Shown here piece by piece: positions 1 to 64,000 of a stretch of 64,000 nucleotides of DNA (within the stretch, counting starts at the first letter, position 1; the number at the start of each line of letters is the position of its first letter). The notes below the pieces were generated by a model. That model worked only from the letters and a program-made list of their open reading frames with translations, searched no databases and was not told the DNA's origin. Position numbers and translations under genes: made by a program. The DNA is from Agrobacterium vitis (GTDB lineage Bacteria > Pseudomonadota > Alphaproteobacteria > Rhizobiales > Rhizobiaceae). The DNA lies in NCBI RefSeq assembly GCF_014926405.1, contig NZ_JACXXJ020000003.1:975001-1039000 (forward strand), given 5' to 3'.

Positions 1-126
1 CTCCGCATTGAAATCGGCGAGCACGAGTTTCGCGCCCTCCTCTTTGAACCGCACGGCAATCGCTTTGCCGATGCCGCGAGATGCACCGATCACCAGTGCA
101 ATCTTGTCTTTCAATCTGTCTGTCAT
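1..126 (-). CDS. Short-chain dehydrogenase/reductase (SDR), N-terminal part only
   Basis: The reading frame starts at 126 on the minus strand and runs off the left edge after 42 residues. It shows the first half of an SDR Rossmann fold. The glycine-rich nucleotide loop GASRGIG is at residues 14-20, and an acidic residue (Asp38) follows the second beta strand, which in SDRs usually favours NAD(H) over NADP(H). Its ATG overlaps the stop of the sugar permease upstream (ATGA), so it is the last visible gene of the ROK/ABC sugar operon. By context it probably oxidises the imported sugar or polyol in the cytoplasm. The substrate cannot be told from this fragment, because the catalytic YxxxK lies outside the window. 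Confidence 0.85.
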   Translation of the reverse strand, partial: MTDRLKDKIALVIGASRGIGKAIAVRFKEEGAKLVLADFNAE

Positions 127-1118
127 GCGAGCCTCTGGCGGAGCCTTTGTTTGAACGTATCGAGAAGAACGGCTGCGAGCACCAGGAAACCGTGAATGAC
201 CTGGGTGTAATTCGCCGGCAGCCCCATCAGGTTGATGGCTGTATTGATGGAAGAGAGCAGCAGCACCCCGGCATAGACGCCCGGCAGAGCGCCGACGCCG
301 CCCTTGAGGCTGACACCGCCAATCACCACCGCTGCAAAAGCATTGAACAGCAGACCAACACCGAGATTGGCGGTCGCACCCGATGTGCGAACGGCCAGCA
401 GCCAGCCGGCAAGACCGGCAATAGCACCTGCCATGACGAAGGCGATGATCAGATTGCGGGTGACGCGAATGCCAGCCCGAAAGGTTGCCGTCTCATTGCC
501 GCCGATCATCACCAGATGACGGCCAAACGGCGTCTTTGCCATCATCACCGAGAAGATCAGGAAGCAGGCAATAGCGATCCAGGCTGTCAGCGGAATGCCG
601 ATAAAGCGTTCGATGGCAAACCAGCGGATGGCAGGGGCCAGATCCTGGGCCGAGCGTCCGCCGGACACGGCCAACACGATACCGCGCACCCAGATGAAGG
701 AGGCGAGCGTGATGATGAAAGCGCTCATCTTCAGTTTGACGACGAGAACGCCGTTGATAAGCCCGATCAGCCCACCGATGGCACAGGCCACGAACAGCGA
801 GACCGAAATCATCAGCCATTCGGGCGAAAGCTTGATACCAAGCCCGATGCCTGCCGAGCAGAACAGAATGCCGACCGCCATGGCCGACAGTGCTGCGACC
901 GACTCGACGGACAGATCCATATGGCCGGTGATGATCACCAGGGCGAGACCAATCGACATCACACCAAGCACGCTCGATGCTTCGATGATATTGGTGAAGA
1001 TACCGATCTGGAAATAGTTCGGGATCAGCGCGGAGAACATGGCCAGTACCAGGATGAGCATGAACCAGACGAGATTGTCGAGGACGAATTCAAGAGTTTT
1101 ACGGGTATGAGACGTCAT
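123..1118 (-). CDS. Sugar ABC transporter permease (RbsC/FrcC type)
   Basis: A hydrophobic integral membrane protein of about 330 residues, as usual for the ribose/fructose-type (CUT2) permease family. It has about eight to ten membrane segments and a conserved GLALVIITGHMDLS stretch typical of RbsC-like permeases. It forms the channel of the importer encoded with the ATPase at 2257 and the binding protein at 1180. An ATG at 1157 is also in frame, but it lies inside a strong hairpin (1147-1168). I prefer the ATG at 1118, which puts the first membrane helix about 15 residues in; no strong ribosome site supports either start. The stop overlaps the start of the following dehydrogenase. Confidence 0.88.
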   Translation of the reverse strand: MTSHTRKTLEFVLDNLVWFMLILVLAMFSALIPNYFQIGIFTNIIEASSVLGVMSIGLALVIITGHMDLSVESVAALSAMAVGILFCSAGIGLGIKLSPEWLMISVSLFVACAIGGLIGLINGVLVVKLKMSAFIITLASFIWVRGIVLAVSGGRSAQDLAPAIRWFAIERFIGIPLTAWIAIACFLIFSVMMAKTPFGRHLVMIGGNETATFRAGIRVTRNLIIAFVMAGAIAGLAGWLLAVRTSGATANLGVGLLFNAFAAVVIGGVSLKGGVGALPGVYAGVLLLSSINTAINLMGLPANYTQVIHGFLVLAAVLLDTFKQRLRQRLA

Positions 1119-1146
1119 GCGGCGCATCCAGATTGGAGAAGGGGAA

Positions 1147-1168
1147 TCCGGGGCCATCAGGCCCCGGA
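1147..1168 (-). other. Intercistronic hairpin after the sugar-binding-protein gene
   Basis: A perfect inverted repeat with a 9-bp, almost all-GC stem (TCCGGGGCC / GGCCCCGGA) and a 4-nt loop lies 12 nt after the binding-protein stop and before the permease start. No U-tract follows it on the minus strand, so it does not look like a simple terminator. By analogy with other binding-protein operons it may stabilise the upstream mRNA end and lower permease expression. That role is inferred. Confidence 0.6.
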
Positions 1169-1179
1169 ATGAAGGCCGT

Positions 1180-2235
<1,056 letters not shown>

Positions 2236-2256
2236 TCACCGGACCCCTTTTCATTT

Positions 2257-3024
2257 TTATTGGCTCACCGGTCCGGCTCCGGCGAGGGTTTGCCCTGTGA
2301 TCATTTCGATCACTGCATCCGGGCTTGTCTGGCTTCGCTCTACATCACCGGCAACAACACCGTGGCGGATGACGACAATGCGATCTGCGACCTGAAAGGC
2401 CTGCTGCATGATATGCGTGATGATGACGACGCCGATGCCCTGGCTGGCGACATGACGGATCATCTCCAGCCCGCGCCGGGTCTGTTCGACGCCAAGCGCT
2501 GCAAACGGTTCATCGAGCAAGACCAGCTTGCCACCCCAATGCACGAAGCGGTTGAGCTCGATGGCCTGGCGCTGGCCGCCGGACAGATGCTCGACCTTGG
2601 TGCGCATGGAGGGAATACGGGTCCCGGCGCTGGCGAGCGCCTTGGCTGTAATGTCTTCCATGGCGCGTTCATCCAGAAAGGGAATGCCCGCCACCTTGCG
2701 GGTCAGCTCGCGGCCCATGAAGAAATTGCCGACCACATCGACATTGGTGCAGAGCGACAGGTCCTGATAGACGGTTTCGATACCGGCACCCTTAGCCTCG
2801 GCAGGCGTCTTTGCCTGAAAAGGCTCGCCTTCGAACAGCATGCGTCCCGAGGTCGGCTGCAAGCCGCCCGAAATGATCTTCACCAGCGTCGATTTTCCCG
2901 CACCATTATCCCCGAGCAGGGCTACGACTTCGCCCTTGCCGATTGAGAAACTGATGCCCTTCAGAGCTTCGATTGCGCCGAAATTCATGCGGATATCGTC
3001 GAGGATGAGGAGGTTTTCGGTCAT
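2257..3024 (-). CDS. Sugar ABC transporter ATP-binding protein (single domain, FrcA type)
   Basis: 255 residues containing one nucleotide-binding domain. Walker A GDNGAGKS is at residues 38-45, the signature LSGGQ at 147-151, and Walker B LVLLDE with the catalytic glutamate at about 172. Sugar importers of the ribose class usually carry a duplicated 500-residue ATPase, whereas this short form is the type known from the rhizobial fructose system FrcBCA. The usual ARA motif after the signature is replaced by LNRFVHW, a small departure. The ATG overlaps the stop of the ROK regulator by 4 nt, so regulator and transporter are translationally coupled. Confidence 0.9.
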   Translation of the reverse strand: MTENLLILDDIRMNFGAIEALKGISFSIGKGEVVALLGDNGAGKSTLVKIISGGLQPTSGRMLFEGEPFQAKTPAEAKGAGIETVYQDLSLCTNVDVVGNFFMGRELTRKVAGIPFLDERAMEDITAKALASAGTRIPSMRTKVEHLSGGQRQAIELNRFVHWGGKLVLLDEPFAALGVEQTRRGLEMIRHVASQGIGVVIITHIMQQAFQVADRIVVIRHGVVAGDVERSQTSPDAVIEMITGQTLAGAGPVSQ

Positions 3025-4160
3025 ACGGCAATCCCTTTCTCTGAGGTTTCAAACATCTGACCGAAGCGCGGCGACAGAACACCGAAGACCGCGAGTGCAG
3101 CAGCCCCCCGCAGCGCCGAGCGCTGACAGTCGCTGGCAACCACAACCCGTGGAACGGTGCGGTTAGTGCGGGCGGAAATCGAGTTGGTGAGACCCTCACC
3201 AAGCGTCGCCAGCCGCTCGATCAGGGATTGCGGCGCAAGACCGCCCAGCACGATGGTTTCCGGGTCGAACAGGTTTTCGATCGTGCGGATCGCGCTGCGG
3301 AAAATCGGCGCAATCGCATCGACCCAATCCTCCTCAGACAAACCACTTCTCTTGAATGCATCAAGCGACAGATAGCGCTCCAGGCAGCCCTGGTTTCCGC
3401 AATGACACAACTCACCATCGGGGATGGCGGCGATATGGCCGATTTCACCGGCATTGCCCCAGGCTCCCCGCATGACGACACCGTCATGCATCATGGCACC
3501 ACCAAGACCGACGCTGAAAAACAGATAGAAATAATCCGAGAACTGCTGTCCGAGACCATAAAGCTGCTCGCCCAAAGCCGCCGCTGCCATGTCGTTTTCC
3601 ATGAAGGCCGGCAGACCCGTCGCATCGGCAAGCCGCTGACGGATATCGACATTCTTCCAGCCCGCCATGGTGGTCGGCCCGACAAAGCTCATGGAGTCCA
3701 CATCGAACGGGCCAGGCAGGGCAAGACCGGCACCGAGCAACCGCCCCCGGCGCGGGCTTGCCTTCAGGTCTGCGACCATGTCGCCAATCAAGGCAAAAGC
3801 CTCGTCCGGCATGGCATTCGGCGCCGAGCGCTGCCGGCTTTCGACCACTTCGCCACGAAGATTGACGAGTGCCGCTTCAATGCCGAGCGGCGTCAGGTGA
3901 ATGCCGACAGCATGCCCGCCTTCCGGGTTGATGGTCAGTGCCGACGGCGGAATCCCACGCCCCTTCGGTTTTTCCCGCACCGAAAGGAGAAGCCCCTGAT
4001 CCTCAAGTTCGCGCACAATGGTGGAGACAGTCTGGACCGTCAAGCCCACCCGTTCGGCGACATCGCCGCGTGTTGTCGGCCCATGCAGCCGGATCGATTC
4101 CAACACGATCCGCCGATTATACGGCCTTCCTGATTCTTGATTGGTGCCACGCAAAGCCAT
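3021..4160 (-). CDS. ROK-family transcriptional regulator
   Basis: About 379 residues. The N-terminal winged helix-turn-helix (residues 27-58) is followed by a ROK sugar-kinase-like domain. The zinc site of the family is intact: GH at 241-242 and CxCGxxGC at 252-259. It is the first gene of the sugar operon and probably represses it until the imported sugar or its phosphate binds. The chosen ATG at 4160 has a good ribosome site (AGGGGG, 7 nt spacing); a GTG at 4193 is also in frame but has none. The presence of a DNA-binding domain argues against a plain glucokinase. Confidence 0.9.
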   Translation of the reverse strand: MALRGTNQESGRPYNRRIVLESIRLHGPTTRGDVAERVGLTVQTVSTIVRELEDQGLLLSVREKPKGRGIPPSALTINPEGGHAVGIHLTPLGIEAALVNLRGEVVESRQRSAPNAMPDEAFALIGDMVADLKASPRRGRLLGAGLALPGPFDVDSMSFVGPTTMAGWKNVDIRQRLADATGLPAFMENDMAAAALGEQLYGLGQQFSDYFYLFFSVGLGGAMMHDGVVMRGAWGNAGEIGHIAAIPDGELCHCGNQGCLERYLSLDAFKRSGLSEEDWVDAIAPIFRSAIRTIENLFDPETIVLGGLAPQSLIERLATLGEGLTNSISARTNRTVPRVVVASDCQRSALRGAAALAVFGVLSPRFGQMFETSEKGIAV

Positions 4161-4220
4161 GTCAAAGCCCCCTGGATGACAGAAGAGTGACACCGGTTTT
4201 TTATTTAGTCAAATGGTTTT

Positions 4221-4270
4221 CAAAAAAGAAGCTAGAGTCTGTCAGGTTCGGATTGAACCTGACAGACTCT
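4221..4270 (-). terminator. Rho-independent terminator built from repeat R3
   Basis: A perfect 16-bp stem with a 5-nt loop (4234-4270; arms AGAGTCTGTCAGGTTC and its complement) is followed on the minus strand by AGCTTCTTTTTTG. It lies about 120 nt after the stop of the peptide permease gene at 4393 and before the ROK gene. It therefore probably ends the peptide-importer transcript and insulates the sugar operon. The hairpin is also one half of dispersed repeat R3. Confidence 0.65.
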
Positions 4271-4338
4271 CGCTTTTCTTGTTTTCGTTTGTCTTTGCGG
4301 GAAAACCGGATTCCACTTTTCCCTGACAAACTCTGGCT
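4231..4338 (+). repeat. Dispersed intergenic repeat R3, copy 1
   Basis: About 108 bp. It begins with the large hairpin at 4234-4270 and continues with a conserved tail (TTGTTTTCGTTTGTCTT, GGGAAAACC, ATTCCACTTT, ACAAACTCT). A near-full second copy lies inverted at 49078-49179, and the tail alone recurs at 9698-9753. All copies are between genes. No transposase or terminal duplication was seen, so it behaves like a non-autonomous intergenic repeat. Confidence 0.8.
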
Positions 4339-4392
4339 ATTTCAATGGGTGCGGGTGAGTTCTTCCGGGAGCATCAAAAAAAGAAAGCTGGC

Positions 4393-5283
4393 TTATGGGT
4401 TGTCGCTGCGCGCGTCGAGCGCATCACGCAAACCATCGCCAATGAAGTTGAAGCTGGTGACGGCAAGCGTGATGGCGACACCCGGTACGATGGCGAGCCA
4501 AGGCGCGCTTCCCAGATATTGCTGCGCGCTGTTGAGCATATTGCCCCAGCTCGGCAAGGGTGGCTGGATACCATAGCCGAGGAAGCTGACATAGGCTTCG
4601 AGCAGGATGGCGCGGGCCACCGTCAGCGTGGCGGCAACGATGATTGGACCGACCGCATTGGGCAGGAGTTCGTGGATCATGATATGGGTGTTGCGCAGCC
4701 CCAGCATACGGGCGGCCAGCACGAAATCGCGCTCGCGCAGGGAACGCACCTCCGCTTCAACGATCCGGGCGACTTCCATCCAGCATGTCACCGCGATGAT
4801 GACCGTGATCATCAATGGGCTTGGCCTGATAAAGGCGGCAAGTGCCAGCAGCAAAAAGATCGACGGAAAGGACAGGAAGGCATCGACGAAGCGCATCAGC
4901 ACCGTGCCAATCAATCCGCCGCGATATCCCGCGACAACGCCAACGACGGCACCGATAGCGGTAGACATCAGCATGGCGAAGAAACCAATCAACAGCGAAA
5001 TACGCCCGGCATTGAACAACCTTGCCGCGATGTCACGCCCCAGCGGATCGGTGCCGAAGATGTGGGCGCCGGTCAGCGGCGGCGCAAAGCGGGCGCGCAG
5101 ATCGATAAACAGCTCGTCATAGGGCAAAAGAGAGGGACCGACCACACAGGCAAAGATCAACAGTGTGATCATCACCAGGCCGACAAGGGCCAGTTTGTGA
5201 CGGAAGAACCGGCGTGCGACGCGGCTCCGCCACCAGCGCGAAGGCCGCGCGGGCGGGACCGGAGACGGGATAGCAATGGACAT
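4393..5283 (-). CDS. Peptide-type ABC transporter permease (DppC/OppC family)
   Basis: 296 residues from the ATG at 5283, chosen because AAGGAG lies 7 nt upstream; longer in-frame starts run into the previous gene. The OppC hallmarks are present: an N-terminal helix, the FGTDPLGRDIAARLFNAGRIS segment before the permease domain, and the cytoplasmic EAA-type loop (ERDFVLAARMLGLRNTHIM) that contacts the ATPase. It pairs with the DppB-like permease at 5316 and the binding protein at 6443. No ATPase gene is adjacent; the fused one at 10699-12348 is the best candidate partner. The transported compound is unknown. Confidence 0.9.
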   Translation of the reverse strand: MSIAIPSPVPPARPSRWWRSRVARRFFRHKLALVGLVMITLLIFACVVGPSLLPYDELFIDLRARFAPPLTGAHIFGTDPLGRDIAARLFNAGRISLLIGFFAMLMSTAIGAVVGVVAGYRGGLIGTVLMRFVDAFLSFPSIFLLLALAAFIRPSPLMITVIIAVTCWMEVARIVEAEVRSLRERDFVLAARMLGLRNTHIMIHELLPNAVGPIIVAATLTVARAILLEAYVSFLGYGIQPPLPSWGNMLNSAQQYLGSAPWLAIVPGVAITLAVTSFNFIGDGLRDALDARSDNP

Positions 5284-5315
5284 GGGCTTCTCCTTCGGTT
5301 CGCGACAGGGTTTCG

Positions 5316-6266
5316 TCAACCGAGCCGAATACGGGGATCGACGAATGCGACCAGAAGATCGGCGACAAGGCTGCCGATCAGTGCGAAGACGGCTGTAAAC
5401 ATCAGCAGGCCCATCACGACCGGATAGTCATGATAGCCGAGGCTGTCGAGAAACAGCCGTCCCATGCCCGGCCAGGTAAACACCGTCTCGGTGACGAGCG
5501 CCCCGCCCAGCACGATGGGAAGCTGCATGCCAGCAAGCGTGATCATCGGCAGCAACGCATTGCCGACGACATGTTTCATCAGCACCCGGCGGGGGGACAC
5601 GCCTTTTGCTCTGGCGGTCCGCACGAAATCCTGGTTGATCACCTCCAGCGTGGCAGACCGCATATAGCGGCTCCACACGGCGATATCGACCAGCGCCAGC
5701 ACAAGGCTCGGCATGACCAGATGGATGGCATAATCGGAGAGGGAGCCATTGCCGATCGTATACATGTTGCCTGCGGGCAACCATTTCAGCTTCAAGGCAA
5801 ACACATAGATCGCCACAAGACCAAACCAGAATGTCGGGATAGAGAGCGCCACCATGGCGCCGACAGTCGCCGCGTAGTCGAACATGGAATAGCGGCGGGT
5901 GGCGCCCTTGATGCCGATCCACACCCCGACAATGACGGCAATGACTGTCGATGTTCCCATCAAAAGCAGGGTCGCGAAGAAATGGCTTGATATGATCGAC
6001 AGCACCGGCTGCTGGTCGCGGTAGGATTTCCCCCAGTCGCCTTGCAGCAGGCGCCAGACCCAGTCGAGATACTGGATTGGTAGCGGCCGGTCGAGACCCA
6101 TCTGATGGGCGATCCGGTCCATCGCCTCACGCGTCATGCCCGGCGTCAGCGCATATTGCGACAGCGGGCCGCCGGGCGCGAGATTGAGGATGGCAAATCC
6201 GATGATCGAAACGAGCAGCAGCAGAACAAGGCTCTGCATCAGCCGGTTGAAAAGATAAGAGAGCAT
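5316..6266 (-). CDS. Peptide-type ABC transporter permease (DppB/OppB family)
   Basis: 316 residues from the ATG at 6266 (MLSYLFNRLMQSL, a typical DppB start, with GGAG 7 nt upstream). An ATG at 6284 is in frame but lacks a ribosome site. Family features include the amphipathic first helix, the periplasmic LGLDRPLPIQYLDWVWRLLQGDWG stretch and the EAA loop (DFVRTARAKGVSPRRVLMKH). It forms the membrane heterodimer with the gene at 4393. It is separated from the binding-protein gene upstream by repeat R1, which probably tunes their relative expression. Confidence 0.9.
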   Translation of the reverse strand: MLSYLFNRLMQSLVLLLLVSIIGFAILNLAPGGPLSQYALTPGMTREAMDRIAHQMGLDRPLPIQYLDWVWRLLQGDWGKSYRDQQPVLSIISSHFFATLLLMGTSTVIAVIVGVWIGIKGATRRYSMFDYAATVGAMVALSIPTFWFGLVAIYVFALKLKWLPAGNMYTIGNGSLSDYAIHLVMPSLVLALVDIAVWSRYMRSATLEVINQDFVRTARAKGVSPRRVLMKHVVGNALLPMITLAGMQLPIVLGGALVTETVFTWPGMGRLFLDSLGYHDYPVVMGLLMFTAVFALIGSLVADLLVAFVDPRIRLG

Positions 6267-6330
6267 AGGCAGGCTCCGCTTCATGGGTGAACGGGCTCAG
6301 GCATGCCGGACGCCGAGGCGTCCGGCGCAC

Positions 6331-6434
6331 TACAGCGCCGTGCGCCATATATGGCGCACAAAGCATCGCTGTAGCTTCTTATATTTGTTGCATAATTTTC
6401 TCTTTAAACCGATTCCGATTTAAAGAATGATGCA
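6331..6434 (+). repeat. Dispersed intergenic repeat R1, copy 1 (RIME-like)
   Basis: 104 bp made of two palindromes. The first is closed by TACAGCG/CGCTGTA around a perfect 20-bp palindrome centred on CCATATATGG. The second is closed by TGCAT/ATGCA around CTTTAAA-CCGATTCCGA-TTTAAAG. A second copy at 15949-16047 is nearly identical. Size and two-palindrome structure resemble the RIME elements described from rhizobia, but I cannot confirm identity without alignment. It lies between a binding-protein gene and its permease. Confidence 0.85.
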
Positions 6435-6442
6435 CTATGTCG

Positions 6443-8137
6443 TCAGGCCCAGCGCCAGGTGGCGACGTTCCAGGTGTCGATGCGCACATTCACGTTGGGC
6501 GTGACGTTTTCGACGCCCTGCTTGTGGCCGCGCACGGTCGCATACTGGAACATTGGCAGGAGCGGCAGTTCCTTGCGCATGATCTCCTGGATCTTCAGGT
6601 AGACGGCCTTGCGCTCCTCCGGTACGAACAGCTCGCCGCCCTTGGTGAGCTGTTCGTCTACTTGCTGGTTGGAAAACTGCCAGGTATTCTGGCCGGAACC
6701 GCCCTTGGCCGGGATGGCCGTAGAACGGAAGAAATTGGAGGTGTCAGGATCGGACCCCGTCAGGAAATCCAGGCCAACGATGACGGCGTCGAACTTCGAC
6801 AGCGTCCAATAATCGCCCCACATCACCGCTGGCGGCAGGTTGGAAATGGTCATTTCCACGCCGATATCCTTGAAGGACTGTTGCAGGAATTGCTGGACCT
6901 GTTCGCGGATATGGTTGCCCGCCGTCGTTGAGCAGGTGAAGGATAGTTTAACCCCGCCCTTGGCGCGAATGCCGTCGCTACCAGCCACCCAGCCGGCATC
7001 ATCCAGCAGCTTCTTGGCCTTGGCGATGTCATATTCATGCTTCGGCAGGTCAGGATTGAAGTAGAAGGATTGCTGCGGCACATAGCTTTCGGTGGGGGTC
7101 GGCAGGCCGTAATAGAGCGCTTCGATAATCGACTGCTTGTCGATGGCGGCATACAGAGCCTCGCGCACCGCCGCTTCCTTGAACTGTGGGCGCTCCATGT
7201 TGAAGGTGAAGGATTCAACCGTCGAACCCGGCACCACATTGACCACCTTGCCGTCCAGCCCCTTGGCTTCCTCGTAGTGATCGGGCGTGATCCATTGCAG
7301 GCCGACCACATCGATATCACCCGTCTTGAACTGGGTGTACATGACATTCAGATCGGGAACGTATTTGTAAATCAGCTTTTCGACATAGGGGCCGTCACCA
7401 AAATAATCCGGGTTGGCAGCCAGCAGGATATGGTCTCCAGCGACCCGCTCAGCCCATTTGAACGGACCGGTGCCAACCGGCGCTGTGTTGAACGGCGCAT
7501 TGTTCGGATCGGCGCTGGCCGACAGAAGATGTTTCGGCGTGATGAAGGTCGAAGCAAGGATGGAGGGATAGGGCGCGAAGGGCTTGTCCATCCGCCAGGT
7601 GATTTCCGTGGGCGATACGACAGTCAGGTCGCGGACGAATTCATGGCCGGTTTTACGCCAGCTGCGGAAATTAGCATCGACCAGCAGTTCGAGCGTTGCC
7701 TTGACGTCTTCGGCAGTGAACGGCTTGCCGTCATGCCATGTCACGCCATCGCGCAGCTTGACCTTCCACTTCAATCCATCGGCGGAAATACCGCCGTTTT
7801 CGACGCTCGGTACGTCCACGGCCAGCCCCGGCACGAATTTGCCAGCAGCATCAACGCTGAACAGCGTATCGAATATGCTGAAATGAATGCCTTCATCCAC
7901 TTCGATATGAGGCATATGCGGATTAAAAACCGTCGGCTCCTGGGAAAAGCCGACAGTCAGCTGTCCCTTGATCGATTTGGTCGCGGCACTGGCCGCGCGA
8001 ATGCCGATCAGCTCCGAGATTGGCAACTCCGAGACTGGCAGCCCCGAGAGAAGCACGCCGGACGCTCCAAGCGCCATGAGGCCAAGCGCCTGGCGACGCG
8101 TGGGATGCGGTATCGAATTGTGTTCCTTATCGGACAT
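6443..8137 (-). CDS. Peptide-type ABC transporter substrate-binding protein (Tat signal)
   Basis: 564 residues, SBP_bac_5 (DppA/OppA) family. The start carries a twin-arginine signal (TRRQALGLMALGASGVLLSG), so the protein is probably folded before export to the periplasm. The mature part has family landmarks: DGLKWKVKLRDGVTWHDGKPFTAEDV and the GTGPFKW segment. The signal region contains a tandem pentapeptide duplication (LPVSE-LPISE, DNA 8012-8041). It feeds the permeases at 5316 and 4393. DppA-like proteins bind peptides, but also opines, oligosaccharides or nickel complexes; the nearby FAD amine oxidase hints at an amino-acid-derived cargo. Confidence 0.9.
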   Translation of the reverse strand: MSDKEHNSIPHPTRRQALGLMALGASGVLLSGLPVSELPISELIGIRAASAATKSIKGQLTVGFSQEPTVFNPHMPHIEVDEGIHFSIFDTLFSVDAAGKFVPGLAVDVPSVENGGISADGLKWKVKLRDGVTWHDGKPFTAEDVKATLELLVDANFRSWRKTGHEFVRDLTVVSPTEITWRMDKPFAPYPSILASTFITPKHLLSASADPNNAPFNTAPVGTGPFKWAERVAGDHILLAANPDYFGDGPYVEKLIYKYVPDLNVMYTQFKTGDIDVVGLQWITPDHYEEAKGLDGKVVNVVPGSTVESFTFNMERPQFKEAAVREALYAAIDKQSIIEALYYGLPTPTESYVPQQSFYFNPDLPKHEYDIAKAKKLLDDAGWVAGSDGIRAKGGVKLSFTCSTTAGNHIREQVQQFLQQSFKDIGVEMTISNLPPAVMWGDYWTLSKFDAVIVGLDFLTGSDPDTSNFFRSTAIPAKGGSGQNTWQFSNQQVDEQLTKGGELFVPEERKAVYLKIQEIMRKELPLLPMFQYATVRGHKQGVENVTPNVNVRIDTWNVATWRWA

Positions 8138-8240
8138 TGCATGTTCCCTTATTTCTGGTGGTTATCGACCTTCATCCTGCTCGCTCTCTGCCGGAGCGAT
8201 TTAATATGGCAAACCATTGAAAATGGTGGGCCGTATTGCA

Positions 8241-8319
8241 TTTTCGAATATCTCAAGCCTCTGATGCATTTGAGATATTCGAACTATGAAGGCGAGGATG
8301 CCTGAGCATCTTCGAAGCC
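8241..8319 (+). repeat. Dispersed repeat R2, copy 1
   Basis: About 79 bp with two hairpins: GAATATCTCAA...TTGAGATATTC, then GAGGATGC-CTGA-GCATCTTC. The same element lies inverted at 10592-10661, with a 7-bp deletion between its hairpins. The pair flanks exactly the FAD oxidase and MarR genes. This copy lies between the oxidase stop and the binding-protein start. Confidence 0.8.
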
Positions 8320-8340
8320 TTCGCATAAGCCATGCCGCAT

Positions 8341-9672
8341 TCAAAAGCCGCTGATCAGTTCGATTTTCGAGCCATCGCTAAAGCGGCTGAACCGGAAGTC
8401 CTTGCGATCAACAATCGGGTTGCGTCCCGTGACGATATCGGCCATCAGCCGACCAGCAGCCGGTCCGATGCCGAAACCATGGCCGGAAAAGCCGGTGGCG
8501 ATGTGAAAGCCGGGGATGGCATCAATGGCATCGATGACCGGAATGGCATCGGGCGTCACATCGATCATGCCCGCCCAGCGCTGTGAAATCTCCGCCTTTT
8601 CAAAGATGGGGAAGGCCTTCTTGAGTTGGGCGAGCGCGCCGTCGGTCATCGCCTTAGACGGCACCGGGTCCAGTACGCGGTTGTATTCGAACGGGGATGC
8701 CTCATCGAGCGACCAGCGGCGCGGAATGCGCCACTCATCGAAGAACCGGCCCGTCAACCGCAGATCGAGAGAGCGCCATTCGTGGCGCAGCGCGGGCAGG
8801 AAATTGCGGGCATAGCGGAAAGAAGCTGGGACGATATCAACGATGTTCTGAAAGCCGTTGGCAATCGTGTAGCCGCCATCCGACCGTTTGCGAATGGCGA
8901 AGCCGTTTGACCAGATCGCCTCCTCCGGTCCGCCCTCCAGCGGTTTGGTGCGCAGCACGGAATTCATCACCTTCAACTGCGGAAGGTCGAGGCCGTTATT
9001 GCCGCAAAACAGGTTGGACCATGCACCGCCCGCCAGGACAACGGACTGGCAGGCGATCTCACCGCGCTCCGTCACCACACCCGACACCTTGCCGCCGGAA
9101 AGCTGAAGACCGCGCACCGCGCATTCGGTGAGGATGAAAGCGCCCCGGTCGCGGGCTGCCTCGGCAATAGCGGGTGCGGCCTTCTGTGGCTCGGCGCGGC
9201 AGTCACCCGCTGTGTAAAGCGCACCGGCAATATTCATGTCGGAGCCTGGATATTTCTCCCGGAATTCCTTGGCGCTCAGCATCCGGCTCTCGATCTGGTA
9301 GCCGTCCAGATTGCTGTTCCAGCGCTCGTGTTCGGCAAATTCCTTCTCGGTGGCGCAGGTAAACACGATGCCCGAACGCTTGAAGCAGGTTTCCCTGCCC
9401 GTGCGGCGGTTAAGATCGGCCCAGATGCGCAGCGACTCGGCCATCAGCGGCACTTCGCGCGGATCGCGCCTGGAAATCCGCACCCAACCCCAGTTACGAC
9501 TGGACTGTTCGTGACCGATGCCGCCTTTTTCGCAGAGCGCCACTCTCAATCCCTGATCGGCGAGTTCAAGTGCGGTGGATGTACCGATAATGCCGCCACC
9601 GATAACGACGACATCCACGTGGCTCGGTAGTTCCGCATCCCCGTGGACGGGAACGACATAGGGACCTGGCAT
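8341..9672 (-). CDS. FAD-dependent amine/amino-acid oxidase (DAO family)
   Basis: 443 residues from the ATG at 9672, which has GAGGAG upstream. The N-terminal FAD-binding fold has VVVIGGGIIGTSTALELA near residue 20. The C-terminal FAD contact is ATGFSGHGFGIGPAAGRLMAD. This is the DAO architecture shared by D-amino-acid dehydrogenase (DadA), sarcosine oxidase and opine oxidase subunits; which substrate applies cannot be read from sequence. There is no membrane anchor or signal peptide, so it acts in the cytoplasm. It sits directly after a MarR regulator and before the binding protein at 6443, suggesting that it oxidises the imported amine. Confidence 0.85.
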   Translation of the reverse strand: MPGPYVVPVHGDAELPSHVDVVVIGGGIIGTSTALELADQGLRVALCEKGGIGHEQSSRNWGWVRISRRDPREVPLMAESLRIWADLNRRTGRETCFKRSGIVFTCATEKEFAEHERWNSNLDGYQIESRMLSAKEFREKYPGSDMNIAGALYTAGDCRAEPQKAAPAIAEAARDRGAFILTECAVRGLQLSGGKVSGVVTERGEIACQSVVLAGGAWSNLFCGNNGLDLPQLKVMNSVLRTKPLEGGPEEAIWSNGFAIRKRSDGGYTIANGFQNIVDIVPASFRYARNFLPALRHEWRSLDLRLTGRFFDEWRIPRRWSLDEASPFEYNRVLDPVPSKAMTDGALAQLKKAFPIFEKAEISQRWAGMIDVTPDAIPVIDAIDAIPGFHIATGFSGHGFGIGPAAGRLMADIVTGRNPIVDRKDFRFSRFSDGSKIELISGF

Positions 9673-9697
9673 GTCAAAAAGCTCCTCAAGCTGGCAG

Positions 9698-9753
9698 TTG
9701 TTGTTTGTCTTTTCAGAAAAGCGGCTTCCCCTTCTCCTAAGGCAAACTCTAAA
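9698..9753 (+). repeat. Repeat R3, partial copy (tail only)
   Basis: About 56 bp (GTTTGTCTTTTCAGAAAAG ... CCTAAGGCAAACTCT) matches the tail of R3 copies at 4231 and 49078; the hairpin half is missing. It lies between the MarR gene and the FAD oxidase and overlaps the MarR stop codon by a few bases. Confidence 0.65.
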
Positions 9754-10198
9754 GACCAATAATGCGCCGATAGGTACGCCCAAGTACCGAGATCAGCATC
9801 TGATGTTCTTCGTCGGTAATATCGGGAAAGAAATCCCGCGATTGTTTCACGACGAGGGGACGAACACGCTTTGCCAGCGCAGCACCCTTGGGCATGATGA
9901 ACAGGCCTTGGGCACGGTTGTCGTCGTCATCCACCTCGCGGCGCAGGAGTTCCTGCTCTTCCATCTGATCAACCAGCCGCACCATGGCCGAACGATCCTT
10001 CAGGATCAGTTGCGCGATGGCGGAGGACCGGATGCCTGGATGGCTATCGACCAACAACAGCGTGGTGATCTTGCCGGTCCCCTTGGCAACCTCGAGCTTA
10101 CCAAGTTTCTGATCGAGATCGCGGGAAACCGCCATGTTGATCGTACGGATGTAATAGCTGAGGACATTTTCCAGAACATCCAGTTCCACTACCGCCAT
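9749..10198 (-). CDS. MarR-family transcriptional regulator
   Basis: About 149 residues from the ATG at 10198; a GTG at 10249 extends it by 17 residues without a visible ribosome site. The centre has the MarR winged helix (GIRSSAIAQLILKDRSAMVRLVDQMEEQELLRREVDDDDNRA), with the conserved D-x-R wing (DDDDNRA). Long N- and C-terminal helices would form the dimer interface. It precedes the FAD oxidase gene in the same direction and probably controls it, and perhaps the flanking importer, in response to a small molecule. The two genes form a cassette bordered by inverted R2 repeats. Confidence 0.88.
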   Translation of the reverse strand: MAVVELDVLENVLSYYIRTINMAVSRDLDQKLGKLEVAKGTGKITTLLLVDSHPGIRSSAIAQLILKDRSAMVRLVDQMEEQELLRREVDDDDNRAQGLFIMPKGAALAKRVRPLVVKQSRDFFPDITDEEHQMLISVLGRTYRRIIGL

Positions 10199-10249
10199 CT
10201 GGTCGCCCTGTCCCACCGTCGCCCCAAAAACACCCCGCCGCAGAGCCAC

Positions 10250-10591
10250 TCAAGCGAAAGACGCAATTAACCGATTTCCGGTTTACGCCAGAAAACATAG
10301 TTTTGTCAGCTCGTTGAATGCCGGATATTGACGAAAGAGCGTGGGGGCATTCTATCGCCTATTCTTTGCTTGATGGGATTGAACGCCCATTAATGGACAT
10401 TTGCAACTATTTTTTTGCCGCTGAAGATGCAAATTTACGCATCCCGCAATACCGCCCAAAATATAGCCGACCAGCCAGGAGACATGCCCATTCCTGCACG
10501 ATTGGCAAGCAGACGAACCTCGGTCGAAGACAAACGCCCAAGATCGTTTCGAGTTGAAGCTGGGCCAGGCCAATATGGGCATTATACCAAG
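10250..10591. other. Non-coding gap between ATPase and MarR genes
   Basis: I see no convincing gene here. Short open frames lack ribosome sites and recognisable motifs. The start of the MarR transcript must lie in this stretch, but I cannot place its promoter. Repeat R2 begins at its right end. Confidence 0.5.
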
Positions 10592-10661
10592 TCTCGAAGA
10601 TGCTCACGCATCCTCGACTTGAAAAAATCTCAAATGCATCAGAAGCTTGAGATATTTTCAA
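10592..10661 (-). repeat. Dispersed repeat R2, copy 2 (inverted)
   Basis: Reverse complement of the element at 8241-8319: AATATCTCAAG, CTGATGCATTTGAGAT, CGAGGATGC-GTGA-GCATCTTCGA. It is about 7 bp shorter between the two hairpins. It lies after the fused ATPase gene and before MarR. Confidence 0.8.
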
Positions 10662-10665
10662 AGGG

Positions 10666-10700
10666 AATACGAAGGGTCATTTACAATGAGCCTTCGTATT
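10666..10700 (-). other. Strong hairpin overlapping the stop codon of the fused ATPase gene
   Basis: AATACGAAGG and CCTTCGTATT form a perfect outer stem, and TCATT/AATGA an inner stem around a 3-nt loop, separated by one G-G mismatch. The gene's TAA (10699-10701) is partly in the stem. A clean U-tract is absent, so it could be a terminator with weak tail or an mRNA 3' protective structure. Confidence 0.5.
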
Positions 10701-12348
10701 ACACCATCACGGCAGGCTCCCATTCGGTACCGGGAATAGCGGAAACGAGTTGGCGGGTATAGTCATGGGTAGGGTTGCGGAAGATCTGTGAGGGCGGTCC
10801 ATATTCGACAATACGGCCCTTATACATCACCGCGATCTCATCGCAGATCTGACTGGCGACGCGCAGATCATGGGTGATAAAGGCCATGGCCAGTTTCATT
10901 TCCTGCTGCACTTCCGTCAGCAGTTGAAGGATCTGCGCCTGGATCGAAACATCGAGCGCCGAAACGGCTTCATCCGCAACGATCAGCATGGGATTGAACA
11001 TCAATGCGCGGGCTATGCCGATACGCTGCCGCTGGCCGCCTGAAAATTCATGCGGATACCGGTCATAGGCGCCTGCATCGAGACCGACCCGCTCCAGAAG
11101 CCGCATTGCCCGTGTTCGCGCCTCGTGAATGGGCGTCGCCTGCGCCACCGGACCGACGGTTAAGATGCGGCCGATGGTCTGGCGCGGATTGAGGGAGGCG
11201 AAAGGGTCCTGAAAAATCATCTGGATATAGGGCCGCATCGGGCGGAAGGCCTCTTCCGACAGGGGTGCAATATCGCGGCCACCGAAGAGGATTTCGCCGG
11301 AATCGCTGTTCATCAGCTTGACGAGAAGACGACCAAGCGATGATTTCCCCGATCCGGATTCCCCGACAATACCCAGCGTCCGGCCTTTGGCGATCGTGAA
11401 GGAGACATCATCGACCGCCTTGATCACCCGGCCCTTCGACAGGAAACCTGAACCTGTGCCATAGGTCTTGCAGAGATTGCGGGCCTCCAGAACAACAGGG
11501 GTATCCGTCTCATTGTCGCGGTCGGTGGCGCGCATGCGTGGCACGGCGGCGATCAGCCGTTGCGTATAGGGATGATCAGGGTTTTTCAGCACCACGGATG
11601 CCGGCCCTTGTTCGACGACATGCCCCTTTTCCATGACAATCACACGGTCGGCAATCTCGGCCACCACGCCAAAATCATGGGTGATGAACATCACGCTCAT
11701 TTGCTTGCGGCGCTGGATAGACGCGATCAATTCAAGGATCTGCGCCTGTGTCGTCACATCAAGGGCGGTGGTCGGCTCGTCGGCGATCAACACCTTCGGT
11801 TCAAGCGCGAGCGCCATGGCAATCATCACGCGCTGTCGTTGACCGCCGGACAATCGGAAGGGATATTGATGCTGCATCAGTTCCGGGTCCGGCAGCCCCA
11901 CTTCGGTAATCAGCTCGAGAACGCGGACCCGGCGCTCCTGCTGCGTGCCAATGTCATGGGCTTCCATGACCTCGGCGATCTGATCGCCCACGGTCATCAG
12001 GGGATTGAGCGCCGACAACGGGTCCTGGAAGATCATTGAAACGACACGGCCACGCAACGCGCGCAAGGTGGCGTCATCGGCACCGACCAGTTCCTGGCCC
12101 TCCAGCATGATGCTGCCGGATACAATGTGGAGAGACTGCGCCAGAAGTCCCATCGTGGCATTGGCCGTCACGGATTTACCCGAGCCGGACTCGCCGATAA
12201 TGCAGAGAATTTCTCCAGCCTTCAGGTCGAAGGACATATCTTCCACTGCATATCGGCGGTCCATGCCCGGCGGCAAGCCGACAGTCAATCCTTGCACGGA
12301 CAGCAGCTTACCTGCCTCGCTTGCATCGTCTTGAACAGATTTCGGCAT
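10699..12348 (-). CDS. Fused dipeptide ABC transporter ATPase (DppD-DppF type, two domains)
   Basis: 549 residues with two complete nucleotide-binding domains. The first has Walker A GESGSGKS near residue 53, signature LSGGQRQRV and Walker B VLIADEP. The second has GESGSGKS near 325, signature FSGGQRQRIGIARAL and LIVADEA. Each ends with the oligopeptide-type C-terminal zone (the second with HDYTRQLVSAIPG). The neighbouring operon (12435-15914) already has two single ATPases, so this one is surplus there. It probably energises the importer at 4393-8137, which has none. An 86-nt gap separates it from the ATPase gene upstream. The missing next-door permeases are best explained by insertion of the MarR/oxidase cassette. 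Confidence 0.88.
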   Translation of the reverse strand: MPKSVQDDASEAGKLLSVQGLTVGLPPGMDRRYAVEDMSFDLKAGEILCIIGESGSGKSVTANATMGLLAQSLHIVSGSIMLEGQELVGADDATLRALRGRVVSMIFQDPLSALNPLMTVGDQIAEVMEAHDIGTQQERRVRVLELITEVGLPDPELMQHQYPFRLSGGQRQRVMIAMALALEPKVLIADEPTTALDVTTQAQILELIASIQRRKQMSVMFITHDFGVVAEIADRVIVMEKGHVVEQGPASVVLKNPDHPYTQRLIAAVPRMRATDRDNETDTPVVLEARNLCKTYGTGSGFLSKGRVIKAVDDVSFTIAKGRTLGIVGESGSGKSSLGRLLVKLMNSDSGEILFGGRDIAPLSEEAFRPMRPYIQMIFQDPFASLNPRQTIGRILTVGPVAQATPIHEARTRAMRLLERVGLDAGAYDRYPHEFSGGQRQRIGIARALMFNPMLIVADEAVSALDVSIQAQILQLLTEVQQEMKLAMAFITHDLRVASQICDEIAVMYKGRIVEYGPPSQIFRNPTHDYTRQLVSAIPGTEWEPAVMV

Positions 12349-12434
12349 GAGTTACCCCTTATTGTTGCGCGTCACGTTCTTTTGAAAAGACAGATGCAAA
12401 AAAGATGCCGTAACGCCGCAGGGTCCCCAATCCA

Positions 12435-13319
12435 TTACATAGGGCTATGCGCCAAGACCCAATGGCCGGGCGAAACCGCCTCATAGGGATCATCATCATT
12501 ATGGATGGGGAGCGAAACGGGCGTGCGTCGCTCACCGCTACGGCGGCGGCCAAGGCGAGGAACGGCTTCAAGCAGGCTCTTCGTGTAAGGATGCCGGGCA
12601 TTTTCAACGATCGCTTCGACCGGACCATATTCCACGATGCGACCATGATGCATCACGGCGACCCGGTCGCAGAGATGGGCAACGACTGCCATGTCATGCG
12701 AGATGAACAGGTAGGAGAGAAAATTCTCTTTCTGCAAATCGGCCAGAAGGTCGAGAATCTGGGCCTGAATACTGACATCAAGGGCAGAAACGGGTTCATC
12801 GGCAATCACCACCTGCGGCCCTGGCGCAAGTGCACGGGCAATGGCGATACGTTGACGCTGGCCGCCGGAAAACTCATGCGGATAGCGATCCGCATAGTCC
12901 CGCTTGAGCCCAACTTTCTCCAGGAGATCCGCAACGCTCTCGCCGATTTCTTTCCAATTGGCGACGCCAGTGGCGTAGATCCCCTCCCCGATCTGGCGAC
13001 CGATCTTCAGTCTGGGATTGAGAGAGGAATATGGATCCTGAAAGATCATCTGACAATGGCGAAACGCCTCACGGCGCAGCGGCGCTGAAAGACCGGCAAT
13101 ATCGGTGCCGCCGATGCGGATCGTGCCTTTATCAGCGGTTTCAAGCCCGACGGCGATACGGCCCAGCGTCGATTTACCGGAACCGCTTTCGCCGATCACC
13201 CCGAGCGTTTCGCCGCGCCCGAGACTGAGAGACACACCGTTGAGCGCCCTCACCTCTCGCCCGTTCGCGGAAAATACCTTGCGGATAGTCTCAAGGGCCA
13301 GGATTGGTTCTGTGGTCAT
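12435..13319 (-). CDS. Peptide-type ABC transporter ATP-binding protein (DppF/OppF family)
   Basis: 294 residues, one nucleotide-binding domain: Walker A GESGSGKS near residue 39, signature FSGGQRQRIAIARAL, Walker B VVIADEPVSALD. The C-terminal tail carries the family's NARHPYTKSLLEAVPRL segment. The start overlaps the stop of the DppD-like gene by 4 nt (ATGA). Together with that protein it drives import through the permeases at 14146 and 14991. Confidence 0.9.
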   Translation of the reverse strand: MTTEPILALETIRKVFSANGREVRALNGVSLSLGRGETLGVIGESGSGKSTLGRIAVGLETADKGTIRIGGTDIAGLSAPLRREAFRHCQMIFQDPYSSLNPRLKIGRQIGEGIYATGVANWKEIGESVADLLEKVGLKRDYADRYPHEFSGGQRQRIAIARALAPGPQVVIADEPVSALDVSIQAQILDLLADLQKENFLSYLFISHDMAVVAHLCDRVAVMHHGRIVEYGPVEAIVENARHPYTKSLLEAVPRLGRRRSGERRTPVSLPIHNDDDPYEAVSPGHWVLAHSPM

Positions 13320-14149
13320 CTGGCATTGGCCTTTGTCTTGTCGCGGCGCTGCTGCATGGCCCGTTCGACGGTCAGATGCGAGGCCAGCAACGCTTTGGTA
13401 TAGTCATGCTGCGGCGCAGATAGAATTTGCGCGACCGGGCCTGTTTCAACGATGCGCCCACCGCGCATGACCGCGACACGATCCGCCGTTTCGGCAACCA
13501 CACCGATGTCATGGGTGATCAACAGAATGCCTGACCCGTGGCGCAGTTTGAGATCAACAAGCAGATCCAGCACCTGCGCCTGGACTGTCACGTCAAGTGC
13601 TGTGGTCGGCTCATCGGCAATCAGCACGCCGGGTTTCAGGGTCAGGGCAGCGGCAATCATCACACGCTGGCGCATACCGCCGGACAGTTGATGCGGATAC
13701 TGACCGAGAATGCGCCGGGGTTCGGGAATACGGACATCCTCAAGAGCGGCAATGGCCTGCTCCAGCGCCAGACGACGCGCCATACCCTTATGGCGGATCA
13801 AGCCTTCGCTCATCTGGCGGCCTATGGTCAGGACCGGATTGAGCGACGTCATCGGCTCCTGGAAGATCATGCCGATTTTGGCGCCACGCACATCTTCCAT
13901 GTCCCGGCGCTGGAGCCCTGCAATATTCTGCCCGTCGATCTCGATTGTGCCTGACATTGTCCCCGCCTCGGGCAGAAGACGCATGATCGACAGCGACGTC
14001 ATGCTCTTGCCGCTGCCGGATTCGCCGACAAGGGCGAGGATCTCTCCCCGGGCAAGGTCGAACCCGACACCGTCGACAGCGGCGAACGGCCCTTGTCTGG
14101 TGGGGAAGGCAACCGTCAGATCGCGGACTCGCAGATAAGGTTGCGTCAT
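13316..14149 (-). CDS. Peptide-type ABC transporter ATP-binding protein (DppD/OppD family)
   Basis: 277 residues: Walker A GESGSGKS near residue 37, signature [15 protein letters not shown] (the GGMRQRV form is typical of DppD), Walker [13 protein letters not shown]. It overlaps both neighbours by 4 nt, so DppC, DppD and DppF are translationally coupled. The protein is slightly shorter than classical DppD (about 325 residues) and lacks the C-terminal cysteine cluster that carries an iron-sulfur site in some members. Confidence 0.9.
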
Positions 14150-14994
14150 GGCCTTGCCTTTCGGCGGGGGTCGATGAGGTCCCTGAGACTGTCACCGATC
14201 AGATTGAAGGAAAGGACGGTGAGGCAGATCGCCAATCCCGGAAAGATCAATATCCACGGGGCTTTGGTGATATAATTGCGCCCCGAGGCAAGGATAGCGC
14301 CCCATTCAGGCGATGGCGGCTGGACCCCAAGCCCCAGAAACGACAGTCCGGCGGCGGACAGGATGGCGGACGAAAATCCGAGTGTTGCCATAACGATCAG
14401 GCTTTGCACGATATTCGGCATGACATGGACACGGACCAGCCGCGCGGACCGGGTGCCTGCAAGTCTGGCGGCCTCGACATAGGGTTTTGCCCGCTCGGCA
14501 GCCGCAAGGCCGTAGGCCACCCGCGCATAAAAGGGAACGAGGCTGATGGCAATTGCCAGCGTTGCGTTCTCTATTCCAGGCCCGAGGAAAGCCACCAGCG
14601 CAAGGGCGATCAACGTATCGGGAAACGAATAGAGCACATCGATAAGCCGCAACAGCAAAGCCTCAACAAGCCGGCCACCGAAAGCGGCGATCAGACCGAT
14701 GAGACCGCCGATCACCAGACCGCTGACGACAGCGCTGAGGCCGATGCCAAGCGACAACCGCCCGCCGAGCAGCACGCGGCTGAAAAGGTCGCGGCCAAAT
14801 TCGTCGGTTCCGAAAAGATGCGCTGCCGATGGCGCCGACAACCGGGGCCCTGACGCCATCCTCATCGGATCAAACGGAGCAATATAGGATGACAGCAGAG
14901 AAAGCAGCACGATGACAAGTGCCAAGGCCAGCCCTATCGTCACACTGACAGGCAATCTGAGAGAAAACATGCTGCGTTTTGCGATGCTGGTCAT
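14146..14994 (-). CDS. Peptide-type ABC transporter permease (DppC/OppC family)
   Basis: 282 residues with the OppC arrangement: an N-terminal helix, then APSAAHLFGTDEFGRDLFSRVLLGGRLS before the permease core, and an EAA loop (AKPYVEAARLAGTRSARLVRVHVMPN). It overlaps the DppB-like gene upstream and the DppD-like gene downstream by 4 nt each. It is a paralogue of the protein at 4393. Membrane partner of the gene at 14991. Confidence 0.9.
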   Translation of the reverse strand: MTSIAKRSMFSLRLPVSVTIGLALALVIVLLSLLSSYIAPFDPMRMASGPRLSAPSAAHLFGTDEFGRDLFSRVLLGGRLSLGIGLSAVVSGLVIGGLIGLIAAFGGRLVEALLLRLIDVLYSFPDTLIALALVAFLGPGIENATLAIAISLVPFYARVAYGLAAAERAKPYVEAARLAGTRSARLVRVHVMPNIVQSLIVMATLGFSSAILSAAGLSFLGLGVQPPSPEWGAILASGRNYITKAPWILIFPGLAICLTVLSFNLIGDSLRDLIDPRRKARP

Positions 14995-15914
14995 CTTTGC
15001 CTCATGCGGGGATCAAGAAAGCCGTAGAGAATGTCGATCAGCATCGAAACGATGACAACCGAACTGGCGAAGACAACAATGAAGCCCTGGATCATCGGAT
15101 AGTCACGCTCCAGCATGGCCTGGACGGCCAGGCGGCCGATGCCATTCCACGAAAAGACGTTCTCGATGATCACCTGACCGCCGAGGAGATAGGCAAAGAC
15201 CAGCCCGACCACCGTGACGATACTGATCAACGCCGGCTTCAGGGCATGAACCAAAAGTACCTGATATTCACGAAGCCCGCGCGCACGGGCCGTGCGAATA
15301 TAATCCTCGGCCAGGACCTCGACGAGGGCGGAGCGCGTCATGCGCGCCACCAGGGCGCAGTAGGTCAGACCCAGGGTCAAGGCTGGCAGGATAATGTTGC
15401 GCAAACCCGAACCCGCGACTGGCAACCAGCCGAGCTTCAGCGAAAACACCTGGATCATGATCAGCCCTAACCAGAAACCGGGGATGGAGACACCCAGCAC
15501 CGCAATCACCATGACCGCCGTATCGGTCAGCTTTCCGCGGTGAATTGCCGCCAGAAAACCAAGCGGTATGCCGATGGCAAGCGCAACGCCGAGCCCCGAA
15601 ACCGCCAGAACAAAGGTGTTCGGCAACCGCTGGAGCAGCAATCTTGCGACAGGTTCGTTGCCGCGGATTGTCATGCCAAGATCACCCTGGAAAACGTGCA
15701 AGGTATAGAGCCCCACCTGCTGCCATACCGGCAGATCAAGCCCCAGCCTGGCCCGCATTTGCGCCATCGCTTCCGGACTTGCGGTTACGGACTGCGCCAT
15801 CATCGCGGTGACCGGATCGCCAGGGACGATATGGATGAGAATGCCCGACAGGATAATGACAGACACAACCGTTGCCAGAGCAATGAGCAGCCGTTTTAAA
15901 ATGAGAACAAGCAT
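14991..15914 (-). CDS. Peptide-type ABC transporter permease (DppB/OppB family)
   Basis: 307 residues, starting with the hydrophobic MLVLILKRLLIALATVVSV helix characteristic of DppB, followed by HIVPGDPVTAMM and the EAA loop (EDYIRTARARGLREYQVLLVH). It is the first permease gene after the binding protein at 16071, from which it is separated by repeat R1. Paralogue of the protein at 5316. Cargo unknown; the amidase at the head of the operon suggests an amide or short peptide. Confidence 0.9.
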   Translation of the reverse strand: MLVLILKRLLIALATVVSVIILSGILIHIVPGDPVTAMMAQSVTASPEAMAQMRARLGLDLPVWQQVGLYTLHVFQGDLGMTIRGNEPVARLLLQRLPNTFVLAVSGLGVALAIGIPLGFLAAIHRGKLTDTAVMVIAVLGVSIPGFWLGLIMIQVFSLKLGWLPVAGSGLRNIILPALTLGLTYCALVARMTRSALVEVLAEDYIRTARARGLREYQVLLVHALKPALISIVTVVGLVFAYLLGGQVIIENVFSWNGIGRLAVQAMLERDYPMIQGFIVVFASSVVIVSMLIDILYGFLDPRMRQR

Positions 15915-15948
15915 TGGAACCCGTCTGTATCGGAAGGCTGCCCCGGCC

Positions 15949-16047
15949 TACAGCGCCGTGCGCAATATATGGCGCACCGCGCTGTAGTTCGTTATATATG
16001 CTGCATAATTTTCTCTTTAAACCGATTCCGGTTTAAAGAATGATGCA
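15949..16047 (+). repeat. Dispersed intergenic repeat R1, copy 2 (RIME-like)
   Basis: 99 bp, nearly identical to 6331-6434. It shares TACAGCGCCGTGCGC, ATATATGGCGCAC, GCTGTAG, GCATAATTTTCTCTTTAAA and TTTAAAGAATGATGCA. The second palindrome is perfect here (CTTTAAACCG-ATTC-CGGTTTAAAG). It has the same orientation and relative place as copy 1: directly after a DppA-like gene and before the DppB-like gene. Confidence 0.85.
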
Positions 16048-16070
16048 GTAGCCGGAGCAGCGATTCCCCA

Positions 16071-17624
16071 TTATGGCTTGACGCTTACGTCGTTGAAAAG
16101 CAGCGAGACCATGAAGCCCATCTTGAAGCCATCGACTTTCGATGTCGATGCCATCAACCAGCCCCAACCAGGCGACAGCAGCGGGATCGCATAGGCATTC
16201 TGCATCAGATATTTTTCAATATCATGGATCTTGGCGGCCCGTGCATCACCTGAAAGCTTGCGCTGCTCGTCCAGCATGCCGTCGAGGTCGGCGTTGATGC
16301 CCATATTGACGAAGCCGGGACGTTTCCAAAGGAAAGTGAGGTAGTCCGGATCGACACCCGACATGCCCATGGTCCAGACGGCAGGTTCGCCATCGGTGCG
16401 TTCGTTGACGCCTTTCATATAGTCGAAATAAGCGGCCACTTCGCGGGTCTCGATCTCGGCCTGAACGCCGATGGCCGCCAGATCCTGCTGCATGATCTGG
16501 TGCATCTGGTCCCAGCCCGGCAGCTTGTGAACGAGAAGCTTCACCTTCAGCGGTTTTTCCGGCGTGTAGCCCGCCTTGGCCATCAAAGCCTTGGCGGCTT
16601 CGGGGTCAAATTTGACGCCCCAGGTGGCGCAAAGTGCCTCATCGGTCGAGAACAGGTTCGGTGCCACAGGGCAATTGGCGGTGTTGACGAGGCCTTCAAA
16701 GGCAATCGACGCGTAGGCGTCGCGGTTCATTGCCATGCCGATCGCCTTGCGGATATCCGGATTGTCGAGCGGCTTGATCTTCCAGGTGAAGGCGGCCAGC
16801 ATTTGCTGGCCGGACAGGTCTGCTGCGTAGACCTTGAAATTGCTGTCGGCCTTCAGGTCGGCGGCTTCTTCCAGAGATGGCTCGACCATATCGACTTCGC
16901 CGGAGCGCAGGGCGGCCATTCTGGCCACCGCTTCCGGAATGACCTTGAAGGTCAGCATGTCGATATGCGGTTTGCCGGGGTTTTCGATCAGTGGGTTGGC
17001 GTTCTGGTAATCGGCATTCGCCTCCAGCTGGATGCTGTCATTGCGGGTCCAGTTGACGAATTTAAACGGGCCGGTGCCAATCGGCTTGAATTCCTTGGCC
17101 GCTGCCGAGGACGGGCAGATAAAACCCGCCTGGATGCTGGTCAGGAAGGATGTGAAGGGACCATAGGGTTCGGACAGAGTGACTTTCAGCACCTTGCCCT
17201 CGACGCTGCTTTTGGTAATTGGGCCCCAGGCCGAGAGGTTCGGATTGACGGTCGCAGGATCAAGCGCCCGATCCAGGCTGGCCTTGGCCGCCGCCGCATC
17301 AAACGTGCTGCCATCGTGGCATTTAATGCCATCGCGGATGGTGAAATCATAGGATTTGCCATCCGGTGCCATCGTCCAGGCACTGGCCAGGCCCGGATGG
17401 ACGGAACCGTCCTTGGCCATCGTCAGCAATGTATCGAAGATCAGGTTGGTGATCTGCAAGGACTGTGTCGTGCTTGCCTTTTGCGGATCGAGGCCATCGG
17501 CATCGACAGAGCGCGCAACAGTCAGCTCGGCAGCGCTGGCTGAAAACCCGGTGAGAGCTGCGGCAAGTACGACCACGGCAGCGGTGCTGCGGGCAAGCGG
17601 GGATTTGTCTGGTTTGTGGTTCAT
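16071..17624 (-). CDS. Peptide-type ABC transporter substrate-binding protein (DppA family)
   Basis: 517 residues from the ATG at 17624 (AAAGGGA upstream). The open frame extends further upstream, but that part has no family similarity and overlaps the amidase. A Sec signal peptide (STAAVVVLAAALTGFSASAAE) ends near residue 32. The mature protein is of the SBP_bac_5 family, with LTVARSVDADGLDPQ, IRDGIKCHDGSTFDAAAAKASLDRALD and GTGPFKFVNW. It supplies cargo to the permeases at 14991 and 14146. It differs clearly from the Tat-exported paralogue at 6443, so the two systems are not a simple recent duplication. Confidence 0.9.
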   Translation of the reverse strand: MNHKPDKSPLARSTAAVVVLAAALTGFSASAAELTVARSVDADGLDPQKASTTQSLQITNLIFDTLLTMAKDGSVHPGLASAWTMAPDGKSYDFTIRDGIKCHDGSTFDAAAAKASLDRALDPATVNPNLSAWGPITKSSVEGKVLKVTLSEPYGPFTSFLTSIQAGFICPSSAAAKEFKPIGTGPFKFVNWTRNDSIQLEANADYQNANPLIENPGKPHIDMLTFKVIPEAVARMAALRSGEVDMVEPSLEEAADLKADSNFKVYAADLSGQQMLAAFTWKIKPLDNPDIRKAIGMAMNRDAYASIAFEGLVNTANCPVAPNLFSTDEALCATWGVKFDPEAAKALMAKAGYTPEKPLKVKLLVHKLPGWDQMHQIMQQDLAAIGVQAEIETREVAAYFDYMKGVNERTDGEPAVWTMGMSGVDPDYLTFLWKRPGFVNMGINADLDGMLDEQRKLSGDARAAKIHDIEKYLMQNAYAIPLLSPGWGWLMASTSKVDGFKMGFMVSLLFNDVSVKP

Positions 17625-17664
17625 GCATCGTTCCCTTTGTTTTGTATTTTTATGCGTTTCAGTT

Positions 17665-19086
17665 TCATGCGACCGAAATCTGCGGTCGTCGATGGCTCCA
17701 TGGACGAGCGACCTCGAGCTGCGCGGCAAGTCTGAACAACAAACCTTCGCCAGTCGGTGCAGCCGCAAACTGAACGCCAATCGGCAGGCATTCGTCGTTC
17801 CAGACGAGCGGCACCGACATGGCCGGTGATCCATTGACGTTGAAGATATGCGTATAAGGCATCCACGACAGATAAAACGCATAGTGTCCGCGCATCGAGG
17901 TCGATGCGGGGAAAGCCTCATGCGGAAGCGGTGGCTGGGCTAGCGTTGGCGACAGGAAGACATCAAAGGTTTCGAATGTCGAGGAGACGGCTGAGGCCAC
18001 CTCATGCAGGCGCGTCGTGGCGATATTGACATCAACCGCGCTGATGCGGTTTCCAGCCTCGATCATGTCCCACAGCATCTGCGGAAAATCATCCTGCGTC
18101 AGCTTGCGCCCGAGGACGCCTTCCTCAAGACGCATGTCGGTTGCGTATTCGGCGAGAATATAGGTCTCAAAAGCATCCCAGCCGTCATCAGGCAAGTCGA
18201 TATCGAAGGGCTCGCAATGATGACCCAGGCTCTCAAGCAGCTTGACGGTCTCGGCGACCGCAGCCTTGCAATCAGCATGGGTTTCTGCGCCGTAAGGCGC
18301 CCTGGTCGAAACGGCAATTCTCAGCTTGCCGGGATCGCGTCCCACCTCGTCCGCGAATTGACCCCCTGCGGGACTGTTGAAGAATTGCCCTCTATGCGGT
18401 CCGGCGGTCGCATCGAGAAGGGCGGCGCTATCGCGGACGGAGCGGGTTAGCGCATGTTCCACCAGCATGCCCTGCCAGGTGCTTCCCGCAGGTGCAACCG
18501 GATTGCGGCCCCGGCTCGGCTTCATGCCGAAACATCCACAGACGGAGGATGGCACACGGATCGAACCGCCGCCGTCATTGCCGTGACCCATTGGCACGAT
18601 GCCCGCCGCAACTGCCGCTGCGGTGCCACCGCTGGACGTCCCCGCCGTGCGACCCGGATTCCATGGATTATTGGTGACGCCATGCGCCCGCGAACGGGTC
18701 GTCCAGTCCATGGCCAGCTCCGGCACAGCCGTCTTGGCAAAAGTGACAAGCCCGGCCTTCTTGAAGCGGCGCACCAATTCGCTGTCTTGCTGCGGCGTGA
18801 CAGCGGCGCGCGGCGGCCATCCGGCCCCCGTGGGCTGCCCGGCGTAATGCGCGGTGAGGTCCTTCAGAACGAAAGGGACGCCTTTGAACGGGCCATCCTT
18901 CAGCTCTTCCTTTATGAAGCGGCGAGCTTCGTCTTCGAATGTTGCGACAATGGCGTTCAATGCGGGATTGGTCGCCGCCACGCCGGCAAGCGCGGTTTCC
19001 AGCAGTTCGGTTGGCTGAACGTCTCCCTTTCTAACAAGCTCTGCCAGCCCAGTCGCATCATAGGTTCGATATTCGCTTAACTGCAA
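17665..19086 (-). CDS. Amidase (amidase-signature family)
   Basis: 473 residues. The Ser-cis-Ser-Lys catalytic triad of the family is visible: Lys in FVLKDLT, Ser in GGGSIRVPSS and the nucleophile in GTSSGGTAAAVAAG. I place the start at a TTG (19086) because GGAGG lies 8 nt upstream; the only longer frame would begin inside that ribosome site. There is no signal peptide, so it is cytoplasmic. It heads the operon, 40 nt before the binding-protein gene, and most likely hydrolyses the amide bond of the imported compound to release ammonia or an amine. It is related to GatA, but no gatB or gatC is nearby, so a tRNA-amidotransferase role is unlikely. Confidence 0.88.
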   Translation of the reverse strand: MQLSEYRTYDATGLAELVRKGDVQPTELLETALAGVAATNPALNAIVATFEDEARRFIKEELKDGPFKGVPFVLKDLTAHYAGQPTGAGWPPRAAVTPQQDSELVRRFKKAGLVTFAKTAVPELAMDWTTRSRAHGVTNNPWNPGRTAGTSSGGTAAAVAAGIVPMGHGNDGGGSIRVPSSVCGCFGMKPSRGRNPVAPAGSTWQGMLVEHALTRSVRDSAALLDATAGPHRGQFFNSPAGGQFADEVGRDPGKLRIAVSTRAPYGAETHADCKAAVAETVKLLESLGHHCEPFDIDLPDDGWDAFETYILAEYATDMRLEEGVLGRKLTQDDFPQMLWDMIEAGNRISAVDVNIATTRLHEVASAVSSTFETFDVFLSPTLAQPPLPHEAFPASTSMRGHYAFYLSWMPYTHIFNVNGSPAMSVPLVWNDECLPIGVQFAAAPTGEGLLFRLAAQLEVARPWSHRRPQISVA

Positions 19087-19154
19087 TTTTCCGGCCTCCA
19101 ATGGCGAAGTTGCCTAAAAATACGGCCAGCACTTATTTTTGGCATGATCCCGAA

Positions 19155-19186
19155 GGGTGAGATGCTAAAATTTTCCAATCTCACCC
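19155..19186. promoter_or_regulatory. Candidate operator in the divergent amidase / MalT-like regulator promoter
   Basis: A perfect inverted repeat GGGTGAGAT-N14-ATCTCACCC lies midway in the 146-bp divergent intergenic region. The same 9-mer GGGTGAGAT appears once more just after the regulator gene (21853-21861). Placement and symmetry suit a binding site for the regulator at 19233, but this is inference. Confidence 0.5.
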
Positions 19187-19232
19187 TAAAGAGTGATAGG
19201 CTCAGCGAACTCAATGATTTTCAGGGGGACCT

Positions 19233-21851
19233 GTGCAACGAACGCGCCTTTTAAACAGACGATCTGTGCCGCCCAGCGCTTCGACAGGCCTGATCGACCG
19301 TCCGCGCCTGACGCGCCTGTCGCAGCTTCTCAGCAAACACCGGCTGGCACTCGTTCATGCACCGGCTGGCTCCGGCAAGACCACGCTTCTCGCCCAATGG
19401 CATCGGAGCCTGTCGGATGCCGGGTTTTCGACCGTCTGGTATTCGGCAAGCGAAGACGACAAAGATCCGTTCAATTTCGCCGAGGGCCTGCTCCAGGCAC
19501 TTCAGCAATCGATCGCTGATAATCGCGATCATCTGCCCTCCCTTGATCGCGCCGACGCGCTGCAACGCTTGACGGCTCTGCTCACCGATCAATCCATCCG
19601 CCAGCCGCTGGCCTTGTTTATCGACGATTACCATCTGGCCGAAGGCGGCGATGGTGGCGAGGCGATCAATACGATCCTCGCCAGCCGCTTGCCGAGCCTG
19701 ACCGTCGTGCTCGCCAGCCGCAACCGGCCTGCCATACCCGTTGGCCGGTACCGGGCCAACGGCGAGATGATCGACATTGCCGTGGAAGACCTGCATTTCA
19801 GTGAGGAAGAGACCGAGGCGTTTTTCCGCACCGCCTCCAATGTCGCCTTGACGGCAGACGAAAGCCGCCAGATGCATGATCATACCGAGGGTTGGGCGGT
19901 CGGCCTGCGGCTGGCAGCCCTGGTCACAGGGCGAGCGACGGGCAATTTCGTCGCAGCTGCGCCATCTGGAAGCCATCGCGCATTTGCCGACTATTTCCTG
20001 GAGGAAGTGATTGCCGGACTGCCTGCCGAGGTTTGTGACTTCCTCGCCAAGACCTCCCTGCTGGAAACGCTGAATGCCGACCTCTGCAACGCTGTGACCG
20101 GTCGGCATGACGGGGACCGGATGCTGGCCTTCCTGGAGCAAAGCCAACTGTTTGTCGTTGAGCTTCCGGGAACGCAGCGTTGGTACAAATATCACCATCT
20201 GTTTCAGGAGTTTCTGCAAACCCGCCTTTATGGCGACGACCGGCCTGCTGTCGAAGACATTCACGCCCGCGCCGCGCAATGGTTCATCGACAATGGTTCG
20301 CCGGTCGATGCCGTCCGTCATGCCTTTCTCGCGCGCCAGTCCAAATGGGCGGCGGAGTTGATCGAAACCTACTGTCTGTACGACTATCTCAGCCATGGCC
20401 GTTTTGACACCTATTCCCGCTGGATGCAGCAACTGCCCCGAGAGGCCTGCGAGGAAAGGCCGCTGCTGCTTTTCCTGCACGTGTGGCGATCCATCAACAT
20501 GCGCCGCTTCTTGCAAGCCGAGCAAACCCTTCAGACGATAGAAGCGGCAGCCAGCGACCCCAACAGCCCTGTATCCGTCATCGCGACACGAACCGGCCTT
20601 GATCTCAGCGGACGGCTTCATCTCATGCGGGCGCTTATCGGTGCCTATGGCGGTGATTTCACAGTCGGAAGCTTTCACCTCTCCCAACTGGCCGGAAAAG
20701 AGCTTGACCGGCTGGCTTTTGGACAAGTCGACCTCGACTCCATTCACAGCTATGTCGCCTTCAATCTGGGCAAGCTGGATCTGGCAGAGCGGCTGACATG
20801 GCGGGCAAACGGCGTCTATGACGACATGGCCTGCCATTGGGGCGGGATTCATTCCCGCTGCATTGCCGCCATGTCCTACCTCGCCCGTGCGCTGTTTCAG
20901 GAAGCCCGGCATGTGATTGTCGAAGCCCTGGCGATTGCCGAGCAGAATTTCGGGGAACACTCCTACATGGTCGCCCTGCCCTCGGCGCTTTTGGGACTGA
21001 TTGCCTATGACGACAATGATCTTGAAAAGGCCGAGCGCCTGTGGCGACGGGCGATCCCGGCTGAAAAGGCAACGGATGTTTCCGGGCTGTGCGAACGGAT
21101 CCTCATTGCCACAACCGGTCTCGTGCGGCTTCTCGATATAATTGGCCGGGTCGAGGAGGCAACGGCACTTCTCGTTCGTGCCAGCAGGAGAGCCTATGAG
21201 GCGGAAGATTTTCGCCTCGAATTCCAGCTCGGTATAGAGCGGGCCGACCGGGCCTTTCGTCTCAACAGCCCCGCAGAGGGCCGCCGCGAATGGGAACGGC
21301 TGTCGCTGCAATTGCCCGAGGCGCGCAACAGGTTTCCCTCTTCCGCCTGGCAGATATGGGACCCATTTCGCATTGTCGAGGCCAGAATCCTGCGCAATGC
21401 AGGGCAGATCGATGCGGCAGCGGAAAAGCTGCGGGTGCTTGCCGCAGGGGCGCGGCAGGAAGGCCGTATTCTGATGGCGCGACAGGCAGAAGCGCTCGCC
21501 ACTGTCATCGCGCCCGCCCATGAGACCGAGGGGACGCAGCCTGCGGATCTTGAGGATGACATCATGGCGACGCGGCGCATCTTGCGCGATTTCGTTTCAC
21601 CCGTTGCCGCGTCTCCGAACCCCGGCGGAGGGCAAAGGCAGGAGGCCCGGCTCAGTCTGCGTGGCTCCCTCACCGAGTTGACGCAGCGGGAAGACGACGT
21701 GCTGCAATTGATGCGGTGGGGGCTTTCCAACAGCGAAATCGCCACCAGGCTCGATATCAATTTGAATACCGTGAAATCGCATGCCAAGAACATTTTTGCT
21801 AAGCTCGGCGTGAAAAGCCGAACCCAAGCCGTTCTGAAGACCCTCGAATAG
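19233..21851 (+). CDS. MalT-like LuxR-family ATP-dependent transcriptional regulator
   Basis: 872 residues, typical LAL/MalT length. An N-terminal NTPase has the P-loop APAGSGKT at residues 43-50 and a Walker B-like LALFIDDYH. A middle region of TPR-like helical repeats follows. The C-terminal LuxR helix-turn-helix (LTQREDDVLQLMRWGLSN, then NLNTVKSHAKNIFAKLGVKSRTQA) covers the last 65 residues. The start is GTG with GGGGG upstream. Proteins of this class are activated by an inducer plus ATP and bind promoter repeats. It is divergent from the amidase/peptide-importer operon and is its likely activator. Confidence 0.92.
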   Translation: MQRTRLLNRRSVPPSASTGLIDRPRLTRLSQLLSKHRLALVHAPAGSGKTTLLAQWHRSLSDAGFSTVWYSASEDDKDPFNFAEGLLQALQQSIADNRDHLPSLDRADALQRLTALLTDQSIRQPLALFIDDYHLAEGGDGGEAINTILASRLPSLTVVLASRNRPAIPVGRYRANGEMIDIAVEDLHFSEEETEAFFRTASNVALTADESRQMHDHTEGWAVGLRLAALVTGRATGNFVAAAPSGSHRAFADYFLEEVIAGLPAEVCDFLAKTSLLETLNADLCNAVTGRHDGDRMLAFLEQSQLFVVELPGTQRWYKYHHLFQEFLQTRLYGDDRPAVEDIHARAAQWFIDNGSPVDAVRHAFLARQSKWAAELIETYCLYDYLSHGRFDTYSRWMQQLPREACEERPLLLFLHVWRSINMRRFLQAEQTLQTIEAAASDPNSPVSVIATRTGLDLSGRLHLMRALIGAYGGDFTVGSFHLSQLAGKELDRLAFGQVDLDSIHSYVAFNLGKLDLAERLTWRANGVYDDMACHWGGIHSRCIAAMSYLARALFQEARHVIVEALAIAEQNFGEHSYMVALPSALLGLIAYDDNDLEKAERLWRRAIPAEKATDVSGLCERILIATTGLVRLLDIIGRVEEATALLVRASRRAYEAEDFRLEFQLGIERADRAFRLNSPAEGRREWERLSLQLPEARNRFPSSAWQIWDPFRIVEARILRNAGQIDAAAEKLRVLAAGARQEGRILMARQAEALATVIAPAHETEGTQPADLEDDIMATRRILRDFVSPVAASPNPGGGQRQEARLSLRGSLTELTQREDDVLQLMRWGLSNSEIATRLDINLNTVKSHAKNIFAKLGVKSRTQAVLKTLE

Positions 21852-22011
21852 TGGGTGAGATTGCCGCGAAGTGTCCTTTAGAAGCTTTGCTCGCGACGGC
21901 TGTGTCGCGCATAAACAATGGCTCAAAAGCCAAAACGCTCCAGTTTCCAGGTCAGCAACTGGCATAGAAAATGCTTTTCATCAAGTTACTCACGGCCAAA
22001 GGAGTACGAGC

Positions 22012-23025
22012 ATGTCGGAGCAGGCCTATGCAAATCTCGATATCCGCATGATGCGCACCCTGCGCTTGCTGCTGACGGAATGCAGCGTATCGCGCACAGC
22101 CGATCTGCTGGGTCAGGCGCAACCGACCGTCAGCCTGACCCTGAAGCGGCTGCGCGATATTTTTCAGGACCCGCTGTTGGTGCGTTCCGGCAGTGCGCTG
22201 GTGCCGACCGAGCGCGGGATGGCACTGCGCTCAGCCATGAATGACATTCTCGGTCGGATCGATACCCACTTGATTTCTCCGACTGCGTTCGATCCCGCCG
22301 TATCCGTTCGTCATTTTCGCGTGGTTGCCAGCAATTGTCTCGGCACCGTCTTCATGCCGCAATTGATCGGCGCGATCACCGACATGGCCCCCGGCATTTC
22401 CATCGACGCCTCCCCGATGCCATCGCAAGACGATCTTCTGTCGGGATTGTCGGAGGGCCGGATCGATGCAGTGATCGGCAATTGGCCCCACCCGCCGGAG
22501 CACCTGCGCATCGCACCGATGCTGAAGACCGATATCGTCTGCATGGTCAGATCCACGCATCGTTTTGCCCGACGTGACCGGGATCGCATCCGGCTTGATG
22601 AATATCTCGAAGAAAGCCATCTGTCGCCGACATCAGAACGAGATGCGCAATTCAGCCCCATCGACGGACGATTGCTCGATCTCGGCGTCAAGCGGCATAT
22701 CCGCGCCACGGTGCCCGAATATTCCATCGCGCCTTACGTGCTGGCCCGCTCAGACCTCGTCTTCACCACCGGACGGCATTTTGCCGAGCAGGTGGCGCAA
22801 ACCTTCCCCTTTGCGGTGCTGGACGCTCCGGTGGAATTGGGGCAGATGCATTTCTATACGCTCTGGCACGACCGCAAACATCATGCCCCCGACCAGGCAT
22901 GGCTGCGCCGGATGATCAAGAATGCCTGTGCAGAGATACAAGCGCTCGACCGCGTCAGCCCCTTGCCTCTCCCGCCGGTGCGCCACATGCACTCCAGTCG
23001 GCAGCCCAGCTGGCAACCAGGCTGA
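22012..23025 (+). CDS. LysR-family transcriptional regulator
   Basis: 337 residues from the ATG at 22012 with an excellent ribosome site (AAAGGAG). The helix-turn-helix is in residues 15-60 (LLLTECSVSRTADLLGQAQPTVSLTLKRLRD). A NodD/LysR-type effector domain follows (RHFRVVASNCLGTVFMPQLIGAITDMAPG). It lies upstream of and co-directional with the PotD-type binding protein (112-nt gap). This is unusual for LysR proteins, which are more often divergent from their target, but the operon downstream is still the obvious candidate target. It could also be autoregulated with it. Confidence 0.9.
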   Translation: MSEQAYANLDIRMMRTLRLLLTECSVSRTADLLGQAQPTVSLTLKRLRDIFQDPLLVRSGSALVPTERGMALRSAMNDILGRIDTHLISPTAFDPAVSVRHFRVVASNCLGTVFMPQLIGAITDMAPGISIDASPMPSQDDLLSGLSEGRIDAVIGNWPHPPEHLRIAPMLKTDIVCMVRSTHRFARRDRDRIRLDEYLEESHLSPTSERDAQFSPIDGRLLDLGVKRHIRATVPEYSIAPYVLARSDLVFTTGRHFAEQVAQTFPFAVLDAPVELGQMHFYTLWHDRKHHAPDQAWLRRMIKNACAEIQALDRVSPLPLPPVRHMHSSRQPSWQPG

Positions 23026-23137
23026 CGCCAGCCCCATCGCATCCAAACGCAATAGACACTATTGCCTTTGCCTTATGGCCGTTTGGATCGAAAGTCCGCA
23101 CACTATCCTCATCGCAACAAGAACCGGATGGGGCTCC

Positions 23138-24220
23138 ATGAAACGGACAGGTATCACACGGCGTGACGTGCTGGCGGGAATGGCGGCGGGTGCTGCCGCA
23201 GGGGTGGTTTCAAACGCGGGCATCGCACGCGCTGCGGTCTCCGACATGGTCTGGGCCACCTGGGACTCCAACGGCCATCCCGAATATGTCGCCGCCTTCG
23301 AAAAGGAAACCGGCGTCAAGGTCAAGCTCTCCTATCTCTCCAGCGAGGACGCACAGTTTGCCGCTCTGAAAACCGGGGCCGCTGCCGATTGGGATATGAT
23401 CAACCCGTCGCTGAACGGCAGTTGGCGCTATATCAAGGCCGGTCTGCTGAAGGAGCTGGACCTGTCAAAAATTCCCAATGCCAGCCTGATGTATGATGTG
23501 TTCAAATCCACGCCGAAGGTGATGGACGATGCCGGCAAGACGTTTGCCATTCCCTATCTCTGGGGCCTGAACCCGATTGTCTACCGCAAGGACAAGTTCG
23601 ACAAGGAGCCGGACTATACCACGCTCTTCGATGCGAAATATTCCGGCCAACTCGCCATGCGTGATTACGCCCTGGAATCCATCGCCATCGCCGGGCTTGT
23701 TGCCGGTGTGCCGCGCGACAAAGTGTTCGTCATGGAGGCCAAGGAACTGGCAGAAGCGAAGAAACTGCTGATTACCCAGAAGCCGCTGTTGCGCACCTAT
23801 TGGCAGACCATCGGCGACCTGACCAATCTCTTCGCCACCGGTGAAGTCTCCTGCGCCTTCTCCTGGCGCGTACCCTATGACGAGCTGCAGGCCAAACTGC
23901 CGATGGGCATGGCCAAGCCGAAGGCTGGCGTGATGGGCTGGTGCGACTGCTTCGGCATGCCTGCCAATCTTTCGCCGGAAAAAACCGAGATCGGCTATAA
24001 ATTCATCAATTATCTGCTTGGACCGAGCTATTCCACCGATGTGGCCCGGATCGGTCATTACGCCACCACCTCCTCTGTCATCAGAGACAAGCTTTCGCAT
24101 GAGGAACAGGCAACGATCTTCGTAGACGATATGGACGTGATGAAATCCTTCATGTGGCCGGTGGCGCCGCCCAATTATTCCGACTGGCTGAAAATCTGGA
24201 ACGAAGTCAAGGCGAGTTGA
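23138..24220 (+). CDS. ABC transporter substrate-binding protein (spermidine/putrescine PotD family)
   Basis: 360 residues with a twin-arginine signal (TRRDVLAGMAAGAAAGVVS), cleaved near residue 30. The mature part matches the PotD/PotF fold: TWDSNGHPEYVAAFEKETGVKVKLSYLSS, WDMINPSLN, and AIPYLWGLNPIVYRKDKF. It would bind a small cationic nitrogen compound in the periplasm. It begins the coupled operon that continues to 31980 and is followed after 3 nt by the ATPase gene. The enzymes downstream suggest a cargo other than plain polyamine. Confidence 0.88.
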   Translation: MKRTGITRRDVLAGMAAGAAAGVVSNAGIARAAVSDMVWATWDSNGHPEYVAAFEKETGVKVKLSYLSSEDAQFAALKTGAAADWDMINPSLNGSWRYIKAGLLKELDLSKIPNASLMYDVFKSTPKVMDDAGKTFAIPYLWGLNPIVYRKDKFDKEPDYTTLFDAKYSGQLAMRDYALESIAIAGLVAGVPRDKVFVMEAKELAEAKKLLITQKPLLRTYWQTIGDLTNLFATGEVSCAFSWRVPYDELQAKLPMGMAKPKAGVMGWCDCFGMPANLSPEKTEIGYKFINYLLGPSYSTDVARIGHYATTSSVIRDKLSHEEQATIFVDDMDVMKSFMWPVAPPNYSDWLKIWNEVKAS

Positions 24221-24223
24221 GGC

Positions 24224-25330
24224 ATGACGCAGGCATGGGATACGACAGCACCGGACCAGAACGCGGGAACCGGTTTGCCGATGCTCTTGTCCGCAAGAGG
24301 CCTCGTTAAGTCCTATGGGCGCAACCGTGCGGTCGATGGCGTGGATCTGGACATTCCAGAACGCGCCTTCACCACCTTTCTCGGCCCCTCCGGCTGCGGC
24401 AAAACGACGATCCTGCGGATGATCGGCGGGTTTGAAACTCCCGATGCCGGCTCACTGGTGCTCGACGGGCGCTCGCTCACCGGCGTGCCCCCCGAGCGAC
24501 GACCGGTGAACACGGTCTTCCAGAATTACGCCCTGTTTCCGCATCTGACCGTGTTCGAGAATGTCGCTTTTTCGCTCACCCTGCGCCGTGGTGCGCAGGA
24601 CCCGGCACCGCGTGTGAAGCGGGCGTTGGACGCCGTTCACATGGGCGAATTCACCAGCCGCTATCCGCATCAGCTATCCGGTGGCCAGCAGCAGCGGGTG
24701 GCGGTGGCCCGCGCCATCATTGCCGAGCCGCATCTGCTGCTGCTCGATGAGCCGCTTTCGGCACTGGATCGCAAGATGCGCGGGCATCTGCAGATCGAGC
24801 TGAAAGACCTGCAACGCCGCCTCGGCATTGCTTTCGTCTATGTCACCCATGACCAGGAAGAAGCCTTTGCGCTGTCGGATATCGTCGTGGTGATGAACAA
24901 GGGCCGCATCGCCCAGAAAGCCGATCCGGTGACGCTTTATGCGCGACCCGCCGACACGTTCGTGGCAGATTTCATCGGGTCAGCCAGCCTGGTGGAGGGC
25001 GAGATCCTGGCGCTTGGCACAGAGACGGCAACCATCGGGACGCCGCTTGGAACCATCACCGCTCCCGCCATCCATGGTCTTGCGAAAGGCGAACGCGCCG
25101 CCCTGGTGATACGGCCTGAGCATTTACGGCTTGGCAACGCGGACGGTCACGGCCTTGTTCTTTCCGCCCAGGTTCGGCATGTCGTCTTCAAGGGCGACCG
25201 CTACCTGATCGAAGCGGATATTTCAGGCGTGACGGTACGGCTGATGGCAGACCGGCCAGCGGAACCAGGATCAACGATCGCGATGACGCTCGATCCCGCT
25301 TCATGCTTCATCACGAGGCTTGCATCATGA
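24224..25330 (+). CDS. ABC transporter ATP-binding protein (PotA family)
   Basis: 368 residues. Walker A GPSGCGKT is at 54-61, Q-loop VFQNYALFPHLTV, signature LSGGQ at 150-154, then Walker B LLLLDEPLSALD. The C-terminal TOBE domain (RPEHLRLG region onward) is present, as in PotA-type ATPases. Its stop overlaps the next start (ATGA). It energises import through the permeases at 25327 and 26202. Confidence 0.92.
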   Translation: MTQAWDTTAPDQNAGTGLPMLLSARGLVKSYGRNRAVDGVDLDIPERAFTTFLGPSGCGKTTILRMIGGFETPDAGSLVLDGRSLTGVPPERRPVNTVFQNYALFPHLTVFENVAFSLTLRRGAQDPAPRVKRALDAVHMGEFTSRYPHQLSGGQQQRVAVARAIIAEPHLLLLDEPLSALDRKMRGHLQIELKDLQRRLGIAFVYVTHDQEEAFALSDIVVVMNKGRIAQKADPVTLYARPADTFVADFIGSASLVEGEILALGTETATIGTPLGTITAPAIHGLAKGERAALVIRPEHLRLGNADGHGLVLSAQVRHVVFKGDRYLIEADISGVTVRLMADRPAEPGSTIAMTLDPASCFITRLAS

Positions 25331-26205
25331 CGCTCGCTCTCAGCCGTGCGCATCTGGCGCTTCCCGTCTCACTGCTGCTGGTCCTGGGCTGTCTCTTGCC
25401 CCTGATGCTGCTGGTAGCCTTCAGTCTGTTCACGGTGGATCTGGATGCTTTCGTCATGGTGCCGGACCTCTCCCTGCACAGCTGGGGGCAGATGATGTCC
25501 AATCCGGTCTTTGCCCTGTTGATCGGCAAGGCGGTTCTATCCGGACTGGTCACCGCCCTTCTGGCGGCGGTGCTCGGTTATCCCATTGCGCTTGCCATTT
25601 CCCGGCTGCCTATCGCCTGGAAGGGCATCGCCCAGATCGTATTGTTGACGCCGCTTTATACCGGCGAAATCGTCCGCATCTATGCCTGGCGGGTGGTTCT
25701 GGGCTCGGAAGGGCTGGTCAATGCGGTGCTGAAATGGCTTGGGCTGGTCGATCAGCCCGTCAAATTCCTGTTGTTTTCTCCCTTCACCACTCATCTCGTC
25801 CTTCTCTATAACTGCCTGCCCTTTATGGTGTTACCGATCTGGATTTCGGCGGAATTGATCGATCGACGGTTGATCGAAGCGGCCCGCGACCTCGGCGCCC
25901 GCCCGTTCGATGCCTTCACCCGAGTAATCTTTCCGCTGACGGTGCCGGGCCTTGCTGTCGGCCTGCTGGCAGTCTTCGCGCTCGCCGCCGGTGACATGCT
26001 GACACCAAGCATGCTGGGCGGCACCTCCGGCGCAACCCCGATGGCGATGATCGACAACCTGTTCGGCACCGCCTTCGACTGGCCGCTTGCCTCTGCCTTG
26101 GCGTTGAGCCTGCTGATCGCGCTGTTTGCAACGGCAAGCGCTATGGCCTGGCTGCTGCTGCGGCTGAAAGGCGCGCGGGCCGTCCTGCAGGGGGGCTTGA
26201 AATGA
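25327..26205 (+). CDS. ABC transporter permease (PotB family)
   Basis: 292 residues from the ATG at 25327, chosen because it overlaps the preceding stop (ATGA), like the other junctions in this operon. About six membrane segments. The EAA loop (RLIEAARDLGARPFDAFTRVIFPLTVPG) contacts the ATPase. Family features include LYTGEIVRIYAWRVVLG. Heterodimer partner of the PotC-like protein downstream. Confidence 0.9.
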   Translation: MTLALSRAHLALPVSLLLVLGCLLPLMLLVAFSLFTVDLDAFVMVPDLSLHSWGQMMSNPVFALLIGKAVLSGLVTALLAAVLGYPIALAISRLPIAWKGIAQIVLLTPLYTGEIVRIYAWRVVLGSEGLVNAVLKWLGLVDQPVKFLLFSPFTTHLVLLYNCLPFMVLPIWISAELIDRRLIEAARDLGARPFDAFTRVIFPLTVPGLAVGLLAVFALAAGDMLTPSMLGGTSGATPMAMIDNLFGTAFDWPLASALALSLLIALFATASAMAWLLLRLKGARAVLQGGLK

Positions 26206-26999
26206 ACCGGCGGATCACCCTGACTCTTGGCCTCGCTGTCGGCTTCTTCTATCTGCCGATCATCGTATTGGCGCTGTTTTCCTTCAATGCCTCCAGCCTG
26301 ATGGCCTTTCCCTTAAGCGGCTTCACGCTGTCCTGGTACAAAGACCTGTTCAGCAATGCGACCTTTATCAACGGCTTCCTGACCAGTTTCCTGATCTCCC
26401 AGCCGGTCGGCATCCTGGCGGCCTTGATCGGTCTGTGCGCGGCCCTGGCACTTGCCTCGCCCAGGCTGCACCTTCGCCCGGTCTTCATCTTTCTGATCAT
26501 CCTGCCGTTTCTGGTGCCGAAAACGGTGCTGTCAATTGCCCAGGCCATGCTGATGAACTGGGTGGGACTGGGACGCGGGGCCGTTGCTCTCATCGCTGCG
26601 CAAACCTTGATCGCCATCCCGTTTGCCACCACCATCATCGCCGCCACCGTCATCCGCCTCGACAAACGGCTGGAAGATGCCGCCCGCGATCTGGGGGCCA
26701 CCCCTTGGCAAAGCTTTCGCCGTATCGTTCTGCCGCAGTTGAAGGGTGCCATCGGCGCTGCCTATTCCATTGGCGTTATTCTATCGCTGGCCGATCTGAC
26801 CATCTCGATGTTTCTCGCCGGTCGCACCCAGCCGCTGTCGCTGATTATCGCCTCGCAATTCCGGCGCGAGCTGAAGCCCGACCTCAACGCCATGCAGGTC
26901 GTGGTGCTTTTGCTGACAGCCTTGATCGTCATTGTCAGCGAGCTTTATCGCCGCAACCGGCACAAACACAGTATTTCAGGACCCTCAGACCATGCTTGA
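26202..26999 (+). CDS. ABC transporter permease (PotC family)
   Basis: 265 residues with about six membrane helices. It begins LTLGLAVGFFYLPIIVLALFSFNAS, a standard PotC start, and carries the EAA loop RLEDAARDLGATPWQSFRRIVLPQL. It overlaps the PotB-like gene by 4 nt, and its last 8 nt overlap the flavoprotein gene. The enzyme genes downstream are therefore translated as part of the same message as the transporter. Confidence 0.9.
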   Translation: MNRRITLTLGLAVGFFYLPIIVLALFSFNASSLMAFPLSGFTLSWYKDLFSNATFINGFLTSFLISQPVGILAALIGLCAALALASPRLHLRPVFIFLIILPFLVPKTVLSIAQAMLMNWVGLGRGAVALIAAQTLIAIPFATTIIAATVIRLDKRLEDAARDLGATPWQSFRRIVLPQLKGAIGAAYSIGVILSLADLTISMFLAGRTQPLSLIIASQFRRELKPDLNAMQVVVLLLTALIVIVSELYRRNRHKHSISGPSDHA

Positions 27000-28473
27000 T
27001 CCTCTCCCCGATGCCGTGGCCGCACTTGCTCGTTTAAAGGACGCCGCAAGAGCCGATCTTGCCACCCTCGCCTATCCGGCGGCTCCCTGGCTTGCGCCAC
27101 TGCCCGTCTCTGCCCCATCCGTCTGCGATGTCGCCATCGTTGGCGGGGGACAGTCGGCGATCACCATAGCGGCGGCGCTGAAATGGGATGGGGTCCAGCA
27201 GATCCGCCTGTTCGACAGCGCCCCGGCTGGCTCGGAAGGACCATGGACCACCTTTGCCCGAATGGAAGAATTGCGCACCCCCAAAACGGCGGTGGGCAAC
27301 GAATTCAACGTCGCCAATCTCTCGGTGCGTCGCTGGTTCGAAACCCGCTATGGCATTGAGGCCTGGCAGACGCTGGGCCGCATCCCCCGCACCGACTGGA
27401 AGGCCTATCTGGACTGGTATGCCGAGGTTTTCGACATTGCCATTACCAATGAGACCAGCGTGACGGACGTCTCGCCCGAAGGCGACCTGATGGCCGTCAC
27501 CACTCTGCGGCAGGGCCATGTCGAGCGCCATCTGGCGCGGGCGGTGGTTCTGGCCACCGGATTTGACGGCGCAGGCGCCTGGCGGGTACCGCGCTTCATT
27601 TCCGACGCTTTGCCATCGCAGCGCTATGACCATACCAATGGACCGGTGGACTTTAAGCGTTTGAAGGGCAAGAGGATCGGCATTCTCGGCCACGGCGCCT
27701 CGGCCTTCGACAATGCCGTCACCGCGCTGAACAGCGGTGCTGCCTCGGTCGATCTCTGCTTTCGCCGGACACGTCTGCCGCGCACCAATCCGCACCGCGC
27801 ACTGGAAGCACCGCCGCTTCTCAGCGGTTTCGGGGCGCTGTCCGACCATACCCGCTGGCAAATAGCGCGGTTTTTCCGCAGCACCGACCAGCCGCCACCG
27901 GTGCGCGCCTTTGAGACAGCAATGGCCCTGCCAGGCTTTACCCTGCGCCCCGCAACGCCTTGGCTGGAAGTGTATGAAAAGGACGGCGCAGTCTCGGTGA
28001 AAACGCCCGATGGCGTGCTGGTCTTCGATCATCTGTTGCTGGCAACAGGCATGGATGTCGATCTCTCAGCGCGCCCGGAATTGAAAACCCTGGCCCCGAG
28101 GATCGCGGTTTGGGGTGAGCATTTCACGCCTTCAGCCGGAGAAGAAGACGCCCGGCTGTCGCAATTGCCCTATCTCGACCCCTATTATGCGTTCCTGCCG
28201 AAGGTGCCGGAAGACGGCTGGGTCAGCCGGGTTTTTGCCTTCAACAGCGCGAGTTTCGTCAGCCACGGCCCGCATTCCACCTCGATCAGCGGCCATCGCT
28301 ATGCCCTGCCAAGGGTGGTGCGCGGCATCGAGCGCCGGCTGCTGCTGGATCAGGAAAACGCAATCCTGCCGGGGCTGGAGGCCTATTGCTCGCAGGACCT
28401 GCCGGTCAGCGATGATTTCGAAGCTGATATTGCTGCCCGAAATGCAGCACGGATGATGGAAAAAGCATCATGA
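26992..28473 (+). CDS. FAD/NAD(P)-dependent flavoprotein (monooxygenase-like)
   Basis: 493 residues from the ATG at 26992, overlapping the permease stop by 8 nt. Two dinucleotide folds are visible: VAIVGGGQSA at 47-56 for FAD and ILGHGASA at 231-238 for NAD(P)H, with an ATG motif (188-190) between. This is the layout of class-B flavin monooxygenases and ornithine/lysine N-hydroxylases. The exact FxGxxxHxxxW fingerprint was not seen, so Baeyer-Villiger or N-oxygenase activity is not proven. No signal peptide; cytoplasmic. In context it probably oxygenates or oxidises the imported compound at an early step. A member of the same broad fold with reductase activity is the alternative. Confidence 0.8.
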   Translation: MLDPLPDAVAALARLKDAARADLATLAYPAAPWLAPLPVSAPSVCDVAIVGGGQSAITIAAALKWDGVQQIRLFDSAPAGSEGPWTTFARMEELRTPKTAVGNEFNVANLSVRRWFETRYGIEAWQTLGRIPRTDWKAYLDWYAEVFDIAITNETSVTDVSPEGDLMAVTTLRQGHVERHLARAVVLATGFDGAGAWRVPRFISDALPSQRYDHTNGPVDFKRLKGKRIGILGHGASAFDNAVTALNSGAASVDLCFRRTRLPRTNPHRALEAPPLLSGFGALSDHTRWQIARFFRSTDQPPPVRAFETAMALPGFTLRPATPWLEVYEKDGAVSVKTPDGVLVFDHLLLATGMDVDLSARPELKTLAPRIAVWGEHFTPSAGEEDARLSQLPYLDPYYAFLPKVPEDGWVSRVFAFNSASFVSHGPHSTSISGHRYALPRVVRGIERRLLLDQENAILPGLEAYCSQDLPVSDDFEADIAARNAARMMEKAS

Positions 28474-29288
28474 TCAGGTCTTTCTATTGGGTGGATCATT
28501 CAACCCAGGCCTTTGCCGAACGTGATCTCTCAAAAACCGTGGTGGTGCTTCCCATCGCCGCTGTCGAGCAACACGGGCCGCATCTGCCCGTCGATGTCGA
28601 TGCGGCCATAAATGCGGAGATCATCCGGCGCACGGTGGCGCGCTTGCAACCGGACACCGACGTCCTGTTCCTGCCGCCCATGGCGGTCGGAAAATCCGAC
28701 GAGCATATCGCCTTCCCCGGCACGCTGGCAATCTCCGGCGAGACCCTGCGCCATGTGTGGCTGGATCTGGCCCGCAGCGTCAAGCGTGCGGGTGCCGCGA
28801 AATTGATCCTGTTCAATTCCCATGGCGGCCAGATGGCGCTGATGGACATCGTCTGCCGCGATATCCGTATCGAGCTTGGCATGTTGGCGGTTTCCTGTTC
28901 CTGGTTTCGCATCGCCCCGGTGGACGACCTGTTCTCACGCGACGAAATCGACCACGGCATCCATGGCGGCGACATCGAAACCAGCATGATGCTGGCAATC
29001 GCGCCGGAGCGGGTGGCCATGGACAAAGCCGAGAATTTCGTCCCCCTGACGGTGGCAATTGAGAAATCCGGCAGCATGCTGACAGCAGAAGGGGCCGTTG
29101 GTTTCGGCTGGCAGGCGCAGGATCTTCATCCGGCGGGCGTCTGCGGCAATGCCAGCAATGCAACGGCGCAGAAAGGCCAGATCGTGCTTGATCGCGCCGC
29201 CGATGGGCTTGTCGGCCTGATTGCTGCGACACAGGCCTTCGACCTTTTGCAACTGACATCGCAGACGCGCTTTTCGAACCCGTGCTGA
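28470..29288 (+). CDS. Creatininase-family amidohydrolase
   Basis: 272 residues, close to family length (about 260). The metal-binding start of creatininase is intact (LPIAAVEQHGPHLPVDVDA, with Glu33, His35 and Asp44). The later ligands are present in LFNSHGGQM and in GIHGGDIETSMML. Known members open the ring of creatinine, hydrolyse formamides (ArfB, FAPy deformylase) or act in mycofactocin maturation. No mycofactocin genes are nearby, so a small-molecule amide or lactam is likely. It overlaps the flavoprotein by 4 nt. The product would fit hydrolysis of an amide made by the preceding oxidation; that is inference. Confidence 0.87.
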   Translation: MIRSFYWVDHSTQAFAERDLSKTVVVLPIAAVEQHGPHLPVDVDAAINAEIIRRTVARLQPDTDVLFLPPMAVGKSDEHIAFPGTLAISGETLRHVWLDLARSVKRAGAAKLILFNSHGGQMALMDIVCRDIRIELGMLAVSCSWFRIAPVDDLFSRDEIDHGIHGGDIETSMMLAIAPERVAMDKAENFVPLTVAIEKSGSMLTAEGAVGFGWQAQDLHPAGVCGNASNATAQKGQIVLDRAADGLVGLIAATQAFDLLQLTSQTRFSNPC

Positions 29289-29302
29289 GCGAGGAGAACA
29301 TC

Positions 29303-30349
29303 ATGATGGCGCCAGCCAAAGCAGCGGCGGTCGAGGCATTGCTCGCCGAAATGCCCGCCTGGGGATCGGAATTTACCGGCACCTTCGCCAACCACGCCCC
29401 GATGGTGCTCTGTGCCCTGGCCGAAATTGGCGGCACACCTGCCCAAATGCGCCGGTTTTTCGACCACTATAAAAGCTATAAAAAACTGCTGCCCTTCGGC
29501 CAGCCATCCACGCCGCTCGATGCGGCAAGCTGGCGCTCAGTTCTCGGTCAACGCGAGCGGGAGCCGGATCTGCGGTTGTTTTTCTCCGCTGAAGTCTCCC
29601 GGCTCGGAATAGAGGCAGCGCTCAAGCACTATCTGCCGGATCTGGCACCGGGCGTGGCGGCAAGCGCCTTCCACGCCCTGATGCGCACGGCCTATGGCGT
29701 GTTGCGCCAAAAAGAAGATGATATCGCCATTGCGCTTGCCTATTGGGCGGCCACCTATCTGGCACTGCCGCCTGCGACCGGCGCAAGCCCTGTCACCGAT
29801 GATCCGGCAGAAGTGCTGCGCCGGGTCACGCTGATCGCCCCCATGCACACGCTGACGCTTCATGATCTTCTGTGGCAGAACATGCGTGACGCTGCCGCCC
29901 TGCCCGACTTTGTTCCTGTTGTAGACTGGCTAGAGATCGGCTCCGATACGATGGAAAAAATGGCTGATGTCGCCATCCGCTTATTTGCGGCCACCCAGCA
30001 TTTCGCCGCCCTTCATGTGGTCACAGGCCTGCATTGGATACGCCTGCTCAGCCCCTACTGCGACCGACAAACCCAGGGCACCCTGCTGCGGGTGTTCTGG
30101 CAGGCGATTGCGGCGCTAATGCGGGAACTGGACTTTCCAACCCTGCCGCCGGAGGAGGAGATCTCCCGCTGGCGTGCGTTGCCCGCCCCGGATTGGCCGG
30201 AGATTTTTGCGGCAGCAGCTGCCAGCTATGACGAACACGATATCAGCCTTGCCTATTCGGCAGCACAGGAAATGACGATCTATGCAGACCCGCTCTATCG
30301 CGTGGCCGCGGCGCGGCGTCTCGGCCTGATTGGAGACTATCGGATATGA
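29303..30349 (+). CDS. Questin-oxidase-family protein (DUF4243-like)
   Basis: 348 residues from the ATG at 29303, which has GAGGAG 6 nt upstream. The start (FANHAPMVLCALAEIGGTPAQMRRFFDHYKSYK) and the helical histidine-rich body (LHDLLWQNM, AATQHFAALHVVTGLHWIRLL) match the questin oxidase-like family. The fungal founder catalyses Baeyer-Villiger ring cleavage of an anthraquinone; bacterial members are largely uncharacterised. It has no cofactor motif that I can recognise and no signal peptide. It is embedded in an operon with a flavoprotein and two amidohydrolases, which suggests an oxidative or ring-cleaving step. Confidence 0.72.
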   Translation: MMAPAKAAAVEALLAEMPAWGSEFTGTFANHAPMVLCALAEIGGTPAQMRRFFDHYKSYKKLLPFGQPSTPLDAASWRSVLGQREREPDLRLFFSAEVSRLGIEAALKHYLPDLAPGVAASAFHALMRTAYGVLRQKEDDIAIALAYWAATYLALPPATGASPVTDDPAEVLRRVTLIAPMHTLTLHDLLWQNMRDAAALPDFVPVVDWLEIGSDTMEKMADVAIRLFAATQHFAALHVVTGLHWIRLLSPYCDRQTQGTLLRVFWQAIAALMRELDFPTLPPEEEISRWRALPAPDWPEIFAAAAASYDEHDISLAYSAAQEMTIYADPLYRVAAARRLGLIGDYRI

Positions 30350-31980
30350 CGCAGGCCATTGCGATGCCGGACAATCCCGGCGCAGATTGCATCATCGAGG
30401 CCGGCACCGTGCTGACCGGCATTGATGCCGGCAGCGGGCTGACCGGCATTGAGGCCGGCACCGTGCTGACCGGCCTTGGCACGGATGGCAAAATGACCAT
30501 GCGCCACGATGTCGGCATCCGCGTCGAGAAGGGCATGATCGCCCAGATCGGTCCGATGGAAGCGGTCGGCTATGGCAACGACCACCTGCCACGCTTTGGC
30601 TCACGCCGGATGATCGCCATGCCGGGCCTGGTCAACGCGCATCACCATTTCGGTGTGACACCATTGATGCAAGGCGTGCCTTTCGCGCCGCTGGAACTGT
30701 GGCTGCCGCAATTTCGCGCCATGCGCCGCATCGACCAGAGGCTGGATACGCTTTATTCGGCCATCGAAATGCTGGAAAGCGGCACGACGACTGTGCAGCA
30801 CATCCATAGCGGCTTTTCCGGCACGCCTGACAGCTGGATGCAGACGGCAGAAGCAACCATCTCGGCCTATGGCGAAATCGGCATGCGGCTCGGCTATTGC
30901 TTCATGATCCGCGACCGCAATATTCTGTCCTACGAGCCGGATGCGGATATCTTGAGCCGCCTGCCCGCCAAGGCGCGAGACTGGATTGCGCCGCAGCTGG
31001 CCGCTGCCGATATTCCAGTTCCCCGGCTGATGGAATTCTATACCGATCTGCGCGCCCGTTTCATGAAGGGTAGCCCACAGCATATCCGCATGAATCTTGC
31101 GCCCGCCAATCTGCACTGGTGCAGCGATGATGCCTTGCAGACGATTTTCGAGACCGCCAAGGCGGCAGGTGGAAATGTCCACATGCACCTTCTCGAAACC
31201 GAGCGGCAGGCGGAATTTGCCCGGCGTACTTATGGCCGCAGCGCGGTTCAGCATCTGCAAAAACTGCAATGCCTTGACGCCAATGTAACGCTTGGCCACG
31301 GCAACTGGATGAGTGGCGAGGATCTCGACATCATCGCCTCCTGCGGCTGTACCATCTGCCACAACGCCTCTTCCGGCCTCAGGCTCGGCAGCGGGATTGC
31401 GCCCGTCAACGAGATGCGACGGCACGGCATTCCAGTGGCCCTCGGCATCGACCAGTCGAATATTGCCGACGACCGCGACATGACACTGGAAATGAAACTG
31501 GTCTGGGCGCTGCACCGGGAAACCGGCCTCTGGAACGATAGGCCGGATGCGGGCGCGGTGCTGCAAATGGCCAGCGAACATGGTGCGGCCTCCGCCGGAT
31601 TTGGTGGATTTACGGGACGTCTGGAGCCCGGCTGGCAGGCCGATATCGTGCTAATGGACAAGGACCGCATTGCCCGCCCGGCTATCAATTCACGAACGCC
31701 ACCCGTGGAAGCGCTGCTGCATCGCGGTGGGCGTCACGCCATAGAACAGGTCTTCGTCGGTGGGCGGCTGGTGGTGGATGGCGGTCGCGTGACAACTGTT
31801 GACCGCGATGCTGTCATGGCGGAAATCGAGGCTATTCTATCACGCCCGGAAACGGATGCGGACCGGTATGCTTGGCAGGCGGTAGAAACCCTGCTGCCGC
31901 ATCTCGAATCCAGCCTGCAACAGTTGCGCCTTGGGGCTGGTTATCGTCGTTACCGCTACAATTCGATGTCGGATCAGTAA
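30346..31980 (+). CDS. Amidohydrolase, ATZ/TRZ deaminase/chlorohydrolase-like
   Basis: 544 residues, a metal-dependent TIM-barrel hydrolase. Ligands are visible: HxH at 99-101, HxxE at 281-284, His318 (LGHGNW) and Asp369 (GIDQSN). This single-metal set is typical of deaminases and s-triazine hydrolases of subtype III. The N-terminal strand region carries an in-frame 27-bp unit repeated three times (30394-30474), enlarging it compared with usual members (about 450-480 residues). The start overlaps the previous stop (ATGA). It is the last gene of the operon, and its 3' end overlaps the convergent codA-like gene by 7 nt. Probably deaminates a nitrogen heterocycle or hydrolyses a guanidino group. 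Confidence 0.87.
   Translation: MTQAIAMPDNPGADCIIEAGTVLTGIDAGSGLTGIEAGTVLTGLGTDGKMTMRHDVGIRVEKGMIAQIGPMEAVGYGNDHLPRFGSRRMIAMPGLVNAHHHFGVTPLMQGVPFAPLELWLPQFRAMRRIDQRLDTLYSAIEMLESGTTTVQHIHSGFSGTPDSWMQTAEATISAYGEIGMRLGYCFMIRDRNILSYEPDADILSRLPAKARDWIAPQLAAADIPVPRLMEFYTDLRARFMKGSPQHIRMNLAPANLHWCSDDALQTIFETAKAAGGNVHMHLLETERQAEFARRTYGRSAVQHLQKLQCLDANVTLGHGNWMSGEDLDIIASCGCTICHNASSGLRLGSGIAPVNEMRRHGIPVALGIDQSNIADDRDMTLEMKLVWALHRETGLWNDRPDAGAVLQMASEHGAASAGFGGFTGRLEPGWQADIVLMDKDRIARPAINSRTPPVEALLHRGGRHAIEQVFVGGRLVVDGGRVTTVDRDAVMAEIEAILSRPETDADRYAWQAVETLLPHLESSLQQLRLGAGYRRYRYNSMSDQ
30394..30474 (+). repeat. In-frame 27-bp tandem triplication
   Basis: Three contiguous 27-bp units encode IEAGTVLTG, IDAGSGLTG and IEAGTVLTG. 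The outer units encode identical peptides and differ by one silent base (ATC/ATT); the middle one differs at a few positions. The unit lies where amidohydrolases have their N-terminal beta-sandwich strand (typically one I-x-G-T/A-x-V/L turn), so it appears to be a local duplication in coding DNA. Confidence 0.95.
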
Positions 31981-33263
31981 ACGGGTACGTAATCGCGCCC
32001 GCTATCGACAGCCGCAGGGCGGCCTTCCAGAAACAGTTCTCCAATGCGGGGCGCAGTGCGGGAAATCACCTTGCCGCCCTTGACCACAAAAAGGCGCGAT
32101 GGCTTGAGGCGAAGGGCTTCAAACACGTCAGCGGCCTGCAACACCACGAGATCGGCCTTGCAGCCGACCTCTAAACCATAGCCTTCGAGACCCATGGTTT
32201 TTGCCGAATTGACGGTGAGAGCATTGAAAATCTGTCTCTTGTCGTCGAGCCCGCCCATTTGTGCGACGTGGATGGCCATGTGGCCAACCTCCAGCATGTC
32301 GGCCGATCCCATTGAATACCATGGGTCCATGGTGCAATCCTGACCGAAGGAGACGTTCAGGCCTGCCGCCATCAGTTCGCGCACCCGCGTCATGCCACGG
32401 CGTTTCGGATAGGTATCGTGGCGGCCTTGCAGCATGATGTTGATCAGCGGATTGGGAATGACGTTGATCTGCGCTTCCGCCATCAGCGGAATAAGCTTGG
32501 AGACGTAATAATTGTCCATGGAATGCATGGAGGTGAGATGCGATCCTGCCACCCGGCCTTGCAACCCATGGCGAATGGTTTCCGCCGCCAGCGTCTCGAT
32601 ATGGCGAGACATCGGATCGTCGGTTTCGTCGCAATGGATATCCACGGGCAGGCCCCGCTCGGCTGCAATGCGGCAGAGAGCCTCCAGCGACAACCGCCCC
32701 TCCTCCATCGTGCGCTCGAAATGCGGGATGCCGCCGACGATATCGATGCCCATATCCAGCGCCCTGTTCAGCGAATCCACGCCACCTTCCGCGCGGTAAT
32801 ATCCGTCCTGCGGAAAGGCCACGAGCTGCAACTGAATATAGGGTGCCACCCGTTCGCGCACCTCAATCAAAGCTTCTGCCGTCACCAGTCTTGGATCGGA
32901 TGTATCGACATGGCTGCGGATAAACAGCAGGCCTTGGGAGACGGCGAGATCGCAGTAGCGCAGGGCGCGCTCAACCAGCGCTTCCTTGGTCAGCAGCGGT
33001 CGCAACTCGCCCCAGAGCGCGATACCTTCCAGCAATGTGCCAGACACATTCATGCGCGGCATGCCAAGTGACAGCGTTGCATCCATATGAAAATGCGGAT
33101 CGCAAAATGGTGGGCTGACGAGACGGCCCGTTGCATCGATCTCCTCGCCGCACACTGCATCGAGATGCTTTTCGATGGCGGTAATGCGTCCCGCTGAGAG
33201 GCCAATATCGAAACCCTTGCGGCCATCTGGCAGGTTGGCATTGCGAATGATGAGATCGAACAT
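31974..33263 (-). CDS. codA: Cytosine deaminase-like amidohydrolase (CodA family)
   Basis: 429 residues, the length of E. coli CodA. Every known active-site residue of that enzyme has a counterpart shifted by exactly four positions. These are His57 and His59 (metal), Gln152, His210 (metal), Glu213 (proton shuttle), His242 and Asp309 (metal). The reaction is hydrolytic deamination of cytosine to uracil, or of related compounds such as isocytosine or creatinine. Cytoplasmic. It is the last gene of the BMP-type importer operon, 16 nt after the permease at 33280, so its substrate is probably what that importer brings in. Its 3' end overlaps the convergent amidohydrolase gene. Confidence 0.88.
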   Translation of the reverse strand: MFDLIIRNANLPDGRKGFDIGLSAGRITAIEKHLDAVCGEEIDATGRLVSPPFCDPHFHMDATLSLGMPRMNVSGTLLEGIALWGELRPLLTKEALVERALRYCDLAVSQGLLFIRSHVDTSDPRLVTAEALIEVRERVAPYIQLQLVAFPQDGYYRAEGGVDSLNRALDMGIDIVGGIPHFERTMEEGRLSLEALCRIAAERGLPVDIHCDETDDPMSRHIETLAAETIRHGLQGRVAGSHLTSMHSMDNYYVSKLIPLMAEAQINVIPNPLINIMLQGRHDTYPKRRGMTRVRELMAAGLNVSFGQDCTMDPWYSMGSADMLEVGHMAIHVAQMGGLDDKRQIFNALTVNSAKTMGLEGYGLEVGCKADLVVLQAADVFEALRLKPSRLFVVKGGKVISRTAPRIGELFLEGRPAAVDSGRDYVPVY

Positions 33264-33279
33264 GGTGAGTTTCCTTGCT

Positions 33280-34224
33280 TCAGCGCTCGCCGCGCCGATA
33301 GGGTTGCATCAACGCCTGTGGCACGCGGGCGCGGCGCGCCATCACCGCAAGGGCGGCGATGGACAGGATGTAAGGGGTCATCAGAAACAGTTGGTAGGGC
33401 ACGGCCCCACCCAGCGCCGTTTGCAGGCGCAGTTGAAAACCATCGAAAAAGGCAAAAAGCAGCGCACCCAGCAGCGCCCGGCCCGGTCGCCATGAGGAAA
33501 ACACCACGAGTGCAATGCAGATCCAGCCGCGACCCTGCACCATGGTCGGGAAAAAGCTGTTGAACGCCGACAGCGTCAGGAAGGCCCCGGCCATGCCCAT
33601 CAGGGCCGAGCCAGCAATCACGGCACCATAGCGCACCGCCATTGGATTAATCCCTTGCGCTTCCGCCGCATGGGGGTTTTCACCCGTCATGCGGATGGCA
33701 AGGCCCAGCGGCGTGCGAAAGATCACGTAGGCCAAAATGACAGCCAGCAGAATGGCGAGATAGGTTGGCGGTGTCTGCACGAAAAAGGCAGGGCCGACAA
33801 AGGGAAGATCGCTGAGACCCGGAATGGCAATCGGCTTGAACGGAACAATGGTTGGCGGCGATCCTGCAACTGGAACCGCCAAACGGAAGGTGTAATAGCT
33901 GAAGCTGGACGCAAACAGCGTGATCCCGAGGCCACAGACATGCTGGGATAGCCCGAGCGTGACCGTCAAAAGCGCATGCAATGCACCAAAAACACCGCCC
34001 GTCAGTGCGGCAATCAGCAGGCCGGTCCATAGATCGGCACCGTGATAGACCGATAACCAGCCAATCATCGCGCCAAAGGTCATGATGCCTTCGATGCCGA
34101 GATTAAGCACCCCTGCCCGTTCGCACAATAAAGCGCCCAGCGTGCCGAAAATCAGCGGCGTCGCAATCCTGAGGACGGCAGCCCAGAGACCCGTTGAAGC
34201 AAGGATGTCCATCATGGCGCTCAT
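33280..34224 (-). CDS. BMP-type ABC transporter permease (nucleoside/nucleobase class), second subunit
   Basis: 314 residues, about eight to ten membrane segments. It resembles the YufQ/NupQ half of BMP-type importers. Landmarks are LIFGTLGALLCERAGVLNLGIEGIMTFGAM near the start and IRMTGENPHAAEAQGINPMAVRYGAVIAGSALMGMAGAFLTL in the EAA-like region. It overlaps the first permease gene by 4 nt. With that protein it forms the channel for a nucleobase-like substrate. Confidence 0.9.
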   Translation of the reverse strand: MSAMMDILASTGLWAAVLRIATPLIFGTLGALLCERAGVLNLGIEGIMTFGAMIGWLSVYHGADLWTGLLIAALTGGVFGALHALLTVTLGLSQHVCGLGITLFASSFSYYTFRLAVPVAGSPPTIVPFKPIAIPGLSDLPFVGPAFFVQTPPTYLAILLAVILAYVIFRTPLGLAIRMTGENPHAAEAQGINPMAVRYGAVIAGSALMGMAGAFLTLSAFNSFFPTMVQGRGWICIALVVFSSWRPGRALLGALLFAFFDGFQLRLQTALGGAVPYQLFLMTPYILSIAALAVMARRARVPQALMQPYRRGER

Positions 34225-35270
34225 CGGACAATCCTGTATTGGGTGAAAAACAGCGCGATCAGCATGGTCAGCAGCGAGAGCGCCACGGTCACATCGGCAA
34301 TATAGCTGGGAATGCCCATGGCGCGGCTCATGCCGTCTGCACCCACAAACATGGTGGCCGTAAACAGCGCCGCCAGCACAACGCCCAGCGGATTGAGATT
34401 GGCCAACATGGCCACCACAATGCCCGAATAGCCATAGCCGGGAGAGAGATCCGTCGTCACATAGCCCTTGACGCCCATGACTTCCACTGCCCCTGCAAGC
34501 CCCGCAAGGCCACCGGAAATGCAGGCAACTGTGACCAGCGTGCGGCCGAGCGGCACGCCCGCAAACACTGCCCCTGCCGGGTTAAGGCCCGCAGCTCTTG
34601 AGCGAATGCCAAATACTGTGCGCTGTTGAACAAAATGCAGCACAAGAGCCAGCACCACGGCAATGACGAGGCCCAAATGCAGGCGTGAGCGCGAAAGCAG
34701 CTTTGGCAGCATCGCAGCATCGGCCACCGATTGCGATTGCGGCCAACCAAAAGCCATCGGGTCTTTCAATACCGTATCAATCAGCATTGAAACGAACAGC
34801 ACCGCTACGAAATTGAGCAGCAGGGTCGTCACCACTTCATCCACGGAAAAGCGAAGGCGTAGCCAAAGCGGAACGAGCAACAGAACCATGCCCGCGAGCG
34901 CACCAAGGATCAACAGAGCCGGAATCTGGATGACTGGAGAAAAATCGCTCAAAAGATGCGAACTTGCCGCCGCAACGGTGATGGCACCGAGATAAAGCTG
35001 GCCCTCGGCTCCAATATTCCACAGCCTTGCCCGAAACGCCACTGCCGCCGAAAGACCGGTGAGTATCAGGGGCGTCGCGCGGGTCAGTGTTTCCGTGGTC
35101 GAGAGGCGCGAGCCGAAAGCACCGATCAGGATACGCCAATAGGCTTCCAGAACCGGTACGCCAGCAATGGCAATGAGAATGCCCGAAATTGCGAGAGCTG
35201 CCGCAATGGCCATGATCGGCGTGGCGATGACCAGCACGAGGGGGCGATGTTCGCGTCGCTCAAACCGCAT
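34221..35270 (-). CDS. BMP-type ABC transporter permease (nucleoside/nucleobase class), first subunit
   Basis: 349 residues, YufP/NupP-like. Features are LTRATPLILTGLSAAVAFRARLWNIGAEGQLYLGAI, VDEVVTTLLLNFVAVLF, and the coupling loop IRSRAAGLNPAGAVFAGVPLGRTLV. About eight to ten helices. The start overlaps the ATPase stop by 11 nt and the stop overlaps the next permease by 4 nt. Confidence 0.9.
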   Translation of the reverse strand: MRFERREHRPLVLVIATPIMAIAAALAISGILIAIAGVPVLEAYWRILIGAFGSRLSTTETLTRATPLILTGLSAAVAFRARLWNIGAEGQLYLGAITVAAASSHLLSDFSPVIQIPALLILGALAGMVLLLVPLWLRLRFSVDEVVTTLLLNFVAVLFVSMLIDTVLKDPMAFGWPQSQSVADAAMLPKLLSRSRLHLGLVIAVVLALVLHFVQQRTVFGIRSRAAGLNPAGAVFAGVPLGRTLVTVACISGGLAGLAGAVEVMGVKGYVTTDLSPGYGYSGIVVAMLANLNPLGVVLAALFTATMFVGADGMSRAMGIPSYIADVTVALSLLTMLIALFFTQYRIVR

Positions 35271-36780
35271 GGGACATCTCCGCCTGCCATTCCCCAGCCA
35301 TCATCAGGCCAAGTGTGCGGGCATTGGCGTCCTCCGCATTGATCGGCGGCGACAACCTGCCGCCCACAATCGCCTGAATACGGTCGGCAAGCGCCATAAC
35401 CTCATCCAGATCCTCGGAAATCAGCAGCACGGCGGTCCCCGCCCGACGGGCTTCGAGAATGCGCTCATGCACGGCGGCCACGGCCCCTTCATCCAGACCC
35501 CGCGCGGGCTGGGCCGCCAGAAGAATACGGGGGCGATTGATGAGGTTTCGGCCCAGAATGAGTTTTTGCATATTGCCGCCGGACAGCAGACGAATGCGGC
35601 TGGCGGGCGTGCCGCCGCGCACATCGAATTGCTCGATGATGGTACGCGCAAATTCAATCCCCGCCTTGCGGTTGACAAGGCCGCGCCGTGAAAAGGCCGG
35701 GAGCCGCTCAAGAATGGCATTTTCCCAAATCGCCATCTCACCAATCACGCCTTCCTTGTTGCGGTCTTCGGGGATGCGGCCGATGCCAGCCGTCACGGCA
35801 TCGGCCACCGACAGATTTTCCACTGGGGTGCCAAACACCAGAAGGTCGCCAGCCGTATGCGGCATGGTGCCAGAGAGCACTTGCGCCAGAACGCCTTGGC
35901 CATTGCCGGAAACACCAATGATACCAAGAACCTCGCCAGCCCGCAGCCGGAAATCAATCGCTTTCAGCACATCAACGCCGTCTCTGCGAACGGTGAGATG
36001 TGCGGCTTCCAGAACAATGTCACCCGGAGTGGAGGCGTCACGCACGGGTCGGGTCACGGTGCGTCCCACCATCAGTTCGGCAAGCTCTGCCTTGCTGGTC
36101 TCGGATGCCTTGCGCTGTGCCACCCGCCGCCCGCCCCGCAAGACTACGATCCGGTCGGCGGCAGACATGACCTCATCGAGCTTGTGGGAAATGAAGATCA
36201 GCGACAGGCCCTGTGCCGCCATATCTTTCAAGGTTGCAAACAGCATTTCTGCTTCAACTTGAGTGAGAACGGCGGTCGGTTCATCCAGCACCAGAATGCG
36301 GGCATCATTGTAGAGCGCCTTGAGGATTTCGACGCGCTGCTGCTCGCCCACCGACAGATCGCCGAGGCGGGCATCGGGATCAACTTTCAGGCCAAAGCGG
36401 CTGGAAATGGCCATCAGCTTTTCCCGCGCCTGCGCACGCCTCGACCGCAGGGACCATAGGCTCTCGGTACCCGTTGTGACGTTTTCCAGAACGGTCAGGT
36501 TTGGAGCCAGCGAAAAATGCTGATGCACCATGCCAATGCCTGCCCGAATGGCGGCGCGCGGCTTGCCGGGGGGCAACTCTTTGCCCTCGACCAGAACCTT
36601 GCCTGTATCTGGCACATAATGGCCAAACAGGATGCTCATTAAGGTGGTTTTTCCGGCTCCGTTTTCACCCAGCAGCGCCAGAATTTCGCCCTTCGCCAGT
36701 GATAGAGAAATGTCGTCATTGGCAAGATTGCTGCCAAACCGTTTGCTGACACCGATAATGTCGAGCACGGGCACCGTCAT
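35260..36780 (-). CDS. BMP-type ABC transporter ATP-binding protein, two domains
   Basis: 506 residues with two nucleotide-binding domains, as in YufO/NupO and RbsA. The first has GENGAGKT near residue 38, signature LSVGEQQRVEILKAL and VLDEPTAVL. The second has the degenerate Walker A GVSGNGQ and the signature LSGGNMQKLILGRNL. In this class the second site is normally non-hydrolytic, consistent with the loss of the lysine. It overlaps the amidase upstream by 4 nt and drives uptake through the two permeases downstream. Confidence 0.92.
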   Translation of the reverse strand: MTVPVLDIIGVSKRFGSNLANDDISLSLAKGEILALLGENGAGKTTLMSILFGHYVPDTGKVLVEGKELPPGKPRAAIRAGIGMVHQHFSLAPNLTVLENVTTGTESLWSLRSRRAQAREKLMAISSRFGLKVDPDARLGDLSVGEQQRVEILKALYNDARILVLDEPTAVLTQVEAEMLFATLKDMAAQGLSLIFISHKLDEVMSAADRIVVLRGGRRVAQRKASETSKAELAELMVGRTVTRPVRDASTPGDIVLEAAHLTVRRDGVDVLKAIDFRLRAGEVLGIIGVSGNGQGVLAQVLSGTMPHTAGDLLVFGTPVENLSVADAVTAGIGRIPEDRNKEGVIGEMAIWENAILERLPAFSRRGLVNRKAGIEFARTIIEQFDVRGGTPASRIRLLSGGNMQKLILGRNLINRPRILLAAQPARGLDEGAVAAVHERILEARRAGTAVLLISEDLDEVMALADRIQAIVGGRLSPPINAEDANARTLGLMMAGEWQAEMSHAV

Positions 36781-38186
36781 TGCGTCAATCCAGCAATGGG
36801 GAATCTCTGCTGGAACCGCTGGTCCCTCTCAAGGCGGGTTGCCAGTTGTAAAAGCAGCGGCTCACTGCCCATAGGAGCCAGCATTTGCACCGGAAGCGGC
36901 AAGCCGGAGGCATCGCTTCCATATGGCAGGGTGATGGCCGGGCATCCTGATGCATTGGCAAGGGCTGCGAGCGGCGCAAAGCGGGCCATGCGGTCGAAAT
37001 GCAGATCGGTATCCCGATGATCACTGGGGAAAGAGCCAATCGGCAAGGGTGCCGATGACAGCATCGGGCACAACAGACAATCGACATCATCGAACAGCCG
37101 CCAGAGATCGCGGCTAACAAGCACCATGGCGTTAAGGCTGCGCCACAGATGGGCGGTGGGCAGTGCCAGTCCGCGCTCAATGGTCGCCTGTGTCAGTGTT
37201 TCCGTCTTGGATGTATCAAGGTTGAATTTCGAAAACGTCTCGGCAAGATTGGCGCAGACGATATTGACAAAGGCATCGTTGCTTGCCGCTGCTGGCTGGG
37301 CGATTTGTGAAAAGGCAATAGGCACGAGCTGGTGACCGTCGGCTTCCAATGCCCGCCCTGCCTCATCAATGGCCACCAAGCGCTCACTGTCGGTGGCATA
37401 TTGATCGCCCGTGTCGGTGAGAATGCCGATGCGCAAGCGGCCAGCCTTTGGCGGCGTGGGGGAAAATGGCGGGAATGGACCTTTCACATTGCCACTGAGC
37501 ACGGAAAAGCTGGTTGCCGTGTCGCGCACGGATCGGGAAATCACCAGCTCGCTGGCAATACCGCCCAGATGATTGCCAAAGCTGGGGCCAGAGGGCATGG
37601 CACCTCGGCTGGGTTTCAGGCCAACAAGGCCGCAGCAGGCGGCGGGCACGCGGATGGAACCGCCCGCATCGGTGGCATGGGCAATGGCCACAATGCCAGC
37701 CGCAACAGCGGCCGCAGCACCACCGGACGATCCGCCAGCGGTGCGGGTGCTATCCAGCGGATTACGGCAGATAGGACCAATCTGCGGCTCGCTTGCCAGA
37801 GAAAGGCCAAATTCCGGGCTGGTGGTCAGGCCGAAAACGCAAAAGCCCTCAGCTCGAAAACGCACCGCCAGATCGGAATCAACCAGCCCGCCACGGCGCG
37901 CCATGAGCCTTGATCCCGCCACCACCGGAAAGCCCGCAAACGGCCCGCCCAGATCCTTGGCAAGCGTTGGTACACCCGCAAAGGCCATGGCAGAGCGCGG
38001 CTTGGCATCAAGCGGCAGGGCATCGATTGCCCTCGCCGCTTCAAGGCCTTTTTCCGCATCGATATAGGCAATGGCACCCAAATCAGTGAGCGCCTCCGTG
38101 GCAGAGATTGAGGCCTGCATTGCCTCGGTGGCAGACAAGCGACCGCGTGCGATTGCTTGGGCCAGAGCAGTAGCATCAGCTTGCAT
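36777..38186 (-). CDS. Amidase (amidase-signature family)
   Basis: 469 residues. Catalytic triad: Lys in TLAKDLG (about residue 76), Ser in GGSIRVPAACCG and the nucleophile in GGSSGGAAAAVAAG. It is a distant paralogue of the amidase at 17665. Placed between the binding protein and ATPase genes, it is part of the nucleobase-type importer operon. With the CodA-like deaminase it suggests stepwise release of ammonia from an imported pyrimidine, ureide or related amide. No gatB/gatC nearby, so not tRNA amidation. Cytoplasmic. Confidence 0.88.
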   Translation of the reverse strand: MQADATALAQAIARGRLSATEAMQASISATEALTDLGAIAYIDAEKGLEAARAIDALPLDAKPRSAMAFAGVPTLAKDLGGPFAGFPVVAGSRLMARRGGLVDSDLAVRFRAEGFCVFGLTTSPEFGLSLASEPQIGPICRNPLDSTRTAGGSSGGAAAAVAAGIVAIAHATDAGGSIRVPAACCGLVGLKPSRGAMPSGPSFGNHLGGIASELVISRSVRDTATSFSVLSGNVKGPFPPFSPTPPKAGRLRIGILTDTGDQYATDSERLVAIDEAGRALEADGHQLVPIAFSQIAQPAAASNDAFVNIVCANLAETFSKFNLDTSKTETLTQATIERGLALPTAHLWRSLNAMVLVSRDLWRLFDDVDCLLCPMLSSAPLPIGSFPSDHRDTDLHFDRMARFAPLAALANASGCPAITLPYGSDASGLPLPVQMLAPMGSEPLLLQLATRLERDQRFQQRFPIAGLTQ

Positions 38187-38193
38187 GGTTGGC

Positions 38194-39180
38194 TTACTTT
38201 GGCTCGGTCATGATTTTTGGCACTTCAAACGTTCCCGCCTTGATCTCGGCGCGCTTGGCTTCCATGGCCGCTTCGGCATCAGCGGGAGCCACACCCTTGA
38301 CGAAAACAATATCGCTGCCGCCTTCCTTCATCAGGCCATAGGCGGTGTAATCGCGCCCAGTGGGTTTGCCAGCTGCAACATCGGCCAGAGCAGCATTGAG
38401 GATCGGGCGGAAGTTCCACAGCGCGTTGGCAAATACCGTGTTGGGATAACGGGGGGTGTAATCGATCAACGAGCCAACGGATTTGATGCCGCGTTCCTTG
38501 GCGGCATCTGCCGTGCCAATGCGTTCGCCAAACAGGATGTCAGCACCTGCATCAATCTGGGCAAGGCCCGCTTCGCGTGCTTTTGGCGGATCAAAGAACG
38601 TGCCGATGAAGGTCACAAGATGCTTGGCATTGGGATTGACGGCCTTTACGCCTGCGCCAAATGCATTGATCAGCATGTTGACTTCGGGGATAGGCATGGC
38701 ACCGACAGAGCCGACGATGTTAGACTTGGTCATCTTGCCAGCCAGCATCCCGGCCAGATAGGCACCGTCAAAATTCCAGGTGCCGAAAACCCCGAAATTA
38801 TCGCCGGACAGCTTGCCGCTGGAGCCCATGACAAAGGCCGTCTGCGGATAATCGGCGGCCACTTCGCGTGCCTGTTTTTCGACGGGGAAAGTTTCACCAA
38901 TGATCAACTTGGCATTCTGCTCGGCATATTCGCGCATCGCGCGCGGATAATCCGTGCCGGATACACCCTCGGAAAACACGTATTCAATCACGCCTTCCTT
39001 GGCGGCATCCTGCAAAGCCTTGTGCAGCACCGAGTTCCAGGCATTTTCCACCGGAGAACCATGAATGCCCGCCACCTTAATCGGCGCTGCCGCCCGCAAG
39101 GATGGCGCAAAGGCGCTGACACCCAGAGCCATGCCCGACGCCAGTACGGACCGACGCGACATCAAAAACTGCTTACCCAT
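38194..39180 (-). CDS. BMP-family ABC transporter substrate-binding protein
   Basis: 328 residues with a Tat-type signal (SRRSVLASGMALGVSAFA), cleaved near residue 31. It has the basic-membrane-protein (PnrA-like) fold known to bind nucleosides and purine-like ligands: IKVAGIHGSPVENAWNSVLHKAL, GKLSGDNFGVFGTWNFDGAYLAGMLAG and NIVGSVGAMPIPEVN. No lipobox cysteine, so it is a soluble periplasmic protein rather than a lipoprotein. AGGGG lies 6 nt before the ATG. First gene of the operon that runs down to the deaminase at 31974. Confidence 0.9.
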   Translation of the reverse strand: MGKQFLMSRRSVLASGMALGVSAFAPSLRAAAPIKVAGIHGSPVENAWNSVLHKALQDAAKEGVIEYVFSEGVSGTDYPRAMREYAEQNAKLIIGETFPVEKQAREVAADYPQTAFVMGSSGKLSGDNFGVFGTWNFDGAYLAGMLAGKMTKSNIVGSVGAMPIPEVNMLINAFGAGVKAVNPNAKHLVTFIGTFFDPPKAREAGLAQIDAGADILFGERIGTADAAKERGIKSVGSLIDYTPRYPNTVFANALWNFRPILNAALADVAAGKPTGRDYTAYGLMKEGGSDIVFVKGVAPADAEAAMEAKRAEIKAGTFEVPKIMTEPK

Positions 39181-39196
39181 TCTGAACCCCTTTTTT

Positions 39197-39208
39197 TACC
39201 ATTTGGTA
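39197..39208. promoter_or_regulatory. Candidate operator upstream of the BMP operon
   Basis: TACCA-TT-TGGTA, a short inverted repeat inside an A/T tract, lies 16 nt before the binding-protein ATG. The palindrome is short, and the site also overlaps where the ribosome site and 5' leader should be. A repressor site is plausible but unproven. Confidence 0.3.
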
Positions 39209-39398
39209 GAAATTGTTAAGGGTGGCCTAAAAATGTGTCAAGCACGTTGAGCGATTATAAAATAAGCAGATCCGCAGTTCTGCAACCGGGCAGATATACT
39301 GCGCAAAACGACGGGACAACGAAACTTCAGCCAGAAACTTGGGCAATAATTCTAACTTCCGCCGGAAAGAAAGCCTTCTGGCCGCATCAATGTCATTA

Positions 39399-39647
39399 TC
39401 ATTTGGAGCATAGCCCAACTTTGCCATCATCAAGGTGAATGAAGACGACACCTCCCGCTTCCAATGCAAGGCTCAACTGGGCTGCGCTGGCACGATGAAG
39501 ATCGTGACGACAGTTTTCGTAATCCTTGATGGTACTGCGCGAGACACCCGCTCGCTCGGCAAGGTCCTGTTGCGTCCAATCCAGAAGGCCGCGTGCCGCG
39601 CGACACAGCGCTGGTGTTAAAAACTTGGACTCGTTTCCTTGACCCAT
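39399..39647 (-). CDS. Small XRE-type helix-turn-helix regulator
   Basis: 82 residues from the ATG at 39647 (weak ribosome site). A Cro/CI-like helix-turn-helix fills the centre: RAARGLLDWTQQDLAERAGVSRSTIKDYENCR. A short C-terminal strand region (VVFIHLDDGKVGL) resembles the end of many chromosomal one-domain XRE proteins. No toxin gene is adjacent, so it is not obviously an antitoxin. It stands alone, 218 nt upstream of the BMP operon in the same direction, and may control it. Confidence 0.8.
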   Translation of the reverse strand: MGQGNESKFLTPALCRAARGLLDWTQQDLAERAGVSRSTIKDYENCRHDLHRASAAQLSLALEAGGVVFIHLDDGKVGLCSK

Positions 39648-39763
39648 CGCCAAGTATCACCCATATTGATTGATATCCATCATATAGCGCAATAAAGCGC
39701 GGATCGCTAGATGCCAATCCATTGAGCTGCGTATGCAATCCGGGCTCGAATCAAAAGGAAATA

Positions 39764-39806
39764 ATGCGTTGGGATAACAGCTGGACCGTCTCTGCTCGTT
39801 GTTCTT
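39764..39806 (+). promoter_or_regulatory. Strong ribosome site and ATG out of frame with phaAB
   Basis: AAAAGGA-AATA-ATG at 39754-39766 is the only good initiation site before the antiporter operon, but this ATG (39764) is in a different frame from the antiporter ORF. The antiporter frame is open only from 39765 and offers no ATG or GTG before a TTG at 39807. A one-base difference between 39767 and 39807 would join them. Confidence 0.55.
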
Positions 39807-42695
39807 TTGCTTCTGCCTTTCGTCGGAAGTCTCTTATCTGTCTTTTTGCTGAATACGCCGTCTCGCCGCCTTCCGGCAGGCTCGGCTGCTATTGTCATGC
39901 TCATTTCGCTGGTGCTGACGGCAAGCCTCTATCCGGCGGTCGCCGATGGCGGTGTCGTAAAGTTCAACATGCCATGGCTGCCGCAGCTTGGCCTGGATTT
40001 TACCCTGCGAATGGATGGCCTGGCATGGATCTTCACCATGCTGATCGCAGCCATCGGCTTTCTGGTCGTGCTGTATGCCCGCTATTATATGTCGGAAGAA
40101 GATCCGGTTCCCCGGTTCTTCTCCTTCCTGCTGGCCTTCATGGGCGCGATGCTTGGCATCGTGCTTTCGGGCAATGTCATTCTCCTGTCGGTCTTCTGGG
40201 AACTGACAAGCATATTTTCCTTTCTGCTGATCAGCTATTGGCACAACAACCCCAATGCGCGCGACGGCGCCCGAATGGCGCTGACCATTACCGGGATCGG
40301 CGGTTTCTGCCTGTTGATTGGCCTTATTCTGCTCGGCAATATCGTCGGCAGTTATGACCTCGATACCATTCTCGACTCCGGCAATGTCATTCGCGAACAT
40401 TCCCTTTATGTCCCCGCCCTGGTGTTCATATTGCTTGGAGCGCTGACGAAAAGCGCCCAGTTTCCGTTCCATTTCTGGCTACCGAACGCCATGGCCGCTC
40501 CAACGCCGGTTTCGGCCTTTCTCCATTCTGCAACCATGGTCAAAGCCGGGGTGTTTCTGCTGGTGCGGTTCTGGCCTGTGCTATCAGGCACCGATGAATG
40601 GTTCTGGATTGTCGGAGCGGCTGGGATCACAACCTTGTTGCTCGGCGCCTATTTTGCGATGTTCCAGCAGGATCTCAAAGGGCTGCTGGCCTATTCGACC
40701 ATCAGCCATCTCGGACTGATCACCACATTGCTCAGCCTGGGAAGTCCATTGGCAACGGTGGCGGCTATTTTCCACATGCTGAACCATGCGACCTTCAAGG
40801 CATCGCTGTTCATGGCAGCAGGGATCATCGATCACGAGACCGGAACCCGTGACATGCGGCGGTTGAGCGGGCTGTTCCGGTTCATGCCGTTCACCGCAAC
40901 GCTTGCTATCGTTGCCAGCGCGGCGATGGCTGGCGTTCCGCTTCTCAACGGCTTTCTGTCAAAGGAAATGTTCTTTGCCGAAGCCGTTGAAACCCATGCG
41001 GATTCGATCCTGGACACCATCCTGCCCTATGTCGCAACGCTTGCCAGTGCCTTCAGCGTCGCCTATTCGCTGCGGTTCATCCACACTGTGTTCTTTGGCC
41101 CGCCGCCTCAGGATCTCCCGGTTGCCCGTCCGCACGAACCACCGCGCTGGATGCGGTTTCCCGTGGAGTTTCTTGTGCTGGCCTGCCTGATCGTCGGCGT
41201 CATCCCGGCAATCTCGATCGGTCCCTTTCTTAACGTCGCCGTCGTCAGTGTTCTCAGGGCCGACACACCGGAATACAGTCTGGCAATCTGGCATGGCGTC
41301 AATCTGCCGTTGGTGATGAGCATGATCGCCCTTGTCGGCGGCGGACTGATCTATTTCCTGTTGAAAGACTATCTCGCCCGGTGCCACGATGGTCCGCCGT
41401 TTTTTCACAGGTTCAAAGGCCAGCGCATTTTCGAGCGTGTTATCGTTGAAGTGTCCTGGCACTGGGCGCGCATCGCCGAACGTCGCCTCGGCACCCGCAA
41501 GCTACAGCCACAACTTCGCTGGCTGGTGACAGTGGGTTTTGCGGCGGGAATGCTGCCTCTTTATATCAGAGGCTTCGAGGTTCGCCCGCTTGTCTATTCC
41601 GGCGCTGATCCGGTGTTTGCAGCCCTTTGGGCCATCGGCATCTGCCTTGCCCTCGGTACCGCCTATCTGGCGAAATACCACCGTCTCGCATCATTGGTGA
41701 TGCTCGGTGGCGTCGGTCTTATCGTCTGCCTGACCTTCGTCTGGCTCTCGGCACCCGATCTGGCCATCACGCAATTGCTGGTCGAAATCGTCACCACAGT
41801 CCTCATCCTTCTCGGCCTGCGCTGGCTTCCCAAGCGATCCGAAGGACTTGGCGAAACAATGACCTTGAGCGCGCGCTTTCGCCGGTTTCGGGATTTCGCC
41901 CTTGCAGTTCTCTGCGGGGTCGCCATGTCGTTCACCGCCTATGCGGTGATGACCATGCCGGTTCCCGATGCCATCGCCAGCTATTTCCTGGAAAACGCCT
42001 ATTCGCAGGGCGGTGGCCGCAATGTGGTCAATGTCATACTGGTGGATTTCCGTGGTTTCGATACGCTGGGCGAGATTGCCGTTCTCGGGGTTGTCGCACT
42101 GACAGTCTACGGGCTTTTGCGCCGCTTCCGCCCTGCCGAAGACAGCATGGGCATGCCGGAACAGCAGCAGGCGCAAAACCGCTTCGATGAGGAGCGGCCA
42201 GAGCGGTCAGCGGGCGATACGGTGCGCGATTATCTTCTGATCCCCTCGGTCATCATGCAATGGCTGTTTCCAGTTATCGTCACGTTGTCGGTTTACCTGT
42301 TCATGCGTGGACATGACCTGCCGGGCGGTGGTTTTTCTGCGGGGTTGACGCTGTCGATTGCGTTTCTGCTGCAATATCTGGCGGGCGGCACCCGCTGGGC
42401 GGAAGATCGTATCCGTATCCTGCCGCTGCGCTGGATGGGTGCAGGCCTGTTGACCGCCGTCGCCACCGGCATCGGCGCCTGGTTGCTGGGATATCCGTTC
42501 CTCACCTCGCATTCCCGCTATATCGATCTCCCGTTGATCGGCAAGATCCCGGCGGCAACGGCGCTGCTATTTGATCTCGGCGTGTTCGCCCTGGTGGTCG
42601 GCTCCACGGTTCTTATTCTCGTCGCTCTCGCGCATCAGTCCTTGCGCATCAATCGCCTGCGCATGATTGATGCCTCGAAATCGGAGGAAGGGTGA
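39807..42695 (+). CDS. phaAB: Cation/proton antiporter subunit A fused to B (PhaAB/MrpAB)
   Basis: At least 962 residues, the size of the rhizobial fused MrpA+MrpB protein. The first 500 residues are a complex-I-like ion channel domain (NuoL/ND5 type), with SVFWELTSIFSFLLI and the region around KSAQFPFHFWLPNAMAAPTP. The C-terminal part (from about residue 800) carries the MrpB domain (VTLSVYLFMRGHDLPGGGFSAGLTLSIAFLLQYLAGG). It forms the Na+ or K+/H+ antiporter complex in the inner membrane with the five genes that follow and supports pH and salt tolerance. The start given is a TTG; the true start is uncertain (see the ATG at 39764). Overlaps phaC by 1 nt. Confidence 0.92.
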   Translation: MLLPFVGSLLSVFLLNTPSRRLPAGSAAIVMLISLVLTASLYPAVADGGVVKFNMPWLPQLGLDFTLRMDGLAWIFTMLIAAIGFLVVLYARYYMSEEDPVPRFFSFLLAFMGAMLGIVLSGNVILLSVFWELTSIFSFLLISYWHNNPNARDGARMALTITGIGGFCLLIGLILLGNIVGSYDLDTILDSGNVIREHSLYVPALVFILLGALTKSAQFPFHFWLPNAMAAPTPVSAFLHSATMVKAGVFLLVRFWPVLSGTDEWFWIVGAAGITTLLLGAYFAMFQQDLKGLLAYSTISHLGLITTLLSLGSPLATVAAIFHMLNHATFKASLFMAAGIIDHETGTRDMRRLSGLFRFMPFTATLAIVASAAMAGVPLLNGFLSKEMFFAEAVETHADSILDTILPYVATLASAFSVAYSLRFIHTVFFGPPPQDLPVARPHEPPRWMRFPVEFLVLACLIVGVIPAISIGPFLNVAVVSVLRADTPEYSLAIWHGVNLPLVMSMIALVGGGLIYFLLKDYLARCHDGPPFFHRFKGQRIFERVIVEVSWHWARIAERRLGTRKLQPQLRWLVTVGFAAGMLPLYIRGFEVRPLVYSGADPVFAALWAIGICLALGTAYLAKYHRLASLVMLGGVGLIVCLTFVWLSAPDLAITQLLVEIVTTVLILLGLRWLPKRSEGLGETMTLSARFRRFRDFALAVLCGVAMSFTAYAVMTMPVPDAIASYFLENAYSQGGGRNVVNVILVDFRGFDTLGEIAVLGVVALTVYGLLRRFRPAEDSMGMPEQQQAQNRFDEERPERSAGDTVRDYLLIPSVIMQWLFPVIVTLSVYLFMRGHDLPGGGFSAGLTLSIAFLLQYLAGGTRWAEDRIRILPLRWMGAGLLTAVATGIGAWLLGYPFLTSHSRYIDLPLIGKIPAATALLFDLGVFALVVGSTVLILVALAHQSLRINRLRMIDASKSEEG

Positions 42696-43030
42696 TGGAG
42701 CTTGTTCTATCGATCGCCATCGGCGTTATGACCGGCTGCGGCGTCTGGCTCATCCTGCGGCCTCGCACCTATCAGGTAATCGTCGGGCTTTCGCTGCTGT
42801 CCTATGCCGTCAATTTGTTCATCTTCGGTGTCGGCGGCGTCAAGGCGAATGTGCCACCCATTCTTGGCGATGACGGCGCTGGCCATCTGGCGGACCCTGT
42901 GCCGCAAGCTCTCGTTCTCACAGCTATCGTCATCGGCTTTGCCACCACCGCCTTGTTTCTGGTGGTGCTGCTGGCCTCGCGCGGTCTGACGGGAAGCGAC
43001 CATGTCGATGGGAGGAACGAACCAAAATGA
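42695..43030 (+). CDS. phaC: Antiporter subunit C (PhaC/MrpC)
   Basis: 111 residues, three membrane helices, homologous to NuoK of complex I (RPRTYQVIVGLSLLSYAVNLFIFGVGG). The ATG at 42695 overlaps the TGA of phaAB (TGATG) and has GGAGG 7 nt upstream. The stop overlaps phaD by 4 nt. Confidence 0.92.
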   Translation: MELVLSIAIGVMTGCGVWLILRPRTYQVIVGLSLLSYAVNLFIFGVGGVKANVPPILGDDGAGHLADPVPQALVLTAIVIGFATTALFLVVLLASRGLTGSDHVDGRNEPK

Positions 43031-44658
43031 ATGGTTGGGCACACCATCTGATCATTGCGCCCGTGCTGGTGCCGTTGGTTGCCAGTGCCGTGCTTCTGCT
43101 TGTCGATGAGCGGCAGAGACTGACCAAGGCGATGATCAGCCTTGCATCCGCAGTCGCACTGGCAGCCATCGCCATCATTCTGTTTCGCATCGAGAGCGGG
43201 CCGAACAGTTTTGAGAATGTCTATCTGGTCGGCAACTGGGCGGCGCCGTTCGGCATCGTGCTGGTTCTGGATGGTCTATCGGCCTTGATGCTGCTGCTGA
43301 CGGCCTTGCTCGCCATCCCGGCTCTGGTGTTTTCCTTTGCCCGCTGGCACGCAGTCGGCGCGCATTTTCACAGCATGTTCCAACTGCTGCTGATGGGCGT
43401 AAACGGCGCTTTTCTGACGGGTGACCTCTTCAATCTCTTCGTGTTTTTCGAGGTGATGCTGGCCGCGTCCTATGGTCTCCTGCTGCATGGGTCCGGCCCC
43501 CTTCGGGTCAAGGCGGGGCTGCATTACATTGCCGTCAACTTGGTCGCAGCACTACTGTTCCTGATCGGCGTCAGCTTGATTTACGGCACGGCTGGCACCC
43601 TCAACATGGCTGATCTTGCGGCCCGCATTCCCGAAATGGAGCCGGACCGTCGCATGTTGATGGAGGCAGGCGCTGGCATATTGGGTGTCGTCTTCCTCAT
43701 CAAGGCGGGCATGTGGCCGCTCTGCTTCTGGCTGCCGACGGCCTATAGTGCAGCGTCGGCTCCCGTGGCCGGAATTTTCGCCATCATGAGCAAGCTCGGG
43801 ATCTATGTCATCCTGCGGCTGACCATGCTGTTGTTCGCAGAAGGCCCGTCAGCTGGCTTTGGCGCGGGCGTGCTGCTCTATGGCGGCATGGCGACGCTTG
43901 TTTTCGGGACGATTGGTGTCCTCGCCTCACAGGCCCTTGGGCGGCTGGCGGGGTTTTCGGTTCTGGTGTCTTCGGGGACGCTTTTGATGGTGGTCGGCAT
44001 CAATGACGGGGCTGTCTCCTCAGGAGCTCTGCTTTATCTTGTCAGTTCGACACTGACCATCAGCGCATTCTTCATGTTGATCGAGCTTGTCGAACGGGGG
44101 CAGGATGCCGGTGCCAATGTCCTTGCCGTGACAATGGATGCCTATGGCGATGCGGATGAGCAGGCGCCCTATGAGGAAGAAGGCGTCACGATGCCCGGCA
44201 CCATGGCGATCCTTGGCATTTGTTTTGCTGCCTGCGGAATACTGCTCTCCGGCCTGCCGCCGCTGTCCGGCTTCATCGCCAAATTCGCGATGCTGTCGGC
44301 GATGATGGGCACCGGTGCCATCGGTTCGCCGCCAACCATGGCTATCTGGGCGCTGATCGTGCTGGTCATCCTGTCGGGCATCGCCGCGCTGATTTCCATG
44401 ACGCGCGCTGGCATCCGCACGTTCTGGAGCTCGATCGAAGGCACTGTTCCGCGTGTCCTTGTTATCGAAATCGTTCCCGTGATGTTTCTGCTGGCGCTCA
44501 CGCTCGCTCTCACTGTCCAGGCCGGGCCAGCGATGCACTATATGGACACGACGATCCGCGCATTGAGCAACCCGGCAAATTACATCAATGCGGTCCGCAA
44601 TGCGACGCAAATTCCCGGCTTCAAAAACCTGTCCAGCACCGGAAAGGAGAGCGAGTAA
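43027..44658 (+). CDS. phaD: Antiporter subunit D (PhaD/MrpD)
   Basis: 543 residues, NuoN/ND2-like with about 14 helices. Conserved pieces include NGAFLTGDLFNLFVFFEVMLAASYGLLLHG and AGMWPLCFWLPTAYSAASAPVAGIFAIMSKLGIY, where the Glu and Lys residues belong to the proposed proton path. The last residues are hydrophilic (LSSTGKESE). Overlaps phaC by 4 nt and phaE by 1 nt. Confidence 0.93.
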   Translation: MNGWAHHLIIAPVLVPLVASAVLLLVDERQRLTKAMISLASAVALAAIAIILFRIESGPNSFENVYLVGNWAAPFGIVLVLDGLSALMLLLTALLAIPALVFSFARWHAVGAHFHSMFQLLLMGVNGAFLTGDLFNLFVFFEVMLAASYGLLLHGSGPLRVKAGLHYIAVNLVAALLFLIGVSLIYGTAGTLNMADLAARIPEMEPDRRMLMEAGAGILGVVFLIKAGMWPLCFWLPTAYSAASAPVAGIFAIMSKLGIYVILRLTMLLFAEGPSAGFGAGVLLYGGMATLVFGTIGVLASQALGRLAGFSVLVSSGTLLMVVGINDGAVSSGALLYLVSSTLTISAFFMLIELVERGQDAGANVLAVTMDAYGDADEQAPYEEEGVTMPGTMAILGICFAACGILLSGLPPLSGFIAKFAMLSAMMGTGAIGSPPTMAIWALIVLVILSGIAALISMTRAGIRTFWSSIEGTVPRVLVIEIVPVMFLLALTLALTVQAGPAMHYMDTTIRALSNPANYINAVRNATQIPGFKNLSSTGKESE

Positions 44659-45134
44659 TGTTGCCCTATCCGGTTCTGACCCTGTCACTTGTTGTCATGT
44701 GGCTGCTGCTCAATGGTTTCACCCTTGGCCATTTGATCCTGGGCATATTCGTCGCTGTCTTCGCAGGCTGGGCCATGGCGTCGCTGCGTCCTGAAAAGCC
44801 GCACCTGAGAAAGTGGTATCTTCTCCCCAAGCTGTTTCTTGTCGTGCTTTATGACATTGCCAAGTCGAACATTGCCGTCGCCGCCATCATCATCAGAAGC
44901 GGGTCGCGGCAGCATGATCCGGGATTTGTCATTGTCCAACTGGATATCAAAAGCCAGTTCGCACTGGCTGTGCTGGCGGTCATCCTGACAAGCACCCCGG
45001 GTTCGGCCTGGCTTGAATATGATTCCAACGACAATTCCGTGCTTCTTCATGTGCTCGATATCAAAGACGAAACCATCTGGCGCGATATGATCAAGAACCG
45101 CTACGAAAAACTGCTATTGGAGATATTCGCATGA
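44658..45134 (+). CDS. phaE: Antiporter subunit E (PhaE/MrpE)
   Basis: 158 residues. Two N-terminal helices are followed by a cytoplasmic domain with the MrpE signature region (KLFLVVLYDIAKSNIAVAAIII, then SQFALAVLAVILTSTPGSAWLEYD). The ATG shares its A with the phaD stop (TAATG), preceded by GGAGAG. Required for assembly of the complex in studied systems. Confidence 0.92.
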   Translation: MLPYPVLTLSLVVMWLLLNGFTLGHLILGIFVAVFAGWAMASLRPEKPHLRKWYLLPKLFLVVLYDIAKSNIAVAAIIIRSGSRQHDPGFVIVQLDIKSQFALAVLAVILTSTPGSAWLEYDSNDNSVLLHVLDIKDETIWRDMIKNRYEKLLLEIFA

Positions 45135-45412
45135 GCGCAATTATTCTCTTCAGCGCCGTCTCGCTCGCCCAATTGATGCTCGTGGCCTCCATGGCCATCG
45201 TGTCAGTGCGGATGTTCATCGGACCCCGCGCTCAGGACCGGATCATCGGTCTCGACACGTTCTACATCAATGCCATGTTGCTCCTGGTGACTTTCGGTGT
45301 CGGCACGGGCCGGCAAATTTATTTTGAAGCCGCCCTGGTGATCGGTATGTTGGGATTTGTCGCCTCCGTTGCCCTGGGTAAATTTCTGATGCGTGGGGAG
45401 GTGATCGAATGA
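45131..45412 (+). CDS. phaF: Antiporter subunit F (PhaF/MrpF)
   Basis: 93 residues, three helices. Contains the family segment VRMFIGPRAQDRIIGLDTFYINAMLL, with the conserved acidic D that is functionally important in MrpF. Overlaps phaE and phaG by 4 nt each. Confidence 0.92.
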   Translation: MSAIILFSAVSLAQLMLVASMAIVSVRMFIGPRAQDRIIGLDTFYINAMLLLVTFGVGTGRQIYFEAALVIGMLGFVASVALGKFLMRGEVIE

Positions 45413-45777
45413 TCTATTCCGCAACAGATATTCCCGTTTGGGCCGCCATATGCGTAGCCTTTTTCCTGCTGGCTGGCGCAACGCTGGCGCTGATTGGCGC
45501 GATCGGATTTCTGCGGCTGCCAACATTCTATGAACGCATCCACGCGCCCACGCTTGGAACCAGCTGGGGCGTTGGCGGGATCATGCTTGGATCGATGATC
45601 TTTTTCTCAGTTGCATCGTCGCGCTTAGCGATCCATGAAATTCTGATCGGCATTCTCGTCACGGTCACAACACCCGTCACGCTGATGATGCTGGCCCGTG
45701 CGGCCCTTCACCGTGATCGGGTCGAGAGAAATGGAAATGTGCCGCCCAAACAGATTGCAAAGTCTCAAGCGGAGTGA
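45409..45777 (+). CDS. phaG: Antiporter subunit G (PhaG/MrpG)
   Basis: 122 residues, three helices, with the MrpG motif GAIGFLRLPTFYERIHAPTLGTSWG. Last gene of the antiporter operon; its stop is 18 nt from the stop of the convergent LodB-like gene, leaving no room for a classical terminator between them. Confidence 0.92.
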   Translation: MIYSATDIPVWAAICVAFFLLAGATLALIGAIGFLRLPTFYERIHAPTLGTSWGVGGIMLGSMIFFSVASSRLAIHEILIGILVTVTTPVTLMMLARAALHRDRVERNGNVPPKQIAKSQAE

Positions 45778-45795
45778 GACCCCGCTGACCGGCTC

Positions 45796-46953
45796 TCATG
45801 TGGCGGCGTGTTGGCGCCCCACATCCACGGGTACAGCCACCTGATCTTGCTGGGTTTTCCAGAAATCACGGTCCAGCCAACGGCTTTCGGAGCGATAGAG
45901 GCTTTGCCGCCGGGTTGTATAGATTGCCCGGACACGCGACAGCTCCTGCGCGTAAGCTGATAAGCCCGCCGCTGGAGAAGCAAGAATGCCCTCTGCGGCG
46001 GCCACTCCAGTGCGCAGGGCATTGAACAGGCCTTGACCTGCAATCGGATCAAAGGCCAGCGCGGCATCCCCGACAGCACACCAACCCTCGCCGCATGGCG
46101 TGATGGCGCTGAGACTACGGGCATCACGGGCAAAGAACGGCCCCACCCATTCCAAAGCCCCCAGACAGGAGGTCAGATGGGGCGTTTCCGTAAAAAGGGC
46201 AACCCGGTAATCGGGAGATCGCCGCAGCCGCACAGCCTGCTGGGGCAATGTATGATAGCCAATAGCCCAAAAACCATCGGCAAGCCGGCCCGCATAAATC
46301 CAGCCATCCGGCGTGGCCTCAATCAGCGTCCGCTCCAGATCAGCATTTTTCTGAGGCTTTGCGACTTGATACAGCGAGACCAGCGCCGTACCGCGGTGCT
46401 GCGCAACACCCAGCAGGCGGACAATCCGCGCCGAGCGCCCCGTCGCATCGATAATATAGGAAGCGCGGAGGATGCGGCCGTCATCCAGCCCGATCACCCA
46501 CAACCCGTCTTGCCTTTTAATGTCACTGACATTCACCTTCCACCAGAAGCAACTGGCTTCAAGGCTCGCCTGCCGAAGATCGGCATCGAATTGGGCGCGG
46601 TCCAGGCGCAGCCCAGACCCGTAAGGATCACGCAAAGTATCGCTTGCCACCACACGCTCATCGCCCCAGACCGTCAGCCCACCGCCAACCCGTGCATGCT
46701 GCGGCCCGGGCACGGCAAGATCGGCAAGCCCCTGCTGAACCAAAAGCCTTTGCGCAGCCCCCGGCAATGTTTCGCCCAGACGGGGCGCATGAGAACGCAG
46801 CCGGTCGAGAATGACCACGGATCGGCCCGCTCGGGCGAGGTGACGGGCGGCAATGGCCCCTGCCGGTCCCGCCCCTGCCACAACGACATCAAACACAGCC
46901 CCGTCGCCCTGCGGCGAGTCTGTGAGAGTCTGGTCTTTAACGCTTTTGGACAC
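45796..46953 (-). CDS. LodB-like FAD-dependent maturation oxidoreductase
   Basis: 385 residues, with the FAD fold at the start (VVVAGAGPAGAIAARHLARAGRSVVILDR, residues about 24-52) and the conserved GDAALAFDPIAGQGLFNALRTG near residue 285. This is the tryptophan-halogenase/geranylgeranyl-reductase-like family to which LodB belongs. LodB is needed to form the cysteine tryptophylquinone cofactor in the partner oxidase LodA. The GTG start lies within the end of the LodA-like gene (17-nt overlap), so the pair is translationally coupled. Without the LodA neighbour it would only be called a generic flavoprotein. Confidence 0.8.
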   Translation of the reverse strand: MSKSVKDQTLTDSPQGDGAVFDVVVAGAGPAGAIAARHLARAGRSVVILDRLRSHAPRLGETLPGAAQRLLVQQGLADLAVPGPQHARVGGGLTVWGDERVVASDTLRDPYGSGLRLDRAQFDADLRQASLEASCFWWKVNVSDIKRQDGLWVIGLDDGRILRASYIIDATGRSARIVRLLGVAQHRGTALVSLYQVAKPQKNADLERTLIEATPDGWIYAGRLADGFWAIGYHTLPQQAVRLRRSPDYRVALFTETPHLTSCLGALEWVGPFFARDARSLSAITPCGEGWCAVGDAALAFDPIAGQGLFNALRTGVAAAEGILASPAAGLSAYAQELSRVRAIYTTRRQSLYRSESRWLDRDFWKTQQDQVAVPVDVGRQHAAT

Positions 46954-48955
46954 GCACAGCTCGAAATGCTTCGAGTTGCTCGCGGCTTGCCCAACCGGCC
47001 TTCTCCAGCTTGGTCAGCGGCTGCGGTGCCTCTGCAAGCAAGCGAACCGCATGATCGGCTGCATGCTTGAGTTTGCTGACGGCCAATGTCTCGACATAGA
47101 TATATTCGGGAAAGTCAGGGTCGTCCTTTACGCCCGGCCGTGCCTCGACAATGCCAAGTTGCCCGAATTCGGCGATCATATCCATCATGACCTGCGCCGT
47201 ATCATGGTTCATGATCGCACGCAGCCAGTTGACGCGGCGGCTATAGGCCGCAATACGCTCCGCTCGCGGCAAAGTTTCATCGATGACCTTGTTGTAATCC
47301 TCCTCGCTCAGCACCTGATTGGGCACGCGCGCCGCCCAGAACGTTGGCAAATAAGGATCAAATTCAGGATCATACCCCGAGCGGCAGAAGGCCGTGTCGC
47401 CCTGCCAGGGAATTGCCATCCACCGGGTAATGCCGCCCGGCGGTTGATCGTAGAGCGGCCCGCCGACCTTTTCCACCAGAATGGGCGTCATGGTCGTTCC
47501 ATAATCCGGCTCCGGAGTACCGGCTGGACGCAGACGGATGCGGAAGGGCGCAGAATACAGGCTGGCGTGGCGCATTGGCCAGGTCATTTCGCAGCCCGGG
47601 TGGAATGTATCCGAAAGGCAATAATGCAAGGCGGCCTTATCCAGCATATGCGGTTGCCCCGGAAGAGGGACCTCTTCAATCTTCGAGACCGGCTTTATTG
47701 CCTCCGGCCAGTCGTCAATGAAGCTGCCTTCCACCCATTTGCGCAGAATGGCTTCTTGCAGACCCGTCATGGTCAGCATGTTGCCGGGGCCAGTTTCCGA
47801 GAAACTGCCGAAGGCGTCGCCATAGATCCAAGGCTGCACATGCGGCCATTGCACAGGCTCGGCAACAATAGGCGCGGACGGGCGGAAGCTGTTGAAAAGC
47901 GTGCGGCGCAACTCGCCATAGGGGTCATCGCCCTCCCTCAATCCTGCCGGTTTCTGCGACAGCTTGGCAAGCAGATCGGGATTATTGAAATCCAGCGGGC
48001 AGCCTTTGCCAAAATAAGCGGCAAAGCCCTTGTTGACCCATTGCAGATTGCTGAGACGCTGCAATATCGGCAGGATGTCCGTCGAGAAGGACGGTTCACT
48101 CGGCATCGGCATCCAGCCCGCCTGAACCGACACATCGCACATCAGATCATACATCGTGCGCCAGCTGATGATATCGGGCGCGTAATTCGGCGGTGCGACC
48201 ACCACCCAGGCCGATTCGACCGGGATCGACTGACCATTGATGGAAATCTCGGCCATCACAGGGCCGTCGGACGTATCGTCATACCAATCATTGGCATTGT
48301 TAAAACTTGGCGGGTTATCCGGATCATAGACCGGGGCATTGGTTGGCGAGGCCGATTTACCATGCCCACCCAGGAAGATCAGCCGTCCTTCCTCATCCGT
48401 CCGCAGTTCACCCAATGGCACGACAACCGGCTCGGCAGCTGCCGCCTTGAAGGTGCCAGTGTCGAAAGCATAGGCCGGGCCAGACACACCGCGGCCTGAA
48501 ATACTGCGGGGGCCGGGATCAATGGCGAGTGTCGAACGATCCATGACTTTGGGATTGCGCAGGGGAAAGGCATTGTCAGGCGCATTGATTGCCTCTGGAA
48601 TATCCAGAGCATACTGGAACTGGTACCATTGCGCTTTGCGATTGGCGACATGCACGGTCCAATGGATATCGGCATTGTCGCTGGTCAGTTCGCTCACGAC
48701 GTCGCCAGCAGCATTATAGCCATAGATACGGAACCGAGCGGCCTGCCGCTTGATGGCACCCGTCTTGTCTCGGTAAAATGATGGCGGCGGTGCATTTTCA
48801 GGCGGCGCATCGGTGACTTCGGGACCGATGAAATATTCGGTTTTGGCATCACCAATACGGGCAATGCCGATGGCCGGATGGATTGCGGCGCGCACGATGA
48901 CCGTGTCTGTGCCTTTTGGCGCAGTACTCTCCGCAGATGCTTTCATGTGATCCAT
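46937..48955 (-). CDS. LodA/GoxA-like quinoprotein amino-acid oxidase (CTQ-dependent)
   Basis: 672 residues from the ATG at 48955, with GAGGAGGAG upstream. LodA-family features: the N-terminal RAAIHPAIGIARIGDA, FRIYGYNAAGDVV, the GKSASPTNAPVYDPD and WYDDTSDGPVMAEI segments, and GRLIFLGGHG. Family members (lysine 6-oxidase LodA, glycine oxidase GoxA) oxidise an amino acid to an aldehyde or keto product, ammonia and H2O2, using a quinone formed from a Cys and a Trp in the chain. Candidate cofactor residues are Cys446 or Cys455 (HYCLSDTFHPGCEMTW) and Trp517 or Trp540 (MAIPWQGD, TFWAARVPNQ); an alignment is needed to choose. No classical signal peptide. Substrate unknown. Confidence 0.83.
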   Translation of the reverse strand: MDHMKASAESTAPKGTDTVIVRAAIHPAIGIARIGDAKTEYFIGPEVTDAPPENAPPPSFYRDKTGAIKRQAARFRIYGYNAAGDVVSELTSDNADIHWTVHVANRKAQWYQFQYALDIPEAINAPDNAFPLRNPKVMDRSTLAIDPGPRSISGRGVSGPAYAFDTGTFKAAAAEPVVVPLGELRTDEEGRLIFLGGHGKSASPTNAPVYDPDNPPSFNNANDWYDDTSDGPVMAEISINGQSIPVESAWVVVAPPNYAPDIISWRTMYDLMCDVSVQAGWMPMPSEPSFSTDILPILQRLSNLQWVNKGFAAYFGKGCPLDFNNPDLLAKLSQKPAGLREGDDPYGELRRTLFNSFRPSAPIVAEPVQWPHVQPWIYGDAFGSFSETGPGNMLTMTGLQEAILRKWVEGSFIDDWPEAIKPVSKIEEVPLPGQPHMLDKAALHYCLSDTFHPGCEMTWPMRHASLYSAPFRIRLRPAGTPEPDYGTTMTPILVEKVGGPLYDQPPGGITRWMAIPWQGDTAFCRSGYDPEFDPYLPTFWAARVPNQVLSEEDYNKVIDETLPRAERIAAYSRRVNWLRAIMNHDTAQVMMDMIAEFGQLGIVEARPGVKDDPDFPEYIYVETLAVSKLKHAADHAVRLLAEAPQPLTKLEKAGWASREQLEAFRAVRVQKR

Positions 48956-49371
48956 GGCGCTCTCCTCCTCAATTGCCAATAAATTACATCCATAAGAAGA
49001 ATATTTCAAAAATAATCAACTCAAAGTTATCATTGCTGCGAATGGCTGACCTCCGTCAGTTCACCTCAACTCCCTTGGGTTTGCCTTAGGAAAGTGGAAT
49101 GTGGTTTTCCCGAAAAGACAAACGAAAACAAGAGAGGCTAGAGTCTGTTTGGTTCAATCTGAACCTGACGGACTCTAGTAAAAAGTGCTGACACCCATCT
49201 GTCATCTCAGAGGATCACAGAGCCAGCCAAATAACAGCTCTCTACGGCCTGTAAATTAATGCCTGACCCTGCAACCGATGCTGTTTCAAAACAGACCAGA
49301 GAGCATATAGTGAACCGAGGCTGACCATCCGCAGCCAGGCTCAGCTCACAATTCTGCCTCTCCGACTAGCG
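48956..49371. other. Intergenic region between lodA-like and autotransporter genes
   Basis: 416 bp without a convincing gene. It contains R3 copy 2 (49078-49179) and a small perfect hairpin CTGTTT-CA-AAACAG (about 49288-49301) that could help end the autotransporter transcript. The promoter of the lodA-like gene should lie between 48956 and about 49080; I could not identify it reliably. Confidence 0.5.
49078..49179 (-). repeat. Dispersed intergenic repeat R3, copy 2 (inverted)
   Basis: About 102 bp, the reverse complement of the element at 4231-4338 over nearly its full length. It has the hairpin CTAGAGTCCGTCAGGTTC ... GAACCAAACAGACTCTAG with two or three mismatches, then TTGTTTTCGTTTGTCTTTTC, GGGAAAACC and ATTCCACTTT. 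It lies between two unrelated minus-strand genes 45 kb from copy 1. Confidence 0.82.
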
Positions 49372-52300
49372 TCAAAACTTCCGCGACAATCCAACCTTCG
49401 CACCGACCGATTTTTCGCCCTCACCTTCGATGTTGAATAGAAGGCTGCCTTCAATCGCCCAAGCCTCAGTGGTTTGCAGTGACGCGCCAGCCGTGACCGA
49501 TCCGAATAAACCGGACCCGTCGAGGCCAGAAAAGCCGGTGGTGATACCAAGTTTTGGCGTCATTGTTGAGCCGCTTGCAAGTGTAAAGGAACGGGCAATT
49601 TCAGCGCCGAGGCTCACCCTGAACTGCTCCGAGGTAAACCCGTCGAGATCGATCGTGTCGCCCGAACTGTTTTTCACGGCGTAATCGTCGACGGTTTCGG
49701 AAAAATAAACCGCTCTTAGCTTCGGCGTCACCACGGTCGCTTCGTCCAAAGACCATTTTCCCTTGATGGACGTATCCAACATCCAGCGCTGGGTATCGAA
49801 ATTGCCGTCCCAGAGCTGGGTATCGATGGTGTTTGAGGACCCGCCATACAGCAGGCTCGCATCCCAGAACACGCCTTTGGTGACTTCGAAAGAGGTATAG
49901 GGGCCAGCCAGCCAGCCATTGCCGGTCAGCATGGCGTCCTCATCCGTCGGGTCCGTCATCCGGTCGTAGTGAAACGAAAGACCCAGCAGCGCCTTGTCAG
50001 TTAGCAGATAGTCGGCCCCCATGTTGATCATGGCAAAGCTGCCCCACTTGCTGCCATTGGTGTCCTTGTCGTTATGAGCCAGAACGGCACCATCAATCCA
50101 GATGTTGAATGGCGAGGAATAGCCGCCAGCAACGCCGTCGGCACTGTCACGGGCAGATTCCATCTGTGCAAGACTGGTGGAAAAACCGAACGTCATTCCC
50201 TGCGTAGACGGAGACATCCTGGTTGTCACAGGGGTCGTCGCCCTGGCCATCCGGCCTCGTTCCATCAGACCCGGCACCTTGATCGCGGAGGAGATCATGT
50301 TTTGACGGGTCTGAACAAAGCTGTGTACGAGGTTGTCGATATCCGTCGCGACTTGCTCTGCATTATAGTTGATGTTGTAGATGACGGTGCCCGTGTTGGA
50401 ATTTCCAAGCGAACTTGCAAGGCGATAGGCGATACGGGCCTGGCCCGAATAGGCCGGATTCGGAGTGAATTTCAAATACCAGCCGACAGGAGAAGCTGAC
50501 GAGACGGCTGCAAGCTCACCTTGAATAAGGGTTGCCGTCCCTGCCTCGGGTGGCTCGACGGAGACAATATCGGCCTCGGTAAACGGACCTCCGGTAGCGT
50601 CTTTGTTGAGATAGACATTATTCGGCGTGGCGCCTGCGGGAACGTCGACCACATGATCCGCCACGGTCACCGCGCGCGTGGTCACTTTGACGGTATAGCT
50701 TGCAGTGCCGGTCGTACCATTGCTGTCACGGGCCTGGATGGCAAAGGAATAATCGCCTTCCGTACCCGCATCGAGCGGTCCATTGAGCGCACCGGTCGAG
50801 ATATTCAGCACCATGCCTTTCGGCAGGCTTCCAGAGGAAAGGCTGTAGATCAGCGATCCTGTTCCCCCTGTTGCAGATATCTGCTGGCTATAAGCCTCGC
50901 CCGCCATAGCTTCTTTCAGCGCTCCGCCAGCTGGCGAGAAGGCGATGGATGCGGCGGTGTTCACCGTCAGCGTATAGTTGTCCGAGCCATGATTGGCGGG
51001 TGACGCGCTATCGGTGACCGTCACCGCGATAGCATAGCTTCCAGCCGTCGTCGGCGTTCCGCTGATGGTTCCGGTACTCGTATCGAGGACAAGGCCATCC
51101 GGCAGGCCGGTTCCAGCGTAGGTATAAGGAGCGGTACCACTCGTTGTCGTGACGGACTGGCTATAGGCAGTGCCCACCGTTGCTGTGGTGAGAGCCCCTG
51201 ACGACGGAGAGAGGCTCAGCGTTACCGATGGCTCCGTGACGGCAAGCGAATAGCTTGCCGATCCCGAGGCGCCGTTGGCATCGGTGGCCGTAATGGTAAA
51301 GCTAGTATTGGCAGCGGTCGTTGGTGTGCCGGAAATCACCCCGGTCGATGTGTTGAGGCTCGTGCCAGCAGGAAGCGTCCCTGAAGTAACAGCATAGGTA
51401 TAGGGCGACGTTCCGCCCGAAGCCGTGACTGTCTCAGTATAGGCAGTTCCAACAGTTGCTGCTGTCAAAGTGCCGGAGGCTGGTGACAGGGTGAAGGCCG
51501 GGGCCGTCACCGTTATGATCACCGTGGCTGGCGAGGATGTTCCGGTGGCATTGGTGGCGGTGTAGGTAAAACTGTCGGAGCCGGAATAGCCAGCCGTCGG
51601 CGTATAGATAAAATTGGTGCCGGATACCGTTGCTGCCCCATGGCTTGGCGAGGAGGCAATGGTGACCGCCGTCGCAGCACCGCCGGTAATGGAGGGGGCC
51701 AGAACGTTATCCGAAGAGTTTGCCGTCACCGTTGCCGTCAGCGCGTTGGCGATCGGCGCTGCTGCATTGATGGTGATGGAATAAGAGGCCGTGATCGTTG
51801 CACCATATGCATCGGTAACTTTAACCGTGAAGTTACTCGTTCCGGCAGCCGACGGCGTTCCGGAAAGAATCCTGGCAGAGGCGCCACCACTTGACGTTAT
51901 GGACAGGCCAGCTGGCAAAGATCCCGACAGGAATTCGTAATCATACGGCTCTGCGCCACCGGATACTGCGACGGTTTGGCTGTAGGCAGCACCCACCGTG
52001 CCTGCTGCAAGGGTACCAGCCGAGGGCGAGAGGACCAAGGTTGGCGCCGTAACCGTGATGGTCACGGTAGCTGGCGAGGATGTTCCGGTGGCATTGGTGG
52101 CAGTATAGGTAAAACTGTCGGAACCGGAATAGCCAGCTGTGGGCGTATAGGTGATCGACGTGCCGGAGGCCGAGGCCGTTCCATGCGATGCCACTGAAGC
52201 GACCGCAACGGAAGAGGCCGTGCCGCCGGTCATGTTGAGAGTGATCACGTTGGCCGACGAATTGGCCGCAACTGTTTCGGAGACGGCATTGGCAACCGGG

Positions 52301-55011
52301 GCCTGGAGAACGGCAGACGGGGTGACCGAGTTCGAAGCGACCGAGGCCGAACCGGTTCCGGCACTGTTGGTCGCTGTCACGGTAAACGTATAGGCCGTGC
52401 CATTGGTGAGGCCAGTCACGGTGATCGGGCTTGCCGATCCGCTTGCAGTCGCTCCACCCGGGCTTGCCGTCACGGTATAGCTTGTAATGGACGCGCCACC
52501 ATCGCTGGCCGGGGCGGTAAACGAAACGGTCGCCTGGGCATCACCGGCAGACGCCGTCCCAATTGTCGGCGCGCCGGGAACGTCTGCTGCCACGGCAAGC
52601 GAATAGCTCGCCGATCCCGTCGCGCTATTGGCATCGGTAGCGGTAATGGTGAAGCTGGTATTGGCAGCGGTCGTTGGTGTGCCGGAAATCGCCCCGGTCG
52701 ATGTGTTGAGGCTCATGCCAGCAGGAAGCGTCCCTGATGTAACAGCATAGGTATAGGGCGATGTTCCGCCCGAAGCGGTGACCGTCTCGCTATAGGCCGT
52801 ACCAACGGTTGCTGCTGTCAAAGTGCCGGAGGCTGGTGACAGGGTGAAGGCCGGGGCCGTTACCGTTATGGTCACCGTGGCTGGCGAGGATGTTCCGGTG
52901 GCATTGGTAGCAGTGTAGGTAAAACTGTCGGAGCCGGAATAGCCCGCTGTGGGCGTATAGGTGATCGACGTGCCGGAGGCCGAGGCCGTACCATGCGACG
53001 CGGGCGTGGCAATGGCAACGGACGAGGCCGCACCGCCGGTCATGTTCAGTGTGATCGGGTTATTCGACGAGTTCGCACTGACCGTGTCGCTGACCGCGTT
53101 AGCAATGGGAGCCTGGAGTGATGCTCCCGGCGTGACCGAATTCGATGCCGTTGAAGCCGTCCCGGTTCCAGCACTGTTGGTCGCGGTGACGGTAAACGTA
53201 TAGGCCGTGCCATTGGTGAGGCCAGTCACGGTGATCGGGCTTGCCGATCCGGTTCCCGTCGCTCCACCCGGGCTTGCCGTCACGGTATAGCTTGTAATGG
53301 ACGCGCCACCATCGCTGGCCGGGGCGGTAAACGAAACGGTCGCCTGGCTATCACCGGCGGATGCCGTCCCAATCGTCGGCGCGCCTGGAATGTCTGCTGC
53401 CACGGCAAGCGAATAGTTCGCCGATCCCGTCGCGCTATTGGCATCGGTAGCGGTGATGGTAAAGCTGGTATTGGCAGCGGTCGTCGGTGTGCCGGAAATT
53501 GCCCCGGTCGATGTGTTGAGGCTCATTCCAGCAGGAAGTGTCCCTGATGTAACCGCATAGGTATAGGGCGACGTTCCGCCCGAAACCGTGACCGTCTCGC
53601 TATAGGCCGTACCAACGGTTGCTGCTGTCAACGCGCCTGAGGCGGGGGAGAAGGTAAAGGTTGGCGCTGTCGGGGTGACCGAGCTCGTTGCTGCCGAAGC
53701 CGTCCCGGTTCCGACACTGTTGGTCGCGGTGACAGTGAAGGTATAGGCTGTACCGTTGGTCAGGCCCGTCACATTGATCGGGCTTGCCGAGCCGGTTGCC
53801 GTCGCGCCACCCGGACTTGCCGTCACGGTATAGCTGGTGATCGCCGCACCCCCATTGCTGACCGGAGCGGTGAAGGACACCGTGGCCTGGCCGTTTCCAG
53901 CTGTAGCCGTTCCAATCGTTGGCGCACCAGGAAGGCCTGCGGCCACGGCGAGGGAATAACTTGCCGAGCTCGTCGCGCTATTGGCATCCGTGGCTGAGAT
54001 GGTGAAGCTAGCGCTTCCGGCGGTCGTCGGCGTGCCGGAGATCTCTCCGGTCGATGTGTTTAGGCTCATGCCAGCAGGAAGTGTTCCTGATGAAACAGCA
54101 TAGGTATAGGGCGACGTTCCGCCCGAAGCAGTGACTGTCTGGCTATAGGCCGTCCCCACAGTTGCCGCAGTCAACGCGCCTGAGGCAGGGGAAAAGGTAA
54201 AGGTTGGCGGTGTCGGCGTGACCGCGCTCGTTGCTGCCGAAGCCGCACCGGTTCCAACACTGTTGGTGGCGGTGACTGTGAATGTATAGGCCGTACCGTT
54301 GGTCAGGCCCGTCACGGTGATCGGGCTTGCCGAGCCGGTTGCCGTCGCGCCACCCGGACTTGCCGTCACAGTATAGCTGGTGATCGCCGCACCGCCATCG
54401 CTGGCCGGGGCAGTGAAGGACACCGTGGCCTGGCTGTTGCCAGGTGTGGCGGTTCCGATTGTCGGGGCACCGGGAGACGTCGGCGCGCTTGCGTAACAGG
54501 CAGCGCTGAATGTGAGTGTGTTATAATTGGAAGGGCTAGCCGAGTTATCTTGAGTGACATCAAGGATCATCTGTAGATTATCTACCGAAGCGCTGGCTGT
54601 AAAATTGCCAGATTTATTAATATTTCCACCAAGATTACTCTCATTAACAAGAAGATTATTATAGTTGTCGCTGTATATCACAATTGCTGATGAGGTGCCG
54701 CCAGCTGCTGTTCCAGTGGTCGAAAAGCTCCAGGAGATATACTCGCCAGCGGTCAAATTTTGGTAATCAGGGGAAAAGTTGTCGGTATTGGTGAGATAGC
54801 GTGGCGAACTGAAGTCTGAATTGACTTGGCTGCATGACGCTGAAAGTGCGGCATTGGCTGTTGTCGCAAAACTCAAGCCGGTAATCAGGATGGTGAGGAC
54901 ACCAATGAAAGCCCGAAAGGCGGCACCAGCCGATCGCTTGAGCCGGGTCCATGCCAACTTCTTTGTATCTGCCAGAACATGCGCGACACGAAACGATTTA
55001 CCGAATTGCAT
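49372..55011 (-). CDS. Giant autotransporter with repeated Ig-like and fibronectin-like modules
   Basis: 1879 residues. An extended signal peptide (cleavage near residue 54, after TTANA) is followed by a unique domain (55-175). Then come 14 modules of about 85-90 residues in the order A-B-A-B-A-C-B-A-C-B-C-B-B-B. A = fibronectin type III (PGAPTIGTA...TSYTVTASPGGAT...TNGTAYTFTVTATNS, 4 copies). B = putative Ig, He_PIG type (FSPASGALTAATVGTAYS...GTLPAGMSLNTSTGxISGTP, 7 copies). C = cadherin/Big-like (TYTPTAGYSGSDSFTYTATN, 3 copies). A linker and a beta-barrel of about 280 residues ending in Phe close the protein. Probably a type V secreted surface adhesin. Modules are rich in Ser, Thr, Gly and Ala and almost lack Cys. 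Near-identical copies at DNA level imply recent duplication and possible assembly error. Confidence 0.9.
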   Translation of the reverse strand: MQFGKSFRVAHVLADTKKLAWTRLKRSAGAAFRAFIGVLTILITGLSFATTANAALSASCSQVNSDFSSPRYLTNTDNFSPDYQNLTAGEYISWSFSTTGTAAGGTSSAIVIYSDNYNNLLVNESNLGGNINKSGNFTASASVDNLQMILDVTQDNSASPSNYNTLTFSAACYASAPTSPGAPTIGTATPGNSQATVSFTAPASDGGAAITSYTVTASPGGATATGSASPITVTGLTNGTAYTFTVTATNSVGTGAASAATSAVTPTPPTFTFSPASGALTAATVGTAYSQTVTASGGTSPYTYAVSSGTLPAGMSLNTSTGEISGTPTTAGSASFTISATDANSATSSASYSLAVAAGLPGAPTIGTATAGNGQATVSFTAPVSNGGAAITSYTVTASPGGATATGSASPINVTGLTNGTAYTFTVTATNSVGTGTASAATSSVTPTAPTFTFSPASGALTAATVGTAYSETVTVSGGTSPYTYAVTSGTLPAGMSLNTSTGAISGTPTTAANTSFTITATDANSATGSANYSLAVAADIPGAPTIGTASAGDSQATVSFTAPASDGGASITSYTVTASPGGATGTGSASPITVTGLTNGTAYTFTVTATNSAGTGTASTASNSVTPGASLQAPIANAVSDTVSANSSNNPITLNMTGGAASSVAIATPASHGTASASGTSITYTPTAGYSGSDSFTYTATNATGTSSPATVTITVTAPAFTLSPASGTLTAATVGTAYSETVTASGGTSPYTYAVTSGTLPAGMSLNTSTGAISGTPTTAANTSFTITATDANSATGSASYSLAVAADVPGAPTIGTASAGDAQATVSFTAPASDGGASITSYTVTASPGGATASGSASPITVTGLTNGTAYTFTVTATNSAGTGSASVASNSVTPSAVLQAPVANAVSETVAANSSANVITLNMTGGTASSVAVASVASHGTASASGTSITYTPTAGYSGSDSFTYTATNATGTSSPATVTITVTAPTLVLSPSAGTLAAGTVGAAYSQTVAVSGGAEPYDYEFLSGSLPAGLSITSSGGASARILSGTPSAAGTSNFTVKVTDAYGATITASYSITINAAAPIANALTATVTANSSDNVLAPSITGGAATAVTIASSPSHGAATVSGTNFIYTPTAGYSGSDSFTYTATNATGTSSPATVIITVTAPAFTLSPASGTLTAATVGTAYTETVTASGGTSPYTYAVTSGTLPAGTSLNTSTGVISGTPTTAANTSFTITATDANGASGSASYSLAVTEPSVTLSLSPSSGALTTATVGTAYSQSVTTTSGTAPYTYAGTGLPDGLVLDTSTGTISGTPTTAGSYAIAVTVTDSASPANHGSDNYTLTVNTAASIAFSPAGGALKEAMAGEAYSQQISATGGTGSLIYSLSSGSLPKGMVLNISTGALNGPLDAGTEGDYSFAIQARDSNGTTGTASYTVKVTTRAVTVADHVVDVPAGATPNNVYLNKDATGGPFTEADIVSVEPPEAGTATLIQGELAAVSSASPVGWYLKFTPNPAYSGQARIAYRLASSLGNSNTGTVIYNINYNAEQVATDIDNLVHSFVQTRQNMISSAIKVPGLMERGRMARATTPVTTRMSPSTQGMTFGFSTSLAQMESARDSADGVAGGYSSPFNIWIDGAVLAHNDKDTNGSKWGSFAMINMGADYLLTDKALLGLSFHYDRMTDPTDEDAMLTGNGWLAGPYTSFEVTKGVFWDASLLYGGSSNTIDTQLWDGNFDTQRWMLDTSIKGKWSLDEATVVTPKLRAVYFSETVDDYAVKNSSGDTIDLDGFTSEQFRVSLGAEIARSFTLASGSTMTPKLGITTGFSGLDGSGLFGSVTAGASLQTTEAWAIEGSLLFNIEGEGEKSVGAKVGLSRKF
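50685..54480 (-). repeat. Tandem modular coding repeats of the autotransporter
   Basis: About 260-270-bp modules of three kinds recur through the gene. Stretches such as GTATAGGGCGACGTTCCGCC and CGAGGATGTTCCGGTGGCAT return almost unchanged. The A-C-B block around 52320-53390 and the C-B blocks at 51240-51755 and 52045-52310 suggest duplication of multi-module units rather than single modules. Confidence 0.85.
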
Positions 55012-55407
55012 TCTTCTCTAAACCCCTGCTCGCCCAAGGCATCGATAATCGATCGTGTCGTTTTGCCGACCGAAAATACGCTGCCCTTGAAACGAGCGCC
55101 CACCACAAGGCGCCCGTCATTCGAGCATTATTCGAGCCATGGTTGAATAACAATATCCGCAGATGGAAAGCGTCGCTGTCACCCATTGTTTTCTTTCAAC
55201 TGTGACTAAAACACCTCGCTCTAAACGCCTGGGTAGAGCGATCAGTACAGGAAGGCATCATGAAAAATCTAAAATTTACCCTGCCAGGCCTTCCCAAAAA
55301 ATTGAAACAATATAATTTACTAAGTTATGGTTGAGAAATATGTTTTGACCTCATGAACCCGAATCAGTTGTCGATTCGCAATGCCCCGAGCCCCGTGGAG
55401 GATTATT
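55012..55407. other. Divergent intergenic region, AT-rich on the right
   Basis: 396 bp between the divergent autotransporter and tail-collar genes. No gene seen. The right part (55261-55340) is markedly more AT-rich than its surroundings and contains TATAAT at 55311-55316, a possible -10 box for the collar gene; no clear -35 box sits at the right spacing. Confidence 0.4.
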
Positions 55408-56082
55408 ATGGATGCGTTTCTTGCGACTATCTTGCCGGTCGGCTTCAATTATGCACCTGATGGCTGGCTCATGTGCTGGGGTCAAAAACTAACGATAAAT
55501 CAATACAATGCCGTCTATTCACTTGTTTCAAATTTCTATGGCGGGGACCAGCAAACCTATTTCAACCTGCCGGACCTGCGCGGTCAAATGCCCATCGGAT
55601 ATGGACAACGTACGCCCACCAGCCCGAATTATGCGATCGGCAACAAAGGCGGAAATGATACCGTTTCGTTGAATTCAACCCAAATTCCGGCCCATACCCA
55701 TGCGGCTGTCTTTACGCCCACTGGCAATGCTACGGTGAATATACCAGCGCAGACAGGAACGCAGACTGCAACCATGAAGGCAAGCCCAGCTGCGGGAACT
55801 TCCCAGTTGCCAACGGCGGGCTCTGCCCTTTCTGGTGGAAATACGGCAGCCACAAGGATCTACGGCGCTGCTTCAACGACACCAGTCACTCTCGATAGTA
55901 GCAGCGTTACCATTTCCGGAAATGCGCCGACGGCGGCTCAGAGCATTGCCACCAATGCGATCACAGGCGGAGCTGTTACGGTGCAGCCATTTGGTACCGG
56001 TGCTGCTATCGACGCCAAGCCTCCTTACCTGGCGATCAATTTCATTTTCTGCGTTCAAGGCCTCTACCCGGTTCGTCCATGA
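55408..56082 (+). CDS. Phage-tail-collar domain protein (microcystin-dependent protein-like)
   Basis: 224 residues from the ATG at 55408 with GGAGG 6 nt upstream. The N-terminal collar domain has all usual marks: ILPVGFNYAPDGWLMCWGQKLTINQYNAVYSLV, GDQQTYFNLPDLRGQMPIGYG and the NGGNDTVSLNSTQIPAHTH type of metal-binding HTH. The rest is a low-complexity Thr/Ala-rich stretch closing with PPYLAINFIFCVQGLYP. Relatives are short tail fibres of T4-like phages and the bacterial MdpB proteins of unknown function. No other tail gene is present, so this is not a prophage remnant. It overlaps the next gene by 4 nt. Confidence 0.87.
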   Translation: MDAFLATILPVGFNYAPDGWLMCWGQKLTINQYNAVYSLVSNFYGGDQQTYFNLPDLRGQMPIGYGQRTPTSPNYAIGNKGGNDTVSLNSTQIPAHTHAAVFTPTGNATVNIPAQTGTQTATMKASPAAGTSQLPTAGSALSGGNTAATRIYGAASTTPVTLDSSSVTISGNAPTAAQSIATNAITGGAVTVQPFGTGAAIDAKPPYLAINFIFCVQGLYPVRP

Positions 56083-56390
56083 TTGGTCTCATTCTGGATG
56101 CAGCAAAATTCACGCCCTATATCGGGGACGATTTCACACTGACCGTGCAGGAGACAGTGATCAACGCGGTGTTGGCCAAGGTTGTCGAATATCCAGCCAG
56201 CACCGCACCGGGAGCAGCGCGAACGGCCTTCAGCCTTTTTCTCTGCGTCCAGCACAACGCGTTTCCTGACATTCAAAGCGGAGACTACGCTATCGAGCAT
56301 CGCAGTCTGGATAAGATCGGGCTTGCGTATATTGAGCGTATCCTCAGCCCGCAGCCCGACGTCATCCGTTTGGAAGTTGCATTCAATTGA
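56079..56390 (+). CDS. Small protein of DUF6916 type, accessory to collar protein
   Basis: 103 residues, ILDAAKFTPYIGDDFTL...VEYPASTAPGAARTAFSLFL...YAIEHRSLDKIGLAYIERILSPQPD. It is soluble, has no signal peptide and appears mainly beta. Proteins of this size and pattern commonly follow bacterial collar-domain genes; I match it to DUF6916 from memory, and the function is unknown. Its ATG overlaps the collar stop (ATGA), so the two are co-translated and probably act together. Confidence 0.65.
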   Translation: MIGLILDAAKFTPYIGDDFTLTVQETVINAVLAKVVEYPASTAPGAARTAFSLFLCVQHNAFPDIQSGDYAIEHRSLDKIGLAYIERILSPQPDVIRLEVAFN

Positions 56391-56418
56391 TGGTCGCGTT
56401 GAGTTGGATGAGACATAT

Positions 56419-56967
56419 ATGAATGGTTTTACCGGCTCTTTCGCATTCGGAAACGGTTTGAATTTGCGCCTTGTCCGGGCGAGTGATCAGGATCTGATTT
56501 TCAAACTGTTTATCGAAACCCGCCCATGGCTCGCATGGGCGGAAGGGAAACCCGATTTCATTCGTGATCTCTATGAGCAGCAATTCAAGACCATGCGCGC
56601 CGGGGTTGAAAGCGTCTATCCCGATCATCTCGACTTCATCATTGAGCGACTTGGTTCCTCAGTCGGACGCACCATCATCGACCTGGGATATGCAGATTGG
56701 CGGATTTCCGAGTTGCAGGTTTTAAAGCAAGCCCGAGGTAGCGGAATAGGCTCCAATGTCATCAGAGGATTGCAGGCGGCAGCCATAAAAGGCAACATTC
56801 CGTTGACGCTTTCAACGCCGGTCTTCGGTTCGAACGGTTTTCCGATTTACCAGCGGCTCGGTTTTCAGGTCGTCCAGGCCCAGCCGCCAATGATTCACAT
56901 GGCATGGTTTCCTCCTGGTCATCCCGATCGAAGGGAAATGTCGGGAGGAAATGGCCTCGGCGGCTGA
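56419..56967 (+). CDS. GNAT-family N-acetyltransferase
   Basis: 182 residues from the ATG at 56419. GNAT motif A is seen as LGYADWRISELQVLKQARGSGIGSNVIRGLQ, where the ARGSGIG loop would hold the acetyl-CoA pyrophosphate; motif B is GFPIYQRLGFQVV. The frame is open further upstream, but that part overlaps the DUF6916-like gene. It is 28 nt after that gene and co-directional. Its substrate is unknown; acetylation of the collar protein or of a surface component is possible. Confidence 0.82.
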   Translation: MNGFTGSFAFGNGLNLRLVRASDQDLIFKLFIETRPWLAWAEGKPDFIRDLYEQQFKTMRAGVESVYPDHLDFIIERLGSSVGRTIIDLGYADWRISELQVLKQARGSGIGSNVIRGLQAAAIKGNIPLTLSTPVFGSNGFPIYQRLGFQVVQAQPPMIHMAWFPPGHPDRREMSGGNGLGG

Positions 56968-57025
56968 GGTCGGTCAAGTTCAGCGTGAACCGGCCATGAT
57001 CTGATTTTTCTTGTGGACGATGCAA

Positions 57026-58579
57026 TCAATCATTCAGCCAACCATCAAAATCTGTGCAAGCGGCGAATAATTCCAAAAACCTGGCAACATCTCGCGACAC
57101 TCCCGTCCCTACGCGATCTTGTGATCTTAGGTGCGTGGCGAGATCCCGGTAGAACACCACCCTCTCTGCCGGAATCTCTCCCAAGGCATTTCGTCCGGCA
57201 GCCCGCAACAGGTAGTAATCCTCGACCATCTGCCGAAACGGCTGGGACATAACGTCCGAGTATCCGACCGTAAGCCCCGCCAAACGGCTATCCTCACAGA
57301 ATAGATGCCCCATCGTCTCGTCGAGATATGCCAGAAGCTCAGGCGACCAATCATCGGGAATATGTTTCGTTTCGATCAGATTTTGCAAATGGGCCCGCAG
57401 AAACTCTGCATAGGTCGCACAGGAAAGCAGTTTGGGAAACCAGGTGCGATTGTTACCGCCGGACTGCACTTGATAGGCGGGGAACGCAATATCGAAACCG
57501 TTGACCACGTTCATCTGAACGGTCTCGATGTCAATCTGCTTGGCTTTGGCAGTGACGACAACGTAGCCTCCAGGATAGGCGACGGGCGAAGGGACGGCGA
57601 TGTTGACGAGACCATCCAGTTCAACCCGCCCGGCGACATGCATGTGGCCGCTGAAATGCCATCGAATCCCAGCGCAGGCAAGGCGGCGGCTGGTTTCCGG
57701 CGATGGCATGCGCTTCGACCAGTCCGGCGTACTCGCCGCCCGCACGTCGCTGCCTTCTCCTGTCAATGCCAAGGGCAAGGCCGGGTAGTGAGAAAAGGCC
57801 AGCAAGGTCTTGCCCAAACGGTTGGCGCGATCAGCCACCTGCTTGATCCAGGCCAGCAGATAGGGGCGTTCTGCCAGCACATGATCCCAGGCGGCATCGG
57901 CCCTGACCTTCCAGCCATCGCCGGTCTTTTGGAAAACATTGGCGTCCAGCATCAAAAGCCAGAGCCCTTCCTGCGGCTCGACAAGATAAGAGGCGTCACA
58001 GTTCAGGTCGTCGCCGCTAGACAAATGTCGGAGTGCAAGGTCCGCCAGACCGTCATGAGGCGTCTCCCAATGGAGAATGGTCTCGGGACGCGTGACGCCG
58101 TAGGGTGCCATGGCCGCCACGGCCTCAGCTGTCGACATGCCACGCATCCCAAGGCAGACGATTGCGGGTGCAGGCGAACGATCATCACTCGTCACCATTA
58201 GCGGTTCCAGCCCATCGGCCTGTGTCAGCAGCTTGGCGAGATGACGCGGCGCTGGTCCGTAGCAATCATGATTGCCGAAGGTGGCGAAAAACCGCAGGCC
58301 ATGTCTGTCTTCGTAGTCGGAAAGAATCCGTTTGACGGCTGCAACCGCGCCAATCTGGCCATCATCGGAATAATCGCCAAGAAGTACGACATCACGGATA
58401 CCGCGCCGGACGATATCGTCCAACACGGCAAGAAAGGCGGCATGGCTCTCATTGAACACGCGGGTGGACGCCATGGTGTCCGCCAGCGTGCGAAGGGCAA
58501 GTCCGCCGCCCTCCTCCACCATGCCATACCCGCCGTACAGATCATGCAGATGGACATCGGCGACAACTGCGATCTGCAT
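57026..58579 (-). CDS. Calcineurin-like metallophosphoesterase
   Basis: 517 residues from the ATG at 58579, which overlaps the stop of the phosphodiesterase gene (TGATG). The dinuclear metal motifs are all present: DxH at 8-10, GDYSDD at 68-73, GNHD at 102-105, His264 (FSHYP) and GHMH at 311-314. The C-terminal 190 residues are an extra helical domain of unknown role. No signal peptide. Last gene of the Ugp-like importer operon; with the upstream glycerophosphodiesterase it probably hydrolyses a phosphoester taken up by the transporter. Substrate inferred only from context. Confidence 0.87.
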   Translation of the reverse strand: MQIAVVADVHLHDLYGGYGMVEEGGGLALRTLADTMASTRVFNESHAAFLAVLDDIVRRGIRDVVLLGDYSDDGQIGAVAAVKRILSDYEDRHGLRFFATFGNHDCYGPAPRHLAKLLTQADGLEPLMVTSDDRSPAPAIVCLGMRGMSTAEAVAAMAPYGVTRPETILHWETPHDGLADLALRHLSSGDDLNCDASYLVEPQEGLWLLMLDANVFQKTGDGWKVRADAAWDHVLAERPYLLAWIKQVADRANRLGKTLLAFSHYPALPLALTGEGSDVRAASTPDWSKRMPSPETSRRLACAGIRWHFSGHMHVAGRVELDGLVNIAVPSPVAYPGGYVVVTAKAKQIDIETVQMNVVNGFDIAFPAYQVQSGGNNRTWFPKLLSCATYAEFLRAHLQNLIETKHIPDDWSPELLAYLDETMGHLFCEDSRLAGLTVGYSDVMSQPFRQMVEDYYLLRAAGRNALGEIPAERVVFYRDLATHLRSQDRVGTGVSRDVARFLELFAACTDFDGWLND

Positions 58580-59301
58580 CAGGCGGCGGCTTCCACATGG
58601 TCGCAACGGGCAGCATTAAACAGATCCGGACGGTCGAGATTGATGTAATCGACACCGGCTTTGGCGATTTCGCGGTGAATGGCCATGTCGTCCCCTCCGT
58701 AATAGATCATCACCTCAAGCCCGGCTTTGCGGCACGCTTCGAGTAAACCTGGCCGACGCATGTGTTCAACAGTCATCTCGATGATCGTGGCGTGATGCAC
58801 CGCACCGACCAGAGACGGCGACTTGGCAATATCAAGCGTCATCATCTTACGGAATTCCGGCGCAATCAATTGCAGATCGCGGCGCATGTCTTCGGAAAAT
58901 GAAAAATAGAATGTATCGCCCACCATGCCAAGGCTTCGCACCAGTGCGACCACTTTGGCCGGATCGCAATATTTCAGCTCGATATAGACACCGGCGCGGC
59001 CACGCAGATGCTGGAGATAGGCGTCGAGCCTGGGCACGGCAGCACCTTTGAAGGCTGGGGAGAACCAGCTTCCGGCGTCCAGCGCATCGATTTCCTCCGA
59101 TGTCGCATGGCCGATGGGGCCGGTGCCATTGGAGGTGCGGTCCAAGGTTTCATCGTGAAAGACGTAGAGCACACCGTCCGCACTCTCTCGCACATCAAGC
59201 TCGATGTAATCGGCGCCCTGCTGAAGGGCGAGGTCGGCAGCTGCGAAGGTATTTTCCGGCGCAAACTGGTTGGCCCCGCGATGGGATACGATCTTGGTCA
59301 T
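58579..59301 (-). CDS. ugpQ: Glycerophosphodiester phosphodiesterase (UgpQ type)
   Basis: 240 residues, the length of cytoplasmic UgpQ. Catalytic and metal residues are in place: HRG at 7-9, ENT at 16-18, ELD at 34-36 and HD at 49-50. No signal peptide. It cleaves glycerophosphodiesters to sn-glycerol 3-phosphate and an alcohol. It follows the UgpC-like ATPase by 12 nt, the classical place of ugpQ, and is coupled to the metallophosphoesterase downstream. Confidence 0.9.
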   Translation of the reverse strand: MTKIVSHRGANQFAPENTFAAADLALQQGADYIELDVRESADGVLYVFHDETLDRTSNGTGPIGHATSEEIDALDAGSWFSPAFKGAAVPRLDAYLQHLRGRAGVYIELKYCDPAKVVALVRSLGMVGDTFYFSFSEDMRRDLQLIAPEFRKMMTLDIAKSPSLVGAVHHATIIEMTVEHMRRPGLLEACRKAGLEVMIYYGGDDMAIHREIAKAGVDYINLDRPDLFNAARCDHVEAAA

Positions 59302-59313
59302 TGAAAAATCCTG

Positions 59314-60426
59314 TCAGTTTGCTGGTTCTAACGTTTTCACGAGCCTATCGGAATGTTGCAAAAGCTTGGCGTGGAGATCAACAATGCGGTTGCCGGAGGC
59401 GTCGAACAACAGCGTGTGTTCCGGCTTGCAGGCAATACCAACCCTGGCGCCGGGTGCATGGCGTACGGCTTCTCCATATTCCAGCGCATGGATGACGCCA
59501 GCGGGCGTGTCGATCATGTAGAACACTTCGCGGCCCATCGGCTCCACGCTGATAATCTCCCCACTGAGCGGTGCATCTGCGTGGGAAACAAGCGTGATGT
59601 CTTCAGGCCGCAGACCGAGCGTCACCTCTCCCTCACGCTCTCCAGTCAGGGCGACGGATGCTTCGCCGATACGCACTTGACACCCATTGGCATGGCCCTT
59701 GAGAAGGTTCATCGGCGGCGTACCGATAAAGCCTGCCACGAACAGATTGCTCGGGCGGCGATAGAGATCATCCGGCGTACCAACCTGGGCGATCTCGCCA
59801 TTGTTCATGCAGATGATCCGGTCGGCCATGGTGATCGCCTCGATCTGATCATGGGTGACGATCAGCGTGGTGAAACCGAGCCGCTTCTGTATGCTTTTCA
59901 ACTCAGCCCGCATGGTGATGCGCAGGGTGGCATCGAGATTGGAAAGCGGCTCATCGAGCAAAAGGATATTCGGTTCCTTCACCAGCGCCCGCGCCAAGGC
60001 GACACGCTGCTGCTGGCCGCCGGAAAGCTGCGAGGGACGGCGGTCAAGCAGCGCGCTGATCTGCACCAGATTGGCCGCCTCTTCGACACGTCTGGCAATC
60101 TCGTCCTTGCGCATGGTTTTGAAGCGAAGCGGAAAGGCGATATTGTCGCGCACCGTCAGGTTCGGATAGAGCGCGTAGGACTGAAAGACGATGCCGACAT
60201 TGCGGTCGCGCGCGTCGACGCGGTTGACATTGTGCCCGTCGAAACCGATCTGACCAGACGTCGGCGCATAGAGACCGGCGAGCAGAAACAGCGTGGTCGA
60301 TTTTCCGCAGCCAGACGGCCCGAGAATAGCGACGAGTTCGCCATCCTCGATCGTCAGGCTCATCGGTTTCAGGACCTGGGTTTCGCCCCAGCTTTTGGTG
60401 ATATTGTCGAGAGTGATCTTGGCCAT
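59314..60426 (-). CDS. ABC transporter ATP-binding protein (UgpC/MalK family)
   Basis: 370 residues from the ATG at 60426, preceded by AAAGGA; the longer open frame upstream overlaps the permease and has no similarity. Walker A GPSGCGKS is at 36-43, signature LSGGQ at 134-138, Walker B NILLLDEPLSNLD. A C-terminal regulatory TOBE domain (GLRPEDITLV) is present. Energises the importer formed by the genes at 60432 and 61496. Orthology to UgpC rests on the ugpQ neighbour. Confidence 0.9.
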   Translation of the reverse strand: MAKITLDNITKSWGETQVLKPMSLTIEDGELVAILGPSGCGKSTTLFLLAGLYAPTSGQIGFDGHNVNRVDARDRNVGIVFQSYALYPNLTVRDNIAFPLRFKTMRKDEIARRVEEAANLVQISALLDRRPSQLSGGQQQRVALARALVKEPNILLLDEPLSNLDATLRITMRAELKSIQKRLGFTTLIVTHDQIEAITMADRIICMNNGEIAQVGTPDDLYRRPSNLFVAGFIGTPPMNLLKGHANGCQVRIGEASVALTGEREGEVTLGLRPEDITLVSHADAPLSGEIISVEPMGREVFYMIDTPAGVIHALEYGEAVRHAPGARVGIACKPEHTLLFDASGNRIVDLHAKLLQHSDRLVKTLEPAN

Positions 60427-60431
60427 GTCGG

Positions 60432-61496
60432 TTATCCTTTGATCCCGCCGAAGCTCATTTGCGTGATGTACTTCTGCGTGAAGATGTAGAGGACCAGGAC
60501 GGGCAACAGATAGACGATGCCGACGGCAGCAATCATGCCGTAATCCGCCCCCATATGGTCCTGGGCGACGAAGAACAGGTAGAGGCTCATCGTCATCTGG
60601 TTCTTTTCGATCAGCAGCGTCTGGACGAAGACATATTCCTCCCAGCCACGCAGAAAGGTAAATGTGGCAACAGCAATCAGGCCGCTGCGGATCTGTGGCA
60701 GGATCACCATGCGAAAGGCCTGGAAGCGCGTTGCACCATCCGTCACGGCGCTCATCTCGATGTCCCATGGCACGCCATCAAAGAACCCTTTGAGGACGAA
60801 GATCGCAAACGGCAGTTCCAGCGCACTCAACACCAGCACGACACCCACCAAATTGTTGAGCAGGCCCATATAGTAAAGCTGGATGAAGATCGCGACGGTG
60901 AGCGCCAGCGCCGGAAAGGCGTGCAGCAGAAGCAGACCGCGCAGAATGTTTTCACGGCCCGCGAAAGCAAACCGCGACAGCGCATAGGCGGCTGGGGTGG
61001 CGACCAGTGTGACAATTGCCGTCTGGGAAATCGCAAACACCAGCGACGTGCCAAGCGCCGACCAGATCGATGGCATCAGGTCCATGCGATTGGTGCCGAT
61101 TTTGGCAATGTCAGGGTTCCACAGAAAGCGGTAATTGTCGAAACTCAGATGCGGGATGAGGAAAATAGCCGACAGAATGACGATCACCATGGCAAGCACA
61201 GCCCAGCTGACGGCGGGCCTACGCAGCCGATCTGCCAACAACGCCAATCCGATTGCACCGAGATAACCGACCCCGGCGATGGCCGTACTGTGCCAAAGAA
61301 CCAGCCGGCTAACAGCGCCATCGGACGAGGTGAGCGATTTCACCAAAAGCCAGAGATAAGGCAGGAGAATGGGAATAGAGACAATCGTCAGGAAGAGGAT
61401 AAGCGCCGACAGGAAGCCAGCACGATTGACAATGCCCCGGCGTTCGAGGCGGGTCCAATCGGTTAACGGAACGTTATCGGCCTGGAGCATCGACAT
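60432..61496 (-). CDS. ABC transporter permease (UgpE/MalG family), enlarged
   Basis: 354 residues, about 75 longer than usual. The C-terminal 200 residues are a normal MalG-like core with coupling loop EMSAVTDGATRFQAFRMVILPQIRSG. Between the first helix and that core there is an extra segment with two predicted helices (LVLWHSTAIAGVGYLGAIGLALLADRL and AVSWAVLAMVIVILSAIFLIP). I chose the ATG at 61496 because it overlaps the stop of the UgpA-like gene (TGATG); a GTG one codon earlier is also open. Confidence 0.87.
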   Translation of the reverse strand: MSMLQADNVPLTDWTRLERRGIVNRAGFLSALILFLTIVSIPILLPYLWLLVKSLTSSDGAVSRLVLWHSTAIAGVGYLGAIGLALLADRLRRPAVSWAVLAMVIVILSAIFLIPHLSFDNYRFLWNPDIAKIGTNRMDLMPSIWSALGTSLVFAISQTAIVTLVATPAAYALSRFAFAGRENILRGLLLLHAFPALALTVAIFIQLYYMGLLNNLVGVVLVLSALELPFAIFVLKGFFDGVPWDIEMSAVTDGATRFQAFRMVILPQIRSGLIAVATFTFLRGWEEYVFVQTLLIEKNQMTMSLYLFFVAQDHMGADYGMIAAVGIVYLLPVLVLYIFTQKYITQMSFGGIKG

Positions 61497-62407
61497 CACA
61501 ACACCTCAATCTTTGGAGCGGCAAAGGTGGAGCGCATGTTGGAGACACGCCATTGCACCAAGGTCACGGCAATGCCGATGACCATCAGGCCGAGTGCCAG
61601 CGCCGCACCATAGGCATAGGCGCCGCTTTCGAACGCGCGCCGGTAGATATAGAGCGCGTAGGGTGTGGAATCGTAGAGCGGGCCGCCACCGGTGATCAGC
61701 AGGATATATTCGTAGGTCGTCATCAGGGAGAGTGCCTGGTAGATGGTGATGAAGCGGATCGGTTGCGACAGCGCTGGCACCACGACATGACGCAGAACGC
61801 CCCACTCGCTGGCGCCATCGACACGCGCCGCATGGGCGAGATGCGAAGGGATGGAGCGGATAGACGAGGTCAGAATGACCATCGCAAAAGAAGCCCCGAC
61901 AACGCCGTTTGCCAGAATGACCAGCAGCAGCGGAAAATCATTGCGCAGGTTGACCGGTGGCAGGCCAAATGCGCCGGTCACCTGGTTGAGCAGTCCCAAG
62001 GGCGTTGGATCGGCGATCCAGATCCACAAGATCCCATAGAGCACAGCCGGGCTCATGCGCGGCAAAAGCCACAGCCCACGAAAGAAATTACCCAGCCGAT
62101 CGGGGATCGCGGTCGAGGTCATCGCCAAAAGCGCGCCGAGACCAACATTGAAGATGAAAAGGGTCGCGGAAACGTAGATTAGCGTCGTCAGCAACACCAT
62201 CGGGATCCGCGCATCACGCTGGACGATCCGTTCGAAGTTTTGCACCGTGAAATGGCCAACCCGAAGGTTCGACCCCATGTCCGTAAAGGCGATCACCGCA
62301 TTGACCAAGATCGGCGCCAGAAAAAACACGGCAAGCAGCGCGATTGCCGGCGCGAGGTAAAGAATTGGCCGGGCCGGTCGATGCGCTCGAAGCTGGAATT
62401 GGGACAT
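61496..62407 (-). CDS. ABC transporter permease (UgpA/MalF family)
   Basis: 303 residues, six helices expected. It starts with an N-terminal cytoplasmic stretch and the helix ILYLAPAIALLAVFFLAPILVNAVIAF. The coupling loop is AHAARVDGASEWGVLRHVVVPALSQP. Partner of the UgpE-like permease; gene junctions are overlapping. The gap to the binding-protein gene upstream is about 70 nt. Confidence 0.9.
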   Translation of the reverse strand: MSQFQLRAHRPARPILYLAPAIALLAVFFLAPILVNAVIAFTDMGSNLRVGHFTVQNFERIVQRDARIPMVLLTTLIYVSATLFIFNVGLGALLAMTSTAIPDRLGNFFRGLWLLPRMSPAVLYGILWIWIADPTPLGLLNQVTGAFGLPPVNLRNDFPLLLVILANGVVGASFAMVILTSSIRSIPSHLAHAARVDGASEWGVLRHVVVPALSQPIRFITIYQALSLMTTYEYILLITGGGPLYDSTPYALYIYRRAFESGAYAYGAALALGLMVIGIAVTLVQWRVSNMRSTFAAPKIEVL

Positions 62408-62476
62408 TATGGACTACCAATGAGAATGAAAGGTGCCGCCCGATGAAGAGTCGGGCGGCACGCAGCAGGGCCGAGT

Positions 62477-63850
62477 TTAGTTGCTGGCGGTATCGCGGAT
62501 TTCAACGTCCGAGCCGAATTGCGTCTCAAGTTCGTCGGCGATGAACTCAACGGCATCGGCCGCCTTCATCTTTCCGGTCTCCACGGCCTGCAAGCCACTG
62601 AACAGGATCTTGTTGTAGCTGCCGAACTGAGTGTGGTTCGGCACGAACCCGGCATGAGCCATCATCGGCGATGCCGCCGACAGAACCCAATTGTCCTTGT
62701 ATTTCGGCATTGCCGTCTGGGCGTTGCTAATTGCGGTATGGTAGGATGTGACCGCGTGCTGGTTGTTGAAATACGGCAATGTCGCAAGTGCTACGAGATC
62801 AGCGGCAATCTCCGCATTCTTGCTCTTGGCATTGACGGTATAAAGCAGCGGATGGGAAAGATTGGCGGGCTTGCCGCCCTTTTCTGCAGCCGGGGCAGGA
62901 ATCCAGCCGATTTTGTGGAAATAGCCGTCGCGATCCGTCGGCCAGGTCGCACCGTTCATCTCGCCGAGCTGCCAGGCAACCGCCCAGACGCCCTGATGGA
63001 AGATGAAAGCCTTCTCCTGCTTGAAGGCGCCCTGGATCGCATCCCAGCTCATTGCTGTGTTATCGACAGGGGTGACGCCTTGCTTGGCATTGCGCTCGTA
63101 CCAGCCGAGAGCCTTGGTCATTTCCGCTTTCGGAAACACCAGCTTGCCGGTTTTCTCATCCAGGAATTTGACGCCATAGGACTGGAAGACCATCAGATAA
63201 TCGATGCCGACATTGGGGCGATGCAACATGCCGTATTGGGCTGCTTTCGCATCGACCACTTCCTTGGAGAGCGCCGTCAGATCATCGAGCGTGAATTCGC
63301 CTGCTTCGACCTTGGCGGGCAAGCCTTCGATAAAGGCCTCATCCTTGCCGATCTTGCGCAGCATGTCCTTGTTATAGAAGAACATACGGATCTCGGCATC
63401 CTGCGGTATGCCGTAAATCTTGCCATCATTACCCTTGGCGGCCTTCCACAGCACCGGCAGGATGTCGCCATAGACCCAAGGGGCAGCGGCGATCCGCTCG
63501 TCCATCGGCAGCGCGTCGCCATCCTCAGCGAATTTGCTGATCCATTCATGCGGAACGACATAGATGTCCGGCCCCTGACCGACTGCAAATGCCTTCAGCG
63601 TATCGAGGGCGAGGTCGTCCCAGCCTTTGACGGTGCTGTTATTGGCTTCGATGACAATATGTTTATCGACGCCCGCCGCCTTGAACTGTTTGTTCATGAT
63701 GTCTGCGGCGGCTTCGATATTGGTGATGCGCGCCGGAGCGGTCTTATCGGCCAGCGTCGAAAGCTTGATCTTGATGTCTTCTGCATGCGCCCATCCGGTG
63801 GCAAGCGCAGAAATCGCCACGGTGGCGAGAAGGGCGAGGCATTTGGTCAT
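62477..63850 (-). CDS. Extracellular solute-binding protein (UgpB/MalE-like family)
   Basis: 457 residues with a Sec signal (LALLATVAISALATGWAHAED, cleavage near residue 23). Cluster-D/family 1 sugar-type binding-protein features: KFAEDGDALPMDERIAAAPWVYGDILPVLWKAAKGNDGKIYGIPQDAEIRMFFYNKDMLRK, a segment typical for the family. First gene of the operon. Context (ugpQ, phosphoesterase) suggests glycerol phosphate or a glycerophosphodiester as ligand, but the sequence does not prove this and a sugar phosphate or oligosaccharide is possible. Confidence 0.86.
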   Translation of the reverse strand: MTKCLALLATVAISALATGWAHAEDIKIKLSTLADKTAPARITNIEAAADIMNKQFKAAGVDKHIVIEANNSTVKGWDDLALDTLKAFAVGQGPDIYVVPHEWISKFAEDGDALPMDERIAAAPWVYGDILPVLWKAAKGNDGKIYGIPQDAEIRMFFYNKDMLRKIGKDEAFIEGLPAKVEAGEFTLDDLTALSKEVVDAKAAQYGMLHRPNVGIDYLMVFQSYGVKFLDEKTGKLVFPKAEMTKALGWYERNAKQGVTPVDNTAMSWDAIQGAFKQEKAFIFHQGVWAVAWQLGEMNGATWPTDRDGYFHKIGWIPAPAAEKGGKPANLSHPLLYTVNAKSKNAEIAADLVALATLPYFNNQHAVTSYHTAISNAQTAMPKYKDNWVLSAASPMMAHAGFVPNHTQFGSYNKILFSGLQAVETGKMKAADAVEFIADELETQFGSDVEIRDTASN

Positions 63851-64000
63851 GGCTATTGATCCAGTTGGTGAGGATTATTTAATTAACTTGCTTAAGTAAC
63901 TGATTTATGACATCGCCGGATCAGTGATGGAGAGGGACCGAATCCGGTGCTGACAAGACAACGGCCTTTGCACGGCATCGGCACCACGCAAGCGGCGGTG
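63851..64000. other. Upstream region of the Ugp-like operon
   Basis: 150 bp to the window edge; the operon promoter should be here. An AT-rich stretch at 63877-63900 (TTAATTAACTTGCTTAAGTAA) contains the partial dyad ACTT-GCTT-AAGT, a possible operator. No Pho box could be recognised with confidence. Confidence 0.3.

Follow-up and report, generated by a model that had tools for sequence, protein, structure and literature searches.

The described systems closest to the locus analyzed here are the class B N-hydroxylating flavin monooxygenases (PvdA, SidA, and KtzI), the non-heme iron dioxygenases BTG13, AflY, and PaD, the 8-oxoguanine deaminases and other ATZ/TRZ amidohydrolases, and the cyanuric acid/triuret/biuret pathway (AtzD, TrtA, BiuH, and AtzF). 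The iron site of the BTG13 type is formed by four histidines and a carboxylated lysine. Relatives of the first three occur together in an operon of about 10 kb from a grapevine-associated Agrobacterium (Allorhizobium) vitis-like host; it lies in a 64,000-nucleotide stretch of DNA, referred to below as the window.

Gene content, spacing, and recurrence of the operon

The operon consists of nine tightly packed genes on the forward strand, all of them open frames, and the Pfam matches agree for all nine with the families named in a preliminary description of the locus. A LysR-family regulator (positions 22012 to 23025; PF03466 and PF00126 above cut-off) precedes the importer genes, as had been stated, and the 112 nt between it and the binding-protein gene contain a perfect palindrome, GCAATAGACACTATTGC (23049 to 23065), a candidate LysR operator. 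The ABC importer comprises a PotD-like solute-binding protein (23138 to 24220; PF13416, 98.9 bits), a PotA-like ATPase (24224 to 25330; PF00005 and PF08402), a PotB-like permease (25327 to 26205; PF00528, just at the cut-off with 26.4 bits), and a PotC-like permease (26202 to 26999; PF00528). Downstream lie an FAD/NAD(P) monooxygenase (26992 to 28473; PF13434, PF13738, and PF13454), a creatininase-family amidohydrolase (28470 to 29288; PF02633, 233 bits), a questin-oxidase-family protein (29282, probably 29303, to 30349; PF14027, 94.8 bits against a cut-off of 27), and an ATZ/TRZ-type amidohydrolase of the deaminase family (30346 to 31980; PF01979). Outside the operon, and convergent with it, is a gene for a cytosine-deaminase-family amidohydrolase (31974 to 33263, reverse strand; NF005748, 790 bits against a cut-off of 438), a possible associate, which among the tabulated loci adjoins the operon only in A. 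vitis.

The genes had been described as coupled through overlaps of 4 to 8 nt. This held at five junctions, PotA/PotB (4 nt), PotB/PotC (4 nt), PotC/flavoprotein (8 nt), flavoprotein/creatininase (4 nt), and questin/ATZ (4 nt), but the binding-protein and ATPase genes are separated by a 3-nt gap, and a 7-nt overlap between the creatininase and questin genes requires a GTG start at 29282. An AGGAGA motif stands upstream of ATG 29303, and the three closest questin-family homologues are 348 residues long, the length counted from that ATG; a 14-nt gap at this junction is therefore likelier.

The idea of a cationic substrate, also put forward in the preliminary description, found no support beyond Pot-family membership; the importer proteins scored 88.6, 357, 153, and 138 bits against the curated equivalog cut-offs of 582, 482, 348, and 326 for PotD, PotA, PotB, and PotC. 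The ATPase fell narrowly short of the polyamine subfamily model (339 against 356 bits), and the best NCBIfam matches of the permeases, PotB for the first and PotC for the second, were both below cut-off. The creatininase-family protein gave 90.3 bits with TIGR04448, creatininase proper, for which the equivalog cut-off is 235, and the ATZ/TRZ amidohydrolase fell below every NCBIfam cut-off listed. Creatinine catabolism and polyamine catabolism were set aside because the proteins did not reach the family models.

The gene order of the window recurs in nine other loci (type A), one of them from A. vitis itself, with questin-family proteins 66 to 95% identical to that of the window, so the arrangement is not due to chance, and the operon that had been proposed to couple import and degradation is conserved. 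The preliminary description had suggested looking for conserved co-occurrence of the five enzyme and transport families, and here the outcome was more limited: the order is kept in these nine loci, but what stays together more widely is a smaller core than that description had supposed, made up only of the flavoprotein and the questin-family protein. The palindrome lies ahead of the binding-protein gene in each of the nine type A loci inspected, with 0 to 2 mismatches; in the home genome its pattern is matched perfectly at two places and with at most one mismatch at 14, compared with 6 for the reversed control. None of these matches falls at the convergent CytDA/BMP operon or in the cyanurate/triuret operon, and the idea of a wider LysR regulon was set aside. 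A scan of genome contigs turned up just five close loci. Among the literature matches listed, none described this set of genes, in keeping with the earlier statement that none was known.

The flavoprotein and its questin-family partner

The flavoprotein contains two dinucleotide folds, and its predicted structure is that of a PvdA/SidA-type N-hydroxylase, with the class B fold. A sequence search of PDB chains returned none at an E value of 0.01; the nearest solved folds are those of ornithine, putrescine, and cadaverine N-hydroxylases. The protein is predicted to act as a monooxygenase with this N-hydroxylase fold, using NAD(P)H and FAD.

For the questin-family protein, the predicted fold is that of the BTG13/AflY/PaD dioxygenases. 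At the metal site, BTG13 H58 aligns with M41 of the window's protein, and K377 aligns with S322. Of 47 locus rows, 45 have methionine at the H58 position, the lysine types among them, and this change is therefore not peculiar to the window's clade; serine at the K377 position, found in 38 of 47 locus rows and in all 120 close homologues, occurs only in that clade. In the order-level match L126, which is split by a stop, the lysine comes from the second piece alone. With these residues changed, the protein may no longer carry out the dioxygenase reaction, which would count against the pathway proposed below, and binding of a metal is presumed. A wider reading, which includes this partner as a new BTG13-fold metal-site variant without the carboxylated lysine, is put forward tentatively and is doubtful. 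The profile search behind the BTG13 alignment also listed designed DHT03 proteins, but these matched only a short segment and were taken as chance.

The questin-family protein is encoded in 16 of 297 Rhizobiaceae genomes, all 16 of which encode the flavoprotein as well, within about 4 kb in 15 cases; the flavoprotein overall is found in 72 of the 297 (hypergeometric P of 3.5e-11 for the co-occurrence, kinship ignored). The two proteins (the flavoprotein as an FMO) are fused in three other genomes. Counting against the pathway proposed below, three serine-type genomes, all of one genus, gave no flavoprotein match, and flavoprotein homologues elsewhere lie beside octopine-dehydrogenase, AhpD/CMD-like, or peptide-importer genes. 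Among plasmid records there were 334 flavoprotein and 85 questin matches, and the surroundings of four and three of these, respectively, were examined. A class-wide search gave questin matches in 10 of 385 genomes, the home genome included; contexts were fetched for five of the nine others, all of them lysine-type, the weak matches G305, G383, G387, and G523 being left out.

Sister clusters, candidate pathway, and alternatives

Contrary to what the preliminary description had implied, the Pot-type importer is not a constant partner of the enzymes; the core pair is also found in clusters whose importer is an ABC system of the sugar type and which carry FGGY kinase, BtpA/SgcQ, DeoR, and SDR genes. 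BiuH-like genes were present in 14 and allophanate hydrolase genes in 13 of 26 such loci, but neither was found in the 12 core loci that have no sugar importer (all nine type A loci included) or in 27 control loci; the 38 core loci are related, not independent. The lack of these genes in the 12 loci and the kinship among the 38 both weigh against the pathway proposed below. The allophanate hydrolase of L043 exceeds the equivalog cut-off of TIGR02713 (683 against 511 bits). A BiuH-like neighbor falls below that of NF050097 (271 against 370 bits), which is nevertheless its best family in the scan, and its nearest PDB chain is the biuret hydrolase 6xjm (E value of 6e-70). Two sister loci carry 8-oxoguanine deaminase genes, the one in L023 at equivalog level. 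Three loci (L042, L130, and L135) mix both cluster types, and on a Pleomorphomonas plasmid an ATZ gene adjoins a gene for a type-B-like amidohydrolase, with no core pair listed in that stretch. The earlier account had counted against itself any recurrence of the enzymes without this transporter and with unrelated substrates. The core pair does recur without it, which goes part of the way toward that outcome, but the sugar-importer loci keep deaminase-family amidohydrolases, often with genes for biuret and allophanate hydrolases, and their chemistry therefore looks like a related one. These neighbors of the core suggest that a ring of the aminopyrimidine, purine, or pterin-like kind is opened by oxidation.

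We propose a LysR-regulated operon for Pot-type import, two-enzyme oxidation, and hydrolytic breakdown of a nitrogen-rich compound, likeliest an aminopyrimidine-containing heterocycle, and give this proposal an even chance of being correct. LysR would control the catabolic operon, and the Pot-family ABC importer would bring in a small nitrogen-rich compound, which would be oxidized by the core pair, an N-hydroxylase-fold monooxygenase and a BTG13/AflY/PaD-fold partner of the lysine-less clade. The opened product would then be taken apart by the creatininase-family amidohydrolase and the ATZ/TRZ deaminase, to which relatives may add a CocE/NonD hydrolase, a CDA-type deaminase, and cytosine-deaminase-like amidohydrolases. 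The N-C-N-C-N part of the substrate would end as biuret or allophanate and ammonia. Within the substrate class, an oxidized purine, pterin, or similar compound is envisaged; the order of reactions is putative, as are the end products shared by the window's version and the sister clusters. The families are compatible with the course foreseen earlier, in which an oxygenation precedes deamination and the opening of an amide or ring.

Were the substrate instead a cationic or amino-acid-like compound (a polyamine, betaine, opine, or modified amino acid), no heterocycle would be involved; the flavoprotein would N-hydroxylate an amine, and the hydrolases would strip acyl, guanidine, or amide groups. 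The Pot-type importer, the N-hydroxylases nearest to the flavoprotein among solved folds, and the octopine-type dehydrogenases that accompany flavoprotein homologues in 5 of the 11 loci having a flavoprotein but no questin partner all point this way. The core, however, can also be accompanied by a sugar-type importer and by 8-oxoguanine-deaminase, cytosine-deaminase-like, BiuH-like, and allophanate-hydrolase genes, and the questin-family partner has a ring-cleaving-dioxygenase fold; we consider this explanation unlikely. That fold would also fit a pair acting as its fungal relatives do, opening a hydroquinone-like carbocyclic aromatic whose linkers the hydrolases cut, and the solved relatives are indeed BTG13, AflY, and the hydroquinone dioxygenase PaD. 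With identity to them of only 14 to 17%, serine at the K377 position, and nitrogen-compound hydrolases as recurring neighbors, such a role is highly improbable.

A narrow urate or oxidized-purine operon, with the flavoprotein as an HpyO-like urate hydroxylase, appears very unlikely. Six of 120 flavoprotein homologues listed bear the JGI name FAD-dependent urate hydroxylase, and another homologue, P0306, carries a fused ureidoglycolate-lyase domain (39.9 bits against a cut-off of 23), but the urate hydroxylase names were assigned automatically, and a PuuD-family urate oxidase and an OHCU decarboxylase are already encoded elsewhere in the home genome; on account of these two genes, plain urate catabolism was set aside as the main role.

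If correct, the proposed breakdown of an aminopyrimidine-containing heterocycle would constitute a so far undescribed route by which bacteria living with plants scavenge nitrogen through oxidation, and a physiological setting for bacterial questin-oxidase-family proteins, with a ring-cleaving-dioxygenase fold whose metal-site lysine was replaced and the replacement kept. Through the biuret/allophanate sister clusters, the origin of natural biuret and triuret would become testable with two purified proteins.

Relation to described systems

The flavoprotein is 16 to 20% identical to the class B N-hydroxylating monooxygenases listed, and its family differs from them in lying beside, or being fused to, a PF14027 protein. 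The questin-family protein, 15 to 17% identical to BTG13, AflY, and PaD in the fold comparison, differs in having a flavoprotein partner and nitrogen-compound hydrolases around it. The window's ATZ protein shares the amidohydrolase superfamily with 8-oxoguanine deaminase (NF006055) but scores 166.9 bits against a cut-off of 532, and it shares 27% identity with the deaminase of L023. Catabolism of s-triazines by the window's operon was discounted because AtzD sits in another operon. Unlike the cyanuric acid/triuret/biuret pathway, the window's operon contains no AtzD, BiuH, or AtzF, which are encoded about 390 kb away in that other operon, whereas in the sister clusters BiuH-like and allophanate hydrolase genes stand beside the core pair.

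Organization and conservation of the operon

The nine genes named in the preliminary description of the operon (22012-31980) are all open reading frames, in the order claimed. From the binding-protein gene onward, the first junction is a 3-nt gap, the next four are overlaps of 4, 4, 8, and 4 nt, the one before the questin-family gene is probably a 14-nt gap, and the last is a 4-nt overlap; the 4- to 8-nt overlaps first described hold at most junctions, but not between the binding-protein and ATPase genes, and between the creatininase-family and questin-family genes only if a GTG start is used (7 nt). The questin-family protein is 95 to 100% identical to three A. vitis records. The N terminus of the ATZ protein (30346-30450) carries about 30 additional residues with a repeated VLTG motif, and alignments to most relatives begin near residue 35.

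The amidohydrolase gene reaches 7 nt at its 3' end into a convergent cytosine-deaminase-family gene, part of a separate minus-strand group (31974-39180) with an amidase and a BMP-type ABC importer (two permeases, an ATPase, and a PF02608 binding protein). This amidase also adjoins the operon at locus L038, there without the importer. The other flank (17665-21851) contains an amidase gene and, in divergent orientation, a gene for a protein of 872 aa, labeled MalT/LuxR-like by eye, which neighbors the operon at L028 as well.

Conserved co-occurrence, proposed as a check, was found at 9 of the 26 loci of the context map (type A: L021, L022, L025, L026, L028, and L038 to L041), L028 being A. vitis itself. 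The order, annotated in L021, runs from LysR and the binding protein through the PotA/B/C-like importer, flavoprotein, and creatininase family to the questin family and ATZ amidohydrolase; a CocE/NonD hydrolase and a CDA-type deaminase may stand between the creatininase and questin families. The palindrome found at 23049-23065 in the window precedes the binding-protein gene in all nine, with 0 to 2 mismatches; the home genome holds two perfect matches to its pattern, and 14 places at ≤1 mismatch versus 6 for a reversed control.

The flavoprotein and questin-family pair

Among 297 Rhizobiaceae genomes, 16 encode the questin-family protein and 72 a flavoprotein homologue (E value of 1e-20); all 16 questin-positive genomes have both (hypergeometric P of 3.5e-11, kinship ignored). 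The two genes share a contig, about 4 kb or less apart, in 15 of the 16; in G252, whose assembly has about 1,070 contigs, they lie on different ones. At the level of the order, a Pfam search detected PF14027 in 22 of 297 genomes, and contexts were fetched for the 20 new to the analysis. Three of these (G770, G762, and G690) encode fusions in a single open frame of 838 to 873 aa, flavoprotein domains N-terminal and PF14027 second.

We divided loci by the questin-family residue at the BTG13 K377 position, serine in the window. The flavoprotein lies inside the fetched stretch at 33 of 38 serine-type loci, which are not independent, several coming from one genus. Of the other five, two genomes (G252 and G854) carry it on another contig, while the remaining three, all from one genus (G794, G868, and G822), gave no match at an E value of 1e-10. 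The eight lysine-type loci have none of 18 tabulated partners, and their genomes gave no flavoprotein match. One bacterial PF14027 protein (L122, 3915-5312) agrees with BTG13 at both sites, having His at the position of H58 and Lys at that of K377.

Flavoprotein homologues at L074, L081, L082, L084, L086, and L087 belong to another recurring operon, with an ABC importer, CMD-like and peroxidase-related genes, and an octopine/nopaline-dehydrogenase-family gene. Two very small Rhizobiaceae genomes (2.4 and 1.0 Mb; L078 and L079) retain the family (38% identity), next to a gene of the polysaccharide deacetylase family.

Sister clusters and putative biuret genes

The preliminary description took as telling against it any enzymes found elsewhere without the Pot-type importer and with unrelated substrates; the importer part was found, in sister clusters (type B) that combine the core pair with a sugar-type ABC importer, FGGY kinase, BtpA/SgcQ, SDR, DeoR, and cytosine-deaminase-like amidohydrolases. 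By thresholds set for this analysis, the 38 serine-type loci include the sugar-type importer at 26, these amidohydrolases at 23, FGGY and DeoR at 15 each, SDR and BiuH-like genes at 14 each, BtpA, allophanate hydrolase, and ATZ at 13 each, the creatininase family at 12, the gamma-glutamyltransferase family and CocE at 7 each, a CDA-type deaminase at 5, and 8-oxoguanine deaminase at 2. BiuH-like and allophanate-hydrolase genes occur only in the 26 sugar-importer loci; neither was found in the 12 other serine-type loci (all nine type A included), the 8 lysine-type loci, or 19 loci with a flavoprotein or ATZ homologue but no questin family. The allophanate hydrolase scores 683 bits versus an equivalog cutoff of 511; the BiuH-like protein, at 271 versus 370, falls below its cutoff and is closest to solved biuret hydrolases.

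The biuret link is seen in the sister clusters only. The operon in the window lacks both genes; elsewhere on its contig, about 390 kb away, a separate operon (L149; C3:597001-616500, 2222-12710) carries two BiuH-like genes, allophanate hydrolase, and a ring-opening hydrolase of the AtzD family (504 bits), with a BMP-type ABC importer and a carbon-nitrogen hydrolase, and looks like a cyanurate/triuret operon.

Some loci bridge the two types: L042 and L130 have the questin family, ATZ, the flavoprotein, and a type B amidohydrolase, and L135 has a fusion, FGGY, BtpA, an ATZ-like gene, and a type B amidohydrolase. On a Pleomorphomonas plasmid stretch with no core pair listed, the gene for an ATZ protein with 55% identity shares a 4-nt overlap with that for another amidohydrolase, which is 64% identical to an amidohydrolase of locus L023. 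Eight loci have ATZ only, seven at 38 to 43% identity and one at 61%; five of them have a gene of the Asp/Glu/hydantoin racemase family, and four have a clear member of the polysaccharide deacetylase family (allantoinase-like).

Substrate and relation to known systems

Because a predicted oxygenase pair stands with deaminases and amide hydrolases, and biuret and allophanate enzymes adjoin many sister clusters, the gene set would suit a pathway that opens an aminopyrimidine, purine, or pterin-like ring by oxidation. The oxygenase pair would act first, followed by the deaminases and amide hydrolases; on chemical grounds, cleavage next to an amino-substituted ring carbon would leave N-C-N-C-N as biuret. 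Plain urate is unlikely to be the only substrate, since the home genome encodes PuuD and OHCU decarboxylase at other sites. A cation would also be a plausible cargo for the Pot importer. Against ring opening by this core stand the three serine-type genomes without the flavoprotein, and also the flavoprotein homologues without a questin partner, whose neighbors include octopine-type dehydrogenases (at 5 of 11 loci), CMD/peroxidase-related proteins, and peptide importers.

A description of the gene set as a whole was not found among the open-access papers listed, which in two of the searches were 25 of 148 and 15 of 1,190 matches. The component families are already known; what the sequence adds to them is a catabolic operon with an unusual predicted oxygenase core.
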